Positions 1 through 64,000 of a stretch of 64,000 nt of DNA are shown one piece after another. The position numbers and the translations under genes are program-made. The notes under the pieces were generated by a model that was given only the letters and a program-made list of their open reading frames with translations, did no database searches and was not told the origin of the DNA. Source of the DNA: Shewanella benthica (GTDB taxonomy: Bacteria > Pseudomonadota > Gammaproteobacteria > Enterobacterales > Shewanellaceae); assembly GCA_023284085.1 (NCBI GenBank), contig JAKVHY010000001.1, positions 186,001-250,000 on the forward strand, read 5' to 3'. The stretch's first letter is position 1; each line of letters starts with the position of its first letter.

Positions 1-2613
1 GAGCCGGGTACCACCAAGGTGATTTGGGAAGCAACCGACGCCGCCGGCAATACCAGCCAGGCCGAGCAACTCGTCCATGTGCACCCCTTGATCTCTTTCG
101 CCAAAGATCAGACGGTCACTGAAGGCAACCAGCTGCAAGTGAAGGTACATCTCAATGGACCATCACCAGTGTATCCGCTAGAAATAGCCTACCAGGTATC
201 AGGCACCGCTACCGAAGCCGATCATGACCTCGTCTCCGGAGTACTGGTGATTGAAGAGGGTGTCGAAGCTAGCATCACAGTCAATGTATTTATTGATGAT
301 GTTGAGGCGGAAGGCAGTGAAACTATCGAACTGACCCTGGACGGTGATTTCAACATGGGTAACAAGCGTAGCCATGTGATCACCATAGTCGACGATAACG
401 TAGCCCCCAAGGTAGAGCTGGCCTCCAGTCAGAACGGAACTCAGCGCACCGAGATAGCCAGCGATGGCGGTCTAGTCACTATCGACGCCCTGGTGAGTGA
501 TCTCAACCGTGGCGATAGCCATCAGCTGGACTGGAGCATGAGTGATGACAGAATAATTAATCTGTCTGACGATGCCGCCGTGTTTAGCTTCGATCCCGCC
601 GAGATTGCCCCAGGGGTCTATACTCTGGCAATTTCCGTTAGCGACGATGGCGAACCATCGTTAACTACCCAGACCCAACTAAGACTGCAGATCAGAACCA
701 GCCTGCCGGCTCTGGGCACAGGTGACAGCGATAACGATGGCATATCGGATCGGGATGAAGGCTATGGAGATGCCGATCTCGACGGCATTCCCGATTACCT
801 TGACGCCATTGCCGAGTCTAACGTGCTGCCGGAGAGAGCGGCTAATCAGCAAGGATTCCTGGTCGAGTGTGATCCCGGTGTCAGCTGTCGCTTAGGTGAC
901 TACGCCCTGCTCGGAGAGCATGGCGGTGTGCAGATCACCGCTAACGACATAGCCAAAGAAGGCGACGACCTGATCGCCGACAGCTATACCAATGTTGGCG
1001 GCGTGTTCAACTTCGAGATCCATGATCTGCCCAATGCTGGTCAATCGGTACAAGTTGTCATGCCACAGCGCGTCGCTATCCCGGAAAACGGGGTCTATCG
1101 TAAGTTTATCGACGGACAGTGGACACAGTTTATCGAAGATGCTGACAACTCACTGAGTTCGGCTCCCGGTGAGCCGGGTTACTGCCCACCTCCGGGTGAA
1201 GCCAGCTATCGTGGCGGTCTGAATCCAGGTGACTGGTGTGTGCAGATCAATATCCAAGATGGTGGCCCCAACGATGCTGACGGCATAGTCAATGGCAGCA
1301 TCGTCGATCCCGGCGGCGTCGCCGTGTCTCATAAGGTAACCATAGTGACTACGGATAAAGATGCGAGTAAATCGGGTGGTAGTCTAGATTGGCTAGCACT
1401 CCTGTTGGCGGGTGGCATGATCGCCGGTCGTCGAAAAGCGGCGCAGAAAAACAAGCCGCGCACCGCTCTGGCCCTAACTGGGATAGCGCTGGCCACAGCG
1501 ATGCAACCTGCCGCTGCAGAAGCGGTAGCCGATGAAGCGCCGGCTAACTGGACAGCCAACGGCTGGTTTATCTCGGGTGACTTAGGCATGGCATCCTCCT
1601 CAGGTAGCCAAGATCGTATCGACGCCGGTTTGTCTGGCTTCGATGCCCGCGTCACCGACATCAACGAACAGCGTTTCGGTTGGAAGTTGGGCGGCGGCTA
1701 TCGTTTCAATGACTACTTTTCACTGGCACTGGAATTTATCGACCTGGGTGAGGTCGATGTCAGCATCGACGGCGTGGTCGCCGATCCTCTGGCATTCTAT
1801 ACTCAGGTAGAGAAACTTCACCCGGTATCTGCCCGCGGTCCCGGATTATCCATGCTCTTGCATTACCCTATCATGCAGGACATCAGCCTGCAGGGCCGCC
1901 TCGGAGCCATGCGCTGGGAAGATCAGTATCGCACCCAATCGCCGCTGCAGGTGGGCGGTGATGCCGACAAGGGCACCGATCTCTTTTACGGCCTGGGCGT
2001 CAGTTGGCGCTTAGCGCCCAAGTGGGAGGCAAACCTTGAGTGGCAGCGATTTAACCTCCAGGATGACACCGATCTATTCAGTCTTGGGATCCGGTATTAC
2101 TTCGGTGACGTTAAGCCAGCCGCCAGTCAGCCCATAGCGACTCTTGCTCCGACCAGTGCAGCGACTAATGCATCTAGTGTAGTAAAAGCAGCGTCAGCTT
2201 CGGCGCTTGTAGCCGCCGAGTCAACGCCTGCAATAGCACCAACGCCAGTCATAGCTGCGCCGCAAAAGCTAGTGATCCTGTTCGCTCGCGATAGCAGTGT
2301 TCCGCAAGCGGACGCGCTGCAACAATTGGACGGACTCGCCAGTCGCTTAGCCAGTCACTTAGCCAAGAGCCATGCCGATCAGGATGCGGTAATCGTCATC
2401 ACAGGTCACACGTCTCGCCGTGGCTCGCAAGTGTATAACCAGGAACTATCAGAGCGCCGTGCAAATTACATTGCCGACTACCTGTATCAAACCCAGGGAC
2501 TCAAAGCCAAGCTAGTCTACGCCTACGGCGAGACCAAGCTAAAAGTCACTGGCAGCAGCGAAGCCGCCAATGAGCAAAACCGCCGGGTAGAGGTGAGCAT
2601 ACAGCTCAACTAA
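1..2613 (+). CDS. C-terminal part of a large Calx-beta / choice-of-anchor surface protein fused to an OmpA-like outer-membrane protein (5' end outside window)
   Basis: The frame is open from base 1, so the gene begins upstream; the GTG at 19 is not a credible start. In order the product shows the end of an Ig/HYR-like repeat (TWTATDAAGN-like), a Calx-beta domain (window codons about 30-130), a cadherin-like segment, a Ca-binding Asp-rich stretch (GDSDNDGISDRDEG, about 240-260), and a Cys-containing domain resembling the choice-of-anchor U family (about 290-445). A GlyGly-CTERM-like segment follows (GGSLDWLALLL then basic residues, about 458-485). Instead of ending there the protein continues into a signal-peptide-like stretch ending AAAEA, an eight-strand OmpA-type barrel, an Ala/Pro-rich linker and an OmpA C-terminal peptidoglycan-binding domain (TGHTSRRGSQVYNQELSERR). 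Likely a surface protein anchored through barrel and peptidoglycan. The internal sorting-like signal could be real processing or a relic of gene fusion. Confidence 0.8.
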   Translation, partial: EPGTTKVIWEATDAAGNTSQAEQLVHVHPLISFAKDQTVTEGNQLQVKVHLNGPSPVYPLEIAYQVSGTATEADHDLVSGVLVIEEGVEASITVNVFIDDVEAEGSETIELTLDGDFNMGNKRSHVITIVDDNVAPKVELASSQNGTQRTEIASDGGLVTIDALVSDLNRGDSHQLDWSMSDDRIINLSDDAAVFSFDPAEIAPGVYTLAISVSDDGEPSLTTQTQLRLQIRTSLPALGTGDSDNDGISDRDEGYGDADLDGIPDYLDAIAESNVLPERAANQQGFLVECDPGVSCRLGDYALLGEHGGVQITANDIAKEGDDLIADSYTNVGGVFNFEIHDLPNAGQSVQVVMPQRVAIPENGVYRKFIDGQWTQFIEDADNSLSSAPGEPGYCPPPGEASYRGGLNPGDWCVQINIQDGGPNDADGIVNGSIVDPGGVAVSHKVTIVTTDKDASKSGGSLDWLALLLAGGMIAGRRKAAQKNKPRTALALTGIALATAMQPAAAEAVADEAPANWTANGWFISGDLGMASSSGSQDRIDAGLSGFDARVTDINEQRFGWKLGGGYRFNDYFSLALEFIDLGEVDVSIDGVVADPLAFYTQVEKLHPVSARGPGLSMLLHYPIMQDISLQGRLGAMRWEDQYRTQSPLQVGGDADKGTDLFYGLGVSWRLAPKWEANLEWQRFNLQDDTDLFSLGIRYYFGDVKPAASQPIATLAPTSAATNASSVVKAASASALVAAESTPAIAPTPVIAAPQKLVILFARDSSVPQADALQQLDGLASRLASHLAKSHADQDAVIVITGHTSRRGSQVYNQELSERRANYIADYLYQTQGLKAKLVYAYGETKLKVTGSSEAANEQNRRVEVSIQLN

Positions 2614-2663
2614 GCCGACTGGTTTAGCTCAAGCAGCAGAAAAAACTAGAAAAGTACTCAAGA

Positions 2664-2690
2664 AAACGCCGCGATTATCGCGGCGTTTTT
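2664..2690 (+). terminator. Rho-independent terminator
   Basis: A perfect 10-bp stem (AACGCCGCGA / TCGCGGCGTT) with a 3-nt loop is followed by T residues, about 50 bp after the stop of the OmpA-fusion gene. Confidence 0.9.
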
Positions 2691-2739
2691 ATTGGCAATC
2701 ACTCTAACGGCCGAACAAAACTACCCACCATGATTCGAA

Positions 2740-3190
2740 CTACCCACCCCGTCATCTGACCGCCACGGAGGGCGGAAATGTCGATCATGCATGGAGCAAT
2801 TATCGACCCGGACTCGTCGCTTTTGTTGTCTTCGACCGCCACGGAGGGCGGAAATGTCGATCATGCAGGAGCAATTATCGACCCGGGCTTGCTTGTTCCG
2901 GGATCCAGCTCTTGTCTTTAGGCTCTAAGCAGTGGATTCCGGCCAACAAACATGCCGGAAAGACAGTAGTTAAGCATATCGTAACGACCTACTACTCGTC
3001 TTCCCGGACTCGTTCCGGGATCCAGCTCTTTTCTTTAGGCTCTAAGCAGTGGATTCCAGCCATCAAGTATGCCGGAAAGACTATTCACTCCGTCTTCTGA
3101 CCTACAGGGACGTAGGAAATGTCGATTATGCAGGGAGCAATTATCGACCCCAGACTTTCTTGTTCCGGGATCCAGCTTTTGATGTTGGTT
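2740..3190 (-). repeat. Composite intergenic repeats (R2 and R1 modules), left polarity
   Basis: Two copies of an R2 module (a GACCGCCACGGAGGGCGG hairpin followed by a segment ending near GAGCAATTATCGACC) alternate with R1 modules. R1 is two hairpins, one with stem TCCCGGA/TCCGGGA and one with stem TTCCGGC/GCCGGAA, joined by about 35 bp. The modules recur in almost every gap of the window. Small open frames here (for example 2912-3100) are repeat translations, not genes. Confidence 0.9.
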
Positions 3191-3200
3191 CTAAAGAGGC

Positions 3201-3488
3201 TCAGCTCTGAATCTCATCCCACAAGTCACGCCATTCAGGATTTTGGTTTTCGATAAGATTGATTTTCCACTGCCTGCGCCACTTTTTAAGCTTCTTCTCA
3301 CGGGATATAGCTGAATACATAGAATCTGTGAGCTCATAGTAAACTAGCTGGGTCACATGGTATCTATCAGTAAACCCCGTTACTAGGTGTTTTCTATGTT
3401 CCCAGATGCGCTTAATCAGATCACTAGTGACACCCACATACAAGGTCCCATTCTTTTTGCTGGCTAATATGTACACACAAGGCTGCAT
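3201..3488 (-). CDS. GIY-YIG nuclease superfamily protein
   Basis: This 95-residue protein is essentially one GIY-YIG domain. The VYILASKKNGTLYVGVTSDL stretch near residue 5 holds the two diagnostic tripeptides as VYI and YVG. The conserved Arg follows in LIKRIWEHR, and SREKKLKKWRR is typical of the small UPF0213/YhbQ-like subgroup. Such stand-alone proteins are common and mostly uncharacterised; nuclease activity is inferred from the family. The gene lies alone between repeat blocks, and its 3' end abuts the repeat at 3190. Confidence 0.85.
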   Translation of the reverse strand: MQPCVYILASKKNGTLYVGVTSDLIKRIWEHRKHLVTGFTDRYHVTQLVYYELTDSMYSAISREKKLKKWRRQWKINLIENQNPEWRDLWDEIQS

Positions 3489-3559
3489 GCTCTTCGTCCA
3501 TGAAGTTTAATGAAATCTAATTTTAGACTAGTGAGTCATAATGAGCTGGGATAAGAGCA

Positions 3560-3790
3560 GACAATAATGGATTCTGGCCAACAAGAGCGCCGGAAAGACA
3601 CCAAATCAAGAGGTCTTAGACTTTCCTCGGCAGAACTTGTACCTTCTCAGCTTCCACCTAGTGACTCGTAGCTAGTCTTTCTCGTCTCAGGTTTCCTAGG
3701 CGAAGCCATCATCTTAGCTTCACCAGCGCAGCGCCGTCTTTGCTTCTCCAGACGAAGTCGTCATCTTTGATTTTACCTCCACTGCTTTAT
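3560..3790 (-). repeat. R1 fragment and R4-type repeats, left polarity
   Basis: The R1 half-element with stem GGCC/GGCC-like GCCGGAA is at about 3567-3603. At about 3625-3775 there are R4-type units (variants of CGAAG..GTCATCTTTG and AGCTTCACCAGCG). R4 units occur in the reverse orientation at many places right of 37 kb. No gene is visible between 3489 and 3878. Confidence 0.6.
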
Positions 3791-3878
3791 TGCTCTTTAT
3801 AATAGTTGTCGCTAATTATCTGGCCTTCAGCTTACTAGCAGCATAGAATTCGGCCTCGACTAATTCAGTTTTAGCATT

Positions 3879-3929
3879 TATTCTTACCTAGGAATTATTC
3901 TTACCTAGGAATTATTCTTACCTAGGAAT
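3879..3929. repeat. Three perfect tandem copies of a 17-bp unit in the leader of the next gene
   Basis: The unit TATTCTTACCTAGGAAT occurs at 3879-3895, 3896-3912 and 3913-3929 with no mismatch. It carries terminal inverted ATTC/GAAT and a central CCTAGG palindrome. The array ends 15 bp before the ATG at 3945, so it occupies the expected promoter/5' leader. Confidence 0.9.
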
Positions 3930-3944
3930 AAACAGGAATGGCAA

Positions 3945-4226
3945 ATGAGTAAGAAGCCAGATAGACAGACAGCCATGTTACTTTTGATTGAGCAGGTAAA
4001 GGATGGCTTGCCCCTGTATGAACCCGACACCTTCATCTGCGCTCCGGACGGCAGCTGTGAAGGTTGCCCCAAGAAACTCTTGGAACTGGTCGATACCGAA
4101 TTGACCTATTGGGAATCGGCCATCGAGCGCGGTGCTATCCCTAATTTCGATGAGATTTCCCGCTTCGGCAAGCTCTGCAAGAACGTGCGCCGCGGTCTAG
4201 TGCGCAACAATATCTTAAGCGCCTAA
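3945..4226 (+). CDS. Small Cys-rich conserved hypothetical protein
   Basis: 93 residues, acidic and helical, with a cluster of cysteines at CAPDGSCEGC (about residues 31-40) and one more Cys near residue 78 (GKLCKNVRRG). The spacing suggests a metal site or disulfide, but I do not recognise the family. A Shine-Dalgarno-like AGGA lies about 10 bp upstream of the ATG. Codon use is like the neighbouring chromosomal genes and the frame is clean, so I consider it a real gene. No partner gene is adjacent; it is flanked by repeats and by the 17-bp tandem array. Confidence 0.6.
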   Translation: MSKKPDRQTAMLLLIEQVKDGLPLYEPDTFICAPDGSCEGCPKKLLELVDTELTYWESAIERGAIPNFDEISRFGKLCKNVRRGLVRNNILSA

Positions 4227-4269
4227 CCAAGCATTCGTAGAGCCTATCTCTAGATACATAACATAAACT

Positions 4270-4580
4270 GACGTAAGCAGTAGATTCCGGCCAACAAGCA
4301 TGCCGGAATGACAATCGTTAAGCATGCCGGAATGACCAACTAATCTGTCTTCGGCCGCCACGGGTCAGTGATATTCCCGATATCATTCAGACATTTCCCA
4401 TATCCCTATGGGTCAGGGCGGAAATGTCGATCATGCTGGGAGCAATTATCGACCCGGACTTGTTCCGGGATCCAGCTCTTGTCTTTAAGTTCCAGACAAT
4501 GGATTCCGTCCAACAAGCATGCCGGAAAGACAATAGATAAGAACACCGGAAAGACAATAGGTAAACATCCCTGAGCGACT
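4270..4580 (-). repeat. R1/R2/R3 composite repeats, left polarity
   Basis: R1 halves lie at about 4285-4335, then an R2 module carrying the R3 insertion (GGGTCAGTGATATTCCCGAT to CCCATATCCCTATGGGTCA, about 4364-4425), then a full R1 at 4452-4535. From 4580 to 4844 nothing convincing is visible except the leader of the toxin gene. Confidence 0.85.
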
Positions 4581-4844
4581 GTAACCATCTTCATCAATAG
4601 CTACCAAGTGCTCTAATCAAAAGCCCTAATAGACTTCCCACTAGAGATCCCCTAAAAACTGGGCCATTTATTGCCCGCTGGGCAACTTCTTGCTCGATTC
4701 TGGGCCATATCTTGCCCCGCGGCCATCCTATTCAACACTGAAATCCAGATAAACACTGAAGATACAATCTTGGTGTATTTTTTGCTTCATGCTGGGAATT
4801 CTATATCGAACGATTTACCACGCAGTAACAGGAAGTCACGCAGT

Positions 4845-6872
4845 ATGTCGATACGTCTAGCAACAGTTGATTCATTAATGCTGCATGATGCGGTGCTCAT
4901 TGAGTCTGATTTATCCAGTCTTAGCGACAGTGATTGGCAAGCCATTATCCCTTCCGGCCGCTCGCTGGACAGAGTAAAAAGCGAGTTGGAACAAGGTGAG
5001 CTTGTGGTGCTTACTGACACTCCGAGATCGCCATTGTTCGCCATGGAGCAGGGAAAGCCAACCGCAAACTCTGGATACGGGAATGGGATCAGTGCACAAA
5101 CCCTGAATCAGTTAACCCGACGATTCGAATCAGGAGGCAGCAGCACACTGTATAGTTTTGGTAGTGCTAGCTCTTCTAGTAACAGTAACGACAATCTACA
5201 TCCTGCACCGCTGCTGGATTATATCGCTGACACATCTCGAGTAAAGGTTGCCGAGAACAAACCTAAACCCGCACTAATCAGTGACGATTTTGGCAAGCCA
5301 CCACCTAAGCTGGAACTCGAACTCTGTTACGATGACAGCGAAAAAACCTACGCCAGTAACGTGCCCTATAGCGTGATCTTCAGTGATCCGGCTAATACCG
5401 TCATTAAGGGCGTACTTAATGATAAAGGCTGGGCTATGGTCGAAGGCGGCCCAAATTATCCAGCCCAGGTGATATTTGGCGATGAAGCAGACAAAGCCGA
5501 AGCAGAAAAGGCACTTGAGTCTCAATATAAGCAGTTAGACACAGCACTTAACGATGTTGCTAATCAAGTCGCAAAACAAGCACTTAATGCAATAGAGGAA
5601 GCGGAAGAGACTATCCAGGTCACAGAGTCTTTAAAAACTGCAATCGATAATAAAATTGCAGAACTAAATGCTCAAGGTGATGCTTACGATGCTCTCTCTG
5701 ACTTATCTAAAGTTTGGGCTGTAGCCAAAGGCGCACAAGAAGGCGCATCTAACGGTTTCACCGAGTATCTACCCAACCTAGGTGATTTTGGCGATTTAAT
5801 GGATGCCGCCGATATAGATATCACCATGCTGATCGAAGCCATAAGCACAGGTAACATCAACGACTTAGAAGATAAACTAAAAGAATGGCAAGATAGAGGC
5901 GGGCAAGGTTTAACACAAGCCCGTAAAACCATGGAAACGCTCATTCTGCTATTAAGCGATCCGATTAGCCGTGAAATGTTAGCCAGTATACCAAAACGCA
6001 TTTTGGCAGCCCTCCCTGAAGACCAAATCGCAGAGCTAACCGCATATCAAATGACCCAGATGGGAATGGATACAGCTGTAGTCGGCGGAGGTACAGCAGT
6101 AGGCACCTTAGTAGGAGGTGCTGGTGGACCTATTGCAGCGGGAATACTCTTTACCGCAACTACAGCCCGTAAAGGTGGCAAGGCGCTCGAAAGCACAGTT
6201 AAAATTGTCAGTGATATCTCTAAATCACTGAAAAAAATCAATAATCAGCATGACATCAAGCCTTATAAGAAAGAGAATGAACTACCGCTGAAAAGAGAGA
6301 AGTCATCTAAGGCTGCCGATGATGATAAAAAAGCCAAGCTTATCGTCGCTCCCAGACACGAGGTCGCCTGCTTCAAAAAGAATAGCAGAGGTGATGCAAC
6401 CGAATATGAGAGGCAGTTAAAAGGCCAACAACACGGCCTTAATGATATGACTGTCCAGGAATACTTAGATAACAGAACAGCATTTAATGACATTGGTCGT
6501 AAAGGGACTGGGGCAGCTCAAGTAAAAGCAAGAAAAGATTTCCAAGAAAAATTAATCAATCAACATAATAAAAAACTTACTGACAGTGGTGAATATCTGG
6601 GCCAAGAGGCTTTGAATAAGGCTAAAGAGCTTGCCATAAAAGATATGAAAACGCTTAATGCTTTACACAACCCCGATATGATTGCTGGCGGTAAAGATGA
6701 AGTATTTGATTTAGGCAATGCCAGTGTCAACCAATCTATAGGGTCACAATGGAAAACAAAAGGTGATAAAACAGCTAGTCGTGTTGAGCTAATGGATATT
6801 GAAGCAAAGAAAACATTGGCAGAATTAGGGCCAGATACCAAGATGAGTGTCGATTTAAACAGGTGCAAGTAA
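4845..6872 (+). CDS. Polymorphic toxin with C-terminal Ntox15 (Tde-like) DNase domain
   Basis: I place the start at ATG 4845 (AGGAAG about 10 bp upstream; the protein then begins MSIRLATVDSL), giving 675 residues. The C-terminal about 130 residues match the Ntox15 family seen in the Agrobacterium Tde DNase effectors: YERQLKGQQHGLNDMT, then GRKGTGAAQVKARKDF, and the catalytic HxxD motif as HNPD (H608, D611) in ALHNPDMIAGG, followed by NQSIGSQWKTKG. The middle has a long acidic coiled coil (about 210-330) and a Gly-rich hydrophobic stretch (about 405-440, GGGTAVGTLVGGAGGPIAAG) that may insert in or cross a membrane. The N-terminal region is not recognised; no VgrG, PAAR, RHS or signal peptide is visible. 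Likely exported by a type VI system encoded elsewhere (inference). The immunity gene starts 1 nt after the stop. Confidence 0.85.
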   Translation: MSIRLATVDSLMLHDAVLIESDLSSLSDSDWQAIIPSGRSLDRVKSELEQGELVVLTDTPRSPLFAMEQGKPTANSGYGNGISAQTLNQLTRRFESGGSSTLYSFGSASSSSNSNDNLHPAPLLDYIADTSRVKVAENKPKPALISDDFGKPPPKLELELCYDDSEKTYASNVPYSVIFSDPANTVIKGVLNDKGWAMVEGGPNYPAQVIFGDEADKAEAEKALESQYKQLDTALNDVANQVAKQALNAIEEAEETIQVTESLKTAIDNKIAELNAQGDAYDALSDLSKVWAVAKGAQEGASNGFTEYLPNLGDFGDLMDAADIDITMLIEAISTGNINDLEDKLKEWQDRGGQGLTQARKTMETLILLLSDPISREMLASIPKRILAALPEDQIAELTAYQMTQMGMDTAVVGGGTAVGTLVGGAGGPIAAGILFTATTARKGGKALESTVKIVSDISKSLKKINNQHDIKPYKKENELPLKREKSSKAADDDKKAKLIVAPRHEVACFKKNSRGDATEYERQLKGQQHGLNDMTVQEYLDNRTAFNDIGRKGTGAAQVKARKDFQEKLINQHNKKLTDSGEYLGQEALNKAKELAIKDMKTLNALHNPDMIAGGKDEVFDLGNASVNQSIGSQWKTKGDKTASRVELMDIEAKKTLAELGPDTKMSVDLNRCK

Positions 6873-6873
6873 T

Positions 6874-7542
6874 ATGAACAAATTTTTTGATAATTTTTAT
6901 AATTTTGGTGGTTTTGGCCCCGCGATTCAAGCTACACAGCCGACTGCCGAAACTTTAAATTTTTTCGACAGAAAACTACCTAAACGTTTATTAGAGTATT
7001 GGCAGGAATATGGATTCTGTGGATGGGGTGAAGGTATCTTCTGGACTGTTAATCCAAATGATTATACTGAGATTCTAGAGGAGTGGTTATCAGGTACTCC
7101 TTTTGAGAACAAAGACAATTATTATGTGATTGCCCGAGGTGCATTTGGTCGTTTACTTATTTGGGGGGAAACCACGGGGCAAGGTCTCGATATTAACCCA
7201 TGTTATGGCATGATATTTCCAACAGAATCAGAAACTGAACAATTAAATAAAAGAGGGCCGGAACGTAGTATTGATCTCTTTTTTGCAACAATGTCTAAAA
7301 ACTCATTAGAAGAAGAAGATCTAGATGAGAAACCTCTCTTCGAACGCGCTATGTCGTTACTTGGTCCTCTAGAAGCCGATGAAATGTATGGTTTTGTTCC
7401 TGCACTTGCTATAGGTGGTGCACCTAAGCTAGAAAACCTTCAGAAAGTGAAAGTCATTGAACATCTAACATTCCTAGCTGATTTAGGCGAGAAGACTGTC
7501 ATGGCCGATATCGTCGCTATGTCGAATGCACTACACAAGTAA
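6874..7542 (+). CDS. Immunity protein of the Tdi type (GAD-like + DUF1851)
   Basis: 222 residues. The N-terminal half fits the GAD-like domain (about 10-110: LPKRLLEYWQEYGFCGWGEG, then FWTVNPNDY). The C-terminal half fits DUF1851 (about 120-215: FERAMSLLGPLEADEMYGFV, then ALAIGGAP). This combination is the known cognate immunity architecture for Tde/Ntox15 DNases, so the pairing with the upstream toxin rests on both domain identity and position. The ATG is 1 nt beyond the toxin stop, implying translational coupling. Acidic, cytoplasmic, no signal peptide. Confidence 0.85.
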   Translation: MNKFFDNFYNFGGFGPAIQATQPTAETLNFFDRKLPKRLLEYWQEYGFCGWGEGIFWTVNPNDYTEILEEWLSGTPFENKDNYYVIARGAFGRLLIWGETTGQGLDINPCYGMIFPTESETEQLNKRGPERSIDLFFATMSKNSLEEEDLDEKPLFERAMSLLGPLEADEMYGFVPALAIGGAPKLENLQKVKVIEHLTFLADLGEKTVMADIVAMSNALHK

Positions 7543-7544
7543 AA

Positions 7545-7830
7545 CTGGATTCCGGCCTAAAAGCGTGCCGGAAAGACCAACTATTCCGTCATCCCGGACT
7601 TGTTCCGGGATCCAGCTTTTGTCTTTAGGTTCTAAACAATGGATTCCGGCCAACAAGCATGCCGGAAAGACAGTAGGTTTCATGGCTAACAGTAACCTTT
7701 ACTCGTAACTCGATACTCGCAACTGCTTTATTGCTGTCATCCCGGACTTGTTCCGGGATCCAGCTCTTGTCTTTAAGTTCTAAACAATGGATTCCGGCCT
7801 AAAAGAGTGCCGGAATGACTGGGAACAAGT
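7545..7830 (-). repeat. Two-plus R1 repeats, left polarity
   Basis: An R1 half sits right after the immunity gene stop (7545-7577). Full R1 copies lie at about 7587-7672 and 7737-7820. The remaining 80 bp before the next gene show nothing specific. Confidence 0.9.
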
Positions 7831-7913
7831 CTTCCACCATTTGTAACAAACAGGTAATCTCTAGCTTGTCTCAATGGATTGCACTTGCTAAATAGAAGCT
7901 AAATGGATACTAG

Positions 7914-9200
7914 ATGGAAACTCGTTTAAGCCGTTACTTATTACTCATACTGTTAATGCTAATTATCGGGTTAGTCGTTGAAGAGTACGGCAACGACGGA
8001 ATACGTATGACCACTAAAGACAAGGTCATCGAACACTTCTTGGCTAATCGCTATAAAGCTGGGGTTATCTGCCGCGACAAAGGCTGGCAGTTTTGTCAAC
8101 ACTGGGCTGAGTTGCCAAGAAGCCGATTCAATCTAAGAGTTCGCCCTGATTCCGCATTGAGTTCAAACAAAGAGCTAAACAAAGAGCCAAACCAAGGCGT
8201 AACCGCCTATAACCACAATCTTGAGTCAACCGCGTCACAGAACGGCGCCGAACAACACCAGTATCAGTTTAATGATCCAGACTCAGCGCTTTTTACCCAT
8301 ATCCCAGGCTGTGCGACTTCAAGCTTAAACGAAGCAGAGCAGGCCCAAAGAAAACAAAACAGAAAGCGTATCTATAGTTGGACCGATGAAAACGGCCAAA
8401 TGCATTTCACCGATGATGACAGAGAATACGCCCAACACGACATAGCTCTCACTCAATACCAAGAGCCTGAATATTCATTCGAACTCGAAGTTAACTCGGC
8501 TGGTGGCAAGTTACCCCTGTTCTACAAGGACAAGGTGACCGCAGCTATCAAAAAAGTGAGCGACATCTATAAAAGCTATCTTCCACACTCAGGTGTAGCA
8601 CCGGTTAAAGTCAATCTCACCTTAGCCAAATCCAAAGCGAGTTATAACAATCTACAGGCTAAATACGCCCCAAAGCTTGGCCCTAGCCAAGGATTTTATG
8701 TCGCCAGACAAAATATGGCCGTGGTACACCATAAAAATGACCGCCAAGCGCATCAAACTTCGGTCCATGAATCCGTACACGTACTCAATGCAGGCTTGTT
8801 TGGCCCGACGCCGCGCTGGTTCAATGAGGGCATGGCTGAATACTTCGAAAGCATCGAGATGTCTGGCTTGTCAGCCAAAATCCCCACAAGAGACTGGAAG
8901 CGAACGCTTGCGGGTAAACAGCTTAGTTTGAATGCGCTACTCAGCTCTAAACGACAAAGCTGGGCTGGAAGCCAGCAAAGCAGCATGTATGCCCAGTCAC
9001 ATTCGCTTATTCATTTCTTAATGAGCACTAAGCAGGGCAAGCAGACCATCACAGCGCTATTAGCCCATATGGTACAAACCAGATGTGAAGCATCGGATCC
9101 TAAAAGCATACTCAGCCGCTATCCCGGTGGTTTAAACACTCTTCAGAATGACTGGATAGCTTGGATGAACAGTCGAAAGTATCGCGCGCATACGTTCTAA
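7914..9200 (+). CDS. DUF4124 domain and gluzincin (peptidase MA-like) membrane-anchored protein
   Basis: 428 residues. The N-terminus is a signal anchor (LLLILLMLIIGLVVEEYG, residues about 8-26). A DUF4124-type segment, RIYSWTDENGQMHFTDDDRE, lies at about 150-170. The C-terminal 200 residues form a metallopeptidase domain with the zinc motif HESVH (H285, E286, H289) and a downstream NEGMAEYFE (about 304-312) that supplies the third ligand, as in peptidase MA-like/DUF1570 proteins. It therefore probably faces the periplasm and acts on cell-envelope protein or peptidoglycan-linked substrates, but the substrate is unknown. Single-gene unit between repeat blocks. Confidence 0.8.
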   Translation: METRLSRYLLLILLMLIIGLVVEEYGNDGIRMTTKDKVIEHFLANRYKAGVICRDKGWQFCQHWAELPRSRFNLRVRPDSALSSNKELNKEPNQGVTAYNHNLESTASQNGAEQHQYQFNDPDSALFTHIPGCATSSLNEAEQAQRKQNRKRIYSWTDENGQMHFTDDDREYAQHDIALTQYQEPEYSFELEVNSAGGKLPLFYKDKVTAAIKKVSDIYKSYLPHSGVAPVKVNLTLAKSKASYNNLQAKYAPKLGPSQGFYVARQNMAVVHHKNDRQAHQTSVHESVHVLNAGLFGPTPRWFNEGMAEYFESIEMSGLSAKIPTRDWKRTLAGKQLSLNALLSSKRQSWAGSQQSSMYAQSHSLIHFLMSTKQGKQTITALLAHMVQTRCEASDPKSILSRYPGGLNTLQNDWIAWMNSRKYRAHTF

Positions 9201-9221
9201 AAAATACATTCGACTACGAAA

Positions 9222-9570
9222 ATGTCTTCCCGGACTTGTTCCGGGATCCAGCTTTTGTCTTTAAGTTCTAAGCAGTGGATTCCGGCCTAAAAGCGTGCCG
9301 GAAAGACGGTAGGTAAGCTTACGGGAATGACTAGGTAGGTTTAGCTGTCTTCCCGGACTTGTTCCGGGATCCAGCTCTTGTCTTTAGGTTCAAAGCCGTG
9401 GATTCCGGCCATCAAGCGCGCCGGAAAGACGGTAGGTAAGCTTACGGGAATGACTAGGTAGGTTTAGCTGTCTTCCCGGACTTGTTCCGGGATCCAGCTC
9501 TTGTCTTTAGGCTCTAAGCCGTGGATTCCGGCCTAAAAGAGTGCCGGAAAGACTATTCACTCTGTCATCT
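9222..9570 (-). repeat. Three tandem copies of a 123-bp unit containing R1
   Basis: The sequence CTTCCCGGACTTGTTCCGGG starts at 9226, 9349 and 9472, an exact 123-bp period. The units contain R1 plus a GTAAGCTTACGGGAATGAC spacer and are almost identical, which points to recent tandem duplication. Confidence 0.9.
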
Positions 9571-9880
9571 GATAGCCATGGGTCAGTGATATTCCCGATA
9601 TCATTCAGACATTCCCCATATCCCTATGGGTCACGGAATAAATGTCGATCATGCACGACTATATGGATATAGGAGGTACGAGTCCATGGATGGACAAAGG
9701 TAGAATAATGCAGGAGCTATTATCGAGAGTGAAGCAGGGCGATAATCATGAAATGATAACTTTTGAGCGAGAGACATGGAGGTCGAACTGGCCTTTTAAC
9801 AAGGACGTTATTGCCAGAACCGAGGAGCCATTATCGACCCGGGCTTTCTTGTTCCGGGATCTAGCCTTTGTCTTTAAGTT
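9571..9880 (-). repeat. Extended R2 element with R3 and a ~185-bp cassette
   Basis: R2 begins at about 9571, carries R3 (about 9583-9632) and then a long insert (about 9655-9830) running from a TATGGATATAGGAGGTACGA segment to CCAGAACCGAGGAGCC. The same insert, about 90 percent identical by eye, is present inverted at about 54262-54435. A 9642-9893 open frame is a by-product of this element. Confidence 0.8.
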
Positions 9881-10197
9881 CTTACACAAATAGCTTACTG
9901 ATGATCACTAAGTATCATAGGCTTTCTTAGTAATCTTAGGGCAGATAAAATTTACTAAAAATAGGACGAACCAGTATCAAAGAAAACGAGTGTAGACGGG
10001 GTATGTAAACTTCAATAACGCAATGTATTTTTGACTGCGGGATATCATGCGGTAAATAACTTAGGCGAATACATAACAGTTTTAACTCTGAGGAAACACA
10101 GGTTTCACTAAGGTGCATAACCCTGATTTGTAAAGGGATAAATCTGTTGCATTTTTTATGCAAACACGTATCTTAACTTGCTGAAAAAGGAGTTTTA

Positions 10198-10284
10198 TTG
10201 GCACAAGGAAAGGTGAACCTCTCAAAATTCATGTTACAGAGTGTAAAAAATCAATTTTTAAATGATTACTTACATGTAGCGTGA
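10198..10284 (+). CDS. Possible 28-aa small ORF at the island edge
   Basis: A strong Shine-Dalgarno-like AAAAAGGAG lies 5 bp upstream of a TTG, and the frame runs 28 codons to TGA (begins MAQGKVNLSK). Nothing is known about it. It sits in the otherwise gene-free 9881-10359 interval that forms the left border of the phosphorothioation island. No integrase, tRNA or att-like duplication was seen in that interval. Confidence 0.25.
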   Translation: MAQGKVNLSKFMLQSVKNQFLNDYLHVA

Positions 10285-10359
10285 GCCAACTCAAAGTTTC
10301 CTAGATGATATCAACTTATAAATACCAGTTAATGCAAAAGCATTTCGAATTGGAGCTCT

Positions 10360-10629
10360 ATGCAAACGTTTAAATCTGTTTTATCTGTGTTGTCTAAATC
10401 ATCGCCATATGTGGTAACCACTGAGCGCGATAGTAGCAGTCAAAATACACTCGATGGATACGAAAAACGGCTCAATTTCAAAATGCCTATTGAAAGTAAA
10501 GTTTTATCGGGGACTACCTCTAATAGACTTGAAGAGCATTTTGTATGTGGAAGTCGTAGTGATAGAAAGTCTGTGATAGAAAGTCTGTGTAAGAAGGTAT
10601 CATACTCCAGATTTAGGCTCCATGAATGA
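10360..10629 (+). CDS. Hypothetical 89-aa protein, first gene of the helicase operon
   Basis: The ATG has a good GGAG 5 bp upstream, and the stop overlaps the next start as ATGA. The product is Ser-rich and basic (VLSVLSKSSPYVV, ending KKVSYSRFRLHE) with no recognised domain. The start signal and four-base overlap are the reasons to keep it. It could equally be a short leader ORF that couples translation of the helicase, or a fragment left from a larger gene. Confidence 0.45.
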   Translation: MQTFKSVLSVLSKSSPYVVTTERDSSSQNTLDGYEKRLNFKMPIESKVLSGTTSNRLEEHFVCGSRSDRKSVIESLCKKVSYSRFRLHE

Positions 10630-12743
10630 GATTAAGTCAACTTGATTTAAAAGAAGAATATCGTACTGGTGAAGCAAACCTTTTAGCCGACTTCTACCTT
10701 CCATGCTTGAATCAAAGTGAAACTTACCAGCGTTCTGTTGGCTATTTTAGTTCAACAATATTTTTGCTTATCGGTCCTGCAATTTTAAATTTCGCTAAAA
10801 GAGGTGGAAAAATACAGCTTGTCTGTTCACCTTCATTGTCTGCCGCTGATATTGATGCATTGGAGCAAGGTTATGATTGTGATATTCATAAAATTAATCA
10901 AGAAATACTCCATACTGTTGATACATTATTAAATGAAAGAAAATTCATTAAAAATACCGAAGCTCTGGCTACCCTAATCAAACTAAAAGTCATGGAAGTG
11001 AAAATTGCTTTCAGGAAGAATTCTGCTGGTATCTACCATGAAAAATTAGGCATATTAACAGGCGGCAGCTCATCCGTTTCTTTTAAAGGTTCTGTTAATG
11101 AAACATGGAGTGGTTGGCATGAACGGGGCAACTACGAATCACTTGATGTTTTTTGTAGTTGGAAGGATGGAAGAGACGAACGTCAGGTAAAACGACACAA
11201 GCAGTACTTTCAAAAGCTTTGGTCGAATAAAATTGAAGAGTTAGAAATTATTGATTTCCCATCCGTAGCGAGAACTAAATTAGAAGAGAGAGCTTTATAT
11301 TCAATAGATGAAATTAGCCCTGAAGCGCTCACTGACTATTTCTCTGTCGGAAATGAACAAAAAATGAAAAAACCTTCAAATTCACTCAATAAAAGAAGTC
11401 CCTTACCACATCAAAAAGAAGCTTTAGAAGGCTGGAAAAATCAAGGATATAAAGGGATCTTTGAACATGCGACTGGCAGTGGTAAAACCTATACCGCTCT
11501 AACAGCATTAAAAGAGCACTTAACCGATGATGGTGTTGCTATCGTTCTTGTTCCAGATCGCTTATTGCATAAGCAGTGGGCTGAAGAAATAAAGGTGGAA
11601 ATACCAGAGGTTACGATACTTAAAGCTGGTGATGGTCATAATCGGTGGCGTAAGAATCGTAGACTTCAGCACTTTACAATGAAAGGTGAAAATTTCGGTC
11701 AACGTATTGTATTGGTTACTATGGGGACTGCTTACAAACCTGAATTTTTAGAAGCTATCTCAGGTGGTGATCACATCATGGTAGTTGCTGATGAAGTGCA
11801 TGAGATTGGAAGTAATGAAAACTCTAAAGCATTGACGATAAGAGCAGGAAAAAAATTAGGCTTAAGTGCTACACCCGTTAGGTATAACGATCCCATTGGT
11901 ACTCAGAAAATAATTGACTACTTTGGTCCGATAGTTCAACCATCTTTTACGTTAGTTGATGCAATTAAAAGTGGTCGATTAGTTGAGTATGAATACTTAC
12001 CTCAAGCTATAAGGTTTACTGCTGAAGAATCCGAACAGTGGGAAATAGCAACAAAAGATATTTCCAGAGAATTTGCTCGTTCTAAAAGGGATGATAGTGG
12101 TTCTCCTATCCCTTCTGCAAGATTGCAAAACATGTTAATTCAAAGAGCTAGAATTGCCAAAAAGGCAGAAGCCAAGATCCCTTATGCAATAAAAACAATT
12201 GTTGATAATTATTCCGAAGGCGAAAGTTGGTTAATATATTGCGAGGATCAGTTTCAGCTATCTAAAATTATGCACGCATTAGAAAGTAAAGGTTTTTATC
12301 CATGTGAATATCATACAAACATGGAAGGTGATGCAGCAGCATCCTTAGAGTGGTTTAAAGCATTTGGAGGTATCATGGTCTCAATCAGATGCTTAGACCA
12401 AGGTGTAGATATCCCCAAAATCTCTCACGCAATCATTCTGGCATCTTCTCAAAATCCACGTCAATTTATTCAACGTAGAGGGCGAGTCCTACGCACCTGT
12501 CCAGGAAAATATAAAGCAGTTATATATGATGCAGTGATGGTTCCTGTTTGCTTAGAAAATGAACCCGGGCAACTATCACTTCTAAAAAGTGAGCTGCAAC
12601 GAAGCATACAATTTTCAAAAACAGCAATTAATAAATCAGGCTCTAACAAGCTAATTAACATAGCTATAGAGTTGGGAATAGACCCTGAAGAATATGGTCT
12701 ATTAGACTCAGATGGTATTGAGGAAGAATGTAATGACACATAA
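10626..12743 (+). CDS. Phospholipase D-like / superfamily 2 helicase, predicted phosphorothioation-linked restriction protein
   Basis: 705 residues. The N-terminal about 220 residues resemble a PLD-like nuclease domain, with a HEKLGIL then GSSSVSFKGSVNET pattern around residues 138-160. The helicase core follows: Walker A ATGSGKT (about 282-288), DExH box DEVH (about 387), motif III SATPVRY, and motif VI QFIQRRGRVLR (about 612-622). This architecture matches, from memory, the family annotated as DNA phosphorothioation system restriction enzyme, which clusters with dnd genes. Substrate and cleavage are not shown by sequence. It overlaps the 89-aa ORF by 4 nt and the next small gene by 11 nt, so the operon is tightly coupled. 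Markedly more AT-rich than the flanking chromosome. Confidence 0.8.
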   Translation: MRLSQLDLKEEYRTGEANLLADFYLPCLNQSETYQRSVGYFSSTIFLLIGPAILNFAKRGGKIQLVCSPSLSAADIDALEQGYDCDIHKINQEILHTVDTLLNERKFIKNTEALATLIKLKVMEVKIAFRKNSAGIYHEKLGILTGGSSSVSFKGSVNETWSGWHERGNYESLDVFCSWKDGRDERQVKRHKQYFQKLWSNKIEELEIIDFPSVARTKLEERALYSIDEISPEALTDYFSVGNEQKMKKPSNSLNKRSPLPHQKEALEGWKNQGYKGIFEHATGSGKTYTALTALKEHLTDDGVAIVLVPDRLLHKQWAEEIKVEIPEVTILKAGDGHNRWRKNRRLQHFTMKGENFGQRIVLVTMGTAYKPEFLEAISGGDHIMVVADEVHEIGSNENSKALTIRAGKKLGLSATPVRYNDPIGTQKIIDYFGPIVQPSFTLVDAIKSGRLVEYEYLPQAIRFTAEESEQWEIATKDISREFARSKRDDSGSPIPSARLQNMLIQRARIAKKAEAKIPYAIKTIVDNYSEGESWLIYCEDQFQLSKIMHALESKGFYPCEYHTNMEGDAAASLEWFKAFGGIMVSIRCLDQGVDIPKISHAIILASSQNPRQFIQRRGRVLRTCPGKYKAVIYDAVMVPVCLENEPGQLSLLKSELQRSIQFSKTAINKSGSNKLINIAIELGIDPEEYGLLDSDGIEEECNDT

Positions 12744-12933
12744 AAGTGACCCGTTAACAGTATTGTTGAGACTAAACACCGAACTTGGTAATAAAATAGA
12801 TGAAAGCCTTATTAAAGAGTGTTATCAAGTTCAAAAAGACCATCAATATGATAAAGATAGAAATACTGTAATGAAGATACAAGCGATTGTAGAAGAGAAA
12901 GTAGTAGAACTGCAAGGAAATAAATTGGTATGA
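12733..12933 (+). CDS. Small protein of the DNA-modification-associated type (66 aa)
   Basis: I choose ATG 12733 (MTHKSDPLTVLLRLNTELG) because GAGGAAG sits about 6 bp upstream, inside the end of the helicase gene; an earlier ATG at 12712 lacks this. The protein is short, helical and charged (ESLIKECYQVQKDHQYDKDR). It resembles, from memory, small proteins annotated as DNA modification system-associated. Its stop overlaps the SMC gene start as ATGA. It may be an adaptor between helicase and ATPase (inference from position only). Confidence 0.65.
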   Translation: MTHKSDPLTVLLRLNTELGNKIDESLIKECYQVQKDHQYDKDRNTVMKIQAIVEEKVVELQGNKLV

Positions 12934-14912
12934 AATTGCAAGAGTTAATTATCTACAACTTTATGCCGTATAAAGGCGAACAAAAAATAAACTTCCCTCA
13001 ACACGAAACCCAAAATGTGATGTTACTATTTGGTGACAATATGCGAGGAAAAACTAGCTTTCTAAATTCTATTCGTTGGGGGTTTTATGGACTAGCATTA
13101 GGTCGCCATTTAAGGAAAATACCTCGAACAAACTTAATTAACAGTATCGCAGCTTCTGAAGATAATTGGTCAATGTCAATTATGCTTAAATTTACCCATG
13201 AAAATCGACATTATGAGCTACGTAGACAAATTGAAAAGAAAAGTCACGTTTCAGTACCAAAAAATGATGGTGATTTTGATGAAACTATTGGCCTTAAAAT
13301 TGACAACGAGGTAATTACAGGAGATCTAATCGTCAATGAAATAAACCAAGTCACACCAGAAGAAATTTCACGCTTCTTCCTATTTGATGGTGAATTACTG
13401 CAAGAGTATGAAAATTTACTTGTTGAACAAAGCGAGCAAGGTGAAAAAATAAAAAAGCATATTGAGCAAGCATTAGGAGTCCCAGCGTTAGTAAACGGAA
13501 GAGATGAATTCACATCGCTACTCAAAGATGCTCGAAGAACTCAAACTAGAGATGCAAAAAATTCTTCAGATGCAAAAATGTACGCTGAGCAGCAAAGAAT
13601 TAATGAATCAAAACAAACAACGTTTGAAAAAGATATAAAAGATTTAGAAATCCAACAACGTGAAGTTCAACAAGATATTGATAATATAGAAGATTTACTT
13701 AAAAACACTGAAGCAGTGCAAAAGAAAAAACATGAGGTTGATGTATTAAAAGGTAAACGTGAAACAATAGAAATGCAATTGGATTACGATGCTGATCAGC
13801 AACGAAAACTGTTTCAAAATACATGGAAAGATGTCTTGTTCAAAGGTGTGCAGCCACTTGTAATTAACTTGAAGTCAAAGAGAGACTCGTTGTTGAATGC
13901 TACAAAAGCTAAAGCGGTACTCGATTCTAAAATATCTGAATTACATAAAAGTTTAGAAATACCAATTTGCCCTACTTGTACTCAAAACATCCCACAAAAA
14001 GAAATGGATTGTATTTCGAAGAGGATTACTGAATTAAAAGCTGAAGCAGAATTATCACATGTTAATTTTGATGATGTTACAGAAATAAATTCTCAAATAG
14101 ATAACCTATCTAAAATACAGTCAAGTAATGAAGGTAGCAGGGTCTGTGAATTAGTTAGCAAGCAAAGGAAAATGCAAGTTAGCATTATTAGAATAGAAAC
14201 AGAACTTGATGATATTGAAGAAGAAATTCAAGGGTTTGATACTGATCAAATAATGCGTCAGAGAGAGAAGAAAGATAGATTAGGGAATCAATTATTTAAA
14301 CTTGAAAATGATATTAAAGACAGGAATATGTCTTTAAAGAAACTAGGTGAAACTCAAGCTCACATTTCAACATTAATTTCAAAAAGCTCTGGTAGCCAAG
14401 GGCAATCTAGTACAATCCGAGTGAATTTATATCAAGACTTAGAAGCTCTATTCAGAACTGGCATCAATGAATTGAGAGATGCGTTAAGAGAGCAAGTGGC
14501 TGATTATGCCTCTAATGCATTTAGTGAATTAACCACTGAAAAAACATATGCAGGATTAGAGATAAATAAAAACTATGGTTTATCTATTATTGACCAGACC
14601 GGTCAAGTATTGAAAGAACGTAGTGCTGGTGCTGAGCAAATAGTTGCATTATCGTTGATTGATGGTTTAAACAAAACGGCCAGAAAAATGGGTCCAATTA
14701 TAATGGATACACCATTAGGTCGTTTAGATCCTAAACATAGGAGTAATGTGCTTAAATACTTACCGAAGATGGCAGACCAAGTTATTTTACTCGTACATGA
14801 AGGTGAAATCGATCCAAGTAGAGACCTCTCTAATTTTTCAGACCGAATCGGTGCTCGTTACCAAATTGAAAGAATTTCAGCAACTGAATCTCAAATTGTA
14901 AGGAGCAACTAA
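12930..14912 (+). CDS. Second DndD-like SMC/Rad50-type ATPase with Zn-hook
   Basis: 660 residues in the SMC layout. Walker A GDNMRGKT is at residues 35-42, exactly where the island's own DndD has GLNGGGKT. Two long coiled coils flank a CPTC hook (C347/C350) plus a further Cys at 361. The C-terminal ABC signature region is SAGAEQIVALS, followed by the Walker B/D-loop block MDTPLGRLDPKHR. That last block is nearly identical to DTPLGRLDGKHR in DndD (21876-23834), which directly shows paralogy. The hook CxxC is absent from the DndD copy. The gene is coupled to the next by a TAATG overlap, exactly as dndD is to dndE. Predicted DNA-end or PT-site sensing motor (inference). Confidence 0.85.
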   Translation: MKLQELIIYNFMPYKGEQKINFPQHETQNVMLLFGDNMRGKTSFLNSIRWGFYGLALGRHLRKIPRTNLINSIAASEDNWSMSIMLKFTHENRHYELRRQIEKKSHVSVPKNDGDFDETIGLKIDNEVITGDLIVNEINQVTPEEISRFFLFDGELLQEYENLLVEQSEQGEKIKKHIEQALGVPALVNGRDEFTSLLKDARRTQTRDAKNSSDAKMYAEQQRINESKQTTFEKDIKDLEIQQREVQQDIDNIEDLLKNTEAVQKKKHEVDVLKGKRETIEMQLDYDADQQRKLFQNTWKDVLFKGVQPLVINLKSKRDSLLNATKAKAVLDSKISELHKSLEIPICPTCTQNIPQKEMDCISKRITELKAEAELSHVNFDDVTEINSQIDNLSKIQSSNEGSRVCELVSKQRKMQVSIIRIETELDDIEEEIQGFDTDQIMRQREKKDRLGNQLFKLENDIKDRNMSLKKLGETQAHISTLISKSSGSQGQSSTIRVNLYQDLEALFRTGINELRDALREQVADYASNAFSELTTEKTYAGLEINKNYGLSIIDQTGQVLKERSAGAEQIVALSLIDGLNKTARKMGPIIMDTPLGRLDPKHRSNVLKYLPKMADQVILLVHEGEIDPSRDLSNFSDRIGARYQIERISATESQIVRSN

Positions 14913-15304
14913 TGATTGAACCTAAGAGAATTGGCTTAACACCGTTAGTTGCTCAGCAACTTGACGAATTGTTGATTGAGCTAAATCCAGACCCAGACTC
15001 CAAAAATGAAACCGTCAAATTAGTTAAATTTGACATTTACCGATTAGCTGTTGCGTTAGGTATAAAGGAAAATAAATCACCACCTGCACTCAATGATAAG
15101 AGTAACACCGTGTTTAGGGTTAATGAATTGGATCCAGATAAAACATTATTTACTGTTGTTGAATGTTTAGATTATTGCCCTAATGAAACAAGTATTTACG
15201 GTTATATAGAGCAATTGGCTGAACAAGGTATTAAAGAGTTTTATGAGCATTTACAGCAACGAGGTGAGTTACCACTAGCTGATTACTTACTAGATAAGGA
15301 CTAA
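14912..15304 (+). CDS. DndE-like / dnd-associated small protein
   Basis: 130 residues. By eye it lines up with DndE (21499-21876) along its length: IGLTPLVAQQLDELL against IKLSEKQKQQLIRLK; DIYRLAVALGIKENKSPP against NVLCRWALCMSLAEDTVPP; and IYGYIEQLAEQGIKEFYEHL against FTEFFKLHLNRGISYL. It also resembles, from memory, the family called dnd system-associated protein 4. The identity is low, so this is a proposal. Position after an SMC ATPase with the same TAATG junction as dndD-dndE supports it. DndE binds nicked or PT DNA in the known system; a sensor role here is inference. Confidence 0.6.
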   Translation: MIEPKRIGLTPLVAQQLDELLIELNPDPDSKNETVKLVKFDIYRLAVALGIKENKSPPALNDKSNTVFRVNELDPDKTLFTVVECLDYCPNETSIYGYIEQLAEQGIKEFYEHLQQRGELPLADYLLDKD

Positions 15305-15309
15305 ACTTT

Positions 15310-18120
15310 ATGTCTGCTTTGAAAATGTTTTTTTGCATAGTTAGTGAAACAAAAGCTGATGAGGTTACAGTACATAGAGAGCTAAATTCAATTTACACTT
15401 TGTGGAACTCTGAAAGTTATGATGACAAGGTAGGAATAATTCATATTGGTTTTATCCGACCTAAAGTCCCTAGTTATGAAGAAATACAGCATTTTCATGG
15501 AGGAATACTCGTATCCGCAAGTGTAAAATGGTCATTGCCAGCAGAATATAAAACGAGTAATAAAACTGTATATGTAAGTGAAAAGTACCCTCTTTTTCAA
15601 CTTTTAAGTGGATTTGGTTATTGCATTGAAATAACCGATGACGAAGAGTATTTAAGCGAATCACCAAGTAATGAAAACCCTCTAACTTCTGATAGTAACC
15701 ATACTATTGCATCAGCAGCACTAGATGTACTCGAATCGGTTGCTAAGCCAATGTCTAAAGAAGAAATTTACGGCCATATTATAGAGCGAAACCTTTTCCA
15801 GTTTGGTGCTAAACAACCAATTAATGTTTTAAATGTGGAACTAAACAGACACTGTGAAGGAACAGAGTATAGCCAGGTGTCATCAAATAATTTTTTTGGT
15901 AAAATCAGTGCGGGCCTATTTTATGCACTAAGTTCTTCATCAACAGAGCTTAATGGTTGGTTAACAGATTTAATAGGATCCCATCCTAATTTAGCCGAGT
16001 CATGTTTGAATTTTGGTATATTTGATGAGAAGTCATACTTTAAAAATAAGAAATTCCTGCCTGATACTCAAATACGAGAATTAGAGGTTATCCGTTTCCG
16101 AAAACTAAAAACTACAATAAATATTGAAGACCCATCTGAATTAATATCTATATTACCCGTCAGTATCTTAGATGCTCATATTACTCAATTGGGCTTAACT
16201 GTGAGAACCTGTAATGTTTTTAGTGTGCAAAATATATTTACACTAAAAGATACAATAGGTTACTCATTGCGAGATATGATGAAGTGGCCTAATTTTGGGA
16301 AGAAATCGGCTAAAGATTTATGTGAATTTTTAAATGCTAATGTTGAAAAACTATCATTTTTGTTTCCTATAGATTTTGATAGTAGAAATGTAGACGGTAT
16401 TAATGTTGTTGAAGAAAATATAGAAACAGAACCTACAAAGAACTCTAGATTTGAATATGCTAAAAAAACATCTTTAAAGCTGCATTTTGAAAATTCATTA
16501 TCAATGTTAAAAGATAATGAAAGAATGATATTAGAAAATCGAACTGGCTATCAAGGTCCGGTAAAAACGTTAGAAGAAATTGGTTCCGTTATTGGAGTTA
16601 CTCGTGAGAGAATTCGTCAAATTCAAAAGAAAAATGTTTCAAATATTATTAATACAGAATTTTGGGATGATTGTATCGCCATAAAAATTGGCGAGTTGTT
16701 ACTCAATCGTGAACAACCACTATATTTGGAAATGCTAGAGTTAGAGGATGACTGGTTCTCTGGATTTATAGGCAATTACCAACATTTATCAGCAATTATT
16801 GAATTATTTTCAGAAAACCAGATCCGTTTAATTAAAATTGATGGTGCTATGGTTATTTCTCGCATACATCAAGATACTTGGGATGGTATGGTCTCCTTTT
16901 ATAGGAAATCATTAAAAATAAAGGCTAGTGAACAAAACTGGACTAAGCAAGATATAGATATTACATTCAAAGTGTCATTAGAAAAAGAGGGGGCAAGTGA
17001 ATTACTCCCTTTACTATGGAATACGTTTACAGATAAATTGATTTTTGATGATGCTAAATCTAAAAGTGAAACTCTAATTTCATATGGGAACACGTTATAT
17101 TCGTCAACGCTTGCAGTATTACATCAAGCTGAGTCTCCTCTTCATTTTAGTATTATTGCTGAACGAGTTTATAATCAGTTTGGTAAAACTGTTACAGCTC
17201 CTCAAGTGAATTCGTGTCTGCATAAAGTAGGAGCCAAGTTATTTGAAAGAGGGGTTTACGGATTACCGAAGTTCAACCCTATTTCAGATGCTACTTGTCA
17301 ACACTTAAGATTGGTAGTTGAAAAGCTAATTTATAGTGAGTCCTTAATGAAGCAATGGCATACTTCTGAATTTTTAAGTTGGCTACAAGGAAAATTTCCT
17401 GCTTTACCTAAACAGCTTAACCAATACCTTTTAAATATGATTTTGGAGCACTCAGAAATATTAACGTATTTAAATAAGAATGTATGGGTTAGATCTGATT
17501 CTAAACAGACCTCTGAAGATAGAGTTGATATGGCTGATGCTTTTACAAAAATTCTTGAAGACTCTGGCACACCTTTAAAAGGTGTTGATTTGAAAGAAAG
17601 GCTAAAAAAAATTAGAGGTGTTAATGAGGTTCTTCAACTACAGCCAACTGAAAGAATGATTCTTATTGGCCCAGATACTTGGGGTCTAATAGACCGAGAC
17701 ATTGGCGGAACAGAGGAAGGTAACCGACTTAAGCTTGATGCTATTTTCAAGCACCTTTTATGCTCACAAAAGGGAATTCATGTTTCTGAGGTAACTAATT
17801 GCTTAATAAGTTACGGGATAGACTCGAGTACAACATCAAGTTATGCATTGCTAAGTTTAGCTCATAGAGATGAGCGTTTTTTCTTAGGTAGAGCGATGTT
17901 TTTAGGATTATCGGAGTGGGCAGAGGATGTACGCCGACTTAATTATTCGCAAGCGGTTAGGAGAATATTAAAGGAGATGGATAGCCCTATGAGTATTGCC
18001 CATATAAATCAGCAAGTTGAGATTTTGACTGGTCTAGACGTAGATGGTACCGTCACTAACCTTTTAATTAATCAAGGGGCAAAGTACAACTCAATAATAA
18101 AGCGTTGGGAAAGAGGGTAG
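15310..18120 (+). CDS. 936-aa HARE-HTH / RNAP alpha-CTD-like / sigma-70 region 4-like multidomain protein
   Basis: An N-terminal 110-residue domain is unrecognised. A HARE-HTH domain lies at about 128-200 (SAALDVLESVAKPMSKEEIY, then FQFGAKQPINVL). An alpha-CTD-like helix-hairpin-helix unit is at about 290-345 (LGLTVRTCNVFSVQNIFTL ending NFGKKSAKDLCEFL). A sigma region 4-like HTH is at about 418-440 (TLEEIGSVIGVTRERIRQIQ). The C-terminal 400 residues hold further winged-helix units, one again HARE-like (about 595-645). HARE domains have been proposed to read DNA modification, and fusions with alpha-CTD and sigma4 folds are described for that family. No catalytic motif is visible. Starts 5 nt after the DndE-like gene. 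Likely a PT-reading DNA-binding or transcription-interfering component (inference). Confidence 0.75.
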   Translation: MSALKMFFCIVSETKADEVTVHRELNSIYTLWNSESYDDKVGIIHIGFIRPKVPSYEEIQHFHGGILVSASVKWSLPAEYKTSNKTVYVSEKYPLFQLLSGFGYCIEITDDEEYLSESPSNENPLTSDSNHTIASAALDVLESVAKPMSKEEIYGHIIERNLFQFGAKQPINVLNVELNRHCEGTEYSQVSSNNFFGKISAGLFYALSSSSTELNGWLTDLIGSHPNLAESCLNFGIFDEKSYFKNKKFLPDTQIRELEVIRFRKLKTTINIEDPSELISILPVSILDAHITQLGLTVRTCNVFSVQNIFTLKDTIGYSLRDMMKWPNFGKKSAKDLCEFLNANVEKLSFLFPIDFDSRNVDGINVVEENIETEPTKNSRFEYAKKTSLKLHFENSLSMLKDNERMILENRTGYQGPVKTLEEIGSVIGVTRERIRQIQKKNVSNIINTEFWDDCIAIKIGELLLNREQPLYLEMLELEDDWFSGFIGNYQHLSAIIELFSENQIRLIKIDGAMVISRIHQDTWDGMVSFYRKSLKIKASEQNWTKQDIDITFKVSLEKEGASELLPLLWNTFTDKLIFDDAKSKSETLISYGNTLYSSTLAVLHQAESPLHFSIIAERVYNQFGKTVTAPQVNSCLHKVGAKLFERGVYGLPKFNPISDATCQHLRLVVEKLIYSESLMKQWHTSEFLSWLQGKFPALPKQLNQYLLNMILEHSEILTYLNKNVWVRSDSKQTSEDRVDMADAFTKILEDSGTPLKGVDLKERLKKIRGVNEVLQLQPTERMILIGPDTWGLIDRDIGGTEEGNRLKLDAIFKHLLCSQKGIHVSEVTNCLISYGIDSSTTSSYALLSLAHRDERFFLGRAMFLGLSEWAEDVRRLNYSQAVRRILKEMDSPMSIAHINQQVEILTGLDVDGTVTNLLINQGAKYNSIIKRWERG

Positions 18121-18141
18121 TTATTATTAATATCTTATTGA

Positions 18142-18444
18142 GATACTTCTTTACCAGGTAAGTTAGAATACAAGCTAAATATGCTAAATTTCAGCTGCAT
18201 TAGGGATATTGAGGCAGAGCTTAAACGTTTGGCACAAAAAGCGCGTGCAGCAGGGATACATTTAATCATTGCAACACAAAAACCGAGCGCTGATGTCATT
18301 AGCACAAATTTACGTTCTAACCTCCCTGCACAGTTAGCCTTACGAGTTAAAAATGGCACTGAAGTACTGAATGGCAAAGGGGATGCCTACCTTAAATCTG
18401 AAGGTAAGTTGGTCAGAATTCAATGCGCTAGAGTCTGCATGTAA
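18142..18444 (+). pseudogene. Fossil of an FtsK/HerA-like ATPase, probable DptH (DndH) C-terminus
   Basis: The frame from 18142 to the TAA after 18441 encodes DIEAELKRLAQKARAAGIHL then IIATQKPSADVISTNLRSNL, the diagnostic sensor block of FtsK/HerA-type translocases. It continues PAQLALRVKNGTE and then directly VLNGKGDAYLKSEGK. In intact relatives about 11 residues (of the SRxILDxxGAE type) separate these two blocks, so an internal deletion is visible as well as loss of everything upstream, including the Walker motifs. DptH is the FtsK/HerA-like member of the DptFGH restriction complex that normally accompanies dndBCDE. The remnant sits in the expected neighbourhood. It has an ATG at 18181 but cannot be functional as an ATPase. 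Confidence 0.7.
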
Positions 18445-18516
18445 GTTATTTGCACAAGGATGCGATACAATATTTATGAAAAACATAAATGTAAAATTTC
18501 AAATAAAGAGGTACTT

Positions 18517-20481
18517 ATGAGCGATGAAATAGAAATAGAAGATCTTGTTGAAGAAGAAAAACCAAACTTTGGATCACCAATTATAGGTAACTTTGGCTCA
18601 TTTCATACAAGGGATAGTTTTGAAGTTAATTATTTACTTACAAGCATGAACTTCAAACAGTTAGATGATATTGAAGTGGCATCAGATGCTTTTAAGTTTG
18701 AACAAGTAAACTTTGATGAAATGATCCAAAGAGAAATTGATGAGTCAAGAGTCAACGATGAAATAGTTACAGACTATTTAGAAAGTACATTAAAACAAGC
18801 TCTTTTTTTTCCACCATTAATTGTATCTATAGTTGCATTTGATGATGATAACGTACCTCTTCATAAATATGAGAATTCAGTTGAACATATTGAACGTAGT
18901 GGGAAAATCCCTATGTTCACTAAAAGGTGGGATCGGCACTTTGAAATTGAGTTTCCAATAATAAAAAATGGTTTTGATTATTATAATTCATCTGAAAATG
19001 GTGAACTTAAAATATACCCCCATGCAGCCAAGCTAAAACTTGATAAGTCTATTGTGAAGCTTGTTATAATTGATGGGCAGCACAGATATAAAGCTATTCA
19101 AGAATATTTGCGCAGACATCCTGATGAGAACAAATTCTTGAACATTCCAGTGTGTATATGTTTCTCACCTCAGGCAATGGCAAAAAATGGATCTGAAGAT
19201 ATCCTGGATACGTTACGGAATATGTTTGTAACGATCAATAATACTGGTAAAAGAGTTAGTGGGAATTATTTAGATTTGTTGAATGACAATAGCTTAGCAT
19301 CACAAACTGTGCGTTTGTTGGCCAATAAATGGAAAAAAGAGAATGATGATCCACTACAAAGTAAATTACAGTTTCTGGAATGGAATCAAAGAAGTGATTC
19401 GAAAGCGCGAAGAGTAAATCGCACGCATTCAATCACTACAGTTTCGATGTTGTGTGAATCACTAAGAAAGTCTGTTTTCCTTGATAGTAAAGATGTAGAT
19501 TTTACATTTAATCTACTTGGTCTATCTGAATACAAAAATGAATTAAGTACCGATCAGTTAACTGTCTATGATATTTCTGAAAATGTTTTTTCACATCAAC
19601 AAAAAGTACTACTTTATGAAATAATTGAAAATAGACTGATTGAACCAATCGAAATGTTATTAACATTACCTAGCGTTTATAAGTCAAAAATTGATAGCTA
19701 TAAAATAGCAATCGATGAATGCAATCAGAAATCCCTCAAAGGTGAAAAGGGATATCCAACATTTATTAAAATTATGCAAAACTTTAGTGATGTAGATGTG
19801 AAAAGGCATACAGAAGCCACTAAGGAAGCTAGCGATGAATTTTATAATTTAATCAAAACAAATGAACATCAAGATAATTATACTCGCCTCGTATTTAATC
19901 AAGCCTATTTCCGTTCGTGGGCTTGTATAGCTAGTATTTCTTCTTCTATTTGTAACGATATTACAAACTTTACTCGTGTATTTGTAAATGCTCTTGAAGT
20001 TGTAGCATTTAATGAAAGAAGGAAAACGTTCTCAAAATCTAGGGTTTACAATCAGAATCTACTGTATAAAGGCAGCAAGCCAAATGTTACTTTATTTGGT
20101 AAAGATTGTTGGTTTGACTTAGTAATGATGTGCTTATTAGGCGAGCAAGCACAACAAATATTTAAAGGATATTTTAATACATTAGCGAACTCAGATATTA
20201 TAATTGAAAAATTCAATTCTGAATTATATAAAGCAAACCAACGATTTATGGAGAGATTATCTGATGAAATACTAAAAGACAATCGTAAAAACTGGCATTT
20301 AAAAGAGTATCCATTATCATTTCGTAATCAATTAAGTACGCTAAAAGAAGCTGGCGATGAAGAAAGCATAAAAACGCTAGAAATATTACTTAAAGAGAAA
20401 ACATTTGAAATTTATAAAGAACGTAAAGAATTGTTATCTAATGTTATTGATGTTGATAATTCACAGTTAGGTTTATTCTAA
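18517..20481 (+). CDS. DGQHR-domain protein (DndB-related)
   Basis: ATG 18517 is preferred to 18460 because AGAGG precedes it by 7 bp (protein begins MSDEIEIEDL, 654 residues). The signature IIDGQHRYKAIQEYL lies at about residues 184-198, the motif that names the DGQHR superfamily to which DndB belongs. The C-terminal 300 residues are helical and unrecognised. From memory, PT-associated DGQHR proteins distinct from DndB are a known annotation class of unknown function. The stop overlaps the next start by one base (TAATG), so it forms a two-gene unit with the HEPN-like gene. Strongly AT-rich. Confidence 0.75.
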   Translation: MSDEIEIEDLVEEEKPNFGSPIIGNFGSFHTRDSFEVNYLLTSMNFKQLDDIEVASDAFKFEQVNFDEMIQREIDESRVNDEIVTDYLESTLKQALFFPPLIVSIVAFDDDNVPLHKYENSVEHIERSGKIPMFTKRWDRHFEIEFPIIKNGFDYYNSSENGELKIYPHAAKLKLDKSIVKLVIIDGQHRYKAIQEYLRRHPDENKFLNIPVCICFSPQAMAKNGSEDILDTLRNMFVTINNTGKRVSGNYLDLLNDNSLASQTVRLLANKWKKENDDPLQSKLQFLEWNQRSDSKARRVNRTHSITTVSMLCESLRKSVFLDSKDVDFTFNLLGLSEYKNELSTDQLTVYDISENVFSHQQKVLLYEIIENRLIEPIEMLLTLPSVYKSKIDSYKIAIDECNQKSLKGEKGYPTFIKIMQNFSDVDVKRHTEATKEASDEFYNLIKTNEHQDNYTRLVFNQAYFRSWACIASISSSICNDITNFTRVFVNALEVVAFNERRKTFSKSRVYNQNLLYKGSKPNVTLFGKDCWFDLVMMCLLGEQAQQIFKGYFNTLANSDIIIEKFNSELYKANQRFMERLSDEILKDNRKNWHLKEYPLSFRNQLSTLKEAGDEESIKTLEILLKEKTFEIYKERKELLSNVIDVDNSQLGLF

Positions 20482-21536
20482 TGACCTTATGGAGTGATGA
20501 TGATTATGAAAATTACAATTATATTTTAGTACCTCATCATTTAAAGTCAGAATTTATTGAGGCAGTAACGTGTGGTATGTTCGAAGAGCCTCTTCAGGAG
20601 GTTTGGTTACTTTCCTCTGCTGCTACGGAGCCTAATGATGTTGAGCTGATTTCCAGACTCTTATGTAAAGTTTTTGGTTATTCGAGTAATGATAACAAAA
20701 TTGATTTTGTAGAAATAATTAATAATCACGTCAAGGAAGGCTACTTCAACTTAATACCTGAGGCTTTGAGGTCAATAAAAAAGCAATCAAGTATAGAAAG
20801 TAAAATCCTTGATTCACTCTTCGAATTATTTTACGTAAATAATTTTATAAAAAATTCGATTGTAGTGGATGGACCTATTGGTTCTACAAATGATTGGTTA
20901 ACTGATGATTTGTTCTTTTCGCAAACTATTGTGAAGGAAATTGATCTGTCATCTTACCAATACTGCCATATAACTGCTGAAATAATTAAAAACAGTAAAG
21001 AGTTAAAGGAATGTATTGCAACTTATAATGAGTTAAATCCTTATAAAAAATTATCTTTTTTGGCATCATACTTTTTATATTGTTGTATCTTTCATATGAA
21101 TAAAAATGATTATTCGCATGCAATAATATTATTGCACAGGGCTGTTGAAACTGTTTTTATTTCCTGGCTAGTGCAGGATCAAGAATTGCATTTAAGTGTT
21201 TTGACTGGTGGAAAATCTAAAGATAATTTTGTATACTTATTGGGTTATATGGAGCGAGTATTAAAAAAACGTTCTTTAACTGATGGTGAAAAGGGTGCAG
21301 TAAAAAATTTAAATACTTTACGCAATCAGTCTAAATTTGCGCATGGGTATAAAATAATTTCGAAAGAGGCTTTTGAAGATATATTCTCAATGCTAAAGCC
21401 ATTGATTTTAAGTGATATTTTATGCAAAGAAAGTTTTGTAAAGTGGGATGCTATCACTCAAACACCCACTGAAATTTATGATTTATTATATAATTACCTT
21501 ACAAAGAATAATTATATTGTAAGGTATGATTGTTGA
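20481..21536 (+). CDS. Candidate HEPN-like protein partnered with the DGQHR protein
   Basis: 351 residues, unrecognised over the first 200. The C-terminal 120 residues are helical and have features of a HEPN domain: a first helix HAIILLHRAVETVFISWL and, about 80 residues later, LNTLRNQSKFAHGYKI. That gives an R-x6-H motif (R281, H288), matching the catalytic RX4-6H motif of HEPN RNases. If so it could be an abortive-infection ribonuclease controlled by the coupled DGQHR protein (inference). Alternatively it is a non-catalytic helical bundle. Its 3' end overlaps dndE tail-to-tail by 38 nt. Confidence 0.5.
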   Translation: MTLWSDDDYENYNYILVPHHLKSEFIEAVTCGMFEEPLQEVWLLSSAATEPNDVELISRLLCKVFGYSSNDNKIDFVEIINNHVKEGYFNLIPEALRSIKKQSSIESKILDSLFELFYVNNFIKNSIVVDGPIGSTNDWLTDDLFFSQTIVKEIDLSSYQYCHITAEIIKNSKELKECIATYNELNPYKKLSFLASYFLYCCIFHMNKNDYSHAIILLHRAVETVFISWLVQDQELHLSVLTGGKSKDNFVYLLGYMERVLKKRSLTDGEKGAVKNLNTLRNQSKFAHGYKIISKEAFEDIFSMLKPLILSDILCKESFVKWDAITQTPTEIYDLLYNYLTKNNYIVRYDC

Positions 21537-21876
21537 TTAAATATGAAATGCCTCTATTCAAATGTAATTTAAAGAACTCAGTAAAGTGCACACCAGGCAG
21601 GTGTGCACTTTGTTTTTGAAACGCCTGACGCAATACACCTAAATAAATATCAGAATATTCACCCGCAAATACTTTCCAGCTCATTTCAACATTACTGTCT
21701 GACGGAATATCTTCAACTGGTGGCACAGTATCTTCGGCGAGCGACATGCAAAGTGCCCATCGGCACAATACATTCCAATTTTCTATACCGGTTTTCTTCT
21801 TTAAGCGGATCAATTGCTGCTTTTGTTTTTCAGACAGTTTAATTGAATCTATAGTATGGGGAGCGTGATCCGTCAT
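21499..21876 (-). CDS. dndE: DNA phosphorothioation protein DndE
   Basis: 125 residues with the DndE pattern: IKLSEKQKQQLIRLKKKTGI near the N-terminus, NVLCRWALCMSL, a VFAGEYSDIYLGVLRQAF core and FFKLHLNRGISYL at the C-terminus. DndE is part of the DndCDE modification complex and in known systems binds nicked double-stranded DNA. The start overlaps the dndD stop by one base (TAATG), so translation is coupled. Its last 38 nt overlap the convergent HEPN-like gene, and a plus-strand terminator hairpin is embedded in its coding sequence. Confidence 0.92.
   Translation of the reverse strand: MTDHAPHTIDSIKLSEKQKQQLIRLKKKTGIENWNVLCRWALCMSLAEDTVPPVEDIPSDSNVEMSWKVFAGEYSDIYLGVLRQAFQKQSAHLPGVHFTEFFKLHLNRGISYLINNHTLQYNYSL
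21583..21616 (+). terminator. Perfect hairpin and T-tract inside dndE, likely terminator of the convergent operon
   Basis: Arms AAAGTGCACACC (21583-21594) and GGTGTGCACTTT (21600-21611) are perfect 12-bp complements around AGGCA and are followed on the plus strand by TGTTTTTG. It lies 47 bp after the HEPN-like stop and within the dndE reading frame on the other strand. Confidence 0.75.
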
Positions 21877-23834
21877 TAAAAATACCCCTGTGTAAAGGTT
21901 GATGATTGCAGTTGTTCGTCAAAGATAATGTGATATTCGCGACAGATAGAAGGCTTTAATTGGTCATAATAGCTACCGACAATTTCTTCATCAGTTGAAA
22001 GTAAGATGACTTGTTTCCCTGCATAGGGGAAATAATTCTTGATTAACTTGGTACGATGCTTTCCGTCTAGTCGGCCTAACGGCGTATCAATGACTGTAGG
22101 TATTTCTTTGCCTGAAGCCTCAGCGAGTCCCCACAAAACTGCAATAGCTAGTAATTGACGTTCACCAGCAGATAGTCTATTTGTGGGCATCTCGTTGCCA
22201 GCAGAATCCATAAGCGAAATAGAAAAAGTAGTAGGGCAAATTTTAATATTGCTGACTAATTTACTTTTCCGATTTAAATCATAAAAATTGTCTATTATGT
22301 GTTTCTCTAATGATTCAATATTTTCTTGTATCAGTTTTAACGAAAATGACTGCATCGTGGTTTTTAGTTTACCAATGTGTTCCGCCACTTGAATTGAACG
22401 CTTTTGTTCAAAGGTATCTCTACTCTGCTGGGTGAGAAGGTTGGTATAACGAGTATTCAGCACTTCATCTCTAGCTTGGTTTTGTTGCAATGACTGTTGT
22501 TTTTGTTTAATTAAAACCAAGTGATTTTTTAGTTCGACTTCGTAGCTGGCAAGTTCAGTGAGTAAGTGTTGTACTGTTTCATAATCCGGAATAGATTCTA
22601 GCTTTTTCTCGAACAAGGCTTGTTGTTCTAATAATTGTTCTTTTAGAGAAAGTAAGCTCGTACGAGCTTTTACATCAACTGCTATTTTCTCATCAAGTCC
22701 GTTAAAAATGGCAATGTTTGTACCCAAGTAGCAGGGGGTGTCAGCTAATGCTTGACGCTCAATAGCCATAGCTGTCATAGCTACTTCAAGCGATTTTAAA
22801 GTACTTTGAGACACGCTTTCTTCGATTAATGTTTGTTTGATTGTGTTCTCATATTCGCTAATTGCGTTTTGAATCACATGAGCTTGAGTGGCTTTCTCTT
22901 CTTTAATTACTTGCTGTTTAGTACTACTTATTAGCTGACTAATTAATCCAAGTGGCCCAGCTCCAGCATCGAGCTTTACTCGCTCTGTAAGGTTAAATTT
23001 TAGCTTTTCTTCAATTGCCCCTAATTCAAATTTAATATTGTCACGCTCATCAATAAGGTGGGCACCGGCATAGCGTACCTTTTGTCTTGATTTATTGATG
23101 TTTAGGTTACAATCGCTTGCCTGTTTTTCAAGTTCAGCAATGTCTTTTTTAAGTTCTGACACTAAAGTGGTTTGATCGGCAATTTCAACTTCTAACGCAG
23201 CAACTTTATGAATGACTGAAGTATCTAGGTTATCTGCTTTACGTTTACGTTCGACATTACTTAAATCGATTTGTAATTGAGTTAACAGATCGAGTCCTAG
23301 CAGATTTTCGATACCTGTTCTTATTAGTTCTGAACTACGGTCTGGATTGGCTAAATCTTCTATTTTTTCACCATCAAAGAAAAACAGATCAGACAAGCTC
23401 AATGGGATAAACTCATTGACGAATTCATCCCAATATTGACTTAGGTGTGAATCTTCTTGCTGGTTACAATACACTACGACTTTATCTTTTACTTCTTTAA
23501 GGTGTGTGTTCCAAGAACGCAGCACCGTGAACTCATTGGTGGTAGTTTCCGTTGTATGAGTAAATGTAAGCGATAGCTCAACAATATCGTTCGCTTCTGC
23601 GTATCGGTTTTTAGTTGTGGCTAAATAAGCCCCATAAGCTTGATGTCCGCGGTTTGAACATTTAGCATGTTTACCATAAAGCACTAACTGTAAAGCGTCT
23701 AAGAAGGTTGTCTTACCACCACCATTTAGGCCGCCAAGTAGGATGATTGGTTGCTCTTCAGTAACTGATAAATCGATTTGGTGACGACCTTGATAAATGC
23801 CAAAGTTTTCTAAAATTAGTTGTTTAATTATCAT
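21876..23834 (-). CDS. dndD: DNA phosphorothioation ATPase DndD
   Basis: 652 residues, SMC-like. Walker A GLNGGGKT at residues 35-42, then KCSNRGHQAYGAYL typical of DndD, long coiled coils, an ABC signature RLSAGERQLLAIAVLWGL and Walker B region IDTPLGRLDGKHR in the last 110 residues. DndD supplies ATPase/nicking activity during sulfur insertion in characterised systems. The start overlaps dndC by 11 nt. No CxxC zinc hook is present, unlike its paralogue at 12930-14912. Confidence 0.95.
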   Translation of the reverse strand: MIIKQLILENFGIYQGRHQIDLSVTEEQPIILLGGLNGGGKTTFLDALQLVLYGKHAKCSNRGHQAYGAYLATTKNRYAEANDIVELSLTFTHTTETTTNEFTVLRSWNTHLKEVKDKVVVYCNQQEDSHLSQYWDEFVNEFIPLSLSDLFFFDGEKIEDLANPDRSSELIRTGIENLLGLDLLTQLQIDLSNVERKRKADNLDTSVIHKVAALEVEIADQTTLVSELKKDIAELEKQASDCNLNINKSRQKVRYAGAHLIDERDNIKFELGAIEEKLKFNLTERVKLDAGAGPLGLISQLISSTKQQVIKEEKATQAHVIQNAISEYENTIKQTLIEESVSQSTLKSLEVAMTAMAIERQALADTPCYLGTNIAIFNGLDEKIAVDVKARTSLLSLKEQLLEQQALFEKKLESIPDYETVQHLLTELASYEVELKNHLVLIKQKQQSLQQNQARDEVLNTRYTNLLTQQSRDTFEQKRSIQVAEHIGKLKTTMQSFSLKLIQENIESLEKHIIDNFYDLNRKSKLVSNIKICPTTFSISLMDSAGNEMPTNRLSAGERQLLAIAVLWGLAEASGKEIPTVIDTPLGRLDGKHRTKLIKNYFPYAGKQVILLSTDEEIVGSYYDQLKPSICREYHIIFDEQLQSSTFTQGYF

Positions 23835-25491
23835 CTTGTACCTCTTCGAAATCGATTAACAGTGAGCTATAGCCTTGTTCTTTGATCGATTTAGTTACCA
23901 TGATGATTTTTTCTTGGATGCTGTCTTTGTCATCGTCACTTAAGTTAGGTGAATTATTGAGTTGGATTTGTAAACGATGGCGTTCGCGTTCAAGTGCAAA
24001 TTGTTTCGCTTCAAATAAAGAATTAAAAGCACCTTTATCTAGACTATTCGTTAACTCATCCGATAAGTGTGCTCTGCGCAGTTGGTTTTTATGTTTGTTA
24101 GCAATGCTCATCACTGAGCGCATTTGCTGATAAAGCAAACCATCTTCATCACCTTGTTCGATGCAATGTTGTTTAAGCTTATCAAGTATATCTACATTCA
24201 AAATAGGGTGGTGTGCACGTTTTTTTCCAGGATAGTTTTTGTTTAGTACTCTTTTATAAATTTTGGGAACGCTATCTTCAGCTTCATGTTTTTCTTCTAG
24301 CCAAATACGGCGAATTTCTTCTAGATCTTCTATTGATAGTAATTCCAAATTCTTTACTTCTATAGGCCCAAGTTCTTGAACAGCTTGTTGGGCCTCAAGT
24401 ACTTTGCCAAGTAAATGTTCTCTGAAGGACTGGATGTATGGGCCGGGTACTAAATCTGCACCATGCTTTGAAATATGCACCGTTAACGTGCCATTCATGC
24501 GCCTAAAGTCTCTATTGGCTTTATCCCGAGTTAGTTTTGCTATTTTCTTTTCTCGGTTGGCATCATTGACTTCAATTTCATTTCGAAGCGATACAAGTGG
24601 GTACATCCACTCTTTTTCTTCGTCATTCGAAATCATCGCATTCATTGATTTATCTTCAGAAACCATAGTGCAAACATAACAACCAAAACGACTGTCACCA
24701 CAACTTTGAGTTGATTTATCAACTACAAGAGGGCATTCGCCGCCTTCTGTTGCACCTTGGTACATACCCATTAAGTCATGATTTGGGAATTTCCACGGGT
24801 TTTCGACACTATTAAGATAAATCCACACATCATCATTACTCCAGCTTGCTATTGGAGCGTATACCCAAACTCGTTCAAGTGAGCCGTTTTCAGTTAACCC
24901 GAGTGCTTTACGAGTATTAGTTGTAGAATTTTCAAAGCGCTCCATGCTTGCTGCACGGGCGGTACTTTCGGCTTTTCGTGTGCCGAGTACTAAAATGGCT
25001 TCACCATTTTTATCTGCCATGTTTTGGATAAAGGTATTTGACGGTGAGATTTTTAAACGGTCAGTACACCAACGAAACTTTGGGCGCGGGGCAGGGTAAC
25101 CTTTTCCAATCAAGTTAACCCAAAAACGGTCTTTAACCGCAGGTGTTAGACGATGAGGGATTATTGGCAAGCCTTGGTCTTTGGCTTGTTCTGCCATTCT
25201 TTCAAGTGATTTACCTACCCATATTGCAACAATTGGGTTTTCTACTAACGTATCAGTGCTGATGACGTGGACCTTTTTACCGCATTTTCCTTCTTTTTTT
25301 AGTTCTTGTAAGGCATACCAGATCAATTGCAAAATAGCTGTAGAATCTTTACCGCCGCTATAACCTATGACCCAGGGGATAGAGTCGCTTTGATAAAGCA
25401 TTTTTATATGCTCAATGCTTATTTGTATGGTATGTTTTAAGCCGTTGTCACCAAATGCTGAATGGTGCTGTACTGCGTTATCAGTAGCCAT
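23824..25491 (-). CDS. dndC: DNA phosphorothioation sulfurtransferase DndC (PAPS-reductase-like)
   Basis: I use ATG 25491 (MATDNAVQHH), which has AAAGGGG 7 bp upstream, rather than the longer frame from 25518. 555 residues. The PP-loop SGGKDS is at 45-50. A cysteine cluster (GECPLVVD, then SCGDSRFGCYVC) about residues 240-270 would hold the Fe-S cluster. The ATP-pyrophosphatase-like N-terminal domain followed by a long helical tail is usual for DndC. It activates the DNA backbone and transfers the sulfur mobilised by DndA. Overlaps dndB by 11 nt and dndD by 11 nt. Confidence 0.95.
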   Translation of the reverse strand: MATDNAVQHHSAFGDNGLKHTIQISIEHIKMLYQSDSIPWVIGYSGGKDSTAILQLIWYALQELKKEGKCGKKVHVISTDTLVENPIVAIWVGKSLERMAEQAKDQGLPIIPHRLTPAVKDRFWVNLIGKGYPAPRPKFRWCTDRLKISPSNTFIQNMADKNGEAILVLGTRKAESTARAASMERFENSTTNTRKALGLTENGSLERVWVYAPIASWSNDDVWIYLNSVENPWKFPNHDLMGMYQGATEGGECPLVVDKSTQSCGDSRFGCYVCTMVSEDKSMNAMISNDEEKEWMYPLVSLRNEIEVNDANREKKIAKLTRDKANRDFRRMNGTLTVHISKHGADLVPGPYIQSFREHLLGKVLEAQQAVQELGPIEVKNLELLSIEDLEEIRRIWLEEKHEAEDSVPKIYKRVLNKNYPGKKRAHHPILNVDILDKLKQHCIEQGDEDGLLYQQMRSVMSIANKHKNQLRRAHLSDELTNSLDKGAFNSLFEAKQFALERERHRLQIQLNNSPNLSDDDKDSIQEKIIMVTKSIKEQGYSSLLIDFEEVQDDN

Positions 25492-26572
25492 TGCGCGCCC
25501 CTTTAAATGCATTTTCAATATTGTTTTCTTTTTCGTTTAAGGGCATGTTCAATAACTTTTTAATTTGAATATAGGTAAGCTCAGCGAATTTACGATTATT
25601 ATGCATGCTGCCATTTAGTACACATCTACCTTGCCAATCTGGGTTCGTTCTGCTCCAATTAATGTTTTGTAGGCCTGCTAATTTAGCTTTCCAATTCTTC
25701 TCGTTTTTCAATAAGTCAGCGCCCAAAAAACCAAGGGCCTGGAACGTCACTGCATGTGCATTAATGGCCTCATCTCGGAGTTCGCCGCCTGAAGCTTTAT
25801 CGTCACAAATTAATTGCCATGCAGGCATGTTTTTTATAACTTCATGCCAGTACGTTGCGGCTACAGGTATAAGTTTCTGGTAGTTATCTTCGGTAATCGT
25901 ACCTAAGAGAAACTTAGTTGCTTTATTTACGGCGCTGTGGCTGACAAGTTTTTTAGAGCGAGGGCCTAGATTACTTCTCTCCATATGAACTAGCTTACTA
26001 AGTTGATCACTTTCATAAATAATTGATTTCGACAACTTAGCATCTGGTTTATCATCATATGTAATACTTAAAGAGCTATCTGTTTTTACGGGATAAAGGT
26101 TTAAGTCTTTGAATATACGTTGACGTTCTTCTAAAGATTTATTTATAAAGAACACCACTGAAATGCTTTCGTCTGCGAGAGAGGGATCAGCTTTTAAAGC
26201 TTCTAAAATTGCGGCGTGTCGGTGTTGACCATCGGTAATGTAAATGTCTGCATCTTCATCAATAACGAGTGTGCCAATTTTTTGTTCATGCTTTCCATTT
26301 CCAATGGATACAAATTCGCTTTGTCCATCGATACAAGCGGTTAAGGCTGAGAAAACGTAATTGTCGCGATTATCTAAAATATAATTAGTGATCTCAGGTA
26401 TGCGATCTTCGTTAATTATCCGTTGAGCACGTTGCTCGACAGGTAGTTGGCCTTCATCAAAAGTAAATATCTTACTAAGCCTTTTTAGCGGGCACATAAC
26501 GATGTAGTATTCTGTTTTTGCCTGCGTTCCTCGAATTGCGGGGAATGAAGTTCCTGAAATAATTTGATTCAT
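25481..26572 (-). CDS. dndB: DndB, DGQHR-family regulator/accessory of phosphorothioation
   Basis: 363 residues with the DndB hallmarks: an N-terminal FPAIRGTQAKTEYYIVMCPL and ITDGQHRHAAILEAL near residue 112. DndB is not required for sulfur insertion in known systems; it tunes modification density and represses the dnd promoter. It is the first gene of the dndBCDE operon and diverges from dndA across a 123-bp region holding a paired palindrome, which is a natural binding site for this autoregulator (inference). Confidence 0.93.
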   Translation of the reverse strand: MNQIISGTSFPAIRGTQAKTEYYIVMCPLKRLSKIFTFDEGQLPVEQRAQRIINEDRIPEITNYILDNRDNYVFSALTACIDGQSEFVSIGNGKHEQKIGTLVIDEDADIYITDGQHRHAAILEALKADPSLADESISVVFFINKSLEERQRIFKDLNLYPVKTDSSLSITYDDKPDAKLSKSIIYESDQLSKLVHMERSNLGPRSKKLVSHSAVNKATKFLLGTITEDNYQKLIPVAATYWHEVIKNMPAWQLICDDKASGGELRDEAINAHAVTFQALGFLGADLLKNEKNWKAKLAGLQNINWSRTNPDWQGRCVLNGSMHNNRKFAELTYIQIKKLLNMPLNEKENNIENAFKGARNGY

Positions 26573-26597
26573 GGGTCTCTACAATAATTAAAAATCA

Positions 26598-26644
26598 GTT
26601 CGTACGATTTTGGAGCTGTGTTCGTACGAACAAGGCGGTACAAT
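26598..26644. promoter_or_regulatory. Paired TCGTACGA operator between dndB and dndA
   Basis: The palindrome TCGTACGA occurs at 26600-26607 and 26622-26629, a 22-bp centre spacing or about two helical turns; the flanks extend the match to GTTCGTACGA and GTTCGTACGAAC. A TACAAT at 26639-26644 next to it is a plausible -10 for dndA. A regulator bound cooperatively here could control both directions. Confidence 0.75.
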
Positions 26645-26695
26645 AGCCGAAATACATGAGTTTGTCTCCCTACTTTTGCGAACGAAGGAATTTTT

Positions 26696-27820
26696 ATGTC
26701 TTTATACCTGGACTGTAGTGCAACAACACAGGTGATTAAACCAGTTGCTGATTTAGTGTACAAATTGATGGTCGAGGAATACGGTAATGCAGGTAGTAGA
26801 ACACACTCATTTGGTGTCGATGCTAAACGATACGTTGAGAAAGCAAGACTGCAAGTTGCTGAAGTGGTAGATGCAGACAAAAACGAAGTTATCTTTACCA
26901 GTGGCGCTACAGAAAGCAACAATATTGCCATTTTAGGATTAGAGAAGTACGGTAGAAAAACGAACAAAATGCATATCATCACTACTGAGATAGAGCATAA
27001 GGCCGTTCTTGAACCGTTTTTAGAACTAGAGAATAGAGGTTTTGAAGTTACATGGCTTAAACCTAATAAAAACGGACTAATTGAAGTACAAGATTTAGCT
27101 GATGCACTTCAAGAAAATACGCTACTAGTATCAATTATGTTTGTGAACAATGAAACCGGGTGTATTCAACATATTGAGTCATATGCTGACTTACTTACAG
27201 ACCACGAAGCTTTTTTTCATGTAGATGCAGCGCAAGGTTATGGGAAATATATTGAGCCGTTGCAACATACACGGATAGATTTGATCAGTATTAGTGGTCA
27301 TAAGCTTTATGCACCAAAGGGAATCGGTGCATTGGTTATGCGTAAACGTGGGTTTATTAAACCACCTTTAACGCCAATTATGTTTGGTGGCGGGCAAGAA
27401 AGAAAGTTACGTCCGGGGACGTTAGCGGTCCCGCTTATTGCTGCACTTGGTTTGAGTAGTGAGCTTGCTATTAAACATGCTGAAGCACGAAAAAATCAGG
27501 TATGTGCCATTAAAGAAAAAGTTTTAGAAATGTTGAAAGATCTAGGCGCCAAAATTAATGGTACTGAGACTTCAGACTATGTCGTAAACTTTTTTATACC
27601 AGGTCTTAATTCCGAAGCAGCTATGGTTGCTTTTAAGGATGTAATTGCAGTTTCTAATGGCTCAGCTTGTACCTCTAGCTCATATATTCCAAGTCATGTT
27701 TTAGTTGCCATGGGGATGGATGAAAAAGAGATAAATGGTTCAATAAGAATGTCTTGGAGTCATATGACTGATGATGTACCATTAGCTCAAGTGTCTGAAA
27801 GGATTAAGCAATTATTGTGA
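26696..27820 (+). CDS. dndA: Cysteine desulfurase DndA
   Basis: 374 residues of the IscS/NifS class-V aminotransferase fold. HVDAAQ and the PLP lysine motif SGHK (K203) are present, and the catalytic Cys lies in GSACTSSS (C325). It supplies persulfide sulfur from L-cysteine for DndC. Position beside dndBCDE and divergence from dndB argue for a dedicated DndA and not the housekeeping IscS. AAGGAA precedes the ATG by 5 bp. Its TGA stop overlaps the GTG start of the nuclease gene. Confidence 0.93.
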   Translation: MSLYLDCSATTQVIKPVADLVYKLMVEEYGNAGSRTHSFGVDAKRYVEKARLQVAEVVDADKNEVIFTSGATESNNIAILGLEKYGRKTNKMHIITTEIEHKAVLEPFLELENRGFEVTWLKPNKNGLIEVQDLADALQENTLLVSIMFVNNETGCIQHIESYADLLTDHEAFFHVDAAQGYGKYIEPLQHTRIDLISISGHKLYAPKGIGALVMRKRGFIKPPLTPIMFGGGQERKLRPGTLAVPLIAALGLSSELAIKHAEARKNQVCAIKEKVLEMLKDLGAKINGTETSDYVVNFFIPGLNSEAAMVAFKDVIAVSNGSACTSSSYIPSHVLVAMGMDEKEINGSIRMSWSHMTDDVPLAQVSERIKQLL

Positions 27821-28596
27821 CAAGCAAATTAACTATTGTAGAAGCTGCGGTAGAAGCTATCAGGCTCATTGGTAAGCCTTCTACCGTTAAGCAAACTTAT
27901 GTCAAAATAATGGAAAGGCAACTTTATAAATTTGGCGCGAAGGATCCTATTGCCGTCCTTCGTATACAAATGGAACGTCATTCTGATGCAACAACTTGGG
28001 GCTCAGAAGCTAAAATTAAGCGTTTTAGCAAAAATGTAAATGGTGAGTTTCAAGTGTTAGGTAGCGTAACTAAGCCAACTATACATAGTAAACCGGTAGA
28101 CAGTTTAACTTTGGTCAAAGAACTTGCCGCAAAGTTAAAGCGCGATACAGTGTCACGAATAGTTGATCATTTATATGCATTAGAACCTGACGAGTTTGAA
28201 TCTTTTTGCAGCAAATTTCTAGAGCGTTATGGTTTTGATGAAATGCAAGTTACAACTCGTGGTCGTGACGGTGGTATAGATGCTTTTGGGAAGCTGGAAG
28301 TAGGTATTTCTCAACTGGATGTTGCAGCCCAATGTAAGCGATATAAACGTTCCTCAAAAATCTCACGACCAGATATTGACCGGTTTCGGGGTGCTATTCA
28401 AGGTGATTATCAGCAGGGGATTTTTATAACCACCAGTTCCTTTACTCAAGAAGCTAAGGATGCGGCGTTCAAGAGGAGCTGTGTTCCAATCGTGCTAATT
28501 GATGGTGAAACACTTGCCGAAATTATGATCGATAAAGGTATTGGAGTTTCAACTAGTCATATTCCAATCTATGACTTTGAATTCGATCTAGTTTAA
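27817..28596 (+). CDS. HARE-HTH + Mrr-type PD-(D/E)xK endonuclease coupled to dndA
   Basis: 259 residues from a GTG that overlaps the dndA stop (GTGA). The N-terminal about 80 residues form a HARE-HTH domain (VEAIRLIGKPSTVKQTYVKI, then YKFGAKDPIAVLRIQMERH). The C-terminal domain is Mrr-like: LEPDEFESFCSKFLERYGFD, then GRDGGIDAFG with D155, and AAQCKRYK with Q172-x-K174, the QxK version of the catalytic motif. Family members cut modified DNA, or in some systems unmodified DNA. Coupling to dndA implies it is co-expressed with the modification genes, so it should spare host PT-DNA or act only when modification fails (inference). Confidence 0.88.
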   Translation: MTSKLTIVEAAVEAIRLIGKPSTVKQTYVKIMERQLYKFGAKDPIAVLRIQMERHSDATTWGSEAKIKRFSKNVNGEFQVLGSVTKPTIHSKPVDSLTLVKELAAKLKRDTVSRIVDHLYALEPDEFESFCSKFLERYGFDEMQVTTRGRDGGIDAFGKLEVGISQLDVAAQCKRYKRSSKISRPDIDRFRGAIQGDYQQGIFITTSSFTQEAKDAAFKRSCVPIVLIDGETLAEIMIDKGIGVSTSHIPIYDFEFDLV

Positions 28597-30624
28597 TTTA
28601 TAAAAGCGATAGCCCCGAATTTCAAGGCCTTTTGGCTTCAAGCTCGATGTGACAGCACTCAAGTTACAGGGCCTTTTGTTGTCTTCAAAAATATCCTCTT
28701 TCTTCAATCGTTTATCAAATGAAATTTGTTTGTTGGAGTCTTCGAATGTTTCATCCTGGAACTGGCTCTTGTATATCAGTGGTGGTCGGTTGTCTTTTTC
28801 TACATAGTCAAAAAAGTCGACATCCAACTGCCACATTTTTATCTTGATACGCTCACGTAAGATGGGCAAGGGGCTGGTATCAAAATTATCGTATCCCATA
28901 AAGCTGACTTTGCCTGAGGTGATATGGATTTTTACTAAATCTATTTCATCGAGCTCACCATAGAGTTGTGCCGCGGCGCCTACGTATACCCGTAACAGTG
29001 CCGGTAGATAAGGCAGGAATTTTTTGTGGAGCTCTAGTGAATGGCCTTGGTTTAGTTTACTGGCTGGTAGCGATTCATGTGCTTGAATACAGGCAGCTTC
29101 AATCTCTTCAGTATTGGCGATACGGTAAAGCAAAGTTTTTGATTCGGCCAGTGCCACTCTATAAGTGTCGAAGAACACCTTGATGTCGCGTTTCTGCTCT
29201 TCTGGTAGATGTTGGTAGCCTTTGTGCTGCTCAAACTGACATAAAGCGAAGTACACCAGTAGATCTTCTCGCCGCATCTCAATCGCAGCTTCAAATTCGC
29301 TAGTAGCCAGTTCACCTTGAACTTGGAGTAGTAGCTTAAGCGCCTTCTTGGCATTACCAAGGGCTAAATTGATATCAGCTATTTCAGAAAACTCCTCTTG
29401 TACCGGCAGTCGCCCTAGCTGTAAACATCGATCCCAAAAACGATTGAGTAACTCATGGTGCCGCGTGAATAGTAAACTGGCTTGCTCTTCACTCGTGGGA
29501 GTCGGTGCGGTGATTTGTTTCCAGGCATGGTGTCGCTTGAAGCGTCCAGATAGGAAGCGCTGTTCCTCAATCTTGTCTTTGAATACATAATAAATACCAG
29601 GTGCTATGGCGATAGCATTCTCATCCAGCGTGCGTTCTATATATCCTTTGAGCTCTGCCTGTGCATAGTACTTTTGAAAGGTGTTACGGGAGGTGATGAC
29701 ACCGTCTTTGTACGGCGTGAACTGGCTGATGTATTTGTCATTAGCCAACATAGCCGATACTACCAGCAGCTTTTGAGTCAGTAGCCACGCGCCTATGAGG
29801 GCTTCACTTCTTTCAACCTGATCTTCAATCACATTGATCACGAAGCCAATATTGACCAGATCTGAGGTAAGTTTATCGTCCTCGGGCCTAAATTTTGGAT
29901 CCCAGCCGATAGCATCTAGCCCGTGAGCCTGTAATTCGGTTAAGTCATCACCGCGGCCACAACCATAATCAAAAATCGTATAGTCACCATTGAGATAACC
30001 TTGCTTGGCGAGCTGTTTCATTGGTGCTGAGAGTTCATGACGCACAATTGCTGTTTTATGACGGTCAATTGATGATGCTTGTTCACTATTATCTGGCGAC
30101 GTGAGGGCTGAACTGCGAAATAACCTGCCATCGAGTAGCGTATAACCGTGCCGCTCTATCACTCTTAACCAAGACTGCTTAAAGCCTATCATACGACTGT
30201 TATCGTAGAGCCCCGCATTTTCTCCCTCTTGGGTAATGGATTCAAACTCTTCATAGCTAGTGTGGTGTGTTGGCAGCATGGTTTCTTTGCGATGCAGAAT
30301 AGGTGGGTTATCGCTATCTTTATAATCGATAATGCGGTGGCTTAATTTATTGAGATCTACGGTAACACTTTGTATGAGTGGTGGATAAGCTTCGGTGAAG
30401 AAGGAGGGATAAGAGAGTAAGGATAATCTGAACTCATTACGGGATAACTTAACTATGTGCCAGTCTTGAGTTTCAATTTTTAGTGCTTTAGCGACTGCGT
30501 GGATAAACTGAGTAAGCGACGCTTCTAGCTCACTGAAGCTTTCTTTATGCAGATAAACGGCGTCGGGTAATTTTTTCCCTAAAGGGATGTCACGAACTAG
30601 GTGAGTAAACTGCAGTGCATCCAT
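28588..30624 (-). CDS. DNA phosphorothioation-associated putative methyltransferase
   Basis: 678 residues. The SAM-binding motif DYGCGRGDD is at 219-227, with GLDAIGWDPKF as the second strand. The N-terminal 190 residues and C-terminal 300 residues match the layout I recall for the family named DNA phosphorothioation-associated putative methyltransferase. No target-recognition or DPPY-type amino-methyltransferase motif was seen, so the methylated substrate is unknown. Converges on the Mrr gene with a 9-nt overlap and heads a leftward unit. The base composition is visibly less AT-rich than the 10-21 kb operon. Confidence 0.85.
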   Translation of the reverse strand: MDALQFTHLVRDIPLGKKLPDAVYLHKESFSELEASLTQFIHAVAKALKIETQDWHIVKLSRNEFRLSLLSYPSFFTEAYPPLIQSVTVDLNKLSHRIIDYKDSDNPPILHRKETMLPTHHTSYEEFESITQEGENAGLYDNSRMIGFKQSWLRVIERHGYTLLDGRLFRSSALTSPDNSEQASSIDRHKTAIVRHELSAPMKQLAKQGYLNGDYTIFDYGCGRGDDLTELQAHGLDAIGWDPKFRPEDDKLTSDLVNIGFVINVIEDQVERSEALIGAWLLTQKLLVVSAMLANDKYISQFTPYKDGVITSRNTFQKYYAQAELKGYIERTLDENAIAIAPGIYYVFKDKIEEQRFLSGRFKRHHAWKQITAPTPTSEEQASLLFTRHHELLNRFWDRCLQLGRLPVQEEFSEIADINLALGNAKKALKLLLQVQGELATSEFEAAIEMRREDLLVYFALCQFEQHKGYQHLPEEQKRDIKVFFDTYRVALAESKTLLYRIANTEEIEAACIQAHESLPASKLNQGHSLELHKKFLPYLPALLRVYVGAAAQLYGELDEIDLVKIHITSGKVSFMGYDNFDTSPLPILRERIKIKMWQLDVDFFDYVEKDNRPPLIYKSQFQDETFEDSNKQISFDKRLKKEDIFEDNKRPCNLSAVTSSLKPKGLEIRGYRFYKLN

Positions 30625-30653
30625 ATTTTCCCTTAATGATTAATCATTAGCAG

Positions 30654-30872
30654 TTAGTCAGACGGAGTATCCAACAGATATAGGTAGCTATTACCTTTCT
30701 TTTTAAAGACTAACTCACCGCTCATTCGTTTATGCATCAAATCACAACCCGATATTCCAAGTTTGCTCATGGTTTCTTTACTGGTTAACCATTTGCTACT
30801 TTCGATATCTTCTCTACTGGCCAAATTGGCTATCGATTGTTCGAGGTGCTTACCTTTTGGGCCATGACTCAT
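30654..30872 (-). CDS. Small HTH/excisionase-like protein
   Basis: 72 residues. SSKWLTSKETMSKLGISGCD followed by LMHKRMSGELVFKKKGNSYL resembles the MerR/excisionase winged-helix pattern (recognition helix then a basic wing). It may regulate the methyltransferase gene, which starts about 30 bp downstream in the same direction, or be an excisionase left from a mobile element. I saw no integrase. Confidence 0.6.
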   Translation of the reverse strand: MSHGPKGKHLEQSIANLASREDIESSKWLTSKETMSKLGISGCDLMHKRMSGELVFKKKGNSYLYLLDTPSD

Positions 30873-30882
30873 CTGTTTAACC

Positions 30883-31467
30883 TCAGTAGTGCAGTCGTTT
30901 AAGCATGGTCACGACATCGTTTCCTGATGCTCTGTTTCCAGGCGTCCTGCGCCCAGAAATTTGATTGGTATTCATCAACTGTACAAACTGATTCATCTCA
31001 GGTCCATAACTGATATGTAGCGGCCGTGACTTGCCATAATAGTAGATACGATCAAATTGTAGGTGTTCTACTATCCAAACTATGACTTCATCCATTCTGC
31101 CAGCCATAGAATCCACCTCAAAGTCGACCGCAGCCCCCAAGCGTGTGCATATCAATTTACTCTTGCTGTTTAGTTCATGGCAAGCATGTTGATCAAGATT
31201 AGGCGCAATGTGGGGATTATCATTGTGTGTAATTGCCCGTGATAGCTCCGGCGAGCAAAAGCCATAGGTGAGGGTGATAGGCCCAAAGCGATCCACAATA
31301 GGGTCAAGCAGATGTACCGCTAATTGTTGTAATGCGTCGAACGTTTGATCTTGAACCGGAATGTTAGTCACTTTACCAAGTCTAGCGGTGTCACTACATT
31401 CGGTTAAATCTTGATAGTTGAAATGTCGACTGACTTGAGTATTCAGTGCAGGTTTGATCAACTTCAC
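30883..31467 (-). CDS. Peptidase M15-like protein at the island's right end
   Basis: 194 residues. A FNYQDLTECSDTARLGKVTN start resembles the conserved FTYAELTKSSTA-like opening of M15A peptidases. ITLTYGFCSPEL, an LGAAVDFEV block (with the metal-binding D after G-x-A-V) and PLHISYGPEM near the C-terminus resemble the D-Ala-D-Ala carboxypeptidase fold. The paired His/Asp ligands look partly retained. M15-like proteins recur in PT islands as I recall, with unknown role. First gene of the leftward trio with the HTH gene and the methyltransferase. Confidence 0.65.
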   Translation of the reverse strand: MKLIKPALNTQVSRHFNYQDLTECSDTARLGKVTNIPVQDQTFDALQQLAVHLLDPIVDRFGPITLTYGFCSPELSRAITHNDNPHIAPNLDQHACHELNSKSKLICTRLGAAVDFEVDSMAGRMDEVIVWIVEHLQFDRIYYYGKSRPLHISYGPEMNQFVQLMNTNQISGRRTPGNRASGNDVVTMLKRLHY

Positions 31468-31560
31468 ATGTCACCATTTCTCGTTTATCCAGTTCTTATC
31501 GAGAATGACATATTTTAACGTCATATCAAGTATCTGTTTGCTGGTTTATGCTTTAGGTTA

Positions 31561-32520
31561 ATGTCAGTGCCATTAAAAAGTTTTGATTGTTCATTTATTG
31601 AAACAAAAAGGGAGTGGTTTATTTTGTTACTACTAACCTCAATTTTTCTAATCGCATCCTTGGGCTACTTAGCGCAAACGACGGGATTATGCCTTGTAAG
31701 AGGGGTGAACGAAGCGCTTGCAGGTAAGCCTATTTTCCTTTTATCAATTTTAACTAGTGGCTCACTAGCTTGGGTTTCAATCCTTATCGGTGATTATGCT
31801 GGTATCGCTATTCCATTTATCTCTTACGAATATTCATTCTTAGCACTCATTGGTGGCTTGCTGTTCGGTATTGGCGCAGCTTTTAATACCGGTTGCGGCG
31901 TGTCGACAATCAGTAAACTTGCTAGAGGGCAATTAGTGATGTTTTTCACTATTTGTGGTTGGCTAGTCGGTTGGTTATTGCTAACTACTTTTGTTCCTCA
32001 GTATCAGATAACTCAATACCAGCTCAATTCAAGTTGGCACTATGCCATTTTAATCAGTATGTCTTTTGCCATAGTCTTATGCACTACAAGAATGAGTAGA
32101 GAAAACAGGCGACTGTGGTTGAGTATGATGGGCATTGGCTTCACAGCTGGCATTGTATTTTTAACTGAGCCGAAGTGGACGCCAAGTGGGCTGTTAAAAG
32201 ACATCAGCTTGTCTATATGGCATCAAGATTCAGCGTTATGGCCCTCTGACAGTAGATTTGTATTAATTGCAGCATTGATAATTGGAATGATTGTGGCTGC
32301 TGTTCATCGGAAAACGTTCAAGTTTATACCGTTAAATAGGAAGGATTGTATTCGTCATTTGCTAGCGGGTTGTTTAATGGGAATTGGTGCCGCCATTGCA
32401 AGTGGCGGCAATGATAGCCAGCTACTTTTAGGCCTACCGTCTTTGTCACCAGCAGGCATTACCACCATTTTGAGTATGCTAGTTGGGATAGCGTTGGGAA
32501 GGAGGATTATAAGAGTTTAA
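31561..32520 (+). CDS. YeeE/YedE family sulfur (thiosulfate-like) transporter
   Basis: 319 residues, polytopic with about nine hydrophobic spans. The family Cys motif GLCLVRG (C44) and FNTGCGVSTISKLARG (C112) are conserved; in characterised YeeE the conserved cysteines relay thiosulfate. It stands alone just outside the phosphorothioation island, which consumes cysteine sulfur, so a supply role is an attractive but unproven link. Upstream there is a 93-bp AT-rich gap; downstream begins the right-polarity repeat field. Confidence 0.85.
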   Translation: MSVPLKSFDCSFIETKREWFILLLLTSIFLIASLGYLAQTTGLCLVRGVNEALAGKPIFLLSILTSGSLAWVSILIGDYAGIAIPFISYEYSFLALIGGLLFGIGAAFNTGCGVSTISKLARGQLVMFFTICGWLVGWLLLTTFVPQYQITQYQLNSSWHYAILISMSFAIVLCTTRMSRENRRLWLSMMGIGFTAGIVFLTEPKWTPSGLLKDISLSIWHQDSALWPSDSRFVLIAALIIGMIVAAVHRKTFKFIPLNRKDCIRHLLAGCLMGIGAAIASGGNDSQLLLGLPSLSPAGITTILSMLVGIALGRRIIRV

Positions 32521-32522
32521 AG

Positions 32523-32950
32523 TCTTTGTCACTGGCATTCCGGCACTCTCGTTAGCCGGAATCCACTTCTTAGAACCTAAAGACAAGAGCAGGATCTCGG
32601 AACAAGTCCGGGAAGACGGCATAACAAGAAGCTAGGTCGATAATAACTTCATGCTTAATCGACATTTCCATCGTCCATGACGGCCAGAGACATTAAGAAA
32701 GCGCCATGACATCTACACTCACCTCATCTTTCCATCATGCTCGTTGGCTGGAATCTACTTTTTAGAACCTAAAAACAAAAGCTGGATCCCGGAACGAGTC
32801 CGGGAAGACTGAAGTAGGATCCCGGAACGAGTCCGGGAAGACTGAAGTAGGATCCCGGAACGAGTCCGGGAAGACTGAAGTAGGATCCCGGAACGAGTCC
32901 GGGAAGACTGAAGCTGGATACTGGAACAAGAAAGTCCGGGCGGATAACTG
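32523..32950 (+). repeat. R1 repeats with a 33-bp tandem array (4 copies plus partial)
   Basis: R1 at about 32530-32625. The unit beginning GGATCCCGGAACGAGTCCGG is repeated at 32784, 32817, 32850 and 32883 (33-bp period), followed by a degenerate fifth copy at 32916. There are no unique spacers, so it is not a CRISPR array. This is the first block in the right polarity. Confidence 0.95.
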
Positions 32951-33108
32951 CTTAACATATAGATTTGGATATCACTTTTCATGGTTTATGTTAAAGTGCG
33001 ATTTCTGGCTATCTAACCAGTTACTCGCTATTTACCAATTGGTTATCAATGGTCAGACTGCGTTTACCAACGACTAAACAGTTACTTATCAATTCTTAAG
33101 AAGGTTTT

Positions 33109-33951
33109 GTGGATAAACTTAATATTGTCATCGAATTTTTTTCAACCTATAAGCTTTTGTTTACCGTCATCATCATTGTATGTATTTCGTTTCTTAAGCG
33201 GTTGGTGGTGTCTAAAATTCGTGGTGACTTGCCCTTTGTCACCGAAGGTCAACGTAAGTGGATGTCGCGTACCAAAAATGGCACTTTCATCCTCATTATT
33301 ATGGTCTTATTTTTGCTGTGGCAAACCGAAATTAATAAATTTGCGCTGTCAGTTACGGCGATTGCCATTGCCTTTGTGGTGGCATCGAAAGAGATCATCT
33401 TGTGTTTTACAGGGTCAATTCAGCGAGCAAGTTCGCGTTCGTTTGTGATTGGTGATTGGATTGAAGTGGGTAAGTTGTGTGGTGAGGTGATTGAGCACAA
33501 CTTGATGGCGACGGTTATTCAAGAGATCGACATACTTCACGGCCAATATAATTACACGGGTAAAACGGTCACGTTTCCAAATAGTATGTTTTTCAGTTAC
33601 GCGGTTAAAAACCACAACTTTATGAAACGCTATGTTTATCATAGTTTTAATATAACGATTGTTGATTTCGTGAATCTGTACCCGTTATTTCCAGAGTTGA
33701 TTGAACAAATTGATGCGCATTGTGAAGATTTTCACGATGTGGCGATTAGATATAATAGTATTATTGAGAGACATGCAGGTGTCGATTTACCAGGTCCAGA
33801 GCCGCACATTCAAATTCATAGCGGACCCGCTGGTGAGCAGATGGTGCATATTACGATTTTTTGCCCAACAGAACGCGCAGCCCATTTAGAGCAGTTGGTC
33901 AGAGAAGACTTTATGATTGTGTACCATGAAACATTTCCTAAAAAAGCTTAA
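33109..33951 (+). CDS. MscS-like mechanosensitive channel
   Basis: 280 residues from GTG 33109 with AAGAAGG about 8 bp upstream. Hydrophobic spans lie at about 12-32, 55-70 and 75-92. The pore-lining-like helix runs into the MscS core: FTGSIQRASSRSFVIGDWIE, then TFPNSMFF. It is shorter than E. coli MscS only in part, with a C-terminal cytoplasmic domain. Acts in the inner membrane to relieve turgor. Single gene, with a terminator directly downstream. Confidence 0.88.
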   Translation: MDKLNIVIEFFSTYKLLFTVIIIVCISFLKRLVVSKIRGDLPFVTEGQRKWMSRTKNGTFILIIMVLFLLWQTEINKFALSVTAIAIAFVVASKEIILCFTGSIQRASSRSFVIGDWIEVGKLCGEVIEHNLMATVIQEIDILHGQYNYTGKTVTFPNSMFFSYAVKNHNFMKRYVYHSFNITIVDFVNLYPLFPELIEQIDAHCEDFHDVAIRYNSIIERHAGVDLPGPEPHIQIHSGPAGEQMVHITIFCPTERAAHLEQLVREDFMIVYHETFPKKA

Positions 33952-33976
33952 GAATAATTTATAGGTCTGATACAGC

Positions 33977-34005
33977 AAAAAGCCACTCGATTTGTGGCTT
34001 TTTTC
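33977..34005 (+). terminator. Rho-independent terminator of the channel gene
   Basis: AAAAGCCAC and GTGGCTTTTTT pair around a 7-nt loop, 26 bp after the stop. Confidence 0.9.
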
Positions 34006-34135
34006 TTAACTGATGAGATGAAATTGCACTTTGTTAAAGCTGAGAATGGATCCCGGAACGAGTCCGGGATGACAGTAAAAGTAGCAAGTCTGGGAAGACG
34101 GCATAACAAGAAGCAGATTATCGTTCGCTGTTTGC

Positions 34136-34783
34136 TTAGCGGTATATATTATCAAGCTCGCCGTTATTAAGCTTTTTATTGGCAGCCTTTAAACAGTGCT
34201 GTGCATGGCTAATCACCTGTTGCATGTTTTCATAACAACGGCGATCGTTTTTGCCGTAGGCAAAAAAGGTCAGAACGACTTGTTGACCCATGCCGCCGGT
34301 GTCTTCTTTATCACCGAGCGCGAGGTAACAGGTGGTGGATTGTGATAAACAAATGGCACCCGCACGAAAGCCTACTTTGGTACTGGCAACATTTTGCAGT
34401 ATATTTTGTATTAGCCAGTCGATGCTTCTCTGTTGACAGTTTTCTTCAATATCGCGGAACAGTATCATTAATCGCGCACTACACTTTTTAGCATAGGGAT
34501 ATTGTTCATCGGGATTTTCTTCAGCAGCATTAAAGGTGCAATCATTGCTTTCTAATAGTGAAGTCGAGCTATTGAGCCATTCTACCAGTGAATAAAAAGT
34601 ATCGGTAAAGGGCCATTTATTAAAAGGCGTAAAATCTTCCAGAGAGCTACGTATCAGTTTTGGATTTTTCTTGAAATCCATATAAATACTGCTTTCGTCG
34701 GTTGTCATAGTCGTCCAAGGATGAGATCTTCCCTCGGTGTGCTCTGTTTGCTTGGCGGTAAAAGCGTCCACTATTGAATCCAT
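34136..34783 (-). CDS. Hypothetical 215-aa protein
   Basis: I do not recognise it. It is soluble, with several Cys residues scattered (about residues 83, 100, 116, 143) and no signal peptide or membrane span. The frame is clean, with codon use like the chromosomal neighbours, and no start-site ambiguity was resolved. Flanked by an R1 repeat fragment (34035-34080) and by repeats upstream, so it is transcribed alone. Confidence 0.6.
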   Translation of the reverse strand: MDSIVDAFTAKQTEHTEGRSHPWTTMTTDESSIYMDFKKNPKLIRSSLEDFTPFNKWPFTDTFYSLVEWLNSSTSLLESNDCTFNAAEENPDEQYPYAKKCSARLMILFRDIEENCQQRSIDWLIQNILQNVASTKVGFRAGAICLSQSTTCYLALGDKEDTGGMGQQVVLTFFAYGKNDRRCYENMQQVISHAQHCLKAANKKLNNGELDNIYR

Positions 34784-34844
34784 TAATGCTGATATGAGGG
34801 TGATTTTAATGCGTTTTAACTAGAGATACAAAATGTATTTTTAG

Positions 34845-35160
34845 CACTTAAAGACAACAGCTGGATCCCGGAACAAGTCCGGGTCGATAATTGCTCCATG
34901 CATGATCGACATTTCCTCCCTCCGTGGAGGTCGAAGACATCTACACCTAGCTCGTCTTTCCGGCATTCTTGTTGGTCGGAATCCACTTCTTAGAACCTAA
35001 AGACAAGAGCTGGGTCCCGGAACGAGTCCGGGAAGACGGCATAAAAGAAGCCAGGTCGATAATTGCTCCATGTATGATCGACATTTCCGCCTTGACCCAT
35101 AGGGATATGGGGAATGTCTGAATGATATCGGGAATATCACTGACCCGTGGCGGTCGATGA
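34845..35160 (+). repeat. R1 + R2 + R3 composite repeats, right polarity
   Basis: Two R1 elements (about 34845-34890 partial, 34955-35035 full), R2 copies with the CGATAATTGCTCCATG segment, and an R3 insertion (about 35093-35150). Confidence 0.9.
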
Positions 35161-35165
35161 CAATA

Positions 35166-35190
35166 AGAAAGGCGCCCTTGGCGCCTTTCT
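35166..35190 (-). terminator. Terminator hairpin after psuG
   Basis: AGAAAGGCGCC and GGCGCCTTTCT are perfect 11-bp arms around a 3-nt loop, about 60 bp beyond the psuG stop. T-rich sequence is present on both sides, so it may work in both directions. Confidence 0.8.
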
Positions 35191-35249
35191 ATTTAATACT
35201 AATTTAGAAATCAGGCAGACATGCTTGTCATCTGATGTACCGAGTGGTG

Positions 35250-36164
35250 CTAGCTAGCATACTCAACGGCTATCTTGGCTGCCAACTTAGCATTGTTATA
35301 TACAAGTTCGATGTTTGCTTTTAGGCTGCTACCCTCTGTTTTCTCTGCAACCTTGGCCAGCAAGAAAGGAGTCGATTCTTTACCCGATATTCCTTTGCTG
35401 TCCATCTCGGCTACGGCGTCAAGGATCACTTTATCTATCATGCCGCGATCGAGCTGAAACTCTTCTGGGATTGGGTTGGCAATGACAAAGCCACCTTTTA
35501 AGCCCATCTCCCACTTGGCTTTCATTGCCGTGGCGATCTCCTTGGGGGTATCCAGTCTATAGTCGACACCAAACTCACTTTCACGGGTGTAGAAAGCGGG
35601 TAATGTATCGGTTTGATGGCCGATAACCGGTACGCCCTGAGTCTCTAGATACTCTAGAGTCAGACCGATATCCAAAATTGATTTAGCGCCTGCACAGATC
35701 ACTGCAACATCGGAATTGGCTAACTCTTGAAGATCGGCTGAGATATCAAATGTCTGTTGTGCACCACGATGAACACCACCGATACCGCCAGTGGCAAAGA
35801 CTTTGATGCCCGCCATTTGAGCCAAAATCATGGTAGAGGCTACTGTAGTCGCCCCATCTATCTGCTTAGCGACAATAAAGGGAATATCGCGGCGACTGGT
35901 TTTAATGACATCGAAACCTGCCTTACCTAAATATTCGATCTCCTCATGAGTCATACCCACTTTCAATCGTCCCTTTAAAATGGATATTGTGGCTGGGATA
36001 GCGCCATTATCACGAATAATCTGCTCAACCTTGAGGGCTGTTTCCACGTTTTGCGGATACGGCATTCCGTGTGAAATAATCGTAGACTCCAGTGCAACAA
36101 CTGGCTTTCCGGCTGCAATTGCCGCGGCGACTTCTGGATTAATATCTAGGTACTGCTCTAACAT
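35250..36164 (-). CDS. psuG: Pseudouridine-5'-phosphate glycosidase
   Basis: 304 residues, full family length. Conserved blocks include [17 protein letters not shown] at the N-terminus, [17 protein letters not shown] and [11 protein letters not shown] near the C-terminus. Cleaves pseudouridine 5'-phosphate to uracil and ribose 5-phosphate. The start overlaps the kinase stop by 7 nt, so it is the second gene of a two-gene operon. Confidence 0.95.
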
Positions 36165-37249
36165 GTTGACTCCTTGATAATTCGATTTACTGATATTTCG
36201 GACATATTTGGATTAATGGTCGCAAGGTGTGACAGCGCCACGACTGCTGCGGCCATAGCAAATTTAGTGGATTGCTCTATACCCCATTCCTGGATCCAGC
36301 CATGAGCAAGACCGGCAAGAAACGCGTCTCCAGCCCCGTTAGCATTAACCATGGCTATCGGGATGGCAGGAATAAGGGCTTGGGCGCCATCATCACTGTA
36401 AAAGACACCATCACTGCCAAGACTGAGGAAGATGCGCTTAACCCCCTGGTTATGAAACCAGTTAGCTAAAGCGGGTAACTCACTATAGTCTTCGATGATG
36501 ATCCCAGAGAGCTGCTCAGCCTCTTTAAGATTGGGTTTTAACGTGTGAACTGAGCTTAAAAACGGCTTTATTTTCTTGGCTTTAACACAAGAAACCGTAT
36601 CTACGAAGATGGGTCTGTCGGAGAAATTATTGAGCAGGTATTCCAATGACTCTGCCGATAGGTTGGCATCCAGAATAATAAGATCTGCACGCCTTAACAG
36701 CTCCTCTTTCTCCTTAAGCACCTCGACACTTAAACGCTCAAGGATAGCCATGTCATTGATAGCAACATGCATATCGCTGTCGCCATCGAGCACAGAAAGA
36801 TAGGTGGAGGTATTGGCATCATTGAGCTGTAAACAGCCTTTCATGTCGATACCGGCTTGCTGGCATTGATTCATGATCATCTGCCCATAAGTATCTTTTC
36901 CTATGGCGCTGATTAACCGCGTCTGTGAACCTAACCTGGCTAAGTTCTCGGCGATATTACGCCCGACACCGCCGGGAGAGCAGGTGACACTGCCTGGGTT
37001 TGAATCACCCACTTGCAATGAATTTAACGGACGACCAAGAATATCCATGTTGGCCCCGCCGATAACTACCGCATAACGGGATTCGGCTAAAATATAACCC
37101 TTGCCTCGAATGACCCCTTTATTGGTGAGGTTCATGATATGCCCGGCAACGGCGGAACGGCTTATGCCTAACTGATCGGCCAAGTTTTGTTGCGCGATAA
37201 GTGGATCTTGTTTAAGTAGTGCCAGTATCTCTAGTTCGCGTTCTGTCAT
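36158..37249 (-). CDS. psuK: PfkB-family (pseudouridine) kinase with N-terminal winged-helix HTH
   Basis: I choose ATG 37249 ([14 protein letters not shown]), because residues before it in the longer frame show no domain and a GGATAATAAAG precedes this start. 363 residues. The first about 60 are an HTH ([20 protein letters not shown]). The kinase follows with [27 protein letters not shown] and the PfkB signature [15 protein letters not shown]. Phosphorylates pseudouridine for PsuG. The added HTH suggests the kinase also represses its own promoter in response to substrate; two palindromes lie just upstream (37271-37307). Confidence 0.9.
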
Positions 37250-37270
37250 CTTTATTATCCAGGTTACACG

Positions 37271-37307
37271 CCAAACAAACATTTGTTTGGATACCAAACT
37301 TAAGTTT
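37271..37307. promoter_or_regulatory. Two adjacent palindromes upstream of the psuK start
   Basis: CCAAACAAACATTTGTTTGG (37271-37290, 9-bp arms around CA) and AAACTTAAGTTT (37296-37307, perfect) lie 22-58 bp before the ATG at 37249. They are good candidates for the binding site of the HTH carried by PsuK itself. Confidence 0.65.
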
Positions 37308-37489
37308 AAGCTTGGATGTAAACTAGACTCAATAAAGATAGAGTTCAAGTAAAAGTTGTCATTTCCATGTTAAAAGTGTGATCTCGCGCTAGTTCAGGCG
37401 TAGCTAAACTGGCGCGCCATCACAGTGGGGGCGCGGGGTTGGGAGCAATAGGAATGGGTGGCTAGTTGGGGAAAGAGAACGATGACGGC

Positions 37490-38035
37490 TTTGACTGGAG
37501 AAACAAAGACAGCGCTGCGCTGGTGAAGCAAAGTCGGTAATTGCTCCATGCATAACCGACATTTCCGCAATCCCTTGCGGTCAGATGACGCTTCGCTGTT
37601 AGGGCTAAGACGATACTCACGGTGTGAGCGAGGGGAGCTAAGGGAGCTAAGAAGTGGTAGAACTGTGATGTCACGTAGCTCGTCTTTCCGGCATGCTTGT
37701 TAGCCGGAATCCACTTCTTTAGAACTTAAAGGCGAGAGCTGGATCCCGGAACGAGTCCGGGAAGACGGCATAAAAAGAAGCTAGGAAAATAATAGCTCCG
37801 AGCATAAAGAGAGGGTCTACACCTACCTCGATTTTCCGGAATACTTACTGTCTTTCCGGCATGCTTGTTGGCCGGAATCCATTTGTGTTTGTGAAGCTAA
37901 GAATGGATCCCGGAACAAGATAGCCCGGGTAGATAATTGCTCCTCGGTTCTGGCATCCTGCTTCACTCTACCTCCTATATCCATATAGTCGTGCATAATC
38001 GACATTTCCGCCCTCCGTGGCGGTCAGATGACTGC
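37490..38035 (+). repeat. R4, R1 and R2 repeats, right polarity
   Basis: R4 units at 37490-37660, R2 pieces (GGTAATTGCTCCATGCATAA), R1 at about 37680-37770 and again 37850-37930. An R2 with a shortened insertion (GGTTCTGGCATCCTGCTTCA to CCTATATCCATATAGTCG) lies at about 37935-38000. Confidence 0.9.
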
Positions 38036-38089
38036 TTAAATTGGAATACTGCAAGAGGAGTAGCAGGACAGCAGCTAAATTGAGCAGAT

Positions 38090-39700
38090 TTACTGCGCTT
38101 TTAGCATATCGAGTGCTACGGCTTCAGCAATTTTAATCCCGTCGATACCAGCGGATAGAATCCCTCCAGCATAGCCTGCGCCTTCACCGGCTGGGTATAA
38201 TCCTTTGGTATTGATGCTCTGATAATCCGCGTTACGTTTGATTTGAACCGGTGACGAAGTGCGTGTTTCTACGCCGGTTAGCAGGGCATCATCTTGGGCA
38301 AATCCGGGGATCTTCTTATTAAACGCGGGTAAGGCTTCGCGGATCGCCTCAATGGCAAAATCAGGCAGGCTAGTGCTGAGATCAGCCATGGTGACGTCTG
38401 GCTTATATGATGGTTCAACCTCACCGTATGGCTTGGCTTCAGTCCCTTTCAAGAAATCACCCACTCGTTGCGCAGGCGCTTGGTAAGTGCTGCCCCCCAA
38501 GATATAGGCATTACGTTCTAACTTGCGCTGTAGTGCGATGCCTTGCAGCGGATCGTTATCGAAATCGCTCGGTGAAACACCCACTACAATGGCACTGTTG
38601 GCATTACGCTCACTGCGTGAATATTGGCTCATGCCATTGGTGACCACGGCTTCGGTCTCTGATGTGGCCGCCACGACAACGCCGCCAGGGCACATACAGA
38701 AGCTATATACCGAACGACCACTCTTGCAGTGGTGCACCAATTTGTAATCCGCAGCACCTAAAATCGGATGACCCGCATTACTACCAAAGCGCGCTTGGTC
38801 AATCAGTTGTTGTTTGTGTTCAATACGAAAACCCACCGAGAAAGACTGTGCTTCAAGGTAAACGCCTTTATCATGCAACATCTGTACTGTGTCACGAGCA
38901 CTGTGTCCAATCGCCAAGGTGACATGCTTGGAATTGATGACTTCACCGCCCCTGAGCGTCACACCTGTCACTTGGTTGTCGACGATATTGATCTCTTCAA
39001 CCCGGGTTTCAAAACGAATATCACCGCCAAGCTCGATTATTTTTCTGCGCATACGTTCAACCATAGTGACCAGCTTGAACGTGCCGATATGAGGCTTGCT
39101 GACATAAATAATTTCAGCTGGTGCACCTGCGGCAACGAATTCTTGTTTCACTTTTAAGCCGAGGAAATTGGGATCTTTCACTTGGCTGTATAATTTACCG
39201 TCAGAAAATGTTCCGGCACCCCCTTCACCAAACTGCACGTTTGATTCGGTATTTAATTCACCTGTACGCCAGAAACGGAAGGTATCTTTTGCGCGTTCAT
39301 GTACGGATTTACCGCGCTCTAAAATGATAGGTTTGAAGCCCATTTGAGCCAGAATTAACCCGGCAAAAAGACCACATGGTCCCATACCAATAACGATGGG
39401 GCGCTCTTCTAAATCAGCAGGCGCTTGAGCGACATACTTATAACTTGTGTCTGGTGATTTTCTCACGAGTTGATCATCTTCAAAGCGCGTTAACACTTGG
39501 TCTTCATCAAGATTGTCAAACGTCAAATCAAGGGTGTAAATCAAGGTGATCTTATTACGTTTACGCGCATCATAACCCCGTTTAAAGATATGGATGTCGA
39601 CAAGCTGCTCTGTCGTGATCGACAGTTTATTAAGCACAAAATTGCGCAATGCATCATCGTCATGATCTAACGGTAATTTGACTTCGTTTAGACGTATCAT
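38090..39700 (-). CDS. FAD-dependent oxidoreductase (COG2509-type)
   Basis: 536 residues. An N-terminal domain of about 90 residues precedes the dinucleotide motif VIGMGPCGLFAGLILAQMG (about 103-121). FGEGGAGTFSDGKLYSQ, the FAD contact GHSARDTVQML, and a C-terminal GLYPAGEGAGYAGGILSAG follow. Members are annotated as NAD(P)/FAD-dependent oxidoreductases and the physiological substrate is not known. Single gene between repeat blocks. Confidence 0.88.
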   Translation of the reverse strand: MIRLNEVKLPLDHDDDALRNFVLNKLSITTEQLVDIHIFKRGYDARKRNKITLIYTLDLTFDNLDEDQVLTRFEDDQLVRKSPDTSYKYVAQAPADLEERPIVIGMGPCGLFAGLILAQMGFKPIILERGKSVHERAKDTFRFWRTGELNTESNVQFGEGGAGTFSDGKLYSQVKDPNFLGLKVKQEFVAAGAPAEIIYVSKPHIGTFKLVTMVERMRRKIIELGGDIRFETRVEEINIVDNQVTGVTLRGGEVINSKHVTLAIGHSARDTVQMLHDKGVYLEAQSFSVGFRIEHKQQLIDQARFGSNAGHPILGAADYKLVHHCKSGRSVYSFCMCPGGVVVAATSETEAVVTNGMSQYSRSERNANSAIVVGVSPSDFDNDPLQGIALQRKLERNAYILGGSTYQAPAQRVGDFLKGTEAKPYGEVEPSYKPDVTMADLSTSLPDFAIEAIREALPAFNKKIPGFAQDDALLTGVETRTSSPVQIKRNADYQSINTKGLYPAGEGAGYAGGILSAGIDGIKIAEAVALDMLKAQ

Positions 39701-39879
39701 CGGGTGGTTACCTAACAGGGGATATGGTTCATAATCTATGGCGCGCAGTTTACGTGATTTAGGCCCAAAATGAAATTAAAAAGGCAGCGACTATCAGTCA
39801 GATGCACTCTCTGCAGCTGAGAGTCAGCATGGGCTAGGGTGGTAATTTATCCCATTACAGAGAGCTTGAGAGGTTGAGT

Positions 39880-40420
39880 AAAGCAGTGATGACGCTTTGC
39901 TTGTTAAGGCTAAGACGATACTTCGCTGGTTAAAGCAAGGAGGACGCTTCGCTGTTAGGGCTAAGACGATACTCACGGTGTGAGCAGGAGGAGCTAAGAG
40001 GTGGAGAAAGCTGAGATGACGCACACTAGTGCGCTGGTAGAGCCAAATCTAAGGCTGGATCCCGGAACAAGTCCGGGATGACAATCAGGGAAGGAAATGA
40101 TGTTCTCTATATCTACATCGTCTTTCCCGTAAGCTTACTTACTGTCTTTCCGGCACTCTTCCCTCGTCTTTCCGGCATGCTTGCTGGCCGGAATCCACTT
40201 CTTAGAACTAAAGATAAAAGCTGGATCCCGGAACAAGTCCGGGATGACAATCAGGGAAGGCAATGATGTTCTCTATATCTACATCGTCTTTCCCGTAAGC
40301 TTACTTACTGTCTTTCCGGCACTCTTCCCTCGTCTTTCCGGCATGCTTGTTGGCCGGAATACACTTCTTAGAACTTAAAGACGAGAGCTGGATCCCGGAA
40401 CGAGTCCGGGATGACTGGGG
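39880..40420 (+). repeat. R4 plus a duplicated 165-bp block with R1
   Basis: R4 at 39880-40020. The GGATCCCGGAACAAGTCCGG start recurs at 40058 and 40223, with the intervening 165 bp nearly identical (CATCGTCTTTCCCGTAAGCT is in both), then another R1 end at 40390. From 40421 to 40643 nothing is evident except a leader with GTTACTAGG-type imperfect direct repeats. Confidence 0.9.
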
Positions 40421-40643
40421 AGGTGGTAAGAGGCCAGCAAGGGAAGTGTGCTGAATATTTAATCTGCCTTTGATTTCATTGCTTTGCTGGCTTTATCTAC
40501 TATTTATTACGAGAGTTGTTACTAGGGCTCTTTCTAGGAACTGTTACTAGGACTCAGTCTAGAGATGTCTCTACTGTCAGTACTATTGCCACTTACGTTT
40601 AGTTGCTAATATGCTCCGGTATTTTGTATATCTGAGGTTGTAG

Positions 40644-43600
40644 ATGGAGCTTAGGCGACATGAGGTTACATTTGGTTTTCTTCAAGGGCTGTTTTTTGGT
40701 AAAACGGCGAGCTTGTGTGAGCTAGGCTTAACCATTGACGGGAAATTATTCACCTATCCGAGTATTGAACAACCGGTTGAGGTGAGGGCGGGCTGGTTTA
40801 CTCAAACTTTGGTTTGGGGTAGCAATAAGTTTACCTTTTTCAGGCTTATTCCGAGTAAACCTTTGTTCAAATTCGCCAAGCACAACAGACTTGCGTTTTG
40901 TAAGCCAAGTTTACTGGCAGCATATGATGACTTGCTCGTCGACATCGCCAAGTTCGATAAAGAGTTTAGGCTGCACCAACGCTATTTACGTCATTCAGAT
41001 AGAGCCCGTTTACACCAAGGTTACAGTGGGAGCTTGGCATCATTTAAGCAAACCACGCATTTCAAAACATTAGGTTTCGATGTCACTAAGCTCAATTGCC
41101 GACTGGCTAAGTTTATTAAGCAACCGCAGCAGTTTACGGCTAAATACAATCAATGGTGGCAGGGTCAGCAGTTAGAGTCTTATCAGACTCTTTTTGATTC
41201 GTTAGAAAATCATCCGCTAACACCTCTGCAGCGCCAAGCCTGTGTTATCGATGAAAACAACACCTTAGTCATTGCCGGTGCGGGTACAGGTAAAACCAGC
41301 ACCATGGCGGCCAAAGCTGCGTATCTGGTCAAACAAGGTTTGGCCAAGCCCAATGAAATTTTGATGTTGGCTTATGGTAAAGACGCCATGGTCGAACTTA
41401 AAGAGCGGGTTTACGCCATTCCTGGCCTAAACTCGGTAAAAGTGAGTACCTTTCATGGCCTAGGTAAAGAGATTATTCAATCTTACTTGGACGAGTCTAC
41501 CCAAGTGTCTGTGCTTGCCAGTGATACTAAAAAGTTTACTCAATTTGTCGATCAGCAGATCGATGCCATTGTCGCCGACTCTAAAATGGCCGATCCTGTT
41601 GCCGATTATTTTGGTCGTTATCTGTATCCCCAAGTCAATGAACTGGACTTTCAAACTCAGGGCCAATATCGCTCATACCTTAAAAATAATGAGATAAGAG
41701 CGCTTTCGGGTGACTTGGTGAAGAGCTTTCAAGAGCTCACCATCTGTAATTACCTATTTACGCACGGCATACAATTTCAGTATGAACCTAAGTATCAGCC
41801 TGTAAATGGGGTTTCAGTGAGTGAACCGGGAAAAAGTGTATATCAACCTGACTTTTATATTCCGGCACTCGATGCTTATCTGGAGCATTTCGGCATAGAT
41901 AAGCAAGATAATACCCGGCCTGATATCGATAAACTAGCCTATAACCTTAGCCGCGAATGGAAAATTGACACCCATAAACGTCATAACACCTGTTTATTAC
42001 AGACTTTTAGTTGGCAAGCCGACTTGGGCGAGCTGGAGCAGCGTTTAGAGGCCCTATTATGTGAACGATGTGAGCAGATAGGGCTGGCACAAAACCAGCT
42101 GTTTAAGCCTATATCGCCTGAAGAGGTGTTTGCTCAGGTAAAAGCCTTGGGCGTTTACCGTAATGTCAGTCGGCTTATGTCGAGTTTTCTGTCTCTTTTT
42201 AAAGCCTCGAGCCTATCTTTAGCGGATCTTGAGCTGATTAAGGTGACACCTGCTAGTGATGATAAGGGTGATAAAAAAAGTACCCTTTATAATCAAGTCA
42301 GGTGGAAGGCCTTTCTGCACCTGTTTAGATGGGTGATAACCCAGTATGAGGCGCACCTTAGCTCGCTTAAGACCTTAGATTTTTCAGATATGATCAGCCA
42401 AGGCATTAAGATGACGCAAGCGAGTGACTTTCATCAGCAGACGCAAGGTAGATTTCGTTTTAAATACATCATGGTTGATGAGTTCCAAGATATTTCGGCT
42501 GAGCGCGCTAAGCTGGTGACTCAGTTACGGGATTCAAGCCCAGGCTGTGCGCTATTTTGTGTGGGCGATGATTGGCAGGCGATTTATCGCTTTACCGGCA
42601 GCGACCTTAGGTTAACCACCGAATTTAAGCGGGTGTTTGGCGAGACTCGAGTTGTCACCTTAGACAAGACCTTTAGATTTAACGATAGGATTGAGAAGGT
42701 CGCCTCAGGCTTTATTCAGGCTAACCCGGCACAGCTTAAGAAAACCCTGACCACCCACACAGTGAGTGATAACCCGGAAGTCTGCTTATTGATTAATTCA
42801 AAAGAGACCGGGGTAGAGCAAGCTTTCAATAGCATTGTCGAAGCCATTAGCTCTAATTCAGATGCTAGCTCTAAGTCAACTGCAGGCTTGGACTCTGACT
42901 CTGACTCTAGTTCTAGGAAAGGGAAAGGGAAAGCCGCTGGATCTACAAGCGTGATGATTATCAGTCGTTTTAAATCTTCATTGAAGGATTTAAGCGTTTG
43001 GCAGAAACGTTATCCGCAACTGCAGATCTCAGGTTTCTCGGCCCATGGTTCAAAAGGTAAACAGGCCGACTTTGTTATCGTGCTCGATGTGAATGATGAC
43101 AAGTATGGTTTTCCGAGCAAGATAGCCAGCGATCCGATTTTAGAAGCTCTGCTGCCAAAACTTGATGATTATGCCTATACCGAAGAGCGCCGCTTGTTCT
43201 ATGTCGCCTTGTCCCGAGCTAAGCAGACGGTGTTTGTTCAAGCAGAGCTTGGTAAAGAGTCTGTTTTTGTTAAAGAGCTGCTTAAGTTTGAAGCTGATGT
43301 TCGCTGTTATCTCAGCGATCTCGCGCCTCTGTATATCGAGTCTTTATCTTGCCCCGAATGTAAGGAAGGCAAACTCATTCCCATAGAAGGGCGCTACGGC
43401 CTCTATTACACTTGCTCATTAGGCAAACATTATTGCGATACTAAGCTAGACGCGTGCACATCCTGTAAAAGCGCCCCTATGCTGCGTAATGATACCCACC
43501 ATATTTGTGCATCCGAAAAGTGTGACCATCAGCTACCAGTTTGCCCTGAGTGTATTTCAGGCAAGCTTATCAAGCGCACCAACAGTAAAAGCGGTAAAGA

Positions 43601-43673
43601 ATTTTTAGCTTGTAGCCTGCACCGCATGAAAGATGCAAATAGCTGTCAATATACGAGTAGATTGGCGGGTTAA
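40644..43673 (+). CDS. helD: HelD-like (DNA helicase IV) UvrD-family helicase with added zinc ribbons
   Basis: 1009 residues, against about 680 for E. coli HelD. Walker A IAGAGTGKT lies at about 209-217, FHGLGKEII, then Walker B VDEFQDIS (about 610) and GDDWQAIYRFTG, and motif VI FYVALSRAKQTVF, all in HelD order. A Ser/Asp/Lys-rich low-complexity linker sits between motifs IV and V (about 750-770). After the helicase, about 120 extra residues carry three CxxC topoisomerase-type zinc ribbons (CPECKEGKLIP, CTSCKSAP, CPECISGKLIK). Unwinds 3'-to-5' on single strands in the family. Flanked by repeats on both sides. Confidence 0.88.
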   Translation: MELRRHEVTFGFLQGLFFGKTASLCELGLTIDGKLFTYPSIEQPVEVRAGWFTQTLVWGSNKFTFFRLIPSKPLFKFAKHNRLAFCKPSLLAAYDDLLVDIAKFDKEFRLHQRYLRHSDRARLHQGYSGSLASFKQTTHFKTLGFDVTKLNCRLAKFIKQPQQFTAKYNQWWQGQQLESYQTLFDSLENHPLTPLQRQACVIDENNTLVIAGAGTGKTSTMAAKAAYLVKQGLAKPNEILMLAYGKDAMVELKERVYAIPGLNSVKVSTFHGLGKEIIQSYLDESTQVSVLASDTKKFTQFVDQQIDAIVADSKMADPVADYFGRYLYPQVNELDFQTQGQYRSYLKNNEIRALSGDLVKSFQELTICNYLFTHGIQFQYEPKYQPVNGVSVSEPGKSVYQPDFYIPALDAYLEHFGIDKQDNTRPDIDKLAYNLSREWKIDTHKRHNTCLLQTFSWQADLGELEQRLEALLCERCEQIGLAQNQLFKPISPEEVFAQVKALGVYRNVSRLMSSFLSLFKASSLSLADLELIKVTPASDDKGDKKSTLYNQVRWKAFLHLFRWVITQYEAHLSSLKTLDFSDMISQGIKMTQASDFHQQTQGRFRFKYIMVDEFQDISAERAKLVTQLRDSSPGCALFCVGDDWQAIYRFTGSDLRLTTEFKRVFGETRVVTLDKTFRFNDRIEKVASGFIQANPAQLKKTLTTHTVSDNPEVCLLINSKETGVEQAFNSIVEAISSNSDASSKSTAGLDSDSDSSSRKGKGKAAGSTSVMIISRFKSSLKDLSVWQKRYPQLQISGFSAHGSKGKQADFVIVLDVNDDKYGFPSKIASDPILEALLPKLDDYAYTEERRLFYVALSRAKQTVFVQAELGKESVFVKELLKFEADVRCYLSDLAPLYIESLSCPECKEGKLIPIEGRYGLYYTCSLGKHYCDTKLDACTSCKSAPMLRNDTHHICASEKCDHQLPVCPECISGKLIKRTNSKSGKEFLACSLHRMKDANSCQYTSRLAG

Positions 43674-43679
43674 ATGAGT

Positions 43680-44175
43680 TAAAGCAAAGACGGCGCTATC
43701 GCTGGAAGGGCTAAGATGATACTTCGTTGTTGGAGCAAAGACGACGCTTCGCTGGTTGAAGCTGAGACGATGCTTCGCTGGTTGAAGCTAGGACGACGCT
43801 TCGCTGGTTGAAGCTGAGACGATGCTTCGCTGGTTGAAGTTAAGACGACGCACACTAGATGTGCTGTTAGAGAAAAACGGAACTTCACTTACTTCGTCTT
43901 TCCGGCATGCTTGTTGGCCGGAATCCAGCTTTTTAAAATCAAGCTCATAAGCTGGATACCGGAACAAGTCCGGTATGACAGAATAAAAAGAAGCTAGATA
44001 ATAGATCACTCCTGACTCAATCGATATTTCCGTCGTTTATTACGGTCAGAGATAACAAGAGTAGGGAGGCGATATCCTTCTACCTCGTCTTCCCGCTTGC
44101 TTACCACTCTCTTTTCGGCACGTTTACCAGCTGTCTTTCCGGCGTTCTTGTTGGCCGGAACCCAGCTTTTAAACC
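43680..44175 (+). repeat. R4 tandem units, R1 elements, right polarity
   Basis: R4 units of the GACGATGCTTCGCTGG type, tandemly repeated at 43680-43870, then R1 at about 43895-43980. Fragments of R2 (44020-44050) and R1 (44130-44170) follow. Confidence 0.9.
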
Positions 44176-44213
44176 AAGTTCAGAACCTCATCCTGGAAAG
44201 ATTAGACTGCGCA

Positions 44214-45125
44214 TTATTGCTCTTTCGACAAGCGGTCTTTTAAGTGCTCGATGAGTAAGCTTGTTCGCTTGGGGAGGTGCTTTCTCTTAGGGTAGAGGAT
44301 ATACAGTGGGAGCACGCCTGTGGTTGTCCACTCGGGGAGTAATCTTATTATCGAGCTTTTCTGATTTTCTGTCAGTTTATCCAGGGCAAAGTCTGCGAGC
44401 ATGGCTATACCGGATTCGGCTAACATGGCTTCGACCATAGATGGCAGCATATTCGTTTTAAAGTTACCTGTGAGTTTGGTGTCATAGACTTCATTGGTTT
44501 TTACATGCACAAACTGCCAGTTATTAAGATTCAGTATTTCACTCTTATAGATGATGTGGTTGTATGCGGCGAGTTCACTCGGATGGTGAATATTACCATG
44601 GGTCTTTATGTAATTCTGGTGAGCGTACGGAGCACAGACTATAGGTTTTAGCTTATGTCCTACATAGCCTTCTGCTGGTGTGTCGGTTAAGTATACCGCC
44701 AGGTCGAAACCAGCTTCTATCAAGTCAACGGGCTGCTCAGTAAATGAGATTTCCAGCTCAATCAGTGGATGCTGTTTACTAAACTCCGCAAGAATGGCGG
44801 TGAGTCTGCTAGCCCCGAATGAAGCAGAAGCCGAGATCTTAATTTTACCTCTAGCCGCTTCGCTATCAAATATTTTGCTTTCAATCTCTTCGGCGTGATC
44901 CATTAGGGCTTTGGCATTTCTGTAGAACTCTTGCCCGTCTGCGGTAACAACAAACTGGCGTGTAGTCCTGTGGATCAATTGTTTATTTACTAGCGTCTCT
45001 AGTTTAACTAACTGGCGACTGACATGAGCTGTAGAGCAATCTAAGCGTTTAGCGGTCGCAGCAATGCTGCGCTCTTCACATAGTTGAATGTAGAGGGGAA
45101 GGTAACTTAGCCAGTTTATTTCCAT
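44214..45125 (-). CDS. LysR-family regulator
   Basis: 303 residues. The N-terminal HTH reads RSIAATAKRLDCSTAHVSRQ (about 19-38). The effector domain contains GYVGHKLKPIVCAPY. It diverges from the acetyltransferase gene at 45282 across about 155 bp, so it is a candidate regulator of that gene and of itself. Effector unknown. Confidence 0.9.
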   Translation of the reverse strand: MEINWLSYLPLYIQLCEERSIAATAKRLDCSTAHVSRQLVKLETLVNKQLIHRTTRQFVVTADGQEFYRNAKALMDHAEEIESKIFDSEAARGKIKISASASFGASRLTAILAEFSKQHPLIELEISFTEQPVDLIEAGFDLAVYLTDTPAEGYVGHKLKPIVCAPYAHQNYIKTHGNIHHPSELAAYNHIIYKSEILNLNNWQFVHVKTNEVYDTKLTGNFKTNMLPSMVEAMLAESGIAMLADFALDKLTENQKSSIIRLLPEWTTTGVLPLYILYPKRKHLPKRTSLLIEHLKDRLSKEQ

Positions 45126-45281
45126 ATGGTAATTCTGATTATCTATTTACTCACTTCTGGTAAGAATAGTGATTCGTTAGACTCTTTACAATAAAAACGT
45201 TTACTGCGGATGCATTTGAGACGGTGTGCTCCTCAGTAAGCCGTTTTATATGAAATAGGAAACTGAAAAGAGGTAATGGTC

Positions 45282-45944
45282 ATGAATGAATTTGCAAGCT
45301 GGTTAGAGTCTCGAGTACTTAAAGGGCAGATCACTAACCCAAATATTGAGGTGGGTGAGCACAGTTATTATTCAGGATTTTATCACGGTAAATCTTTCGA
45401 AGATCTTGCTGTACGTTATCTGCTTGGTGATGGTTCTACTAAGGATATTTGGGAAGCTGGTGTATATGGTGAGGTCGATAAACTCATCATTGGCAAGTTC
45501 AGCTCAATCGCTTCAGGTGCGTGCTTTATGTTGGCGGGGAATCAAGGCCACCGACTCGATTGGATCTCTACCTTTCCATTTGCGACAGACACATTTGGTG
45601 ATGGGGTTAAGAGTGGCTTTGAGTGTGCAGGAAATACAGTCATAGGTAACGATGTATGGATAGGCAGCGAAGCCATGATAATGCCAGGCGTACACATAGG
45701 TGACGGCGCTGTGATAGGTGCCCGAGCTGTGATAACGAAGGATGTCACGCCCTATAGCCTGGTCGTTGCCAACAATAGAGTGATAAAAAAGCGCTTCAGT
45801 GAGCAGGCTATTGCCCAGTTACTCGAGATGAAGTGGTGGAATTGGCCCGTGGATAAACTACAAGCAGCGATGCCTATTCTGTGTAGCGGAGATATTGAGG
45901 GTTTGTATGGGTTTTACAAGGCTCAGGTGATGCTCACGGAGTGA
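45282..45944 (+). CDS. CatB-related xenobiotic/virginiamycin-type O-acetyltransferase
   Basis: ATG 45282 is favoured over 45276 because AGAGG is 8 bp before it. 220 residues of left-handed beta-helix hexapeptide repeats: [10 protein letters not shown] at the N-terminus, [18 protein letters not shown] with the catalytic-type His, and [20 protein letters not shown]. The C-terminus ([16 protein letters not shown]) is typical of XAT enzymes. Acetyl-CoA dependent acceptor unknown; some members confer antibiotic resistance. Divergent LysR neighbour. Confidence 0.88.
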
Positions 45945-45949
45945 GTTTA

Positions 45950-46515
45950 GTAAAACAGAGATGACACTTCGTTTGAAAGCTAAGAGTACGCTTATTTTGA
46001 AAGCCAAGACGATGCTCACTGTGTGAGCTTGGTAGTGCAAAGACGGAACTTCACTTACTTGGTCTTTCCGGCATGCTTGTTGGCCGTAATCCATTCTTTA
46101 TAATCAAACTCAGAAGCTGGATACCGGAACAAGTCCGGTATGACTGCATAAAAAGAAGTGAGGTTGTTGATTGCTTCAGACTCAATCGACATTTTCGTCA
46201 TCCTAGGCGGTCAGTGACATATATGTAGACGAATGTTCTTGATAGCTCCGAGCCAAAATAGAGGGGTCGATGACTTCTACACCCACTTCGTCTTTCCGGC
46301 ATGCTTGTTGGCCGGAACCCATTCTTGAATCAAGATCAAAGGCTGGATCCCGGAACGAGTCCGGGTCGATAAGTGCTCTCGGTTCTGGCATCCATGCTTC
46401 ACTCTACTTCCTATATCCCTATAGTCACTGCATGATCGACATTTCCGCCGTGACCCATAGGGATATGGGGAATGTCTGAATGATATCGGGAATATCACTG
46501 ACCTATGTCGGTCAG
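45950..46515 (+). repeat. R4, R1, R2/R3 composite repeats, right polarity
   Basis: R4 at 45955-46040, R1 at about 46065-46140 and 46290-46365. An R2 with a shortened cassette lies at 46375-46440 (GGTTCTGGCATCCATGCTTC), then R3 at 46450-46510. Confidence 0.9.
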
Positions 46516-46585
46516 TGACACATCATTTTACTTTTCATGATTAGAGTAAAGACTGTTGTGACAATACTCTATGCAAAGGCTTTAA

Positions 46586-46765
46586 TTATCGTCTAATCCT
46601 TTTTAGGACTCGTCGGTAGATGAAGTAAGCCCCAATTGCGCCGATGATGAAGGGGATAACAGTGACTGCAATATTGAACATTAGCTTAGTCACCGGAATA
46701 ATGATGAGAGTGACTAAAATTAACACGACTAAGGTAACTAATGCGATAAGGGTAATTTGATTCAT
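46586..46765 (-). CDS. Small two-span membrane protein (59 aa)
   Basis: The product begins MNQITLIALVTLVVLILVTL and ends GAYFIYRRVLKRIRR: two hydrophobic segments (about 4-23 and 29-49), then a strongly basic tail, with a good ribosome site AGGAAAAG just before the ATG. Hydrophobicity pattern, basic C-terminus and RBS are why I treat it as a real gene although it is short. Function unknown. Confidence 0.65.
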   Translation of the reverse strand: MNQITLIALVTLVVLILVTLIIIPVTKLMFNIAVTVIPFIIGAIGAYFIYRRVLKRIRR

Positions 46766-46924
46766 TCTTTTCCTGATTTGGTGCTTTTACTTTTTGCTAC
46801 TTGTTGCCAGTTCTTTAGGACTGAAAGCTTAATCAGCTAAGCCAAAGAACGAAACAACGCCTAACGAGTTGATATCATTATCGCAGGCTTATCTTATTCA
46901 TCCCTTAATTGAGCAAAAAAATGA

Positions 46925-47640
46925 TACTGAGCTGTAGAAGCTGAGAAGATACTTCGTTAGTGGAGCGGAGATGTTGGGCCAAGCTGAGATGACGCTTCGC
47001 TGTAAGTACTAAGACGATACTCACCATATTAGCTGTTAGAACCAAACGGTGTCTTGGGAGTACACAATCTCGTCATCCAGGCATGCTTACCACTGTCATT
47101 CCGGCATGCTTATTGGCCGGAATCTATTTTTCGAATCAAGATCAACAGCTGGATCCCGGAACGAGTCCGGGATGACGGCATAAAAAGAAGCTAGGTCGTT
47201 TATTGTTTCAGGCTTAATCGACATTATCTTCATTTATGATGTTCAGATGATATCAAGAGAGTGGACGGTGAGGTCTACACTAGCCTTCACTTTCTGGATG
47301 CTTACCTACTGTCATCCTGGCATGCTTACCACTGTCATTCCGGCACTCTTGTTGGCCGGAATCTATTCTTCGAATCAAGATCAACAGCTGGATCCCGGAA
47401 CGAGTCCGGGATGACGGCAAGTCTGGAACTGGTAAGGGAAGAGTATTTCGACCTAACTCATATAAGTTTGAAGACTATATGATGGTTGATGACGTCTATT
47501 GCCTACTTCGTCTTTCCGGCATGCTTGTTGGCCGGAATCCATATGTTTGAATTAAGACCAAAAGCTAAGAATGGATCCCGGAACGAGTCCGGGATGACAA
47601 GGAATCTGGAACTGGTAAGGGTAGAGGATATAGAGGGGGG
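46925..47640 (+). repeat. R4 and three R1 repeats, right polarity
   Basis: R4 at 46935-47035. R1 copies are at about 47085-47175, 47310-47415 (the first two nearly identical for 90 bp) and 47500-47600. Confidence 0.9.
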
Positions 47641-47703
47641 AGTAACCTCTGCTGCTTTAGGCGCAAAAACCAAATTTAATAAACCCAAAGCTGCCGATTA
47701 GCC

Positions 47704-48837
47704 TTATCGCGGTTTGAGGCGATAAATAGAGCCACTGTCGGTGGCAATGAGTAAATAGCCCTGATCATCTTCGATAATTTGACGTATACGTTGTTTAAGC
47801 TGGGTCAACAGTCGCTGCTCTGAACTGGCGCGCTCGCCATCTAGCACCACACGATTTAAGTGAGTTAGTTTCAATGCACCACTGAGTAAATCACCACGCC
47901 AGGCGCTGAAGGCGCGTCCGGAGTAAAGCAGTAAACTCGAGGGTGCGATCGATGGAGTATAGACTTTTATTGGCGGTTCCATCCCAGCCTTGAATGTGGC
48001 TTCACCGACATTAAATGGTCCCCAATATTCCTTGCCAAATGACACCACAGGCCAACCATAATTTCCACCAGCCTTTATCAGGTTAATTTCATCGCCCCCC
48101 CTAGGTCCGTGTTCTATCGCCCACAAGCGCTGGTTTTTAGCATCAAAAGCCAGTCCTTGCGGATTACGATGGCCATAACTGTAGATTGCGTCCAAAGCAT
48201 TATCATCACTTACGAAGGGATTATCTTGAGGCACTGTGCCATCGAGATTTAGCCGCAAGATGCTACCAGCGTGGGTGGTCAAATCCTGGCCGTTGGGACG
48301 ATGACCACGGTCACCGACCGAGAAAAACAGATGGCCTTTGTCATCGAAGGCAATGCGTGAGCCAAAGTGGCGGTTGGTGGTCGTTGCCGATTGGGTCACG
48401 AGCAGATCTTGCCATTGAGTTAAGCTCTGCCCCCGGAGCTGAGCACGTGCCAGCGTGGTTCGGCCCTGACCAGAGACAGGTTTTGCATAGGTAAAATATA
48501 GCCATTGCTGCTTGCTGTCAGTATTAGAGTCAGTATTAGTGTCAGTATTAGTGCCAATGGGGCCAAGCTGGATATCGAACAAGCCGCCTTGTCCCTTGGC
48601 GTAAACCTGTGGCACGCCCTTAATATTGTGACGCTGCCCGGTGGTAAGGTCCAACTGTATTAATTGACCGCCGCGCTCGGTGACCAAGAGTGTATTCGGC
48701 CCTATTAAGACCATGCCCCAGGGGATGCCTAGACCTTCTGCGACCTGCTCCAGCACATAGTCTGGGCTGGAACTCGCTTGGCACTCGATGCCAATTAGTG
48801 CAGTAAAAAAGGTTAAAATTAAGGATAAATGTTTCAT
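47704..48837 (-). CDS. PQQ-dependent soluble sugar dehydrogenase (YliI-like), secreted
   Basis: 377 residues. A signal peptide (LILTFFTALIGIECQA) is followed by the six-blade GSDH/sorbosone dehydrogenase propeller: VAEGLGIPWGMVLIGPNTLL, GGLFDIQLG, GHRPNGQDL, YGHRNPQGLAF and IEHGPRGGDEINLI with the catalytic His. It oxidises aldose sugars in the periplasm with PQQ. At about residues 103-115 an NTDTNTDSNTDS tract is encoded by a 12-bp tandem repeat (48519-48554) and is likely a variable loop. Confidence 0.9.
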   Translation of the reverse strand: MKHLSLILTFFTALIGIECQASSSPDYVLEQVAEGLGIPWGMVLIGPNTLLVTERGGQLIQLDLTTGQRHNIKGVPQVYAKGQGGLFDIQLGPIGTNTDTNTDSNTDSKQQWLYFTYAKPVSGQGRTTLARAQLRGQSLTQWQDLLVTQSATTTNRHFGSRIAFDDKGHLFFSVGDRGHRPNGQDLTTHAGSILRLNLDGTVPQDNPFVSDDNALDAIYSYGHRNPQGLAFDAKNQRLWAIEHGPRGGDEINLIKAGGNYGWPVVSFGKEYWGPFNVGEATFKAGMEPPIKVYTPSIAPSSLLLYSGRAFSAWRGDLLSGALKLTHLNRVVLDGERASSEQRLLTQLKQRIRQIIEDDQGYLLIATDSGSIYRLKPR

Positions 48838-48904
48838 CGTCGAGCCTCACGCCGGGGTTTAGAGAGCCTGCTTATTGCTATCTATAACGCAGGTTTGAGA
48901 GAAA

Positions 48905-49150
48905 AACAAATTTGGTAGAACAAAGACGGCGCTAACACTGGAACTGCAAAGATGACACTTCGTTTGAGAGCAAAGATGATGCTGCCGCTGGAAGTGCTAA
49001 GACGACGCTCATAGTATGAGCTGCTATAGTAAAATGCTGTCTCATGAGTACCCCTATCTCGTCTTTCCGGCGTGCTTGTTGGCCGGAATCCACTTCTTAG
49101 AACTTAAAGGCGGGAGCTGGATCCCGGAACAAGTCCGGGATGACGGTCAG
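48905..49150 (+). repeat. R4 and R1 repeats, right polarity
   Basis: R4 units at 48915-49020 and a full R1 at 49062-49145, running up to the end of the purA paralogue. A perfect GATAATTAC/GTAATTATC palindrome at 49154-49173 overlaps its stop. Confidence 0.85.
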
Positions 49151-49168
49151 ATTGATAATTACTGGTAA

Positions 49169-50425
49169 TTATCTAAGGATCATCTGCCCACGTTCTGGGC
49201 CTACTGATACCATTTTGATTGGTACACCCATCAAGGCTTCGATGCGAAGTACGTAGGCTTGTGCGGCTTGGGGTAGGCTTGCAAATGTGCGGCAACCTGT
49301 GATGTCTTCGCTCCAACCTTGCATCTCTTCATAAATAGGCGTTAGGGCTGCAGTTTGAGGCCAGATTGGGTTTTGTGTATGTTCACCGGCGTACGATACA
49401 CAGATTTTCAGATCTTTCATGCCTGTTAGGCAGTCAATCTTAGTCAATGCGATTTCGGTGGCGGCTTGTAGCTCGACACCATTACGGGTTGCGACGGCAT
49501 CAAAATAACCCATGTCACGAGGACGACCCGTTACTGCGCCGTATTCATTGGATGCTTCACGGAAGTTATCTTGCTCTTCCATTGCGGTCACTAACGTACC
49601 TGTACCCACTGATGAGCTGAATGATTTTGCCACGGCTATGATTCGCTCCGGGCGTAGCGCCGGTAAACCACTGCCAATGCCGGCATAGGCCGCCGTTACG
49701 TTTGAAGAGGTTGTCCATGGGTATTCGCCATAAACCAAGTCGCGGCCAGCACCCAATTGTGCTTCAAACAATAAGTTAGCCTGCTTGCTTTGCATGACTT
49801 TTAGTGGCTCAGTCACGTTGCAGATAAATTCGCGCCAAGGCGCCGTGACTTCTAATAACCATGCGGTCATCTCTTCAGCGCTTTGGCTGAAGTCACAGCT
49901 TGGGTATAGGGCTTTTAATTGTGGCATTTTCCAATCGAGCATAAATTGAATACGCTCAAGCAGTACTTCAGGCTGCATTAACCAGCCGACTAGAATGCCT
50001 TTCTTCATGACTCGGTCGCCATAGGCGGGGGCTATACCTTGACGAGTTGAGCCGTAGGCTGCATCGCCCAAACGCTCCTCTTCCAGAGTATCTTCGAGTG
50101 CGTGTAGAGGCAGACATAGAGTGGCGCGATCTGAAATGTGTAACTTAACACTCACGCCAGCCGCTTTCACCTCGGCAATCTCTTCACTTAATGCCGCAGG
50201 GCTGATGACCATGCCTGGGCCGAGTACCGCAATACAGTTTGGATTGAATATGCCACTCGGGAGCTGGTGTAATTTAAAGGTACCGAAGTCATTGACGACA
50301 GTATGACCCGCATTATTACCACCTTGAAAACGAATACTAGCAGCTGCATCAACGGCAAGAAAATCAACGATACGGCCTTTGCCTTCATCGCCCCAATTGG
50401 CACCCACAACAACAATAGACGGCAT
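49169..50425 (-). CDS. purA: Adenylosuccinate synthetase, divergent paralogue
   Basis: 418 residues. GANWGDEGKG (D13 catalytic) and NNAGHTV (H41) match canonical PurA, but the loop normally reading GTTGRGIGPAYEDK is STRQGIAPAYGD, and the GTGTL region also departs from the housekeeping consensus. It catalyses GTP-dependent IMP + Asp to adenylosuccinate in the family; I consider it likely a second PurA. Divergent from a LysR regulator, an unusual context for purA that suggests conditional expression. Confidence 0.85.
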   Translation of the reverse strand: MPSIVVVGANWGDEGKGRIVDFLAVDAAASIRFQGGNNAGHTVVNDFGTFKLHQLPSGIFNPNCIAVLGPGMVISPAALSEEIAEVKAAGVSVKLHISDRATLCLPLHALEDTLEEERLGDAAYGSTRQGIAPAYGDRVMKKGILVGWLMQPEVLLERIQFMLDWKMPQLKALYPSCDFSQSAEEMTAWLLEVTAPWREFICNVTEPLKVMQSKQANLLFEAQLGAGRDLVYGEYPWTTSSNVTAAYAGIGSGLPALRPERIIAVAKSFSSSVGTGTLVTAMEEQDNFREASNEYGAVTGRPRDMGYFDAVATRNGVELQAATEIALTKIDCLTGMKDLKICVSYAGEHTQNPIWPQTAALTPIYEEMQGWSEDITGCRTFASLPQAAQAYVLRIEALMGVPIKMVSVGPERGQMILR

Positions 50426-50560
50426 AACTCACACTCCTGAATAATTAAGGGACTATGCTAATCCAATGAGTCGGATATGGAAAATTAATAATTATTATCA
50501 ATTTGATAAGCAACTCATATATCATAGCGGATGAAATGACTTAAATAACCAGGTAAAAGT

Positions 50561-51454
50561 ATGCTTGATCTCAATTGGCTTAGAACGTTTGTTACCTTAG
50601 CAGAGCACCAACACTTTGGTAAGGCTGCGACGGCACTGCACATGACTCAGCCTAATGTCAGCCTGCATATCAAACAGTTAGAAAGTACCACCCGAGTTAA
50701 GCTCATTGAGCGCACCCCCTTTCACTTAACCCAAGCAGGGGTTAGATTACTGCATACTAGCCAAAAAACCTTGATGGAGCTGCAGGTCTGTCAGGCGGAT
50801 CTCAACGCGATCAACGATCTTAGCCAAGGGACGCTCACCATTGCCGCCAGTGACATCATTTCTCGGTTACTCTTGATCTCGCCATTTCAGTTGTTTAAAG
50901 CCGAATTCCCGGGTATCGATTTTTCGCTGTTAAACACCACCTCCTCACAAGCATCAGAACTGGTTAAAAATGCCCAAGCTGATTTAGGCTTTGTGATCGC
51001 TCAAAAAGAGAGTCAGCCGCTACATTTCACTGAGTTGCAACAGATACACTGGTGCGCACTAGGAGATAATCTAGCGCTATGGCAACAAGCAAAACTACAG
51101 CCTGAATTGGCTTTAGAGAGTGAACCCACCTTGATCTTATTGGGCCACGATACCCGTACCCGAGACCTACTCGATTCAGCGCTGCCGTCTCTTAACTTAC
51201 CTCAGTATCGAATAATGGAAGTGGGTAGTGTCGATGCCCAAATAGACTGGGCGGAAGCGGGCTTTGGTGTGGCGATAGTGCCCGAGTTTTCAATTTATAC
51301 TAAGCGAAATCTAAAGACCAAAGTGACGCCGTTACCCGAGTTTCCCACCACCAGCCTTGGTTATATTGTGCGACAAAATCAGATACTTTCGAAAGCCATC
51401 AAACAGTTATTAAGATGGGTCGATGAAGAGATCATTCGATTGCAGAATAGGTAG
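50561..51454 (+). CDS. LysR-family regulator divergent from purA paralogue
   Basis: 297 residues, HTH HFGKAATALHMTQPNVSLHI at about 19-38. The shared 135-bp intergenic region is AT-rich with AATTAATAATTATTATCAAT, compatible with a LysR T-N11-A box. Likely regulates the adjacent synthetase in response to an unknown effector. Confidence 0.9.
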   Translation: MLDLNWLRTFVTLAEHQHFGKAATALHMTQPNVSLHIKQLESTTRVKLIERTPFHLTQAGVRLLHTSQKTLMELQVCQADLNAINDLSQGTLTIAASDIISRLLLISPFQLFKAEFPGIDFSLLNTTSSQASELVKNAQADLGFVIAQKESQPLHFTELQQIHWCALGDNLALWQQAKLQPELALESEPTLILLGHDTRTRDLLDSALPSLNLPQYRIMEVGSVDAQIDWAEAGFGVAIVPEFSIYTKRNLKTKVTPLPEFPTTSLGYIVRQNQILSKAIKQLLRWVDEEIIRLQNR

Positions 51455-51795
51455 AGCGGAGATGATGCTCACAGTGTGAGCGGGTGGAGCTAAGAGGTGG
51501 GAAGGCGGAGATGACATTGCATTAGGTACGGCAAAGATGACGCTGTCGCTTGAGAGCTAAGACGATGCTCTCGCTGGAAAAGAAGAGACGACGCGCACTA
51601 CGTGTGCTGTAGAGTATGACGGGAACATCTATCTCGTCATTCCGGTGTTCTTGTTGGCCGGAATCCATTTGTAGTATCAACATCAAAGACTGGATCCCGG
51701 AACAAGTCCGGGAAGACAAGTCAGCCTTGAGCCATAGGGATATGGGGATGTCTGAATGATATCGGGAATATCATTCAGACATGGCAGTCAGATGA
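51455..51795 (+). repeat. R4, R1 and R3 repeats, right polarity
   Basis: R4 at 51460-51605, R1 at about 51635-51715, R3 (CATAGGGATATGGGG...) at 51733-51795. Confidence 0.9.
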
Positions 51796-51894
51796 CAAAT
51801 ATGTATCTTTGATTTTGTAGACCTATAGCTGTCATCTTTGCTTTATTCGGTCGGATGTTGTTATGGCCGTTATCGACCAGATCCGCTCTGAGTT

Positions 51895-52785
51895 TTATAT
51901 TCCTAATCTCTGCTTTCTACTCTCTAGTAATATATCAAATAGACATTTTGCTGCTGGGCCGGTTTTTGCGCCTTTAGGCAGGGTCAGGTGCAAGGGGACT
52001 TGGTACATGTCGGCATTTTCTATTTTTAACACTGTGATCTTGCTCGAATCACGTTTTTTTAACTGATGCTCAGGCATACGACAAAAACCTACGCCTTGCT
52101 CTACGGCTTCCCATGCGTGATCGAATGTATCTAGCGTTATACGCTGCTGAGCTTTAAGCCAACCTACATCTTGTTTTGAGTTACTGCCAAGATCTCTTAC
52201 TACTATTTGGCAGTTAGTCGTGAAATCCGCTAAACATAAAGCCTGTTTATCTGCTAATGGATGGCTCTTGGCCACTACCGGAAGCATGGTGACAATGCCG
52301 AACGCTTCCGAAGGGTAGTTTGTAATAGGTAAGGTGATGATAGAAATATCCGCTTGCTGGCTTGTGACCATGTCAGATGTTTTCGATAGCGAAGTTTCGA
52401 CGACTTGAATCGAGGTGTTGCTATTGCCTTTTAAAAACGCTGCGATGGGTTGATACAACCAGCTACGGTCACAAAGATGATCTATGGCGATGGTTATTTC
52501 AGACTCAATGCCTTTGGCCAGTTGTGCACTCATCTCTTCGAGCTCACGGGCTTGCTCTAACATAGAATCTGCCCGGCGAAGCAGAGATTTGCCATCATCA
52601 GTGAGCACCGCTCTGCGGGCCTTCACTTCTACTAGGGTAACGCCTAACTGCTGCTCCAACTTTTTAACCGCGTAGATAAGCGTGGTGTGACTCTTGTTTA
52701 ATTGTATTGCTGCCGCCTGGATGCTGCCGGCACGATCGATCTCATACAAGGTTAGCCATTGATCCAGAGTCGTTTTGAGTCTCAT
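51895..52785 (-). CDS. LysR-family regulator
   Basis: 296 residues. The HTH is GSIQAAAIQLNKSHTTLIYA (about 19-38). Divergent from ydhR with a 152-bp gap, so it may control the ydhR/membrane protein pair. Effector unknown. Confidence 0.88.
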   Translation of the reverse strand: MRLKTTLDQWLTLYEIDRAGSIQAAAIQLNKSHTTLIYAVKKLEQQLGVTLVEVKARRAVLTDDGKSLLRRADSMLEQARELEEMSAQLAKGIESEITIAIDHLCDRSWLYQPIAAFLKGNSNTSIQVVETSLSKTSDMVTSQQADISIITLPITNYPSEAFGIVTMLPVVAKSHPLADKQALCLADFTTNCQIVVRDLGSNSKQDVGWLKAQQRITLDTFDHAWEAVEQGVGFCRMPEHQLKKRDSSKITVLKIENADMYQVPLHLTLPKGAKTGPAAKCLFDILLESRKQRLGI

Positions 52786-52937
52786 TGGTCAGTTTTTTCC
52801 ACATTAACGCGCAATATTATGAACTTTTATGTTCAATTCATGCAGGTATTATGACACCTAAGCTTGAGAGGCTGGTGAATAGTTTGATTATCAGCCCTTA
52901 ATTTACAAATAATTTAGTTTTTAGGTGGAAAATTCAG

Positions 52938-53252
52938 ATGAAAAAATTACTACAAGTCGATTTTGATTTTAGTGGCCCATTCGGCGATGAGATGGCGAAC
53001 CAGATGCTTGAGTTGGCTGAGTCAATTAATCATGAACCTGGAATGATTTGGAAAATTTGGACGGAAAATAAGATCTCACAACTTGGTGGCGGTATCTATC
53101 TGTTTGAAGACGAGTCGAGTGCTCAAGCGTACTTGAAAATGCACAGCGCTCGTTTGGAAAAAATGGGGATATCAAACATCAGGGGCATAATTTTTGATGT
53201 GAATACTCGATTATCACAGATTAATCAGGCTACTTTAGTGGCGAGTCAGTAA
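52938..53252 (+). CDS. ydhR: YdhR-family monooxygenase-fold protein
   Basis: 104 residues, very close to E. coli YdhR: LLQVDFDFSGPFGDEMANQM, then LAESINHEPGMIWKIWTE and the GGGIYLFEDESSAQAYLK block. A ferredoxin-like dimeric alpha+beta barrel; proposed to act on quinone-like or other small hydrophobic molecules but not settled. First gene of a rightward pair. Confidence 0.92.
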   Translation: MKKLLQVDFDFSGPFGDEMANQMLELAESINHEPGMIWKIWTENKISQLGGGIYLFEDESSAQAYLKMHSARLEKMGISNIRGIIFDVNTRLSQINQATLVASQ

Positions 53253-53323
53253 GTCTAGCCTGTCATTTAGAAGAGCTTTTAAGCAGTTATAATTCAGTAA
53301 GTAATGATGAGTTGGGTAATATT

Positions 53324-53701
53324 ATGAACAACAAAACTTTTTTAACCGTCCATGGTGGCATATACACGGTTTTTGCATTGGCTCTATTTTTTGTCCCTGC
53401 GCTGATGTGGCCCATGTATGGGATCGAGATTAATGACCAATACGCTTATTTTCTTTCACAGCATACTTCGATATTTCTAGGTGGTATTGCTGCCGTTAGC
53501 TTGTTACTGCGTGATATAGAAGCTGGCGCGATTGCAAAGAAGTTATTTCTAGCCTTATTGATCACAAACCTTCTGGGCGTAATTATTACTACTTATGCAG
53601 GGCTAACAGGAATATTTGTAGGATTAGGCTGGAGCGATCCCGCTTTCTTTAGCTTATTGTCAGTAATGTGTTTTCTGCAGTTAAAGAAGCAAAAGGTTTA
53701 G
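53324..53701 (+). CDS. Four-span small membrane protein
   Basis: ATG 53324 (MNNKTFLTVHGGIYTV) is preferred to the TTG 12 nt upstream. 125 residues, four hydrophobic helices (about 8-28, 42-60, 74-94, 100-117). Resembles, in topology only, DoxX/DUF4345-like proteins. Positioned 71 bp after ydhR in the same direction and probably co-transcribed. Confidence 0.6.
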   Translation: MNNKTFLTVHGGIYTVFALALFFVPALMWPMYGIEINDQYAYFLSQHTSIFLGGIAAVSLLLRDIEAGAIAKKLFLALLITNLLGVIITTYAGLTGIFVGLGWSDPAFFSLLSVMCFLQLKKQKV

Positions 53702-53704
53702 GGC

Positions 53705-54560
53705 TGGTCGGTAATCGCTCCATGCATAACCGCCATTTCCGCCTTGACCCATAGGGATATGGGGAATGTCTGAATGATATCGGGAATATCACTGACCCCT
53801 GGCGGTCAGACGATGCTCACTGTGTGAGCCGGTGGAGCTAAGAGCTGGGGAAGGCGGAGACGACATTGCATTGGTGGAGCAAAGATGACGCTTCGCTGTT
53901 AAGCGGAGACGACGCGCACTAGGTGTGCTGTAGAGTATGACGGGAATATCTATCTCGTCTTTCCGGCACTCTTGTTGGCCGGAATCCATTCTTTAGAATC
54001 AAGCTCACAAGCTGAGAATGGAACCCGGAACAAGAAAGCCCGGGTCGATAATTGCTCCTGCATAATCGACATTTCCGCCATCCGTGGCGGTCGATAACCA
54101 TAAGAAAGTGGGGTGGGGTGACACCTACAACTACCTCGTCTTTCCGGCATGCTTGTTAGCCGGAATCCACTCTTTGAACCAAGAGCACAAGCTGGATCCC
54201 GGAACGAGTCCGGGAAGACAGAGTAGTTGGTCTTTCCGGCCAACAAGAAAGCCCGGGTCTATAATTGCTCTCGGTTCTGGCAATAACCTCCTTGTTCAAA
54301 GGCCTGTTCAACTTCCATGTCTCTCGTTCAAAACCATCATTTCATGATTCTCGCCCTGCTTCACTCTCGATAATAGTACCTGCATTATTCTACCTTTTAT
54401 CCATCCATGGACTCGTACCTCCTATATCCATATAGTCGCTACAAATCTGACCCATAGGGATATGGGGAATGTCTGAATGATATCGGGAATATCACTGACC
54501 CCTGGCGGTCAGAAGACATATGCGTAGAGTAAATCCCGGAACAAATTTGGCGTGACAGAT
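53705..54560 (+). repeat. Long composite repeat field with R2/R3, R4, R1 and the 185-bp cassette
   Basis: R2+R3 at 53706-53810, R4 at 53810-53940, R1 at about 53955-54040 and 54140-54220. An R2 with the long cassette (54242-54440, inverted relative to 9655-9830) follows, then R3 at 54445-54510. No gene found. Confidence 0.9.
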
Positions 54561-54754
54561 AAAAGTAAGAATTCCCCCCTATGTGAAGCGCTGCTTTTTT
54601 GAACGGTAATTTACAAATTTATTCAATGCCTTAGGCTGGCTTTAACCTGTTTTTTACACTTCAATCCTGTAAGATGCTTTGGTGTAACAAGTGTAGGTAA
54701 TACCTGTGTCTGTTACTCAAAATGAATATTCAAAACAACATATAAGTAGAGATT

Positions 54755-55093
54755 ATGTTTTTTTATATTACAGGCTTGAGTGTGCTCATTATCATCTTGT
54801 GCGTGGCGCTTTATGTTATTTATCGCAATATACATAGAGGGCGGATCAGCAAATCTAAAGAATATAATGTGTTATTTGATGAAGATACGATAGTGGATGA
54901 GTTAATCACCCAGCTTATCGAAAAGAATCAAAACCAAGAAGACCAAGATAAAACCACACAAAGTAAACAAGACATATTGGCGACCTTTATTGAGTTGCAC
55001 AGGTCTGGCAGTTTTTGCGCTCAATTAAGTGAGCAAGAGATCGTCTACTTTGTCAAAAAGAAGTTAAATATGGAGACCAATAAACATGGATAG
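54755..55093 (+). CDS. Hypothetical membrane-anchored protein preceding the SPFH gene
   Basis: 112 residues. One N-terminal transmembrane span (LSVLIIILCVALYVIYRNIH) is followed by a charged cytosolic tail. Overlaps the next gene by 8 nt (ATG within the last codons), so the two proteins are probably made together and may interact. Not recognised. Confidence 0.65.
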   Translation: MFFYITGLSVLIIILCVALYVIYRNIHRGRISKSKEYNVLFDEDTIVDELITQLIEKNQNQEDQDKTTQSKQDILATFIELHRSGSFCAQLSEQEIVYFVKKKLNMETNKHG

Positions 55094-56426
55094 TAATGTT
55101 CAATCAGCTCAGCAAGTCACGAAGAGTTCTCTCGGTGTCCGAATTGGGCGTCGTAATATTATTTTAATTGCCGCATTTGTCACCGTACTGGTGGTCATTG
55201 CGACGTTAATCTCACAGATGATCGCCTGGAATGAAGCAGACGAACGTTTGGTTCACCAATCGGCATTTACCGGTAACCTCACGGTTATCAATCAAGCTGG
55301 GCCCTATTTCAAGGCTTTCGGCACAGTATCAGCCTATAACAAAGTGATCTCGATTAATTTTACCGGTGATAAATCTGCTACGGCGAGTGCAGTGGTACCA
55401 CTAATCCCGATTCGATTCCTCGATACGACAACAGGGGACGCCAGAGGCGTCGCGCGCTTTAGATTACCGGGTAATGTTTCAGCCAGTGAATCAGGATCAT
55501 TACGGGGATTACTTAAAATCCACGAAGAGTTTGGCTCGCAAGAAACCTTAATCTCTAACCTATTGATGCGTGCCACAACTGAAAATGTGAAGGCATCAGC
55601 CAGAATGATGTCAGTAGAGCAACACTACTCGGGTGGTAATGGACAATTGAGCCAAGATTTTGCTGATCAACTGGTCAAGGGTATTTTTGTCACCGAGCAA
55701 ATTTTTGGTTCAGGCAGGCGTGCTAAAACAGACGAGTTTAAGAATTTAAGTAAACAGCAGCGTGTCACCATCAAGATAAAAGAAGATCGAGAAGGCAACC
55801 CAATGCGTAATGCGCCTATTTTAGGTGCCTATGGGATCACGGTCGTCGATGCGAGTATTATCGATATCGATTATGAGAGCAAAGTGAACGCCAGGCTTGA
55901 AGCACAAAAGCAGGCCGCTGCCGATGAAGCACTTGCAAGACAAAACCTGAAGAAGGCTGAGCAGCAAGCTCGTACCGAAGTCGCTTTAGGCGAGCAAGCC
56001 ATTGCGAAGCAGAGAGCCGAATCGGAAAAGCTGAAAATTAAGGAGCAGATAGACGCCGAAAGGGTTAAGGCCAATGCGATTATTTCTGCACAGCAACGTG
56101 TGGCCGTTAAAGCTGAACTTGCTAAGGAGCAAGCCGAAATTCTCAAGCAGCAACGCTTAGAGGCGCAAGGTATGGACGTATTAGCCGAAGCACGTCAAAG
56201 GGCTAAGTCTGCGGCACTGGATCCTAAATATGTTTTCGATGAAACATTAAAGGCGGAAGTGAAAATTCAAACAGCTTTGTTTAACAGCTTAGGTAACAGT
56301 CGTCTGGTGCCTGAAATTGTGATCGGGGGCGGACAAGGTGATATGAATAACGGCTCAGAGTTTATGCGTTTGTTAGCCGCCGATGCCGCACTTAGTCTTA
56401 AGAAACGTCTAGACAGTAAGCAATAA
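55086..56426 (+). CDS. SPFH/Band-7-like membrane protein
   Basis: 446 residues. A single N-terminal span (NIILIAAFVTVLVVIATLIS), a beta-rich SPFH-like region (about 60-270) and a long Ala/Glu/Lys coiled coil (about 275-390, EAQKQAAADEALARQNLKKA...). This is the layout of flotillin/stomatin relatives that oligomerise on membranes, though sequence identity is weak. Coupled to the small upstream membrane protein. Confidence 0.75.
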   Translation: MDSNVQSAQQVTKSSLGVRIGRRNIILIAAFVTVLVVIATLISQMIAWNEADERLVHQSAFTGNLTVINQAGPYFKAFGTVSAYNKVISINFTGDKSATASAVVPLIPIRFLDTTTGDARGVARFRLPGNVSASESGSLRGLLKIHEEFGSQETLISNLLMRATTENVKASARMMSVEQHYSGGNGQLSQDFADQLVKGIFVTEQIFGSGRRAKTDEFKNLSKQQRVTIKIKEDREGNPMRNAPILGAYGITVVDASIIDIDYESKVNARLEAQKQAAADEALARQNLKKAEQQARTEVALGEQAIAKQRAESEKLKIKEQIDAERVKANAIISAQQRVAVKAELAKEQAEILKQQRLEAQGMDVLAEARQRAKSAALDPKYVFDETLKAEVKIQTALFNSLGNSRLVPEIVIGGGQGDMNNGSEFMRLLAADAALSLKKRLDSKQ

Positions 56427-56498
56427 GGCGTTTTCAGGTAATCACTGAGCCAGTTGATTTGGCTTGGTGATTAACTAATACCGATTGGTATTGTTACT

Positions 56499-56533
56499 GC
56501 GTAAGGCGTAAGGCGTAAGGCGTAAGGCGTAAG
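56499..56533. repeat. Five tandem GCGTAAG units
   Basis: Perfect 7-bp period five times, in the gap after the SPFH gene. Confidence 0.95.
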
Positions 56534-56582
56534 TCGTATATCGCTACTGTAAGAAACTAAAATAAGTTGAATACGCAGAAAC

Positions 56583-56623
56583 AAAAACGGGGCCACACCT
56601 CCGTCGTGGGGGGGGTTTTTTTT
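56583..56623. terminator. Hairpin with a G8T8 tract between convergent genes
   Basis: AAAAAC/GTTTTT and CCAC/GTGG arms flank ACCTCCGTC; the sequence then runs G8 (56608-56615) and T8 (56616-56623). Placed between the SPFH gene and convergent ybiT, so a shared terminator is likely. The homopolymers are error-prone in sequencing. Confidence 0.5.
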
Positions 56624-56640
56624 GTAACTATTTATTTCGG

Positions 56641-58251
56641 TTAAGCGGCATTTCTGGCAGCGGCTTCAGCCGTGCTGGCCAGGTACTCATCGAAGGTACC
56701 GTGGAAGTTAACTAGCTTCTTGTCTTTCACGTCTATGATGTGTGTGGCCAGTGATGACACAAACTCACGGTCATGGCTGACGAAGATTAGCGTGCCTTCG
56801 AATACTTTAAGTGCATTGTTTAATGCTTCGATGGCTTCCATGTCCATGTGGTTGGTTGGCTCATCCATGATTAGCACGTTGATGTCTTGCATCATCAGCT
56901 TGCCAAATAATAGGCGGTTTTTCTCTCCACCTGAGCAGTTCTTGGCTTTCTTGTTGGCATCGTCTTCGGTAAACAATAGACGACCTAACATGCCACGGAC
57001 CGAAAGGTCGTTGTGCTTAGGCGTGCGCCACTGTGACATCCAGTCAAATAGTGACAGTTCATTCTCGAAATCAGCCGTGCTGTCTTGTGGGCAATAACCG
57101 ATAGCGGCATTTTCTGACCACTTAATCACGCCATGATTGTTTGCCAGCTCGTTGACTAAGCAGCGAAGTAGGGTGGTCTTACCCACACCGTTCTCACCGA
57201 TAACGGCCAATTTCGCGCCCGCTTCGAGGATAAGCTCGCCGCCTTCGAATAAGGTTTCATCGTCGAAGCCATGGCCGAGATCTTCGATAACCAGCGCCTG
57301 GCGATGCATCTTCTTGCACTCATCGAAACGCAATGACGGTGTCATACGGCTCGACGATTTGACTTCATCTAAGCTGATCTTATCCAGTTTCTTAGCACGA
57401 GAACTGGCTTGCTTGGCTTTAGATGCGTTGGCACCGAAGCGGTTAACGAAGTCCTGTAGCTCAACCATCTCGGCGCTCTTCTTAGCGTTACCGGCTAATA
57501 GCTGCTCTTGGATAAGGCCAGATGCTTCGAGGAAGTACTCGTAGTTACCTGGGTAGATACGTAGTTCACCGTAATCGATATCAGCCATATGGGTACAGAC
57601 AGAGTTAAGGAAGTGTCTGTCGTGAGAGATGATGATCATGGTGCATTTACGTTTATTTAGCTCGCCCGCTAACCAAGAAATGGTATGAATATCCAAGTTG
57701 TTGGTTGGCTCATCGAGTAGCAAGATGTCTGGGTTAGCGAATAAGGCCTGGGCCAACAATACGCGTAACTTCCAACCTGGGGCAACTTGCTGCATTAAAC
57801 CAAAGTGAAACGATTCTTCGATGCCCGCTTCTAGCAAGATCTCACCGGCGCGAGACTCGGCGCTGTAACCGTCCATCTCGGCAAACTCGCTTTCGAGTTC
57901 GGCGACCTTCATGCCGTCATCTTCGCTCATTTCTGGCAAAGAGTAGATGCGGTCACGCTCTTGCTTCACTTCCCAAAGCTTTGCATCACCCATGATCACG
58001 GTATCGACCACACTGTATTGCTCGAACGCAAACTGATCTTGACTCAAGGTACCGACTCTAAGGCCCGGAGTTATAGAGACATTGCCAGAGCTTGGTGCCA
58101 AAGTGCCACTGAGGATTTTCATGAATGTGGATTTACCACAACCATTAGCGCCAATGAGGCCATAACGGTTGCCGTGTCCAAATTTCGCTGAAATGTTTTC
58201 AAACAAAGGCTCAGCGCCAAACTGCATAGTGATGTTCGCGGTGGATATCAA
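56641..58251 (-). CDS. ybiT: ABC-F ATPase YbiT
   Basis: 536 residues, very similar to E. coli YbiT along the length. Two ABC cassettes: Walker [10 protein letters not shown] (34-42) and GENGVGKTT, signature [15 protein letters not shown], and [16 protein letters not shown]. The intervening linker (about 250-300, rich in Lys/Ala) is that of ABC-F proteins, which act on translating ribosomes; no membrane domain. Isolated leftward gene. Confidence 0.95.
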
Positions 58252-58384
58252 AGAAATGTTCCTAGGTGTACAGGCAGGTTTTGAATTGACTCGCTTTTTA
58301 AAACTCAGGCCAAAATAACAACGTGCAATAGTATGAGTAAATTAGGTCGCGGATTATACAGAGTTTGAGTGGATTGGGCTAGTT

Positions 58385-58905
58385 AAGATGTGCCTTAAGG
58401 CGTCACTTGCTTGAAAAACTAAGAAGATACTGGGTTTTAAGAGCTGAGATGGCGTTACGCAGAGAGGCGAACACGGTCTTAGGATTGAGAGGAAACTGCG
58501 TTGGTGGAGCTAAGACGACGCTATGCTGTTGGAGCTAAGATGATACTTTGTTGGTGAAGCTAAGACGATGCTAGGCTGTTGGAGCTAAGATGATACTTTG
58601 TTGGTAAAGCCGAGACGACGCTAGGCTGTTGGAGCTAAGATGATACTTTGTTGAAGAGCTAAGACGACGCTCACTGCGTGAGCTGTTAGAGCCAGATCAA
58701 CAGCTAGATCCCGGAACAAGTCCGGGAAGACGGCATAAAAAGAAGTTAGGCCGATAATTGCTCCGAGTCATAAAGATAGGGAGCTATGACATCTACACCT
58801 ACCTCGTCATTCCGGCATGCTTGTTGGCCGGAATCCACTTCTTAGAATCAAGATAACAAACTAAGAATGGATCCCGGAACAAGCCCGGGATGACTGTATT
58901 GGAGA
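58385..58905 (+). repeat. R4 array and R1/R2 repeats, right polarity
   Basis: R4 units repeat four or more times at 58395-58690 (GGAGCTAAGATGATACTTTG recurs), then R1 at about 58695-58740, an R2 fragment at 58750-58780, and R1 at 58800-58885. Confidence 0.95.
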
Positions 58906-58983
58906 CTTGACCTGCTTTATTTAATTAAAGTAACTTGTTCATTAGCGAACGATTAAAAGTCATAAACTGTGCAAGGAGGCCTA

Positions 58984-60723
58984 ATGTTAGATGTTATCGA
59001 TTCAATGCCGAGCGTTCCCACATCACCGAGTTTTTCATTTCCTTTATCCTTGAGTGAGTTTGCCGGTCCGATAGAGACCCCTTTAGCGTCGCAAACCATA
59101 GGGAGTTATTTTGATGATATCGCTAATCGATATCCGGATAACCTGGCTGTGGTGGTGCAGCATCAAAAGGTACGTTGGACTTATAAGCAGTATCAACAGC
59201 ATATCGATGAACTTGCCATTGGCCTACTTGAACTCGGCATTAAACCGGGCGATAGAGTTGGCATCTGGTCTCCCAATAATATCGAGTGGTGTCTGACTCA
59301 GTTTGCTACCGCCAAGATAGGCGCCGTTATGGTGTGCATCAATCCCGCTTATCGACCCGAAGAGCTACAATATGCGCTCACTAATGTGGGTTGCAGCGCC
59401 ATTATCTGCGCCGAGAAATTTAAAACCAGTCACTACCTTGAGATGCTTTACCAGTTAGCCCCTGAACTACTGACCTGTGAGCCAGGTAAGTTAATTTCTG
59501 CTGCACTGCCCGAGCTTAAGTCTGTGATCCGTATGGGTGATGACTTGTCTGCGGGCATGTTTAACTTTAATCAGATAAAACGGCCGTTAATCGATAATGA
59601 TCGCTTAAGGCTAGATTCACTGGCCGCGACTCTGTCTCCCGGTGATGCCATTAATATTCAGTTTACGTCTGGCACTACCGGCAGTCCTAAAGGGGCGACG
59701 CTGACTCATCACAATATTCTTAATAATGGTCTCTTGGTTGCCGATGCCATGAAGCTCACCTGTGACGATAAGCTGTGCATCCCTGTGCCTCTGTATCACT
59801 GCTTCGGCATGGTGTTGGGTAATTTAGTCTGTATCGCCAAAGGCGCGGCTGCTGTGTTTCCTGGTGAATCATTCGAGCCTCTGGCTACGTTAACCGCAGT
59901 TGAGAGTGAGCGATGCACTGGACTGCATGGTGTGCCGACCATGTTCATTGCCATGCTGGAGCTCGACGGCTTTAGCCAGTTCGATTTAAGCTCTCTGCGG
60001 ACCGGCATCATGGCCGGAGCAACATGTCCCGAAGAGGTGATGCGCCGCGTGCAGGATTTGATGTACATGAAACAGGTGCTGATTGGTTATGGTCAGACAG
60101 AAACCAGTCCTATCAATCATATTACCGAAATTGATGCAGCGCTCATCAAGCGTGTCACTACCGTTGGCCGCGCTATGGCTCACACCCAAGTCAAAATCAT
60201 AGATGAGTCGGGTAACACAGTGGCAATTAACCAGGCGGGTGAGGTGTGCTCAAAAGGTTATTGCGTGATGCAAGGCTACTGGAACGATGCACAGAAGACA
60301 CAAGCGACTATCGATAGCCAAGGCTGGCTACACTCGGGTGATATCGGCGAGATGGATGATGAAGGTTACGTTAAAATCGTCGGCCGCATCAAAGACATGA
60401 TCATTCGCGGCGGTGAAAACATTTATCCCAGAGAGATTGAGGAGAAACTCTATAGCCACGCCGATGTGTTAGATGCGGCGGTATTTGGCGTACAGAGTGA
60501 TAAATACGGCGAAGAGGTGTGCGCCTGGATCAAGTTACGCCCGGGCTGCCTGGAAATAGAAGATGAGATCCGCCACTTCCTTACCGAGAAGATCGCTTAC
60601 TTTAAGGTGCCGCGCTACATCAAGTTTGTCACTGAGTATCCGATGACAGTGACCGGCAAGATCCAGAAATATAAGATGCGCGACCTCATGTATAAAGAGC
60701 TGCATAAAGATTTGAATAGTTGA
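58984..60723 (+). CDS. AMP-binding acyl-CoA synthetase
   Basis: ATG 58984 follows AAGGAGG at 5 bp; the longer GTG start at 58969 would lie inside it. 579 residues. Adenylate-forming motifs FTSGTTGSPKGATLTHHN (about 227), GYGQTETSP and the A8 block GRIKDMIIRGGENIYPREIE, with the C-terminal catalytic Lys in MTVTGKIQKYKM. Activates a carboxylic acid, probably a medium or long fatty acid; substrate not determined. Confidence 0.92.
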   Translation: MLDVIDSMPSVPTSPSFSFPLSLSEFAGPIETPLASQTIGSYFDDIANRYPDNLAVVVQHQKVRWTYKQYQQHIDELAIGLLELGIKPGDRVGIWSPNNIEWCLTQFATAKIGAVMVCINPAYRPEELQYALTNVGCSAIICAEKFKTSHYLEMLYQLAPELLTCEPGKLISAALPELKSVIRMGDDLSAGMFNFNQIKRPLIDNDRLRLDSLAATLSPGDAINIQFTSGTTGSPKGATLTHHNILNNGLLVADAMKLTCDDKLCIPVPLYHCFGMVLGNLVCIAKGAAAVFPGESFEPLATLTAVESERCTGLHGVPTMFIAMLELDGFSQFDLSSLRTGIMAGATCPEEVMRRVQDLMYMKQVLIGYGQTETSPINHITEIDAALIKRVTTVGRAMAHTQVKIIDESGNTVAINQAGEVCSKGYCVMQGYWNDAQKTQATIDSQGWLHSGDIGEMDDEGYVKIVGRIKDMIIRGGENIYPREIEEKLYSHADVLDAAVFGVQSDKYGEEVCAWIKLRPGCLEIEDEIRHFLTEKIAYFKVPRYIKFVTEYPMTVTGKIQKYKMRDLMYKELHKDLNS

Positions 60724-60724
60724 A

Positions 60725-61060
60725 AGGCGAAGATGACGCTAGGCTGTTGAAGCTAAGATGATACTTCGTTGGTGTGGCTGAGACGACGCTAGCTGTTGGG
60801 CCTGCGGTAATAAATCCGAGACGACGCCCACTGCGTGAGCTGTTAGAGACAGAGCAACAGCTGGATCCCGGAACGAGTCCGGGAAGACGGCATAAAAAGA
60901 AGTTAGATCGATAATGACTCCGAATCATAAAAATAGGGTGCGTTGACGTCTACACCTATTTCGTCTTTCCGGCACTCTTGTTGGCCGGAATCCATTTTTT
61001 AGAACCAAGATCATAAGCTAAGAATGGATCCCGGAACGAGTCCGGGAAGACTATAGGTAT
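60725..61060 (+). repeat. R4 and R1/R2 repeats, right polarity
   Basis: R4 at 60725-60850, R1 at about 60860-60895 (partial) and 60960-61050, an R2 fragment at 60905-60935. Last repeat block of the field. Confidence 0.9.
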
Positions 61061-61165
61061 CGTTCACTAGTTTGAATCTATCATGATCTTGTAGCAGTAC
61101 ACAGAAGCTATGACTGAAGCGATTATATTGATGATAAATATCTTTGATCTGAGCATAAAGTAATT

Positions 61166-62060
61166 TCAATTATACAGTTCGGTTAAATTATCAGTGTTCA
61201 CCTGATGTTGTGGCCTTTCTATAAAGGCTATTCGATTAGATATATCACGCATCGTTGTGATGAATTCGGTTTTACATTGATAGATATCATTGATATTTTG
61301 GATATGCTTATCTCAATTAGAAATTCACTCTTGTATTTTTTACAGCCATTATCATGCTCTAGATAACAGGGCTCTAGATAACATGACTCTGGATTGAGTA
61401 TCAGAATCTGCCAATTGATTAATATAATCAGAATGGCCAGGATTGAATTTTTTCCCGCATGAGTTTAGTCATACTTTGACCTATTATATCATCTTCAGAA
61501 TAGTCCAATGTTCTTCAGTTGCATGATTAAGTAATGGTATATTTAGGTTCTCATCGATAATTCCATAGATAGTGATAATGTATCGGAAGTGGTATCTATT
61601 AATGAACAAAATCTTCTTGTGGGATTATTCACTTCATTTTGTAACTCATGTTTATCACTCATATGAATGCCAATTATCATCACCTTCAGGGATGGGTTCG
61701 GCATGCTCTCCATTGGATTTAAAATAGTCGCCACAAGGGACTTGGTACTTAATTAACATGTTTTTCTATCTCTATGGGTTCTAGGGTGATGAACACTCGT
61801 GGTAAGTAGGTATTGAAAACATGTGAGACGCTAGCTGAGGTAAGCTATCTAACAGGAAATTTGAGAACGACACTTCCTGACTCGTTTAAATTCTACCCTG
61901 CATGCGAATAAATAGTTCATCATGGGCGACCACACGAATCTTTGTCTCCTTAGCCGAATTCAAGATATGAAGCTAAGTTTAGTTATATTTGATCATTTGA
62001 CTATGTTCAAGCCGTTATCTTGACCGGTTCTAAGTCATTACACGTGAATTTATATGCCAC
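61166..62060 (-). pseudogene. Frameshift-riddled relic of an unidentified protein gene
   Basis: Read leftward, coding-like segments follow each other but switch frame. They are 61781-61879 (QEVSFSNFLLDSLPQLASHM), 61655-61759 (IKYQVPCGDYFKSNGEHAEP then IPEGDDNWHSYE), 61484-61606 (IIDENLNIPLLNHATEEHWT), 61428-61496 (EDDIIGQSMTKLMREKIQSW), 61352-61432 (SDYINQLADSDTQSRVMLSR) and 61166-61312 (TEFITTMRDISNRIAFIERP, ending LTELYN and a stop). Further coding-like bits occur up to about 62060. I do not recognise the family. Each step is a one- or two-base frame change, which is best explained by decay of one gene of at least 280 codons. Confidence 0.6.
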
Positions 62061-62108
62061 ATTTTGAATGAAGGTTACAACAATCCCCGGGGTTATACTT
62101 TTATTCTT

Positions 62109-62163
62109 GCATAAGCGGTGCATAGGCAGTGCATAAGTGGCGCATAAACACCGCGTAAGCTTC
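62109..62163. repeat. Five degenerate 11-bp direct repeats
   Basis: GCATAAGCGGT, GCATAGGCAGT, GCATAAGTGGC, GCATAAACACC and GCGTAAGCTTC follow with exact 11-bp period. The 62061-62379 gap otherwise shows no gene. Confidence 0.85.
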
Positions 62164-62379
62164 ACGTGAATGCTGCGTGGCTATGTGTAAGAGATAAGTG
62201 ATGGATACGTAAGTGATATATGCTTTGTATATAAGGTGTATTCAGGTTTGGGAGCTCACAGGCTTTTAGGAATGAATAAAAAGCGTACTATATTTGGTCA
62301 GTACACTGGGTAACCCAATGTCACGTTAAATGCTTTATGCTTAGTCCAGAGAGTAGAAAAGAGTAGAGAGGAGTAACAG

Positions 62380-62931
62380 ATGAGAATTCCGGATACAGAC
62401 AGACTCGAGTTTCACTTCATGACCCGTAAGGATGCCGAAGCCTTATTCGAGCTCGATCAAGATGAAGACGTGATGCTCTATATCAATGGCGGACACATGA
62501 CTACTATGGAAGATATCCGCCAGATCTCGATCCCTAGGCTCGAAAGCTATGCCAATGAGGATGAAGGTTGGGGGATCTGGAAGGTGACAGCCAAGCCTTC
62601 TGATACCCTAGAGGCTCACCTCTATTTAGGCTGGATATTGGTTAGACCCATGGATTTTTTCAATGATGAGCCCAAATGGGACAACCTTGAACTTGGCTGG
62701 CGCTTCAAGCAAGCTGCATGGGGTAAAGGGTATGCCACTGAGGCGGCCAAGGCGGTGATGGATGTTGTGACTGCGCCGGATAAGATCAACAAGGCTTCGG
62801 CCATCGCCTTCGAAGAGAATCTAGGTTCGATTAAAATCATGGAGAAGCTAGGCATGAGCTTTCTGAAGAAAGGCATTCATAAAGACCCATTGGGCGATCT
62901 GGAATTAGTCTATTACGAGAAACTATTATAA
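62380..62931 (+). CDS. GNAT-family N-acetyltransferase
   Basis: 183 residues with the RimJ/RimL-type pattern: TDRLEFHFMTRKDAEALFEL, LGWRFKQAAWGKGYATEAAK with the acetyl-CoA binding R/Q-x-x-G-x-G/A-like turn, and IAFEENLGSIKIMEKLGM. Substrate unknown. AGGAG is 7 bp before the ATG. Confidence 0.9.
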   Translation: MRIPDTDRLEFHFMTRKDAEALFELDQDEDVMLYINGGHMTTMEDIRQISIPRLESYANEDEGWGIWKVTAKPSDTLEAHLYLGWILVRPMDFFNDEPKWDNLELGWRFKQAAWGKGYATEAAKAVMDVVTAPDKINKASAIAFEENLGSIKIMEKLGMSFLKKGIHKDPLGDLELVYYEKLL

Positions 62932-63014
62932 AAGACGAAGTGATAATGGCGCCTTTTATAAAAAAGTCGTGATAAATGTAAATTATAATCTCTCATTGGA
63001 ACACTGTCATAAAT

Positions 63015-63053
63015 CAATAAACTGAACACTATATGCTTACGTTCAGTTTATTG
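63015..63053. other. Long perfect inverted repeat downstream of the GNAT gene
   Basis: CAATAAACTGAAC and GTTCAGTTTATTG are 13-bp perfect arms around 13 nt. No T-tract follows, so it may be a protein site or an RNA structure and not a plain terminator. The rest of 62932-63514 is a gene-free AT-rich region that contains the subtilase leader. Confidence 0.7.
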
Positions 63054-63514
63054 TGTCGAGTTTAGTTTCTGTATTTTTAACCCCCGACTGCCTAAAATAT
63101 CGACTCAAGGGGTTTAATTAAAGAAAACATCATAAAAACCGTGATTAATACTTTTCACTTACTGGCTTGAACCTGTCTAGTAAAAACGAAGTAATATCTT
63201 CGTTCTGTGAACTTGTTATAAAAATTGTGATGTTAAAATGATGAATTTATGACCGCCGTAATAAAACAAATACTTATCAGGCATATTATTTGGTTATCTT
63301 ATCAAAAGTGCCGATTAATTTCATTCTGATGATGTGACGGTTTTAAGTCATTAATAAATGTGTGGTTTTAGTAATCTTTAATTATGTAAAGGGATTGTTA
63401 CGATGGCCGCGACTTATCTAAAGCTTGTTTTTTATACTCTCATTCCGCCTATTCAATAAATGAACTAGGTTAATTATGCCCCTGAGGCACAATTAATAAA
63501 AATGGAGTTAAACC

Positions 63515-64000
63515 ATGTATAAGAAACAATTGATAGCAATAGCGGTCACTGCAGGATTAGCATCGGTCTCTATTCAAGCACAAGAGTATCAAGCACAGAT
63601 GATTGAGGTCGAACAATCACGTGCCATTAAAGATACCTATATTGTGGTGTTCAACACACCCAGCGTGCTCAACCTTTCAGATCAGATGGCGATTCAGAGT
63701 TATGCCATCCAGCAAGGTCAGCAGTTAGCAAATCGTTTCAATATAAACGTAAAGAAAAACTTCGGTAGTGCACTGAATGGCGTACTGGTCAGTGGCAGTA
63801 AGAAAGAGATCATGGCCCTGCGCAGTGATCCTAACGTTAAGTACATCGAGCAAGATCAGATGATGTCTATCAGCCCTATGGTTAGCGCTGCGGGAGATCA
63901 AGGCAGTCCGACCTGGGGTCTCGATAGGGTCGATCAACGAGACTTGCCCTTAGATGCTAACTATCATTACGACTTCGATGGCAGCGGTGTCACGGCTTAT
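63515..64000 (+). CDS. Secreted subtilisin-like serine protease (S8), 5' part only
   Basis: 162 codons are in the window, and the gene continues past the end. A signal peptide (MYKKQLIAIAVTAGLASVSI, cleavage near QAQ) is followed by an inhibitor I9 prodomain (DTYIVVFNTPSVLNLSDQ, then ALNGVLVSGSKKEI and YIEQDQMM). The mature enzyme would begin near SAAGDQGSPTWGLDRVDQRD. GGAGTTAAACC before ATG provides the RBS. Catalytic residues lie beyond the window. Confidence 0.9.
   Translation, partial: MYKKQLIAIAVTAGLASVSIQAQEYQAQMIEVEQSRAIKDTYIVVFNTPSVLNLSDQMAIQSYAIQQGQQLANRFNINVKKNFGSALNGVLVSGSKKEIMALRSDPNVKYIEQDQMMSISPMVSAAGDQGSPTWGLDRVDQRDLPLDANYHYDFDGSGVTAY

Follow-up and report, generated by a model that had tools for sequence, protein, structure and literature searches.

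Pbe is a previously described antivirus system, and systems that pair a CxC-clade ABC ATPase with DndE were reportedly dealt with by Krishnan in 2020. The archaeal PbeABCD of H. jeotgali A29 provides phosphorothioate (PT)-dependent defence, with all four genes needed for full protection (Xiong 2019, PMC6459918). This dnd-coupled locus is composed of pbeA (nuclease-helicase), pbeB (66 aa), the DndD-like pbeC and the small pbeD. The 'clade-2' systems of CxC-clade ABC ATPases (Rakesh 2024, PMC10853773) likewise combine a Zn-hook ABC ATPase and its cognate DndE with an HKD-SF2 nuclease, a small protein, and PT or methylase partners. An ancient duplication of the ATPase-DndE pair of a DndDE ancestor, with one copy turned to defence, has already been proposed in the available text of both reports (PMC10853773, PMC6459918).

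The window (the whole analysed stretch of 64,000 nucleotides of Shewanella benthica DNA) contains a Pbe operon of five genes, pbeABCD plus a gene that we label 'pbeE', and a complete dndABCDE phosphorothioation set adjoins it (Table 1). The preliminary description had recognized only a DndD-DndE-like pair at 12930-15304. Both of its open reading frames lie where described, and it is near certain that they are the pbeC and pbeD genes of an operon in which pbeABCD is complete. This operon comprises at least five genes, and pbeA, pbeB and the fifth gene had been left out. Four features of protein make-up and gene order that characterize Pbe were found in the window: an HKD nuclease fused to an SF2 helicase (PbeA), a small PbeB between pbeA and pbeC, a DndD-like ABC ATPase with a Zn-hook (PbeC) and, in the model of PbeD, a DndE fold with two ribbon-helix-helix units. 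PbeA contains ResIII/Helicase_C domains (Pfam), an HxK motif at residue 138 and DEVH at 389, and scores 316 bits against TIGR04095 (dnd_restrict_1), below the 600-bit cut-off. PbeB has no match among the NCBIfam models, and its length of 66 aa is that of the archaeal PbeB (PMC6459918); in the list of open reading frames its start is placed at 12712, which gives 73 aa. The window copy can be regarded as a predicted defence operon of a known system with an additional gene.

Table 1. Coordinates of the Pbe operon, the adjoining Dnd genes and their domains in the window
Feature	Position	Strand	Basis
pbeA, HKD (phospholipase D-like) nuclease + SF2 helicase, 705 aa	10626..12743	+	PADLOC PbeA PDLC02707, E 2.8e-217
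pbeB, small protein, 66 aa from ATG at 12733	12733..12933	+	ORF between pbeA and pbeC
pbeC, CxC-clade ABC ATPase, 660 aa	12930..14912	+	PADLOC PbeC PDLC02725, E 1.2e-292; tree
PbeC Walker A, residues 35-42	13032..13055	+	motif search
PbeC Zn-hook CPTC, residues 347-350, middle of coiled-coil insert	13968..13979	+	motif search
pbeD, DndE-fold protein (two ribbon-helix-helix units), 130 aa	14912..15304	+	AlphaFold2 model
'pbeE', multi-domain predicted DNA-binding protein, 936 aa	15310..18120	+	directly after pbeD
HARE-HTH insert of PbeE, residues 129-209	15694..15936	+	Pfam HARE-HTH
alpha-CTD-like domain of PbeE, residues 284-345	16159..16344	+	Pfam, 43.5 bits
sigma region 4-like domain of PbeE, residues 387-460	16468..16689	+	Pfam, 34.7 bits, residues 397-441
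DGQHR / DndB-like protein, 673 aa, first gene of variable two-gene slot	18460..20481	+	PF14072, 42.7 bits
HEPN-like (Csm6/Csx1-type) protein, 351 aa, second gene of slot	20481..21536	+	PADLOC CARF_HEPN, E 1e-6
dndE	21499..21876	-	TIGR03184, 127 bits
dndD	21876..23834	-	TIGR03185, 753 bits
dndC	23824..25518	-	TIGR03183, 683 bits
dndB	25481..26572	-	PF14072, E 3.7e-117
dndA-type cysteine desulfurase (class-V aminotransferase fold)	26696..27820	+	Aminotran_5, E 1.6e-66
Mrr-type restriction nuclease, adjoins dndA	27817..28596	+	Mrr_cat, E 4.1e-27
HARE-matching N-terminus of Mrr-type nuclease, residues 3-83	27823-28065	+	match to PbeE insert

Among the neighbouring genes, the DGQHR / DndB-like protein falls just short of the TIGR03187 cut-off (56.7 bits; cut-off 58.85), and the HEPN-like protein remains below that of PF09670 (24.8 bits; cut-off 27). 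We infer the dndA role of the cysteine desulfurase from its position. TIGR03238 and TIGR03237, which we take to be DndFGH markers, had no match in six genomes, and the control genomes gave none either, so that this result does not show their absence.

Single-sequence PbeC scans of genomes and viral contigs produced no matches. A search with alignment A1 yielded 36 loci, 25 of which (L010-L033, L035) carry a full-length PbeC. Of the rest, one is broken (L034), one is cut (L036), and nine Dehalococcoidia-type loci (L037-L045), which match over about 50 N-terminal residues, were left out. Among viral contigs, the same alignment detected a single locus, a cut one (L046). Such systems proved rare in the searched samples: PbeC was found in two of 369 genomes of the class (E 1e-40), the PbeC model PDLC02725 in one of 398 genomes of the phylum (E 1e-50), and the PbeA model in five of the 369 (E 1e-40). 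Of three further places with PbeA, one carries Pbe genes without pbeE (L134), one lies on a contig that ends too early for pbeE (L133), and one has a pbeA-like ORF with no pbeC (L135).

The apparently less known part of the operon is its fifth gene. Across 28 related loci of this Pbe subgroup (window included) the order pbeA-(B)-C-D-E is constant, with pbeE directly 3' of pbeD in every case at a spacing of at most 10 bases, and relatives of pbeB occupy the same position in 25 of them (phmmer). In contrast, the archaeal Pbe has four genes in the available text of its report (PMC6459918), and no alpha-CTD/sigma-4 gene is named as a constant member of 'clade-2' systems in that of the other (PMC10853773). 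In methylase-linked systems the latter mentions a gene called 'MTaX1', which might correspond to pbeE or a part of it, or to a different gene. No report of a fifth gene after pbeD was present among the matches listed in the open-licence literature.

PbeE proteins are about 800-940 aa long, and domain counts rest on 26 aligned copies, all of which contain an alpha-CTD and a sigma region 4 according to Pfam. Both assignments are supported by VIA fold comparison (Z about 8 with the CTDs of RNA polymerase alpha subunits, and Z 10.0 with a SigmaA region 4 chimera), which covers only parts of the protein and is not taken to indicate a new fold. PbeE also holds winged helices, and no nuclease domain was found in it. 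Residues 1-99 resemble adenylyl cyclases (Z 8.1), which is taken as a common alpha-beta fold and not as a function, and the model of the whole protein (pTM 0.44) gives no reliable domain arrangement. PbeE was rejected as a sigma-70 factor, since region 4 occurs in 26/26 copies but no region 2 family is among their Pfam matches. A sigma-4 domain is likewise present in the defence protein MzaA of the MZA system, but PbeE matches MzaA over residues 378-444 only (37.8 bits; cut-off 800). The PbeE profile, run over 398 genomes and viral contigs, listed almost only sigma-factor region 4, and no full-length match apart from the window's own PbeE was listed.

Seven of the 26 aligned PbeE proteins contain an insert of 81 residues, a HARE-HTH domain (in the window 34.9 bits against PF05066, gathering cut-off 25.9, residues 132-182). 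Its conservation equals that of the PbeE core (mean identity 52.8%, 21 of 81 positions invariant). Pfam scores HARE-HTH in 16 of the 26 proteins, more than the seven with the insert; the surplus evidently comes through another winged helix, so that HARE-like folds also occur outside the insert. The presence of the insert coincides with the type of the accompanying modification genes. Besides the window, which carries dndC itself, dndC was detected in all five HARE-plus genomes searched, and in Cycloclasticus (L015) dndBCDE lies on another contig. A partner methyltransferase was found in 0/6 HARE-plus genomes versus 4/4 HARE-less genomes searched, and beside pbe in 20/20 HARE-less loci. For one HARE-plus locus (L013), neither dnd genes nor the methyltransferase was detected on its contig, which ends 2.5 kb past pbeE. 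These counts are not independent, since the HARE-plus proteins form a single clade (100/100 in the PbeE tree, 84/100 in the PbeC tree).

From this pattern we infer that PbeE may read DNA modification, a role suggested by one evolutionary switch seen in sequences; PbeE, rather than the PbeC-PbeD pair, is then the better candidate for a mark reader. In its full form, namely that in a Pbe subtype with five genes PbeE is the mark-reading subunit and the HARE insert an exchangeable PT reader gained on a methyltransferase-to-Dnd switch (or lost in the reverse one), this proposal is tentative and we consider it somewhat doubtful. It is a serious possibility, although we incline against it, that the insert follows Dnd through a chance joint gain in one ancestral operon and is unrelated to PT, detecting for example phage base modifications. 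The single HARE-plus clade is consistent with this, as is the published link of HARE domains to base modifications (PMC11037411, PMC10853773); HARE-HTH has been suggested to sense these, more likely cytosine ones, and not PT (PMC11037411). On the other hand, the insert is conserved at the level of the core, L015 retains its dnd genes though they are unlinked, and the same HARE module forms the N-terminus of the Mrr-type nuclease that lies among the Dnd genes of the window (E 8.3e-13, over 81 residues of either protein), a nuclease for which Pfam lists no HARE-HTH at E 0.01. This nuclease resembles the Dnd-linked HARE-HTH + REase proteins noted in the available text of PMC10853773; in PbeE, by contrast, the HARE domain is inserted into a protein with no detected nuclease domain.

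The alpha-CTD and sigma region 4 are the two promoter-contacting modules of RNA polymerase. With both in every copy, and with clear fold matches, PbeE might be a transcription regulator of the locus, in which case the HARE insert would only tune promoter choice and the mark would be read by PbeC-PbeD or by PbeA. We regard this as rather unlikely: Pfam finds no sigma region 2 family, the protein is always large, has further winged helices and is encoded on the same strand right behind pbeD, and the presence or absence of HARE tracks the modification enzyme.

The ATPase of the pair had been described as sharing Walker A and a DTPLGRLDxKHR block with DndD and as carrying a Zn-hook, and these observations hold. 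Walker A occupies residues 35-42 in both PbeC and DndD (GDNMRGKT and GLNGGGKT), the DTPLGRLD block starts at 593 and 583 in the two ATPases, KHR follows it in both translations, and the hook is real (CxxC in 28/28 PbeC versus 0/5 DndD). PbeC scores 164.7 bits against the DndD model TIGR03185, below the NCBIfam cut-off of 245.85 (753 for the true dndD) and above the 46 bits obtained with Rad50, whereas the PbeC profile scores 113-126 bits with DndD, 14.8 with SbcC and -5.0 with RecN. As judged from its sequence, PbeC is a Zn-hook (CPTC) ABC ATPase whose kin is DndD rather than SbcC or RecN, and a kinship closer to Rad50/SbcC or RecN than to DndD, which would have spoken against the preliminary description, was not seen. 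A sequence search of the PDB with PbeC at E 0.001 found no match.

The claim that the small protein lines up with DndE segment by segment failed with sequence tools and stood for the predicted fold. BLASTP detected no match between PbeD and DndE (E 4.0), the DndE family models (TIGR03184 / PF08870) none on PbeD, and hhalign a match of 32% probability (E 0.0005) over 44 columns. The AlphaFold2 model (pLDDT 87.5, pTM 0.83), a short strand followed by two helices, twice over, matches DndE 7x4e (VIA Z 11.2, 2.5 A over 106 residues) and other DndE structures (Z 9.5 and 9.3), followed by a chain of the F-plasmid relaxosome, presumably TraY (Z 7.5); the next match has Z 3.2. Foldseek was weaker (best DndE E 0.086, probability 0.97). 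According to the model, PbeD thus has the DndE fold, and not an unrelated one, despite the absent sequence-family match. The window-type PbeD is also distinct from the family TIGR04062 (dnd_assoc_4), which matches none of the 28 PbeD at E up to 1; the ORFs behind pbeC at L133 and L134 do match it (above and below cut-off, respectively), and hhalign gave 1.5% probability between the window type and a two-sequence alignment of the TIGR04062 type. The TAATG junction occurs in both pairs as claimed but is weak evidence, since C-D spacing varies from -14 to +3 over the 28 loci, with the one-base overlap (-1) in three (window, L010, L026).

The kinship with DndD and DndE, together with the complete Dnd set adjoining, could also indicate that the pair serves modification a second time, extending or re-targeting phosphorothioation, and is not a component of restriction. 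This is very improbable: the pair lies in the same gene row as a nuclease-helicase, and archaeal pbe deletions impair or abolish defence (PMC6459918). Moreover, a dndC match (E 1e-10) was obtained in only one of 18 searched genomes with HARE-less PbeE (L026, a partial dndC with dndD elsewhere), so the pair has been retained without dndC in that lineage. As to duplication of the modification pair followed by conversion, the ancient event is the one in print; a recent local duplication of dndDE is hardly conceivable, although the pairs are adjacent and share motifs, since the 25 full-length PbeC from other genomes are 36-80% identical to that of the window (36-42% over the whole length in other classes and another phylum, L016-L033 and L035), whereas the window DndD is barely alignable (BLASTP E 0.006 over 72 columns) and stands far from PbeC in the ATPase tree.

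Taken as a whole, the outline of a Pbe pair in a five-gene operon beside Dnd, with PbeE as a putative modification reader, seems to us probable; the Pbe identity is its near certain part and the reader role its weak one. PbeC would dimerise via its head domains and Zn-hook; together with the double ribbon-helix-helix PbeD it could form an ATP-driven DNA-scanning clamp, much as DndDE does in modification. PbeE, with its alpha-CTD, sigma-4 and winged-helix domains in a row, would sit on the same DNA and report its modification state; in the lineage of the window the inserted HARE-HTH would read the phosphorothioate mark of Dnd, directly or indirectly, and in the sister lineage a DNA methyltransferase would set the mark for a PbeE without this domain. 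The outcome would direct the nuclease-helicase PbeA to attack incoming DNA, and PbeB may act as a small regulator. PT sensing is probably also feasible without PbeE, since PT is required by the archaeal Pbe that was tested, a system of four genes, and the available text of its report describes no fifth gene (PMC6459918).

To conclude, the pair itself confirms the published scheme. The new lead is a constant fifth gene in one Pbe subgroup, with a domain content that changes together with the modification chemistry. The HARE insert is a defined, separable domain of 81 residues, which makes the reader question testable. If PbeE is the reader and the insert an exchangeable PT-reading part, this would explain how Pbe 'sees' PT, and the gain or loss of this one domain would be expected to change the mark that the system obeys.

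We showed that the ATPase and the 130-aa protein singled out in the preliminary description, whose open reading frames were confirmed, are already known: they are PbeC and PbeD, components of the defence system Pbe (pbeABCD, also called the CxC-clade ABC-ATPase-DndE system). Absent from that description were pbeA and pbeB, located 5' of pbeC. The genes dndB, dndC, dndD and dndE, a dndA-type desulfurase gene and an Mrr nuclease gene are all present within the window.

Features of the window and of related loci in other genomes (L-numbers)
Feature	Position	Remarks
pbeA	10626-12743	PADLOC E 2.8e-217
pbeB	12733-12933	66 aa
pbeC	12930-14912	PADLOC PbeC E 1.2e-292; DndD equivalog 164.7 bits, under the 245.85 cut-off
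pbeD	14912-15304	130 aa
pbeE (our label)	15310-18120 (+)	936 aa
HARE-HTH insert	window PbeE residues 129-209	
Slot: DGQHR + HEPN	window 18460-21536	
dndD	21876-23834	DndD equivalog 753 bits
Mrr-type nuclease, N-terminal HARE module	27817-28596	adjoins dndA; module common to PbeE
Slot: HATPase + Methyltransf_35	L010:15206-17495	
Slot: DndB-like + unknown	L011:15261-17155	
Slot: weak ParB_N + ion channel	L012:8803-11161; L014:7210-9394	
Slot: AAA_5 + unknown	L029:15014-17954	

For the true dndD of the window, the best PADLOC model was PDLC02740, labelled PbeC (786 bits vs 595 bits for the best DndD model), an indication that some DndD sequences may have been included in the PbeC set of PADLOC. 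In PbeA, the ninth position of the HxK stretch (residue 138 on; window 11037-11069) is Asp in 25 of 27 readable sequences, the exceptions being the window and L010. Upstream of pbeA lie a gene for a 428-aa protein (7914-9200) with weak DUF1570 and Peptidase_MA_2 matches and no PADLOC family, and, at 4671-7542, genes for an Ntox15-domain protein and then a GAD-like/Tdi1-type immunity protein, a likely interbacterial effector-immunity pair.

The kinship of the ATPase with DndD rather than Rad50/RecN was upheld: a profile of 28 PbeC sequences scored five DndD proteins at 113-126 bits, as against 14.8 for the genome's SbcC and -5.0 for RecN. The proposed Zn-hook was likewise corroborated by a CxxC motif at residue 347 or 348 in 28/28 PbeC and 0/5 DndD. 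Since DndD and PbeC are well separated in the tree (where SbcC forms a very long branch of unsure placement), the suggested duplication holds as an ancient event, as proposed in the accessible part of PMC10853773, but not as a local one.

The likeness of PbeD to DndE stood for the fold but hardly for the sequence. BLASTP gave E 4.0, hhalign aligned 44 columns (probability 32%, E 0.0005), and none of the 28 PbeD matched a DndE family in Pfam or NCBIfam. An AlphaFold2 model built from 26 PbeD sequences (pLDDT 87.5, pTM 0.83) predicts two strand-helix-helix units, and DndE structures ranked first in VIA-align: 7x4e (Z 11.2, 2.5 A, 106 residues), 5wtu (Z 9.5) and 4lrv (Z 9.3). Fourth came a relaxosome chain of the F plasmid (chain E, Z 7.5; the next row Z 3.2), which we take to be TraY. 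Foldseek also placed DndE 4lrv first, with an E of only 0.086. A likeness of DndE to TraY has also been reported by Rakesh 2024 (PMC10853773), where, in the portion available, PbeD is named as the DndE cognate.

The Pbe operon described here does not end with pbeD. A tblastn search found one Aurantiacibacter plasmid record with the same gene order running on into a "sigma factor-like" gene, and a genome-contig scan with a three-sequence PbeC alignment yielded 36 loci. In the 28 loci retained (25 from the scan with full-length PbeC, the window, L004 and L005), pbeA-(B)-C-D is followed on the same strand by pbeE in every case, a count valid for this subgroup of Pbe, the loci having been picked by PbeC likeness. 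The pbeD-pbeE gap is at most 10 bases or an overlap; the pbeE calls of L015, L019 and L029 start upstream, inside pbeD. An IS element splits pbeE in L004, a contig end cuts it in L031, and pbeA of L020 is in two pieces. Recognisable pbeB occurs in 25/28 loci, and L005, L029 and L032 keep a gap of its size. Judged by their record titles, the loci are spread over Alpha-, Beta- and Gammaproteobacteria and Thermodesulfobacteriota. No pbeE was found at another Pbe locus, L134 (order pbeC-D-A, dnd genes adjoining); the contig of L133 ends too early.

Pfam RNA_pol_A_CTD and Sigma70_r4 were matched in all 26 aligned PbeE, and sigma region 2 was not among the Pfam matches. The PbeE model (pLDDT 82.3, pTM 0.44) begins with an alpha-beta domain, followed by an alpha-CTD (284-345) and by sigma 4 (387-460), with winged helices starting at about residue 593; because pTM is low, the single domains are trustworthy and their arrangement is not. 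Seven of the 26 (window, L010-L015) carry the 81-residue HARE-HTH insert (HARE-plus), and 19 lack it (HARE-less). Pfam HARE-HTH scored in 16/26, evidently through another winged helix too. Within the HARE-plus clade the insert has a mean identity of 52.8% (other PbeE segments, 32-62%); conservation on a par with the rest of the protein suggests that it matters. Another sign of this is the module shared with the Mrr nuclease (81 residues, E 8.3e-13). No HARE-Mrr nuclease occurred in the other five dnd neighbourhoods inspected, that of L012 spanning only 3.5 kb. HARE-REase fusions of Dnd loci have been proposed as modification discriminators (PMC10853773, section 17, as accessible).

Whether PbeE carries the HARE insert goes with the kind of modification enzyme present. 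In the window, L010, L011, L012 and L014 the locus itself includes dndE-D-C, and L015 has a complete dndBCDE on a separate contig. Whole-genome searches (E 1e-10) detected dndC in 5/5 HARE-plus genomes other than the window's own (L010, L011, L012, L014, L015; L013 not included) and in 2/20 others, L026 and L036. The L026 (Geobacter) match is a 309-aa piece beside dndD and a 346-aa pbeA piece on another contig without pbeC (L136, G846:C134:64000-82000), which reads as a remnant; the intact Pbe of this genome is methyltransferase-linked. The L036 match is weak, with no dndD, and on its cut contig the PbeE insert state is not readable. One DNA methyltransferase family adjoins 20/20 HARE-less loci (19 aligned and L004), 5' of pbeA or 3' of pbeE, as well as the broken L034 and the cut L046; it was not seen at L031, a short contig with PbeE cut before the insert site. 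It adjoins 0/7 HARE-plus loci, L012 and L014 having little or no upstream flank, and whole genomes gave 0/6 HARE-plus and 4/4 HARE-less (4 queried out of 18). Fisher's test on dndC (6/6 vs 0/18 intact) gives 7e-6, which is not independent evidence, because HARE-plus PbeE form one clade (100/100 with the insert columns removed) and the link is a single switch, which may have gone either way. This clade has a second lineage marker: extra residues between the first two helices of PbeD (window ~14984-15013, L010-L015), up to ~10 and fewer in L015, lacking in other PbeD save three residues in L005.

Between pbeE and dndE (in L029, after pbeE) lies a two-gene slot with content varying by locus, apparently a cassette in which accessory effectors are exchanged.

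Alongside the identities, folds, gene order and co-occurrence observed, we suggest as the likeliest mechanism that PbeC-PbeD acts as a DNA-scanning clamp, that PbeE would bind the same DNA and read the mark, and that PbeA would act on invading DNA. According to the accessible part of PMC6459918, Pbe needs phosphorothioate (PT), the DNA mark made by Dnd; loss of dnd genes causes no growth defect; full protection requires all four pbe genes, a low level being left without pbeA; and viral DNA stays uncut yet its replication is blocked. These findings fit an effector that PT licenses and does not block. PT reading by PbeE is weakened because HARE domains are thought to favour base modifications (PMC11037411, in part), and because the archaeal Pbe, in what was available of PMC6459918, is PT-dependent with four genes and no described PbeE, unlike the five-gene subgroup here. 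Neither pbeE nor the switch in its HARE insert was found described in the literature searched, mostly at listing level, with the reservation that the "MTaX1" domain of Krishnan 2020 might overlap; the five-gene operon is a variant of the known Pbe system.
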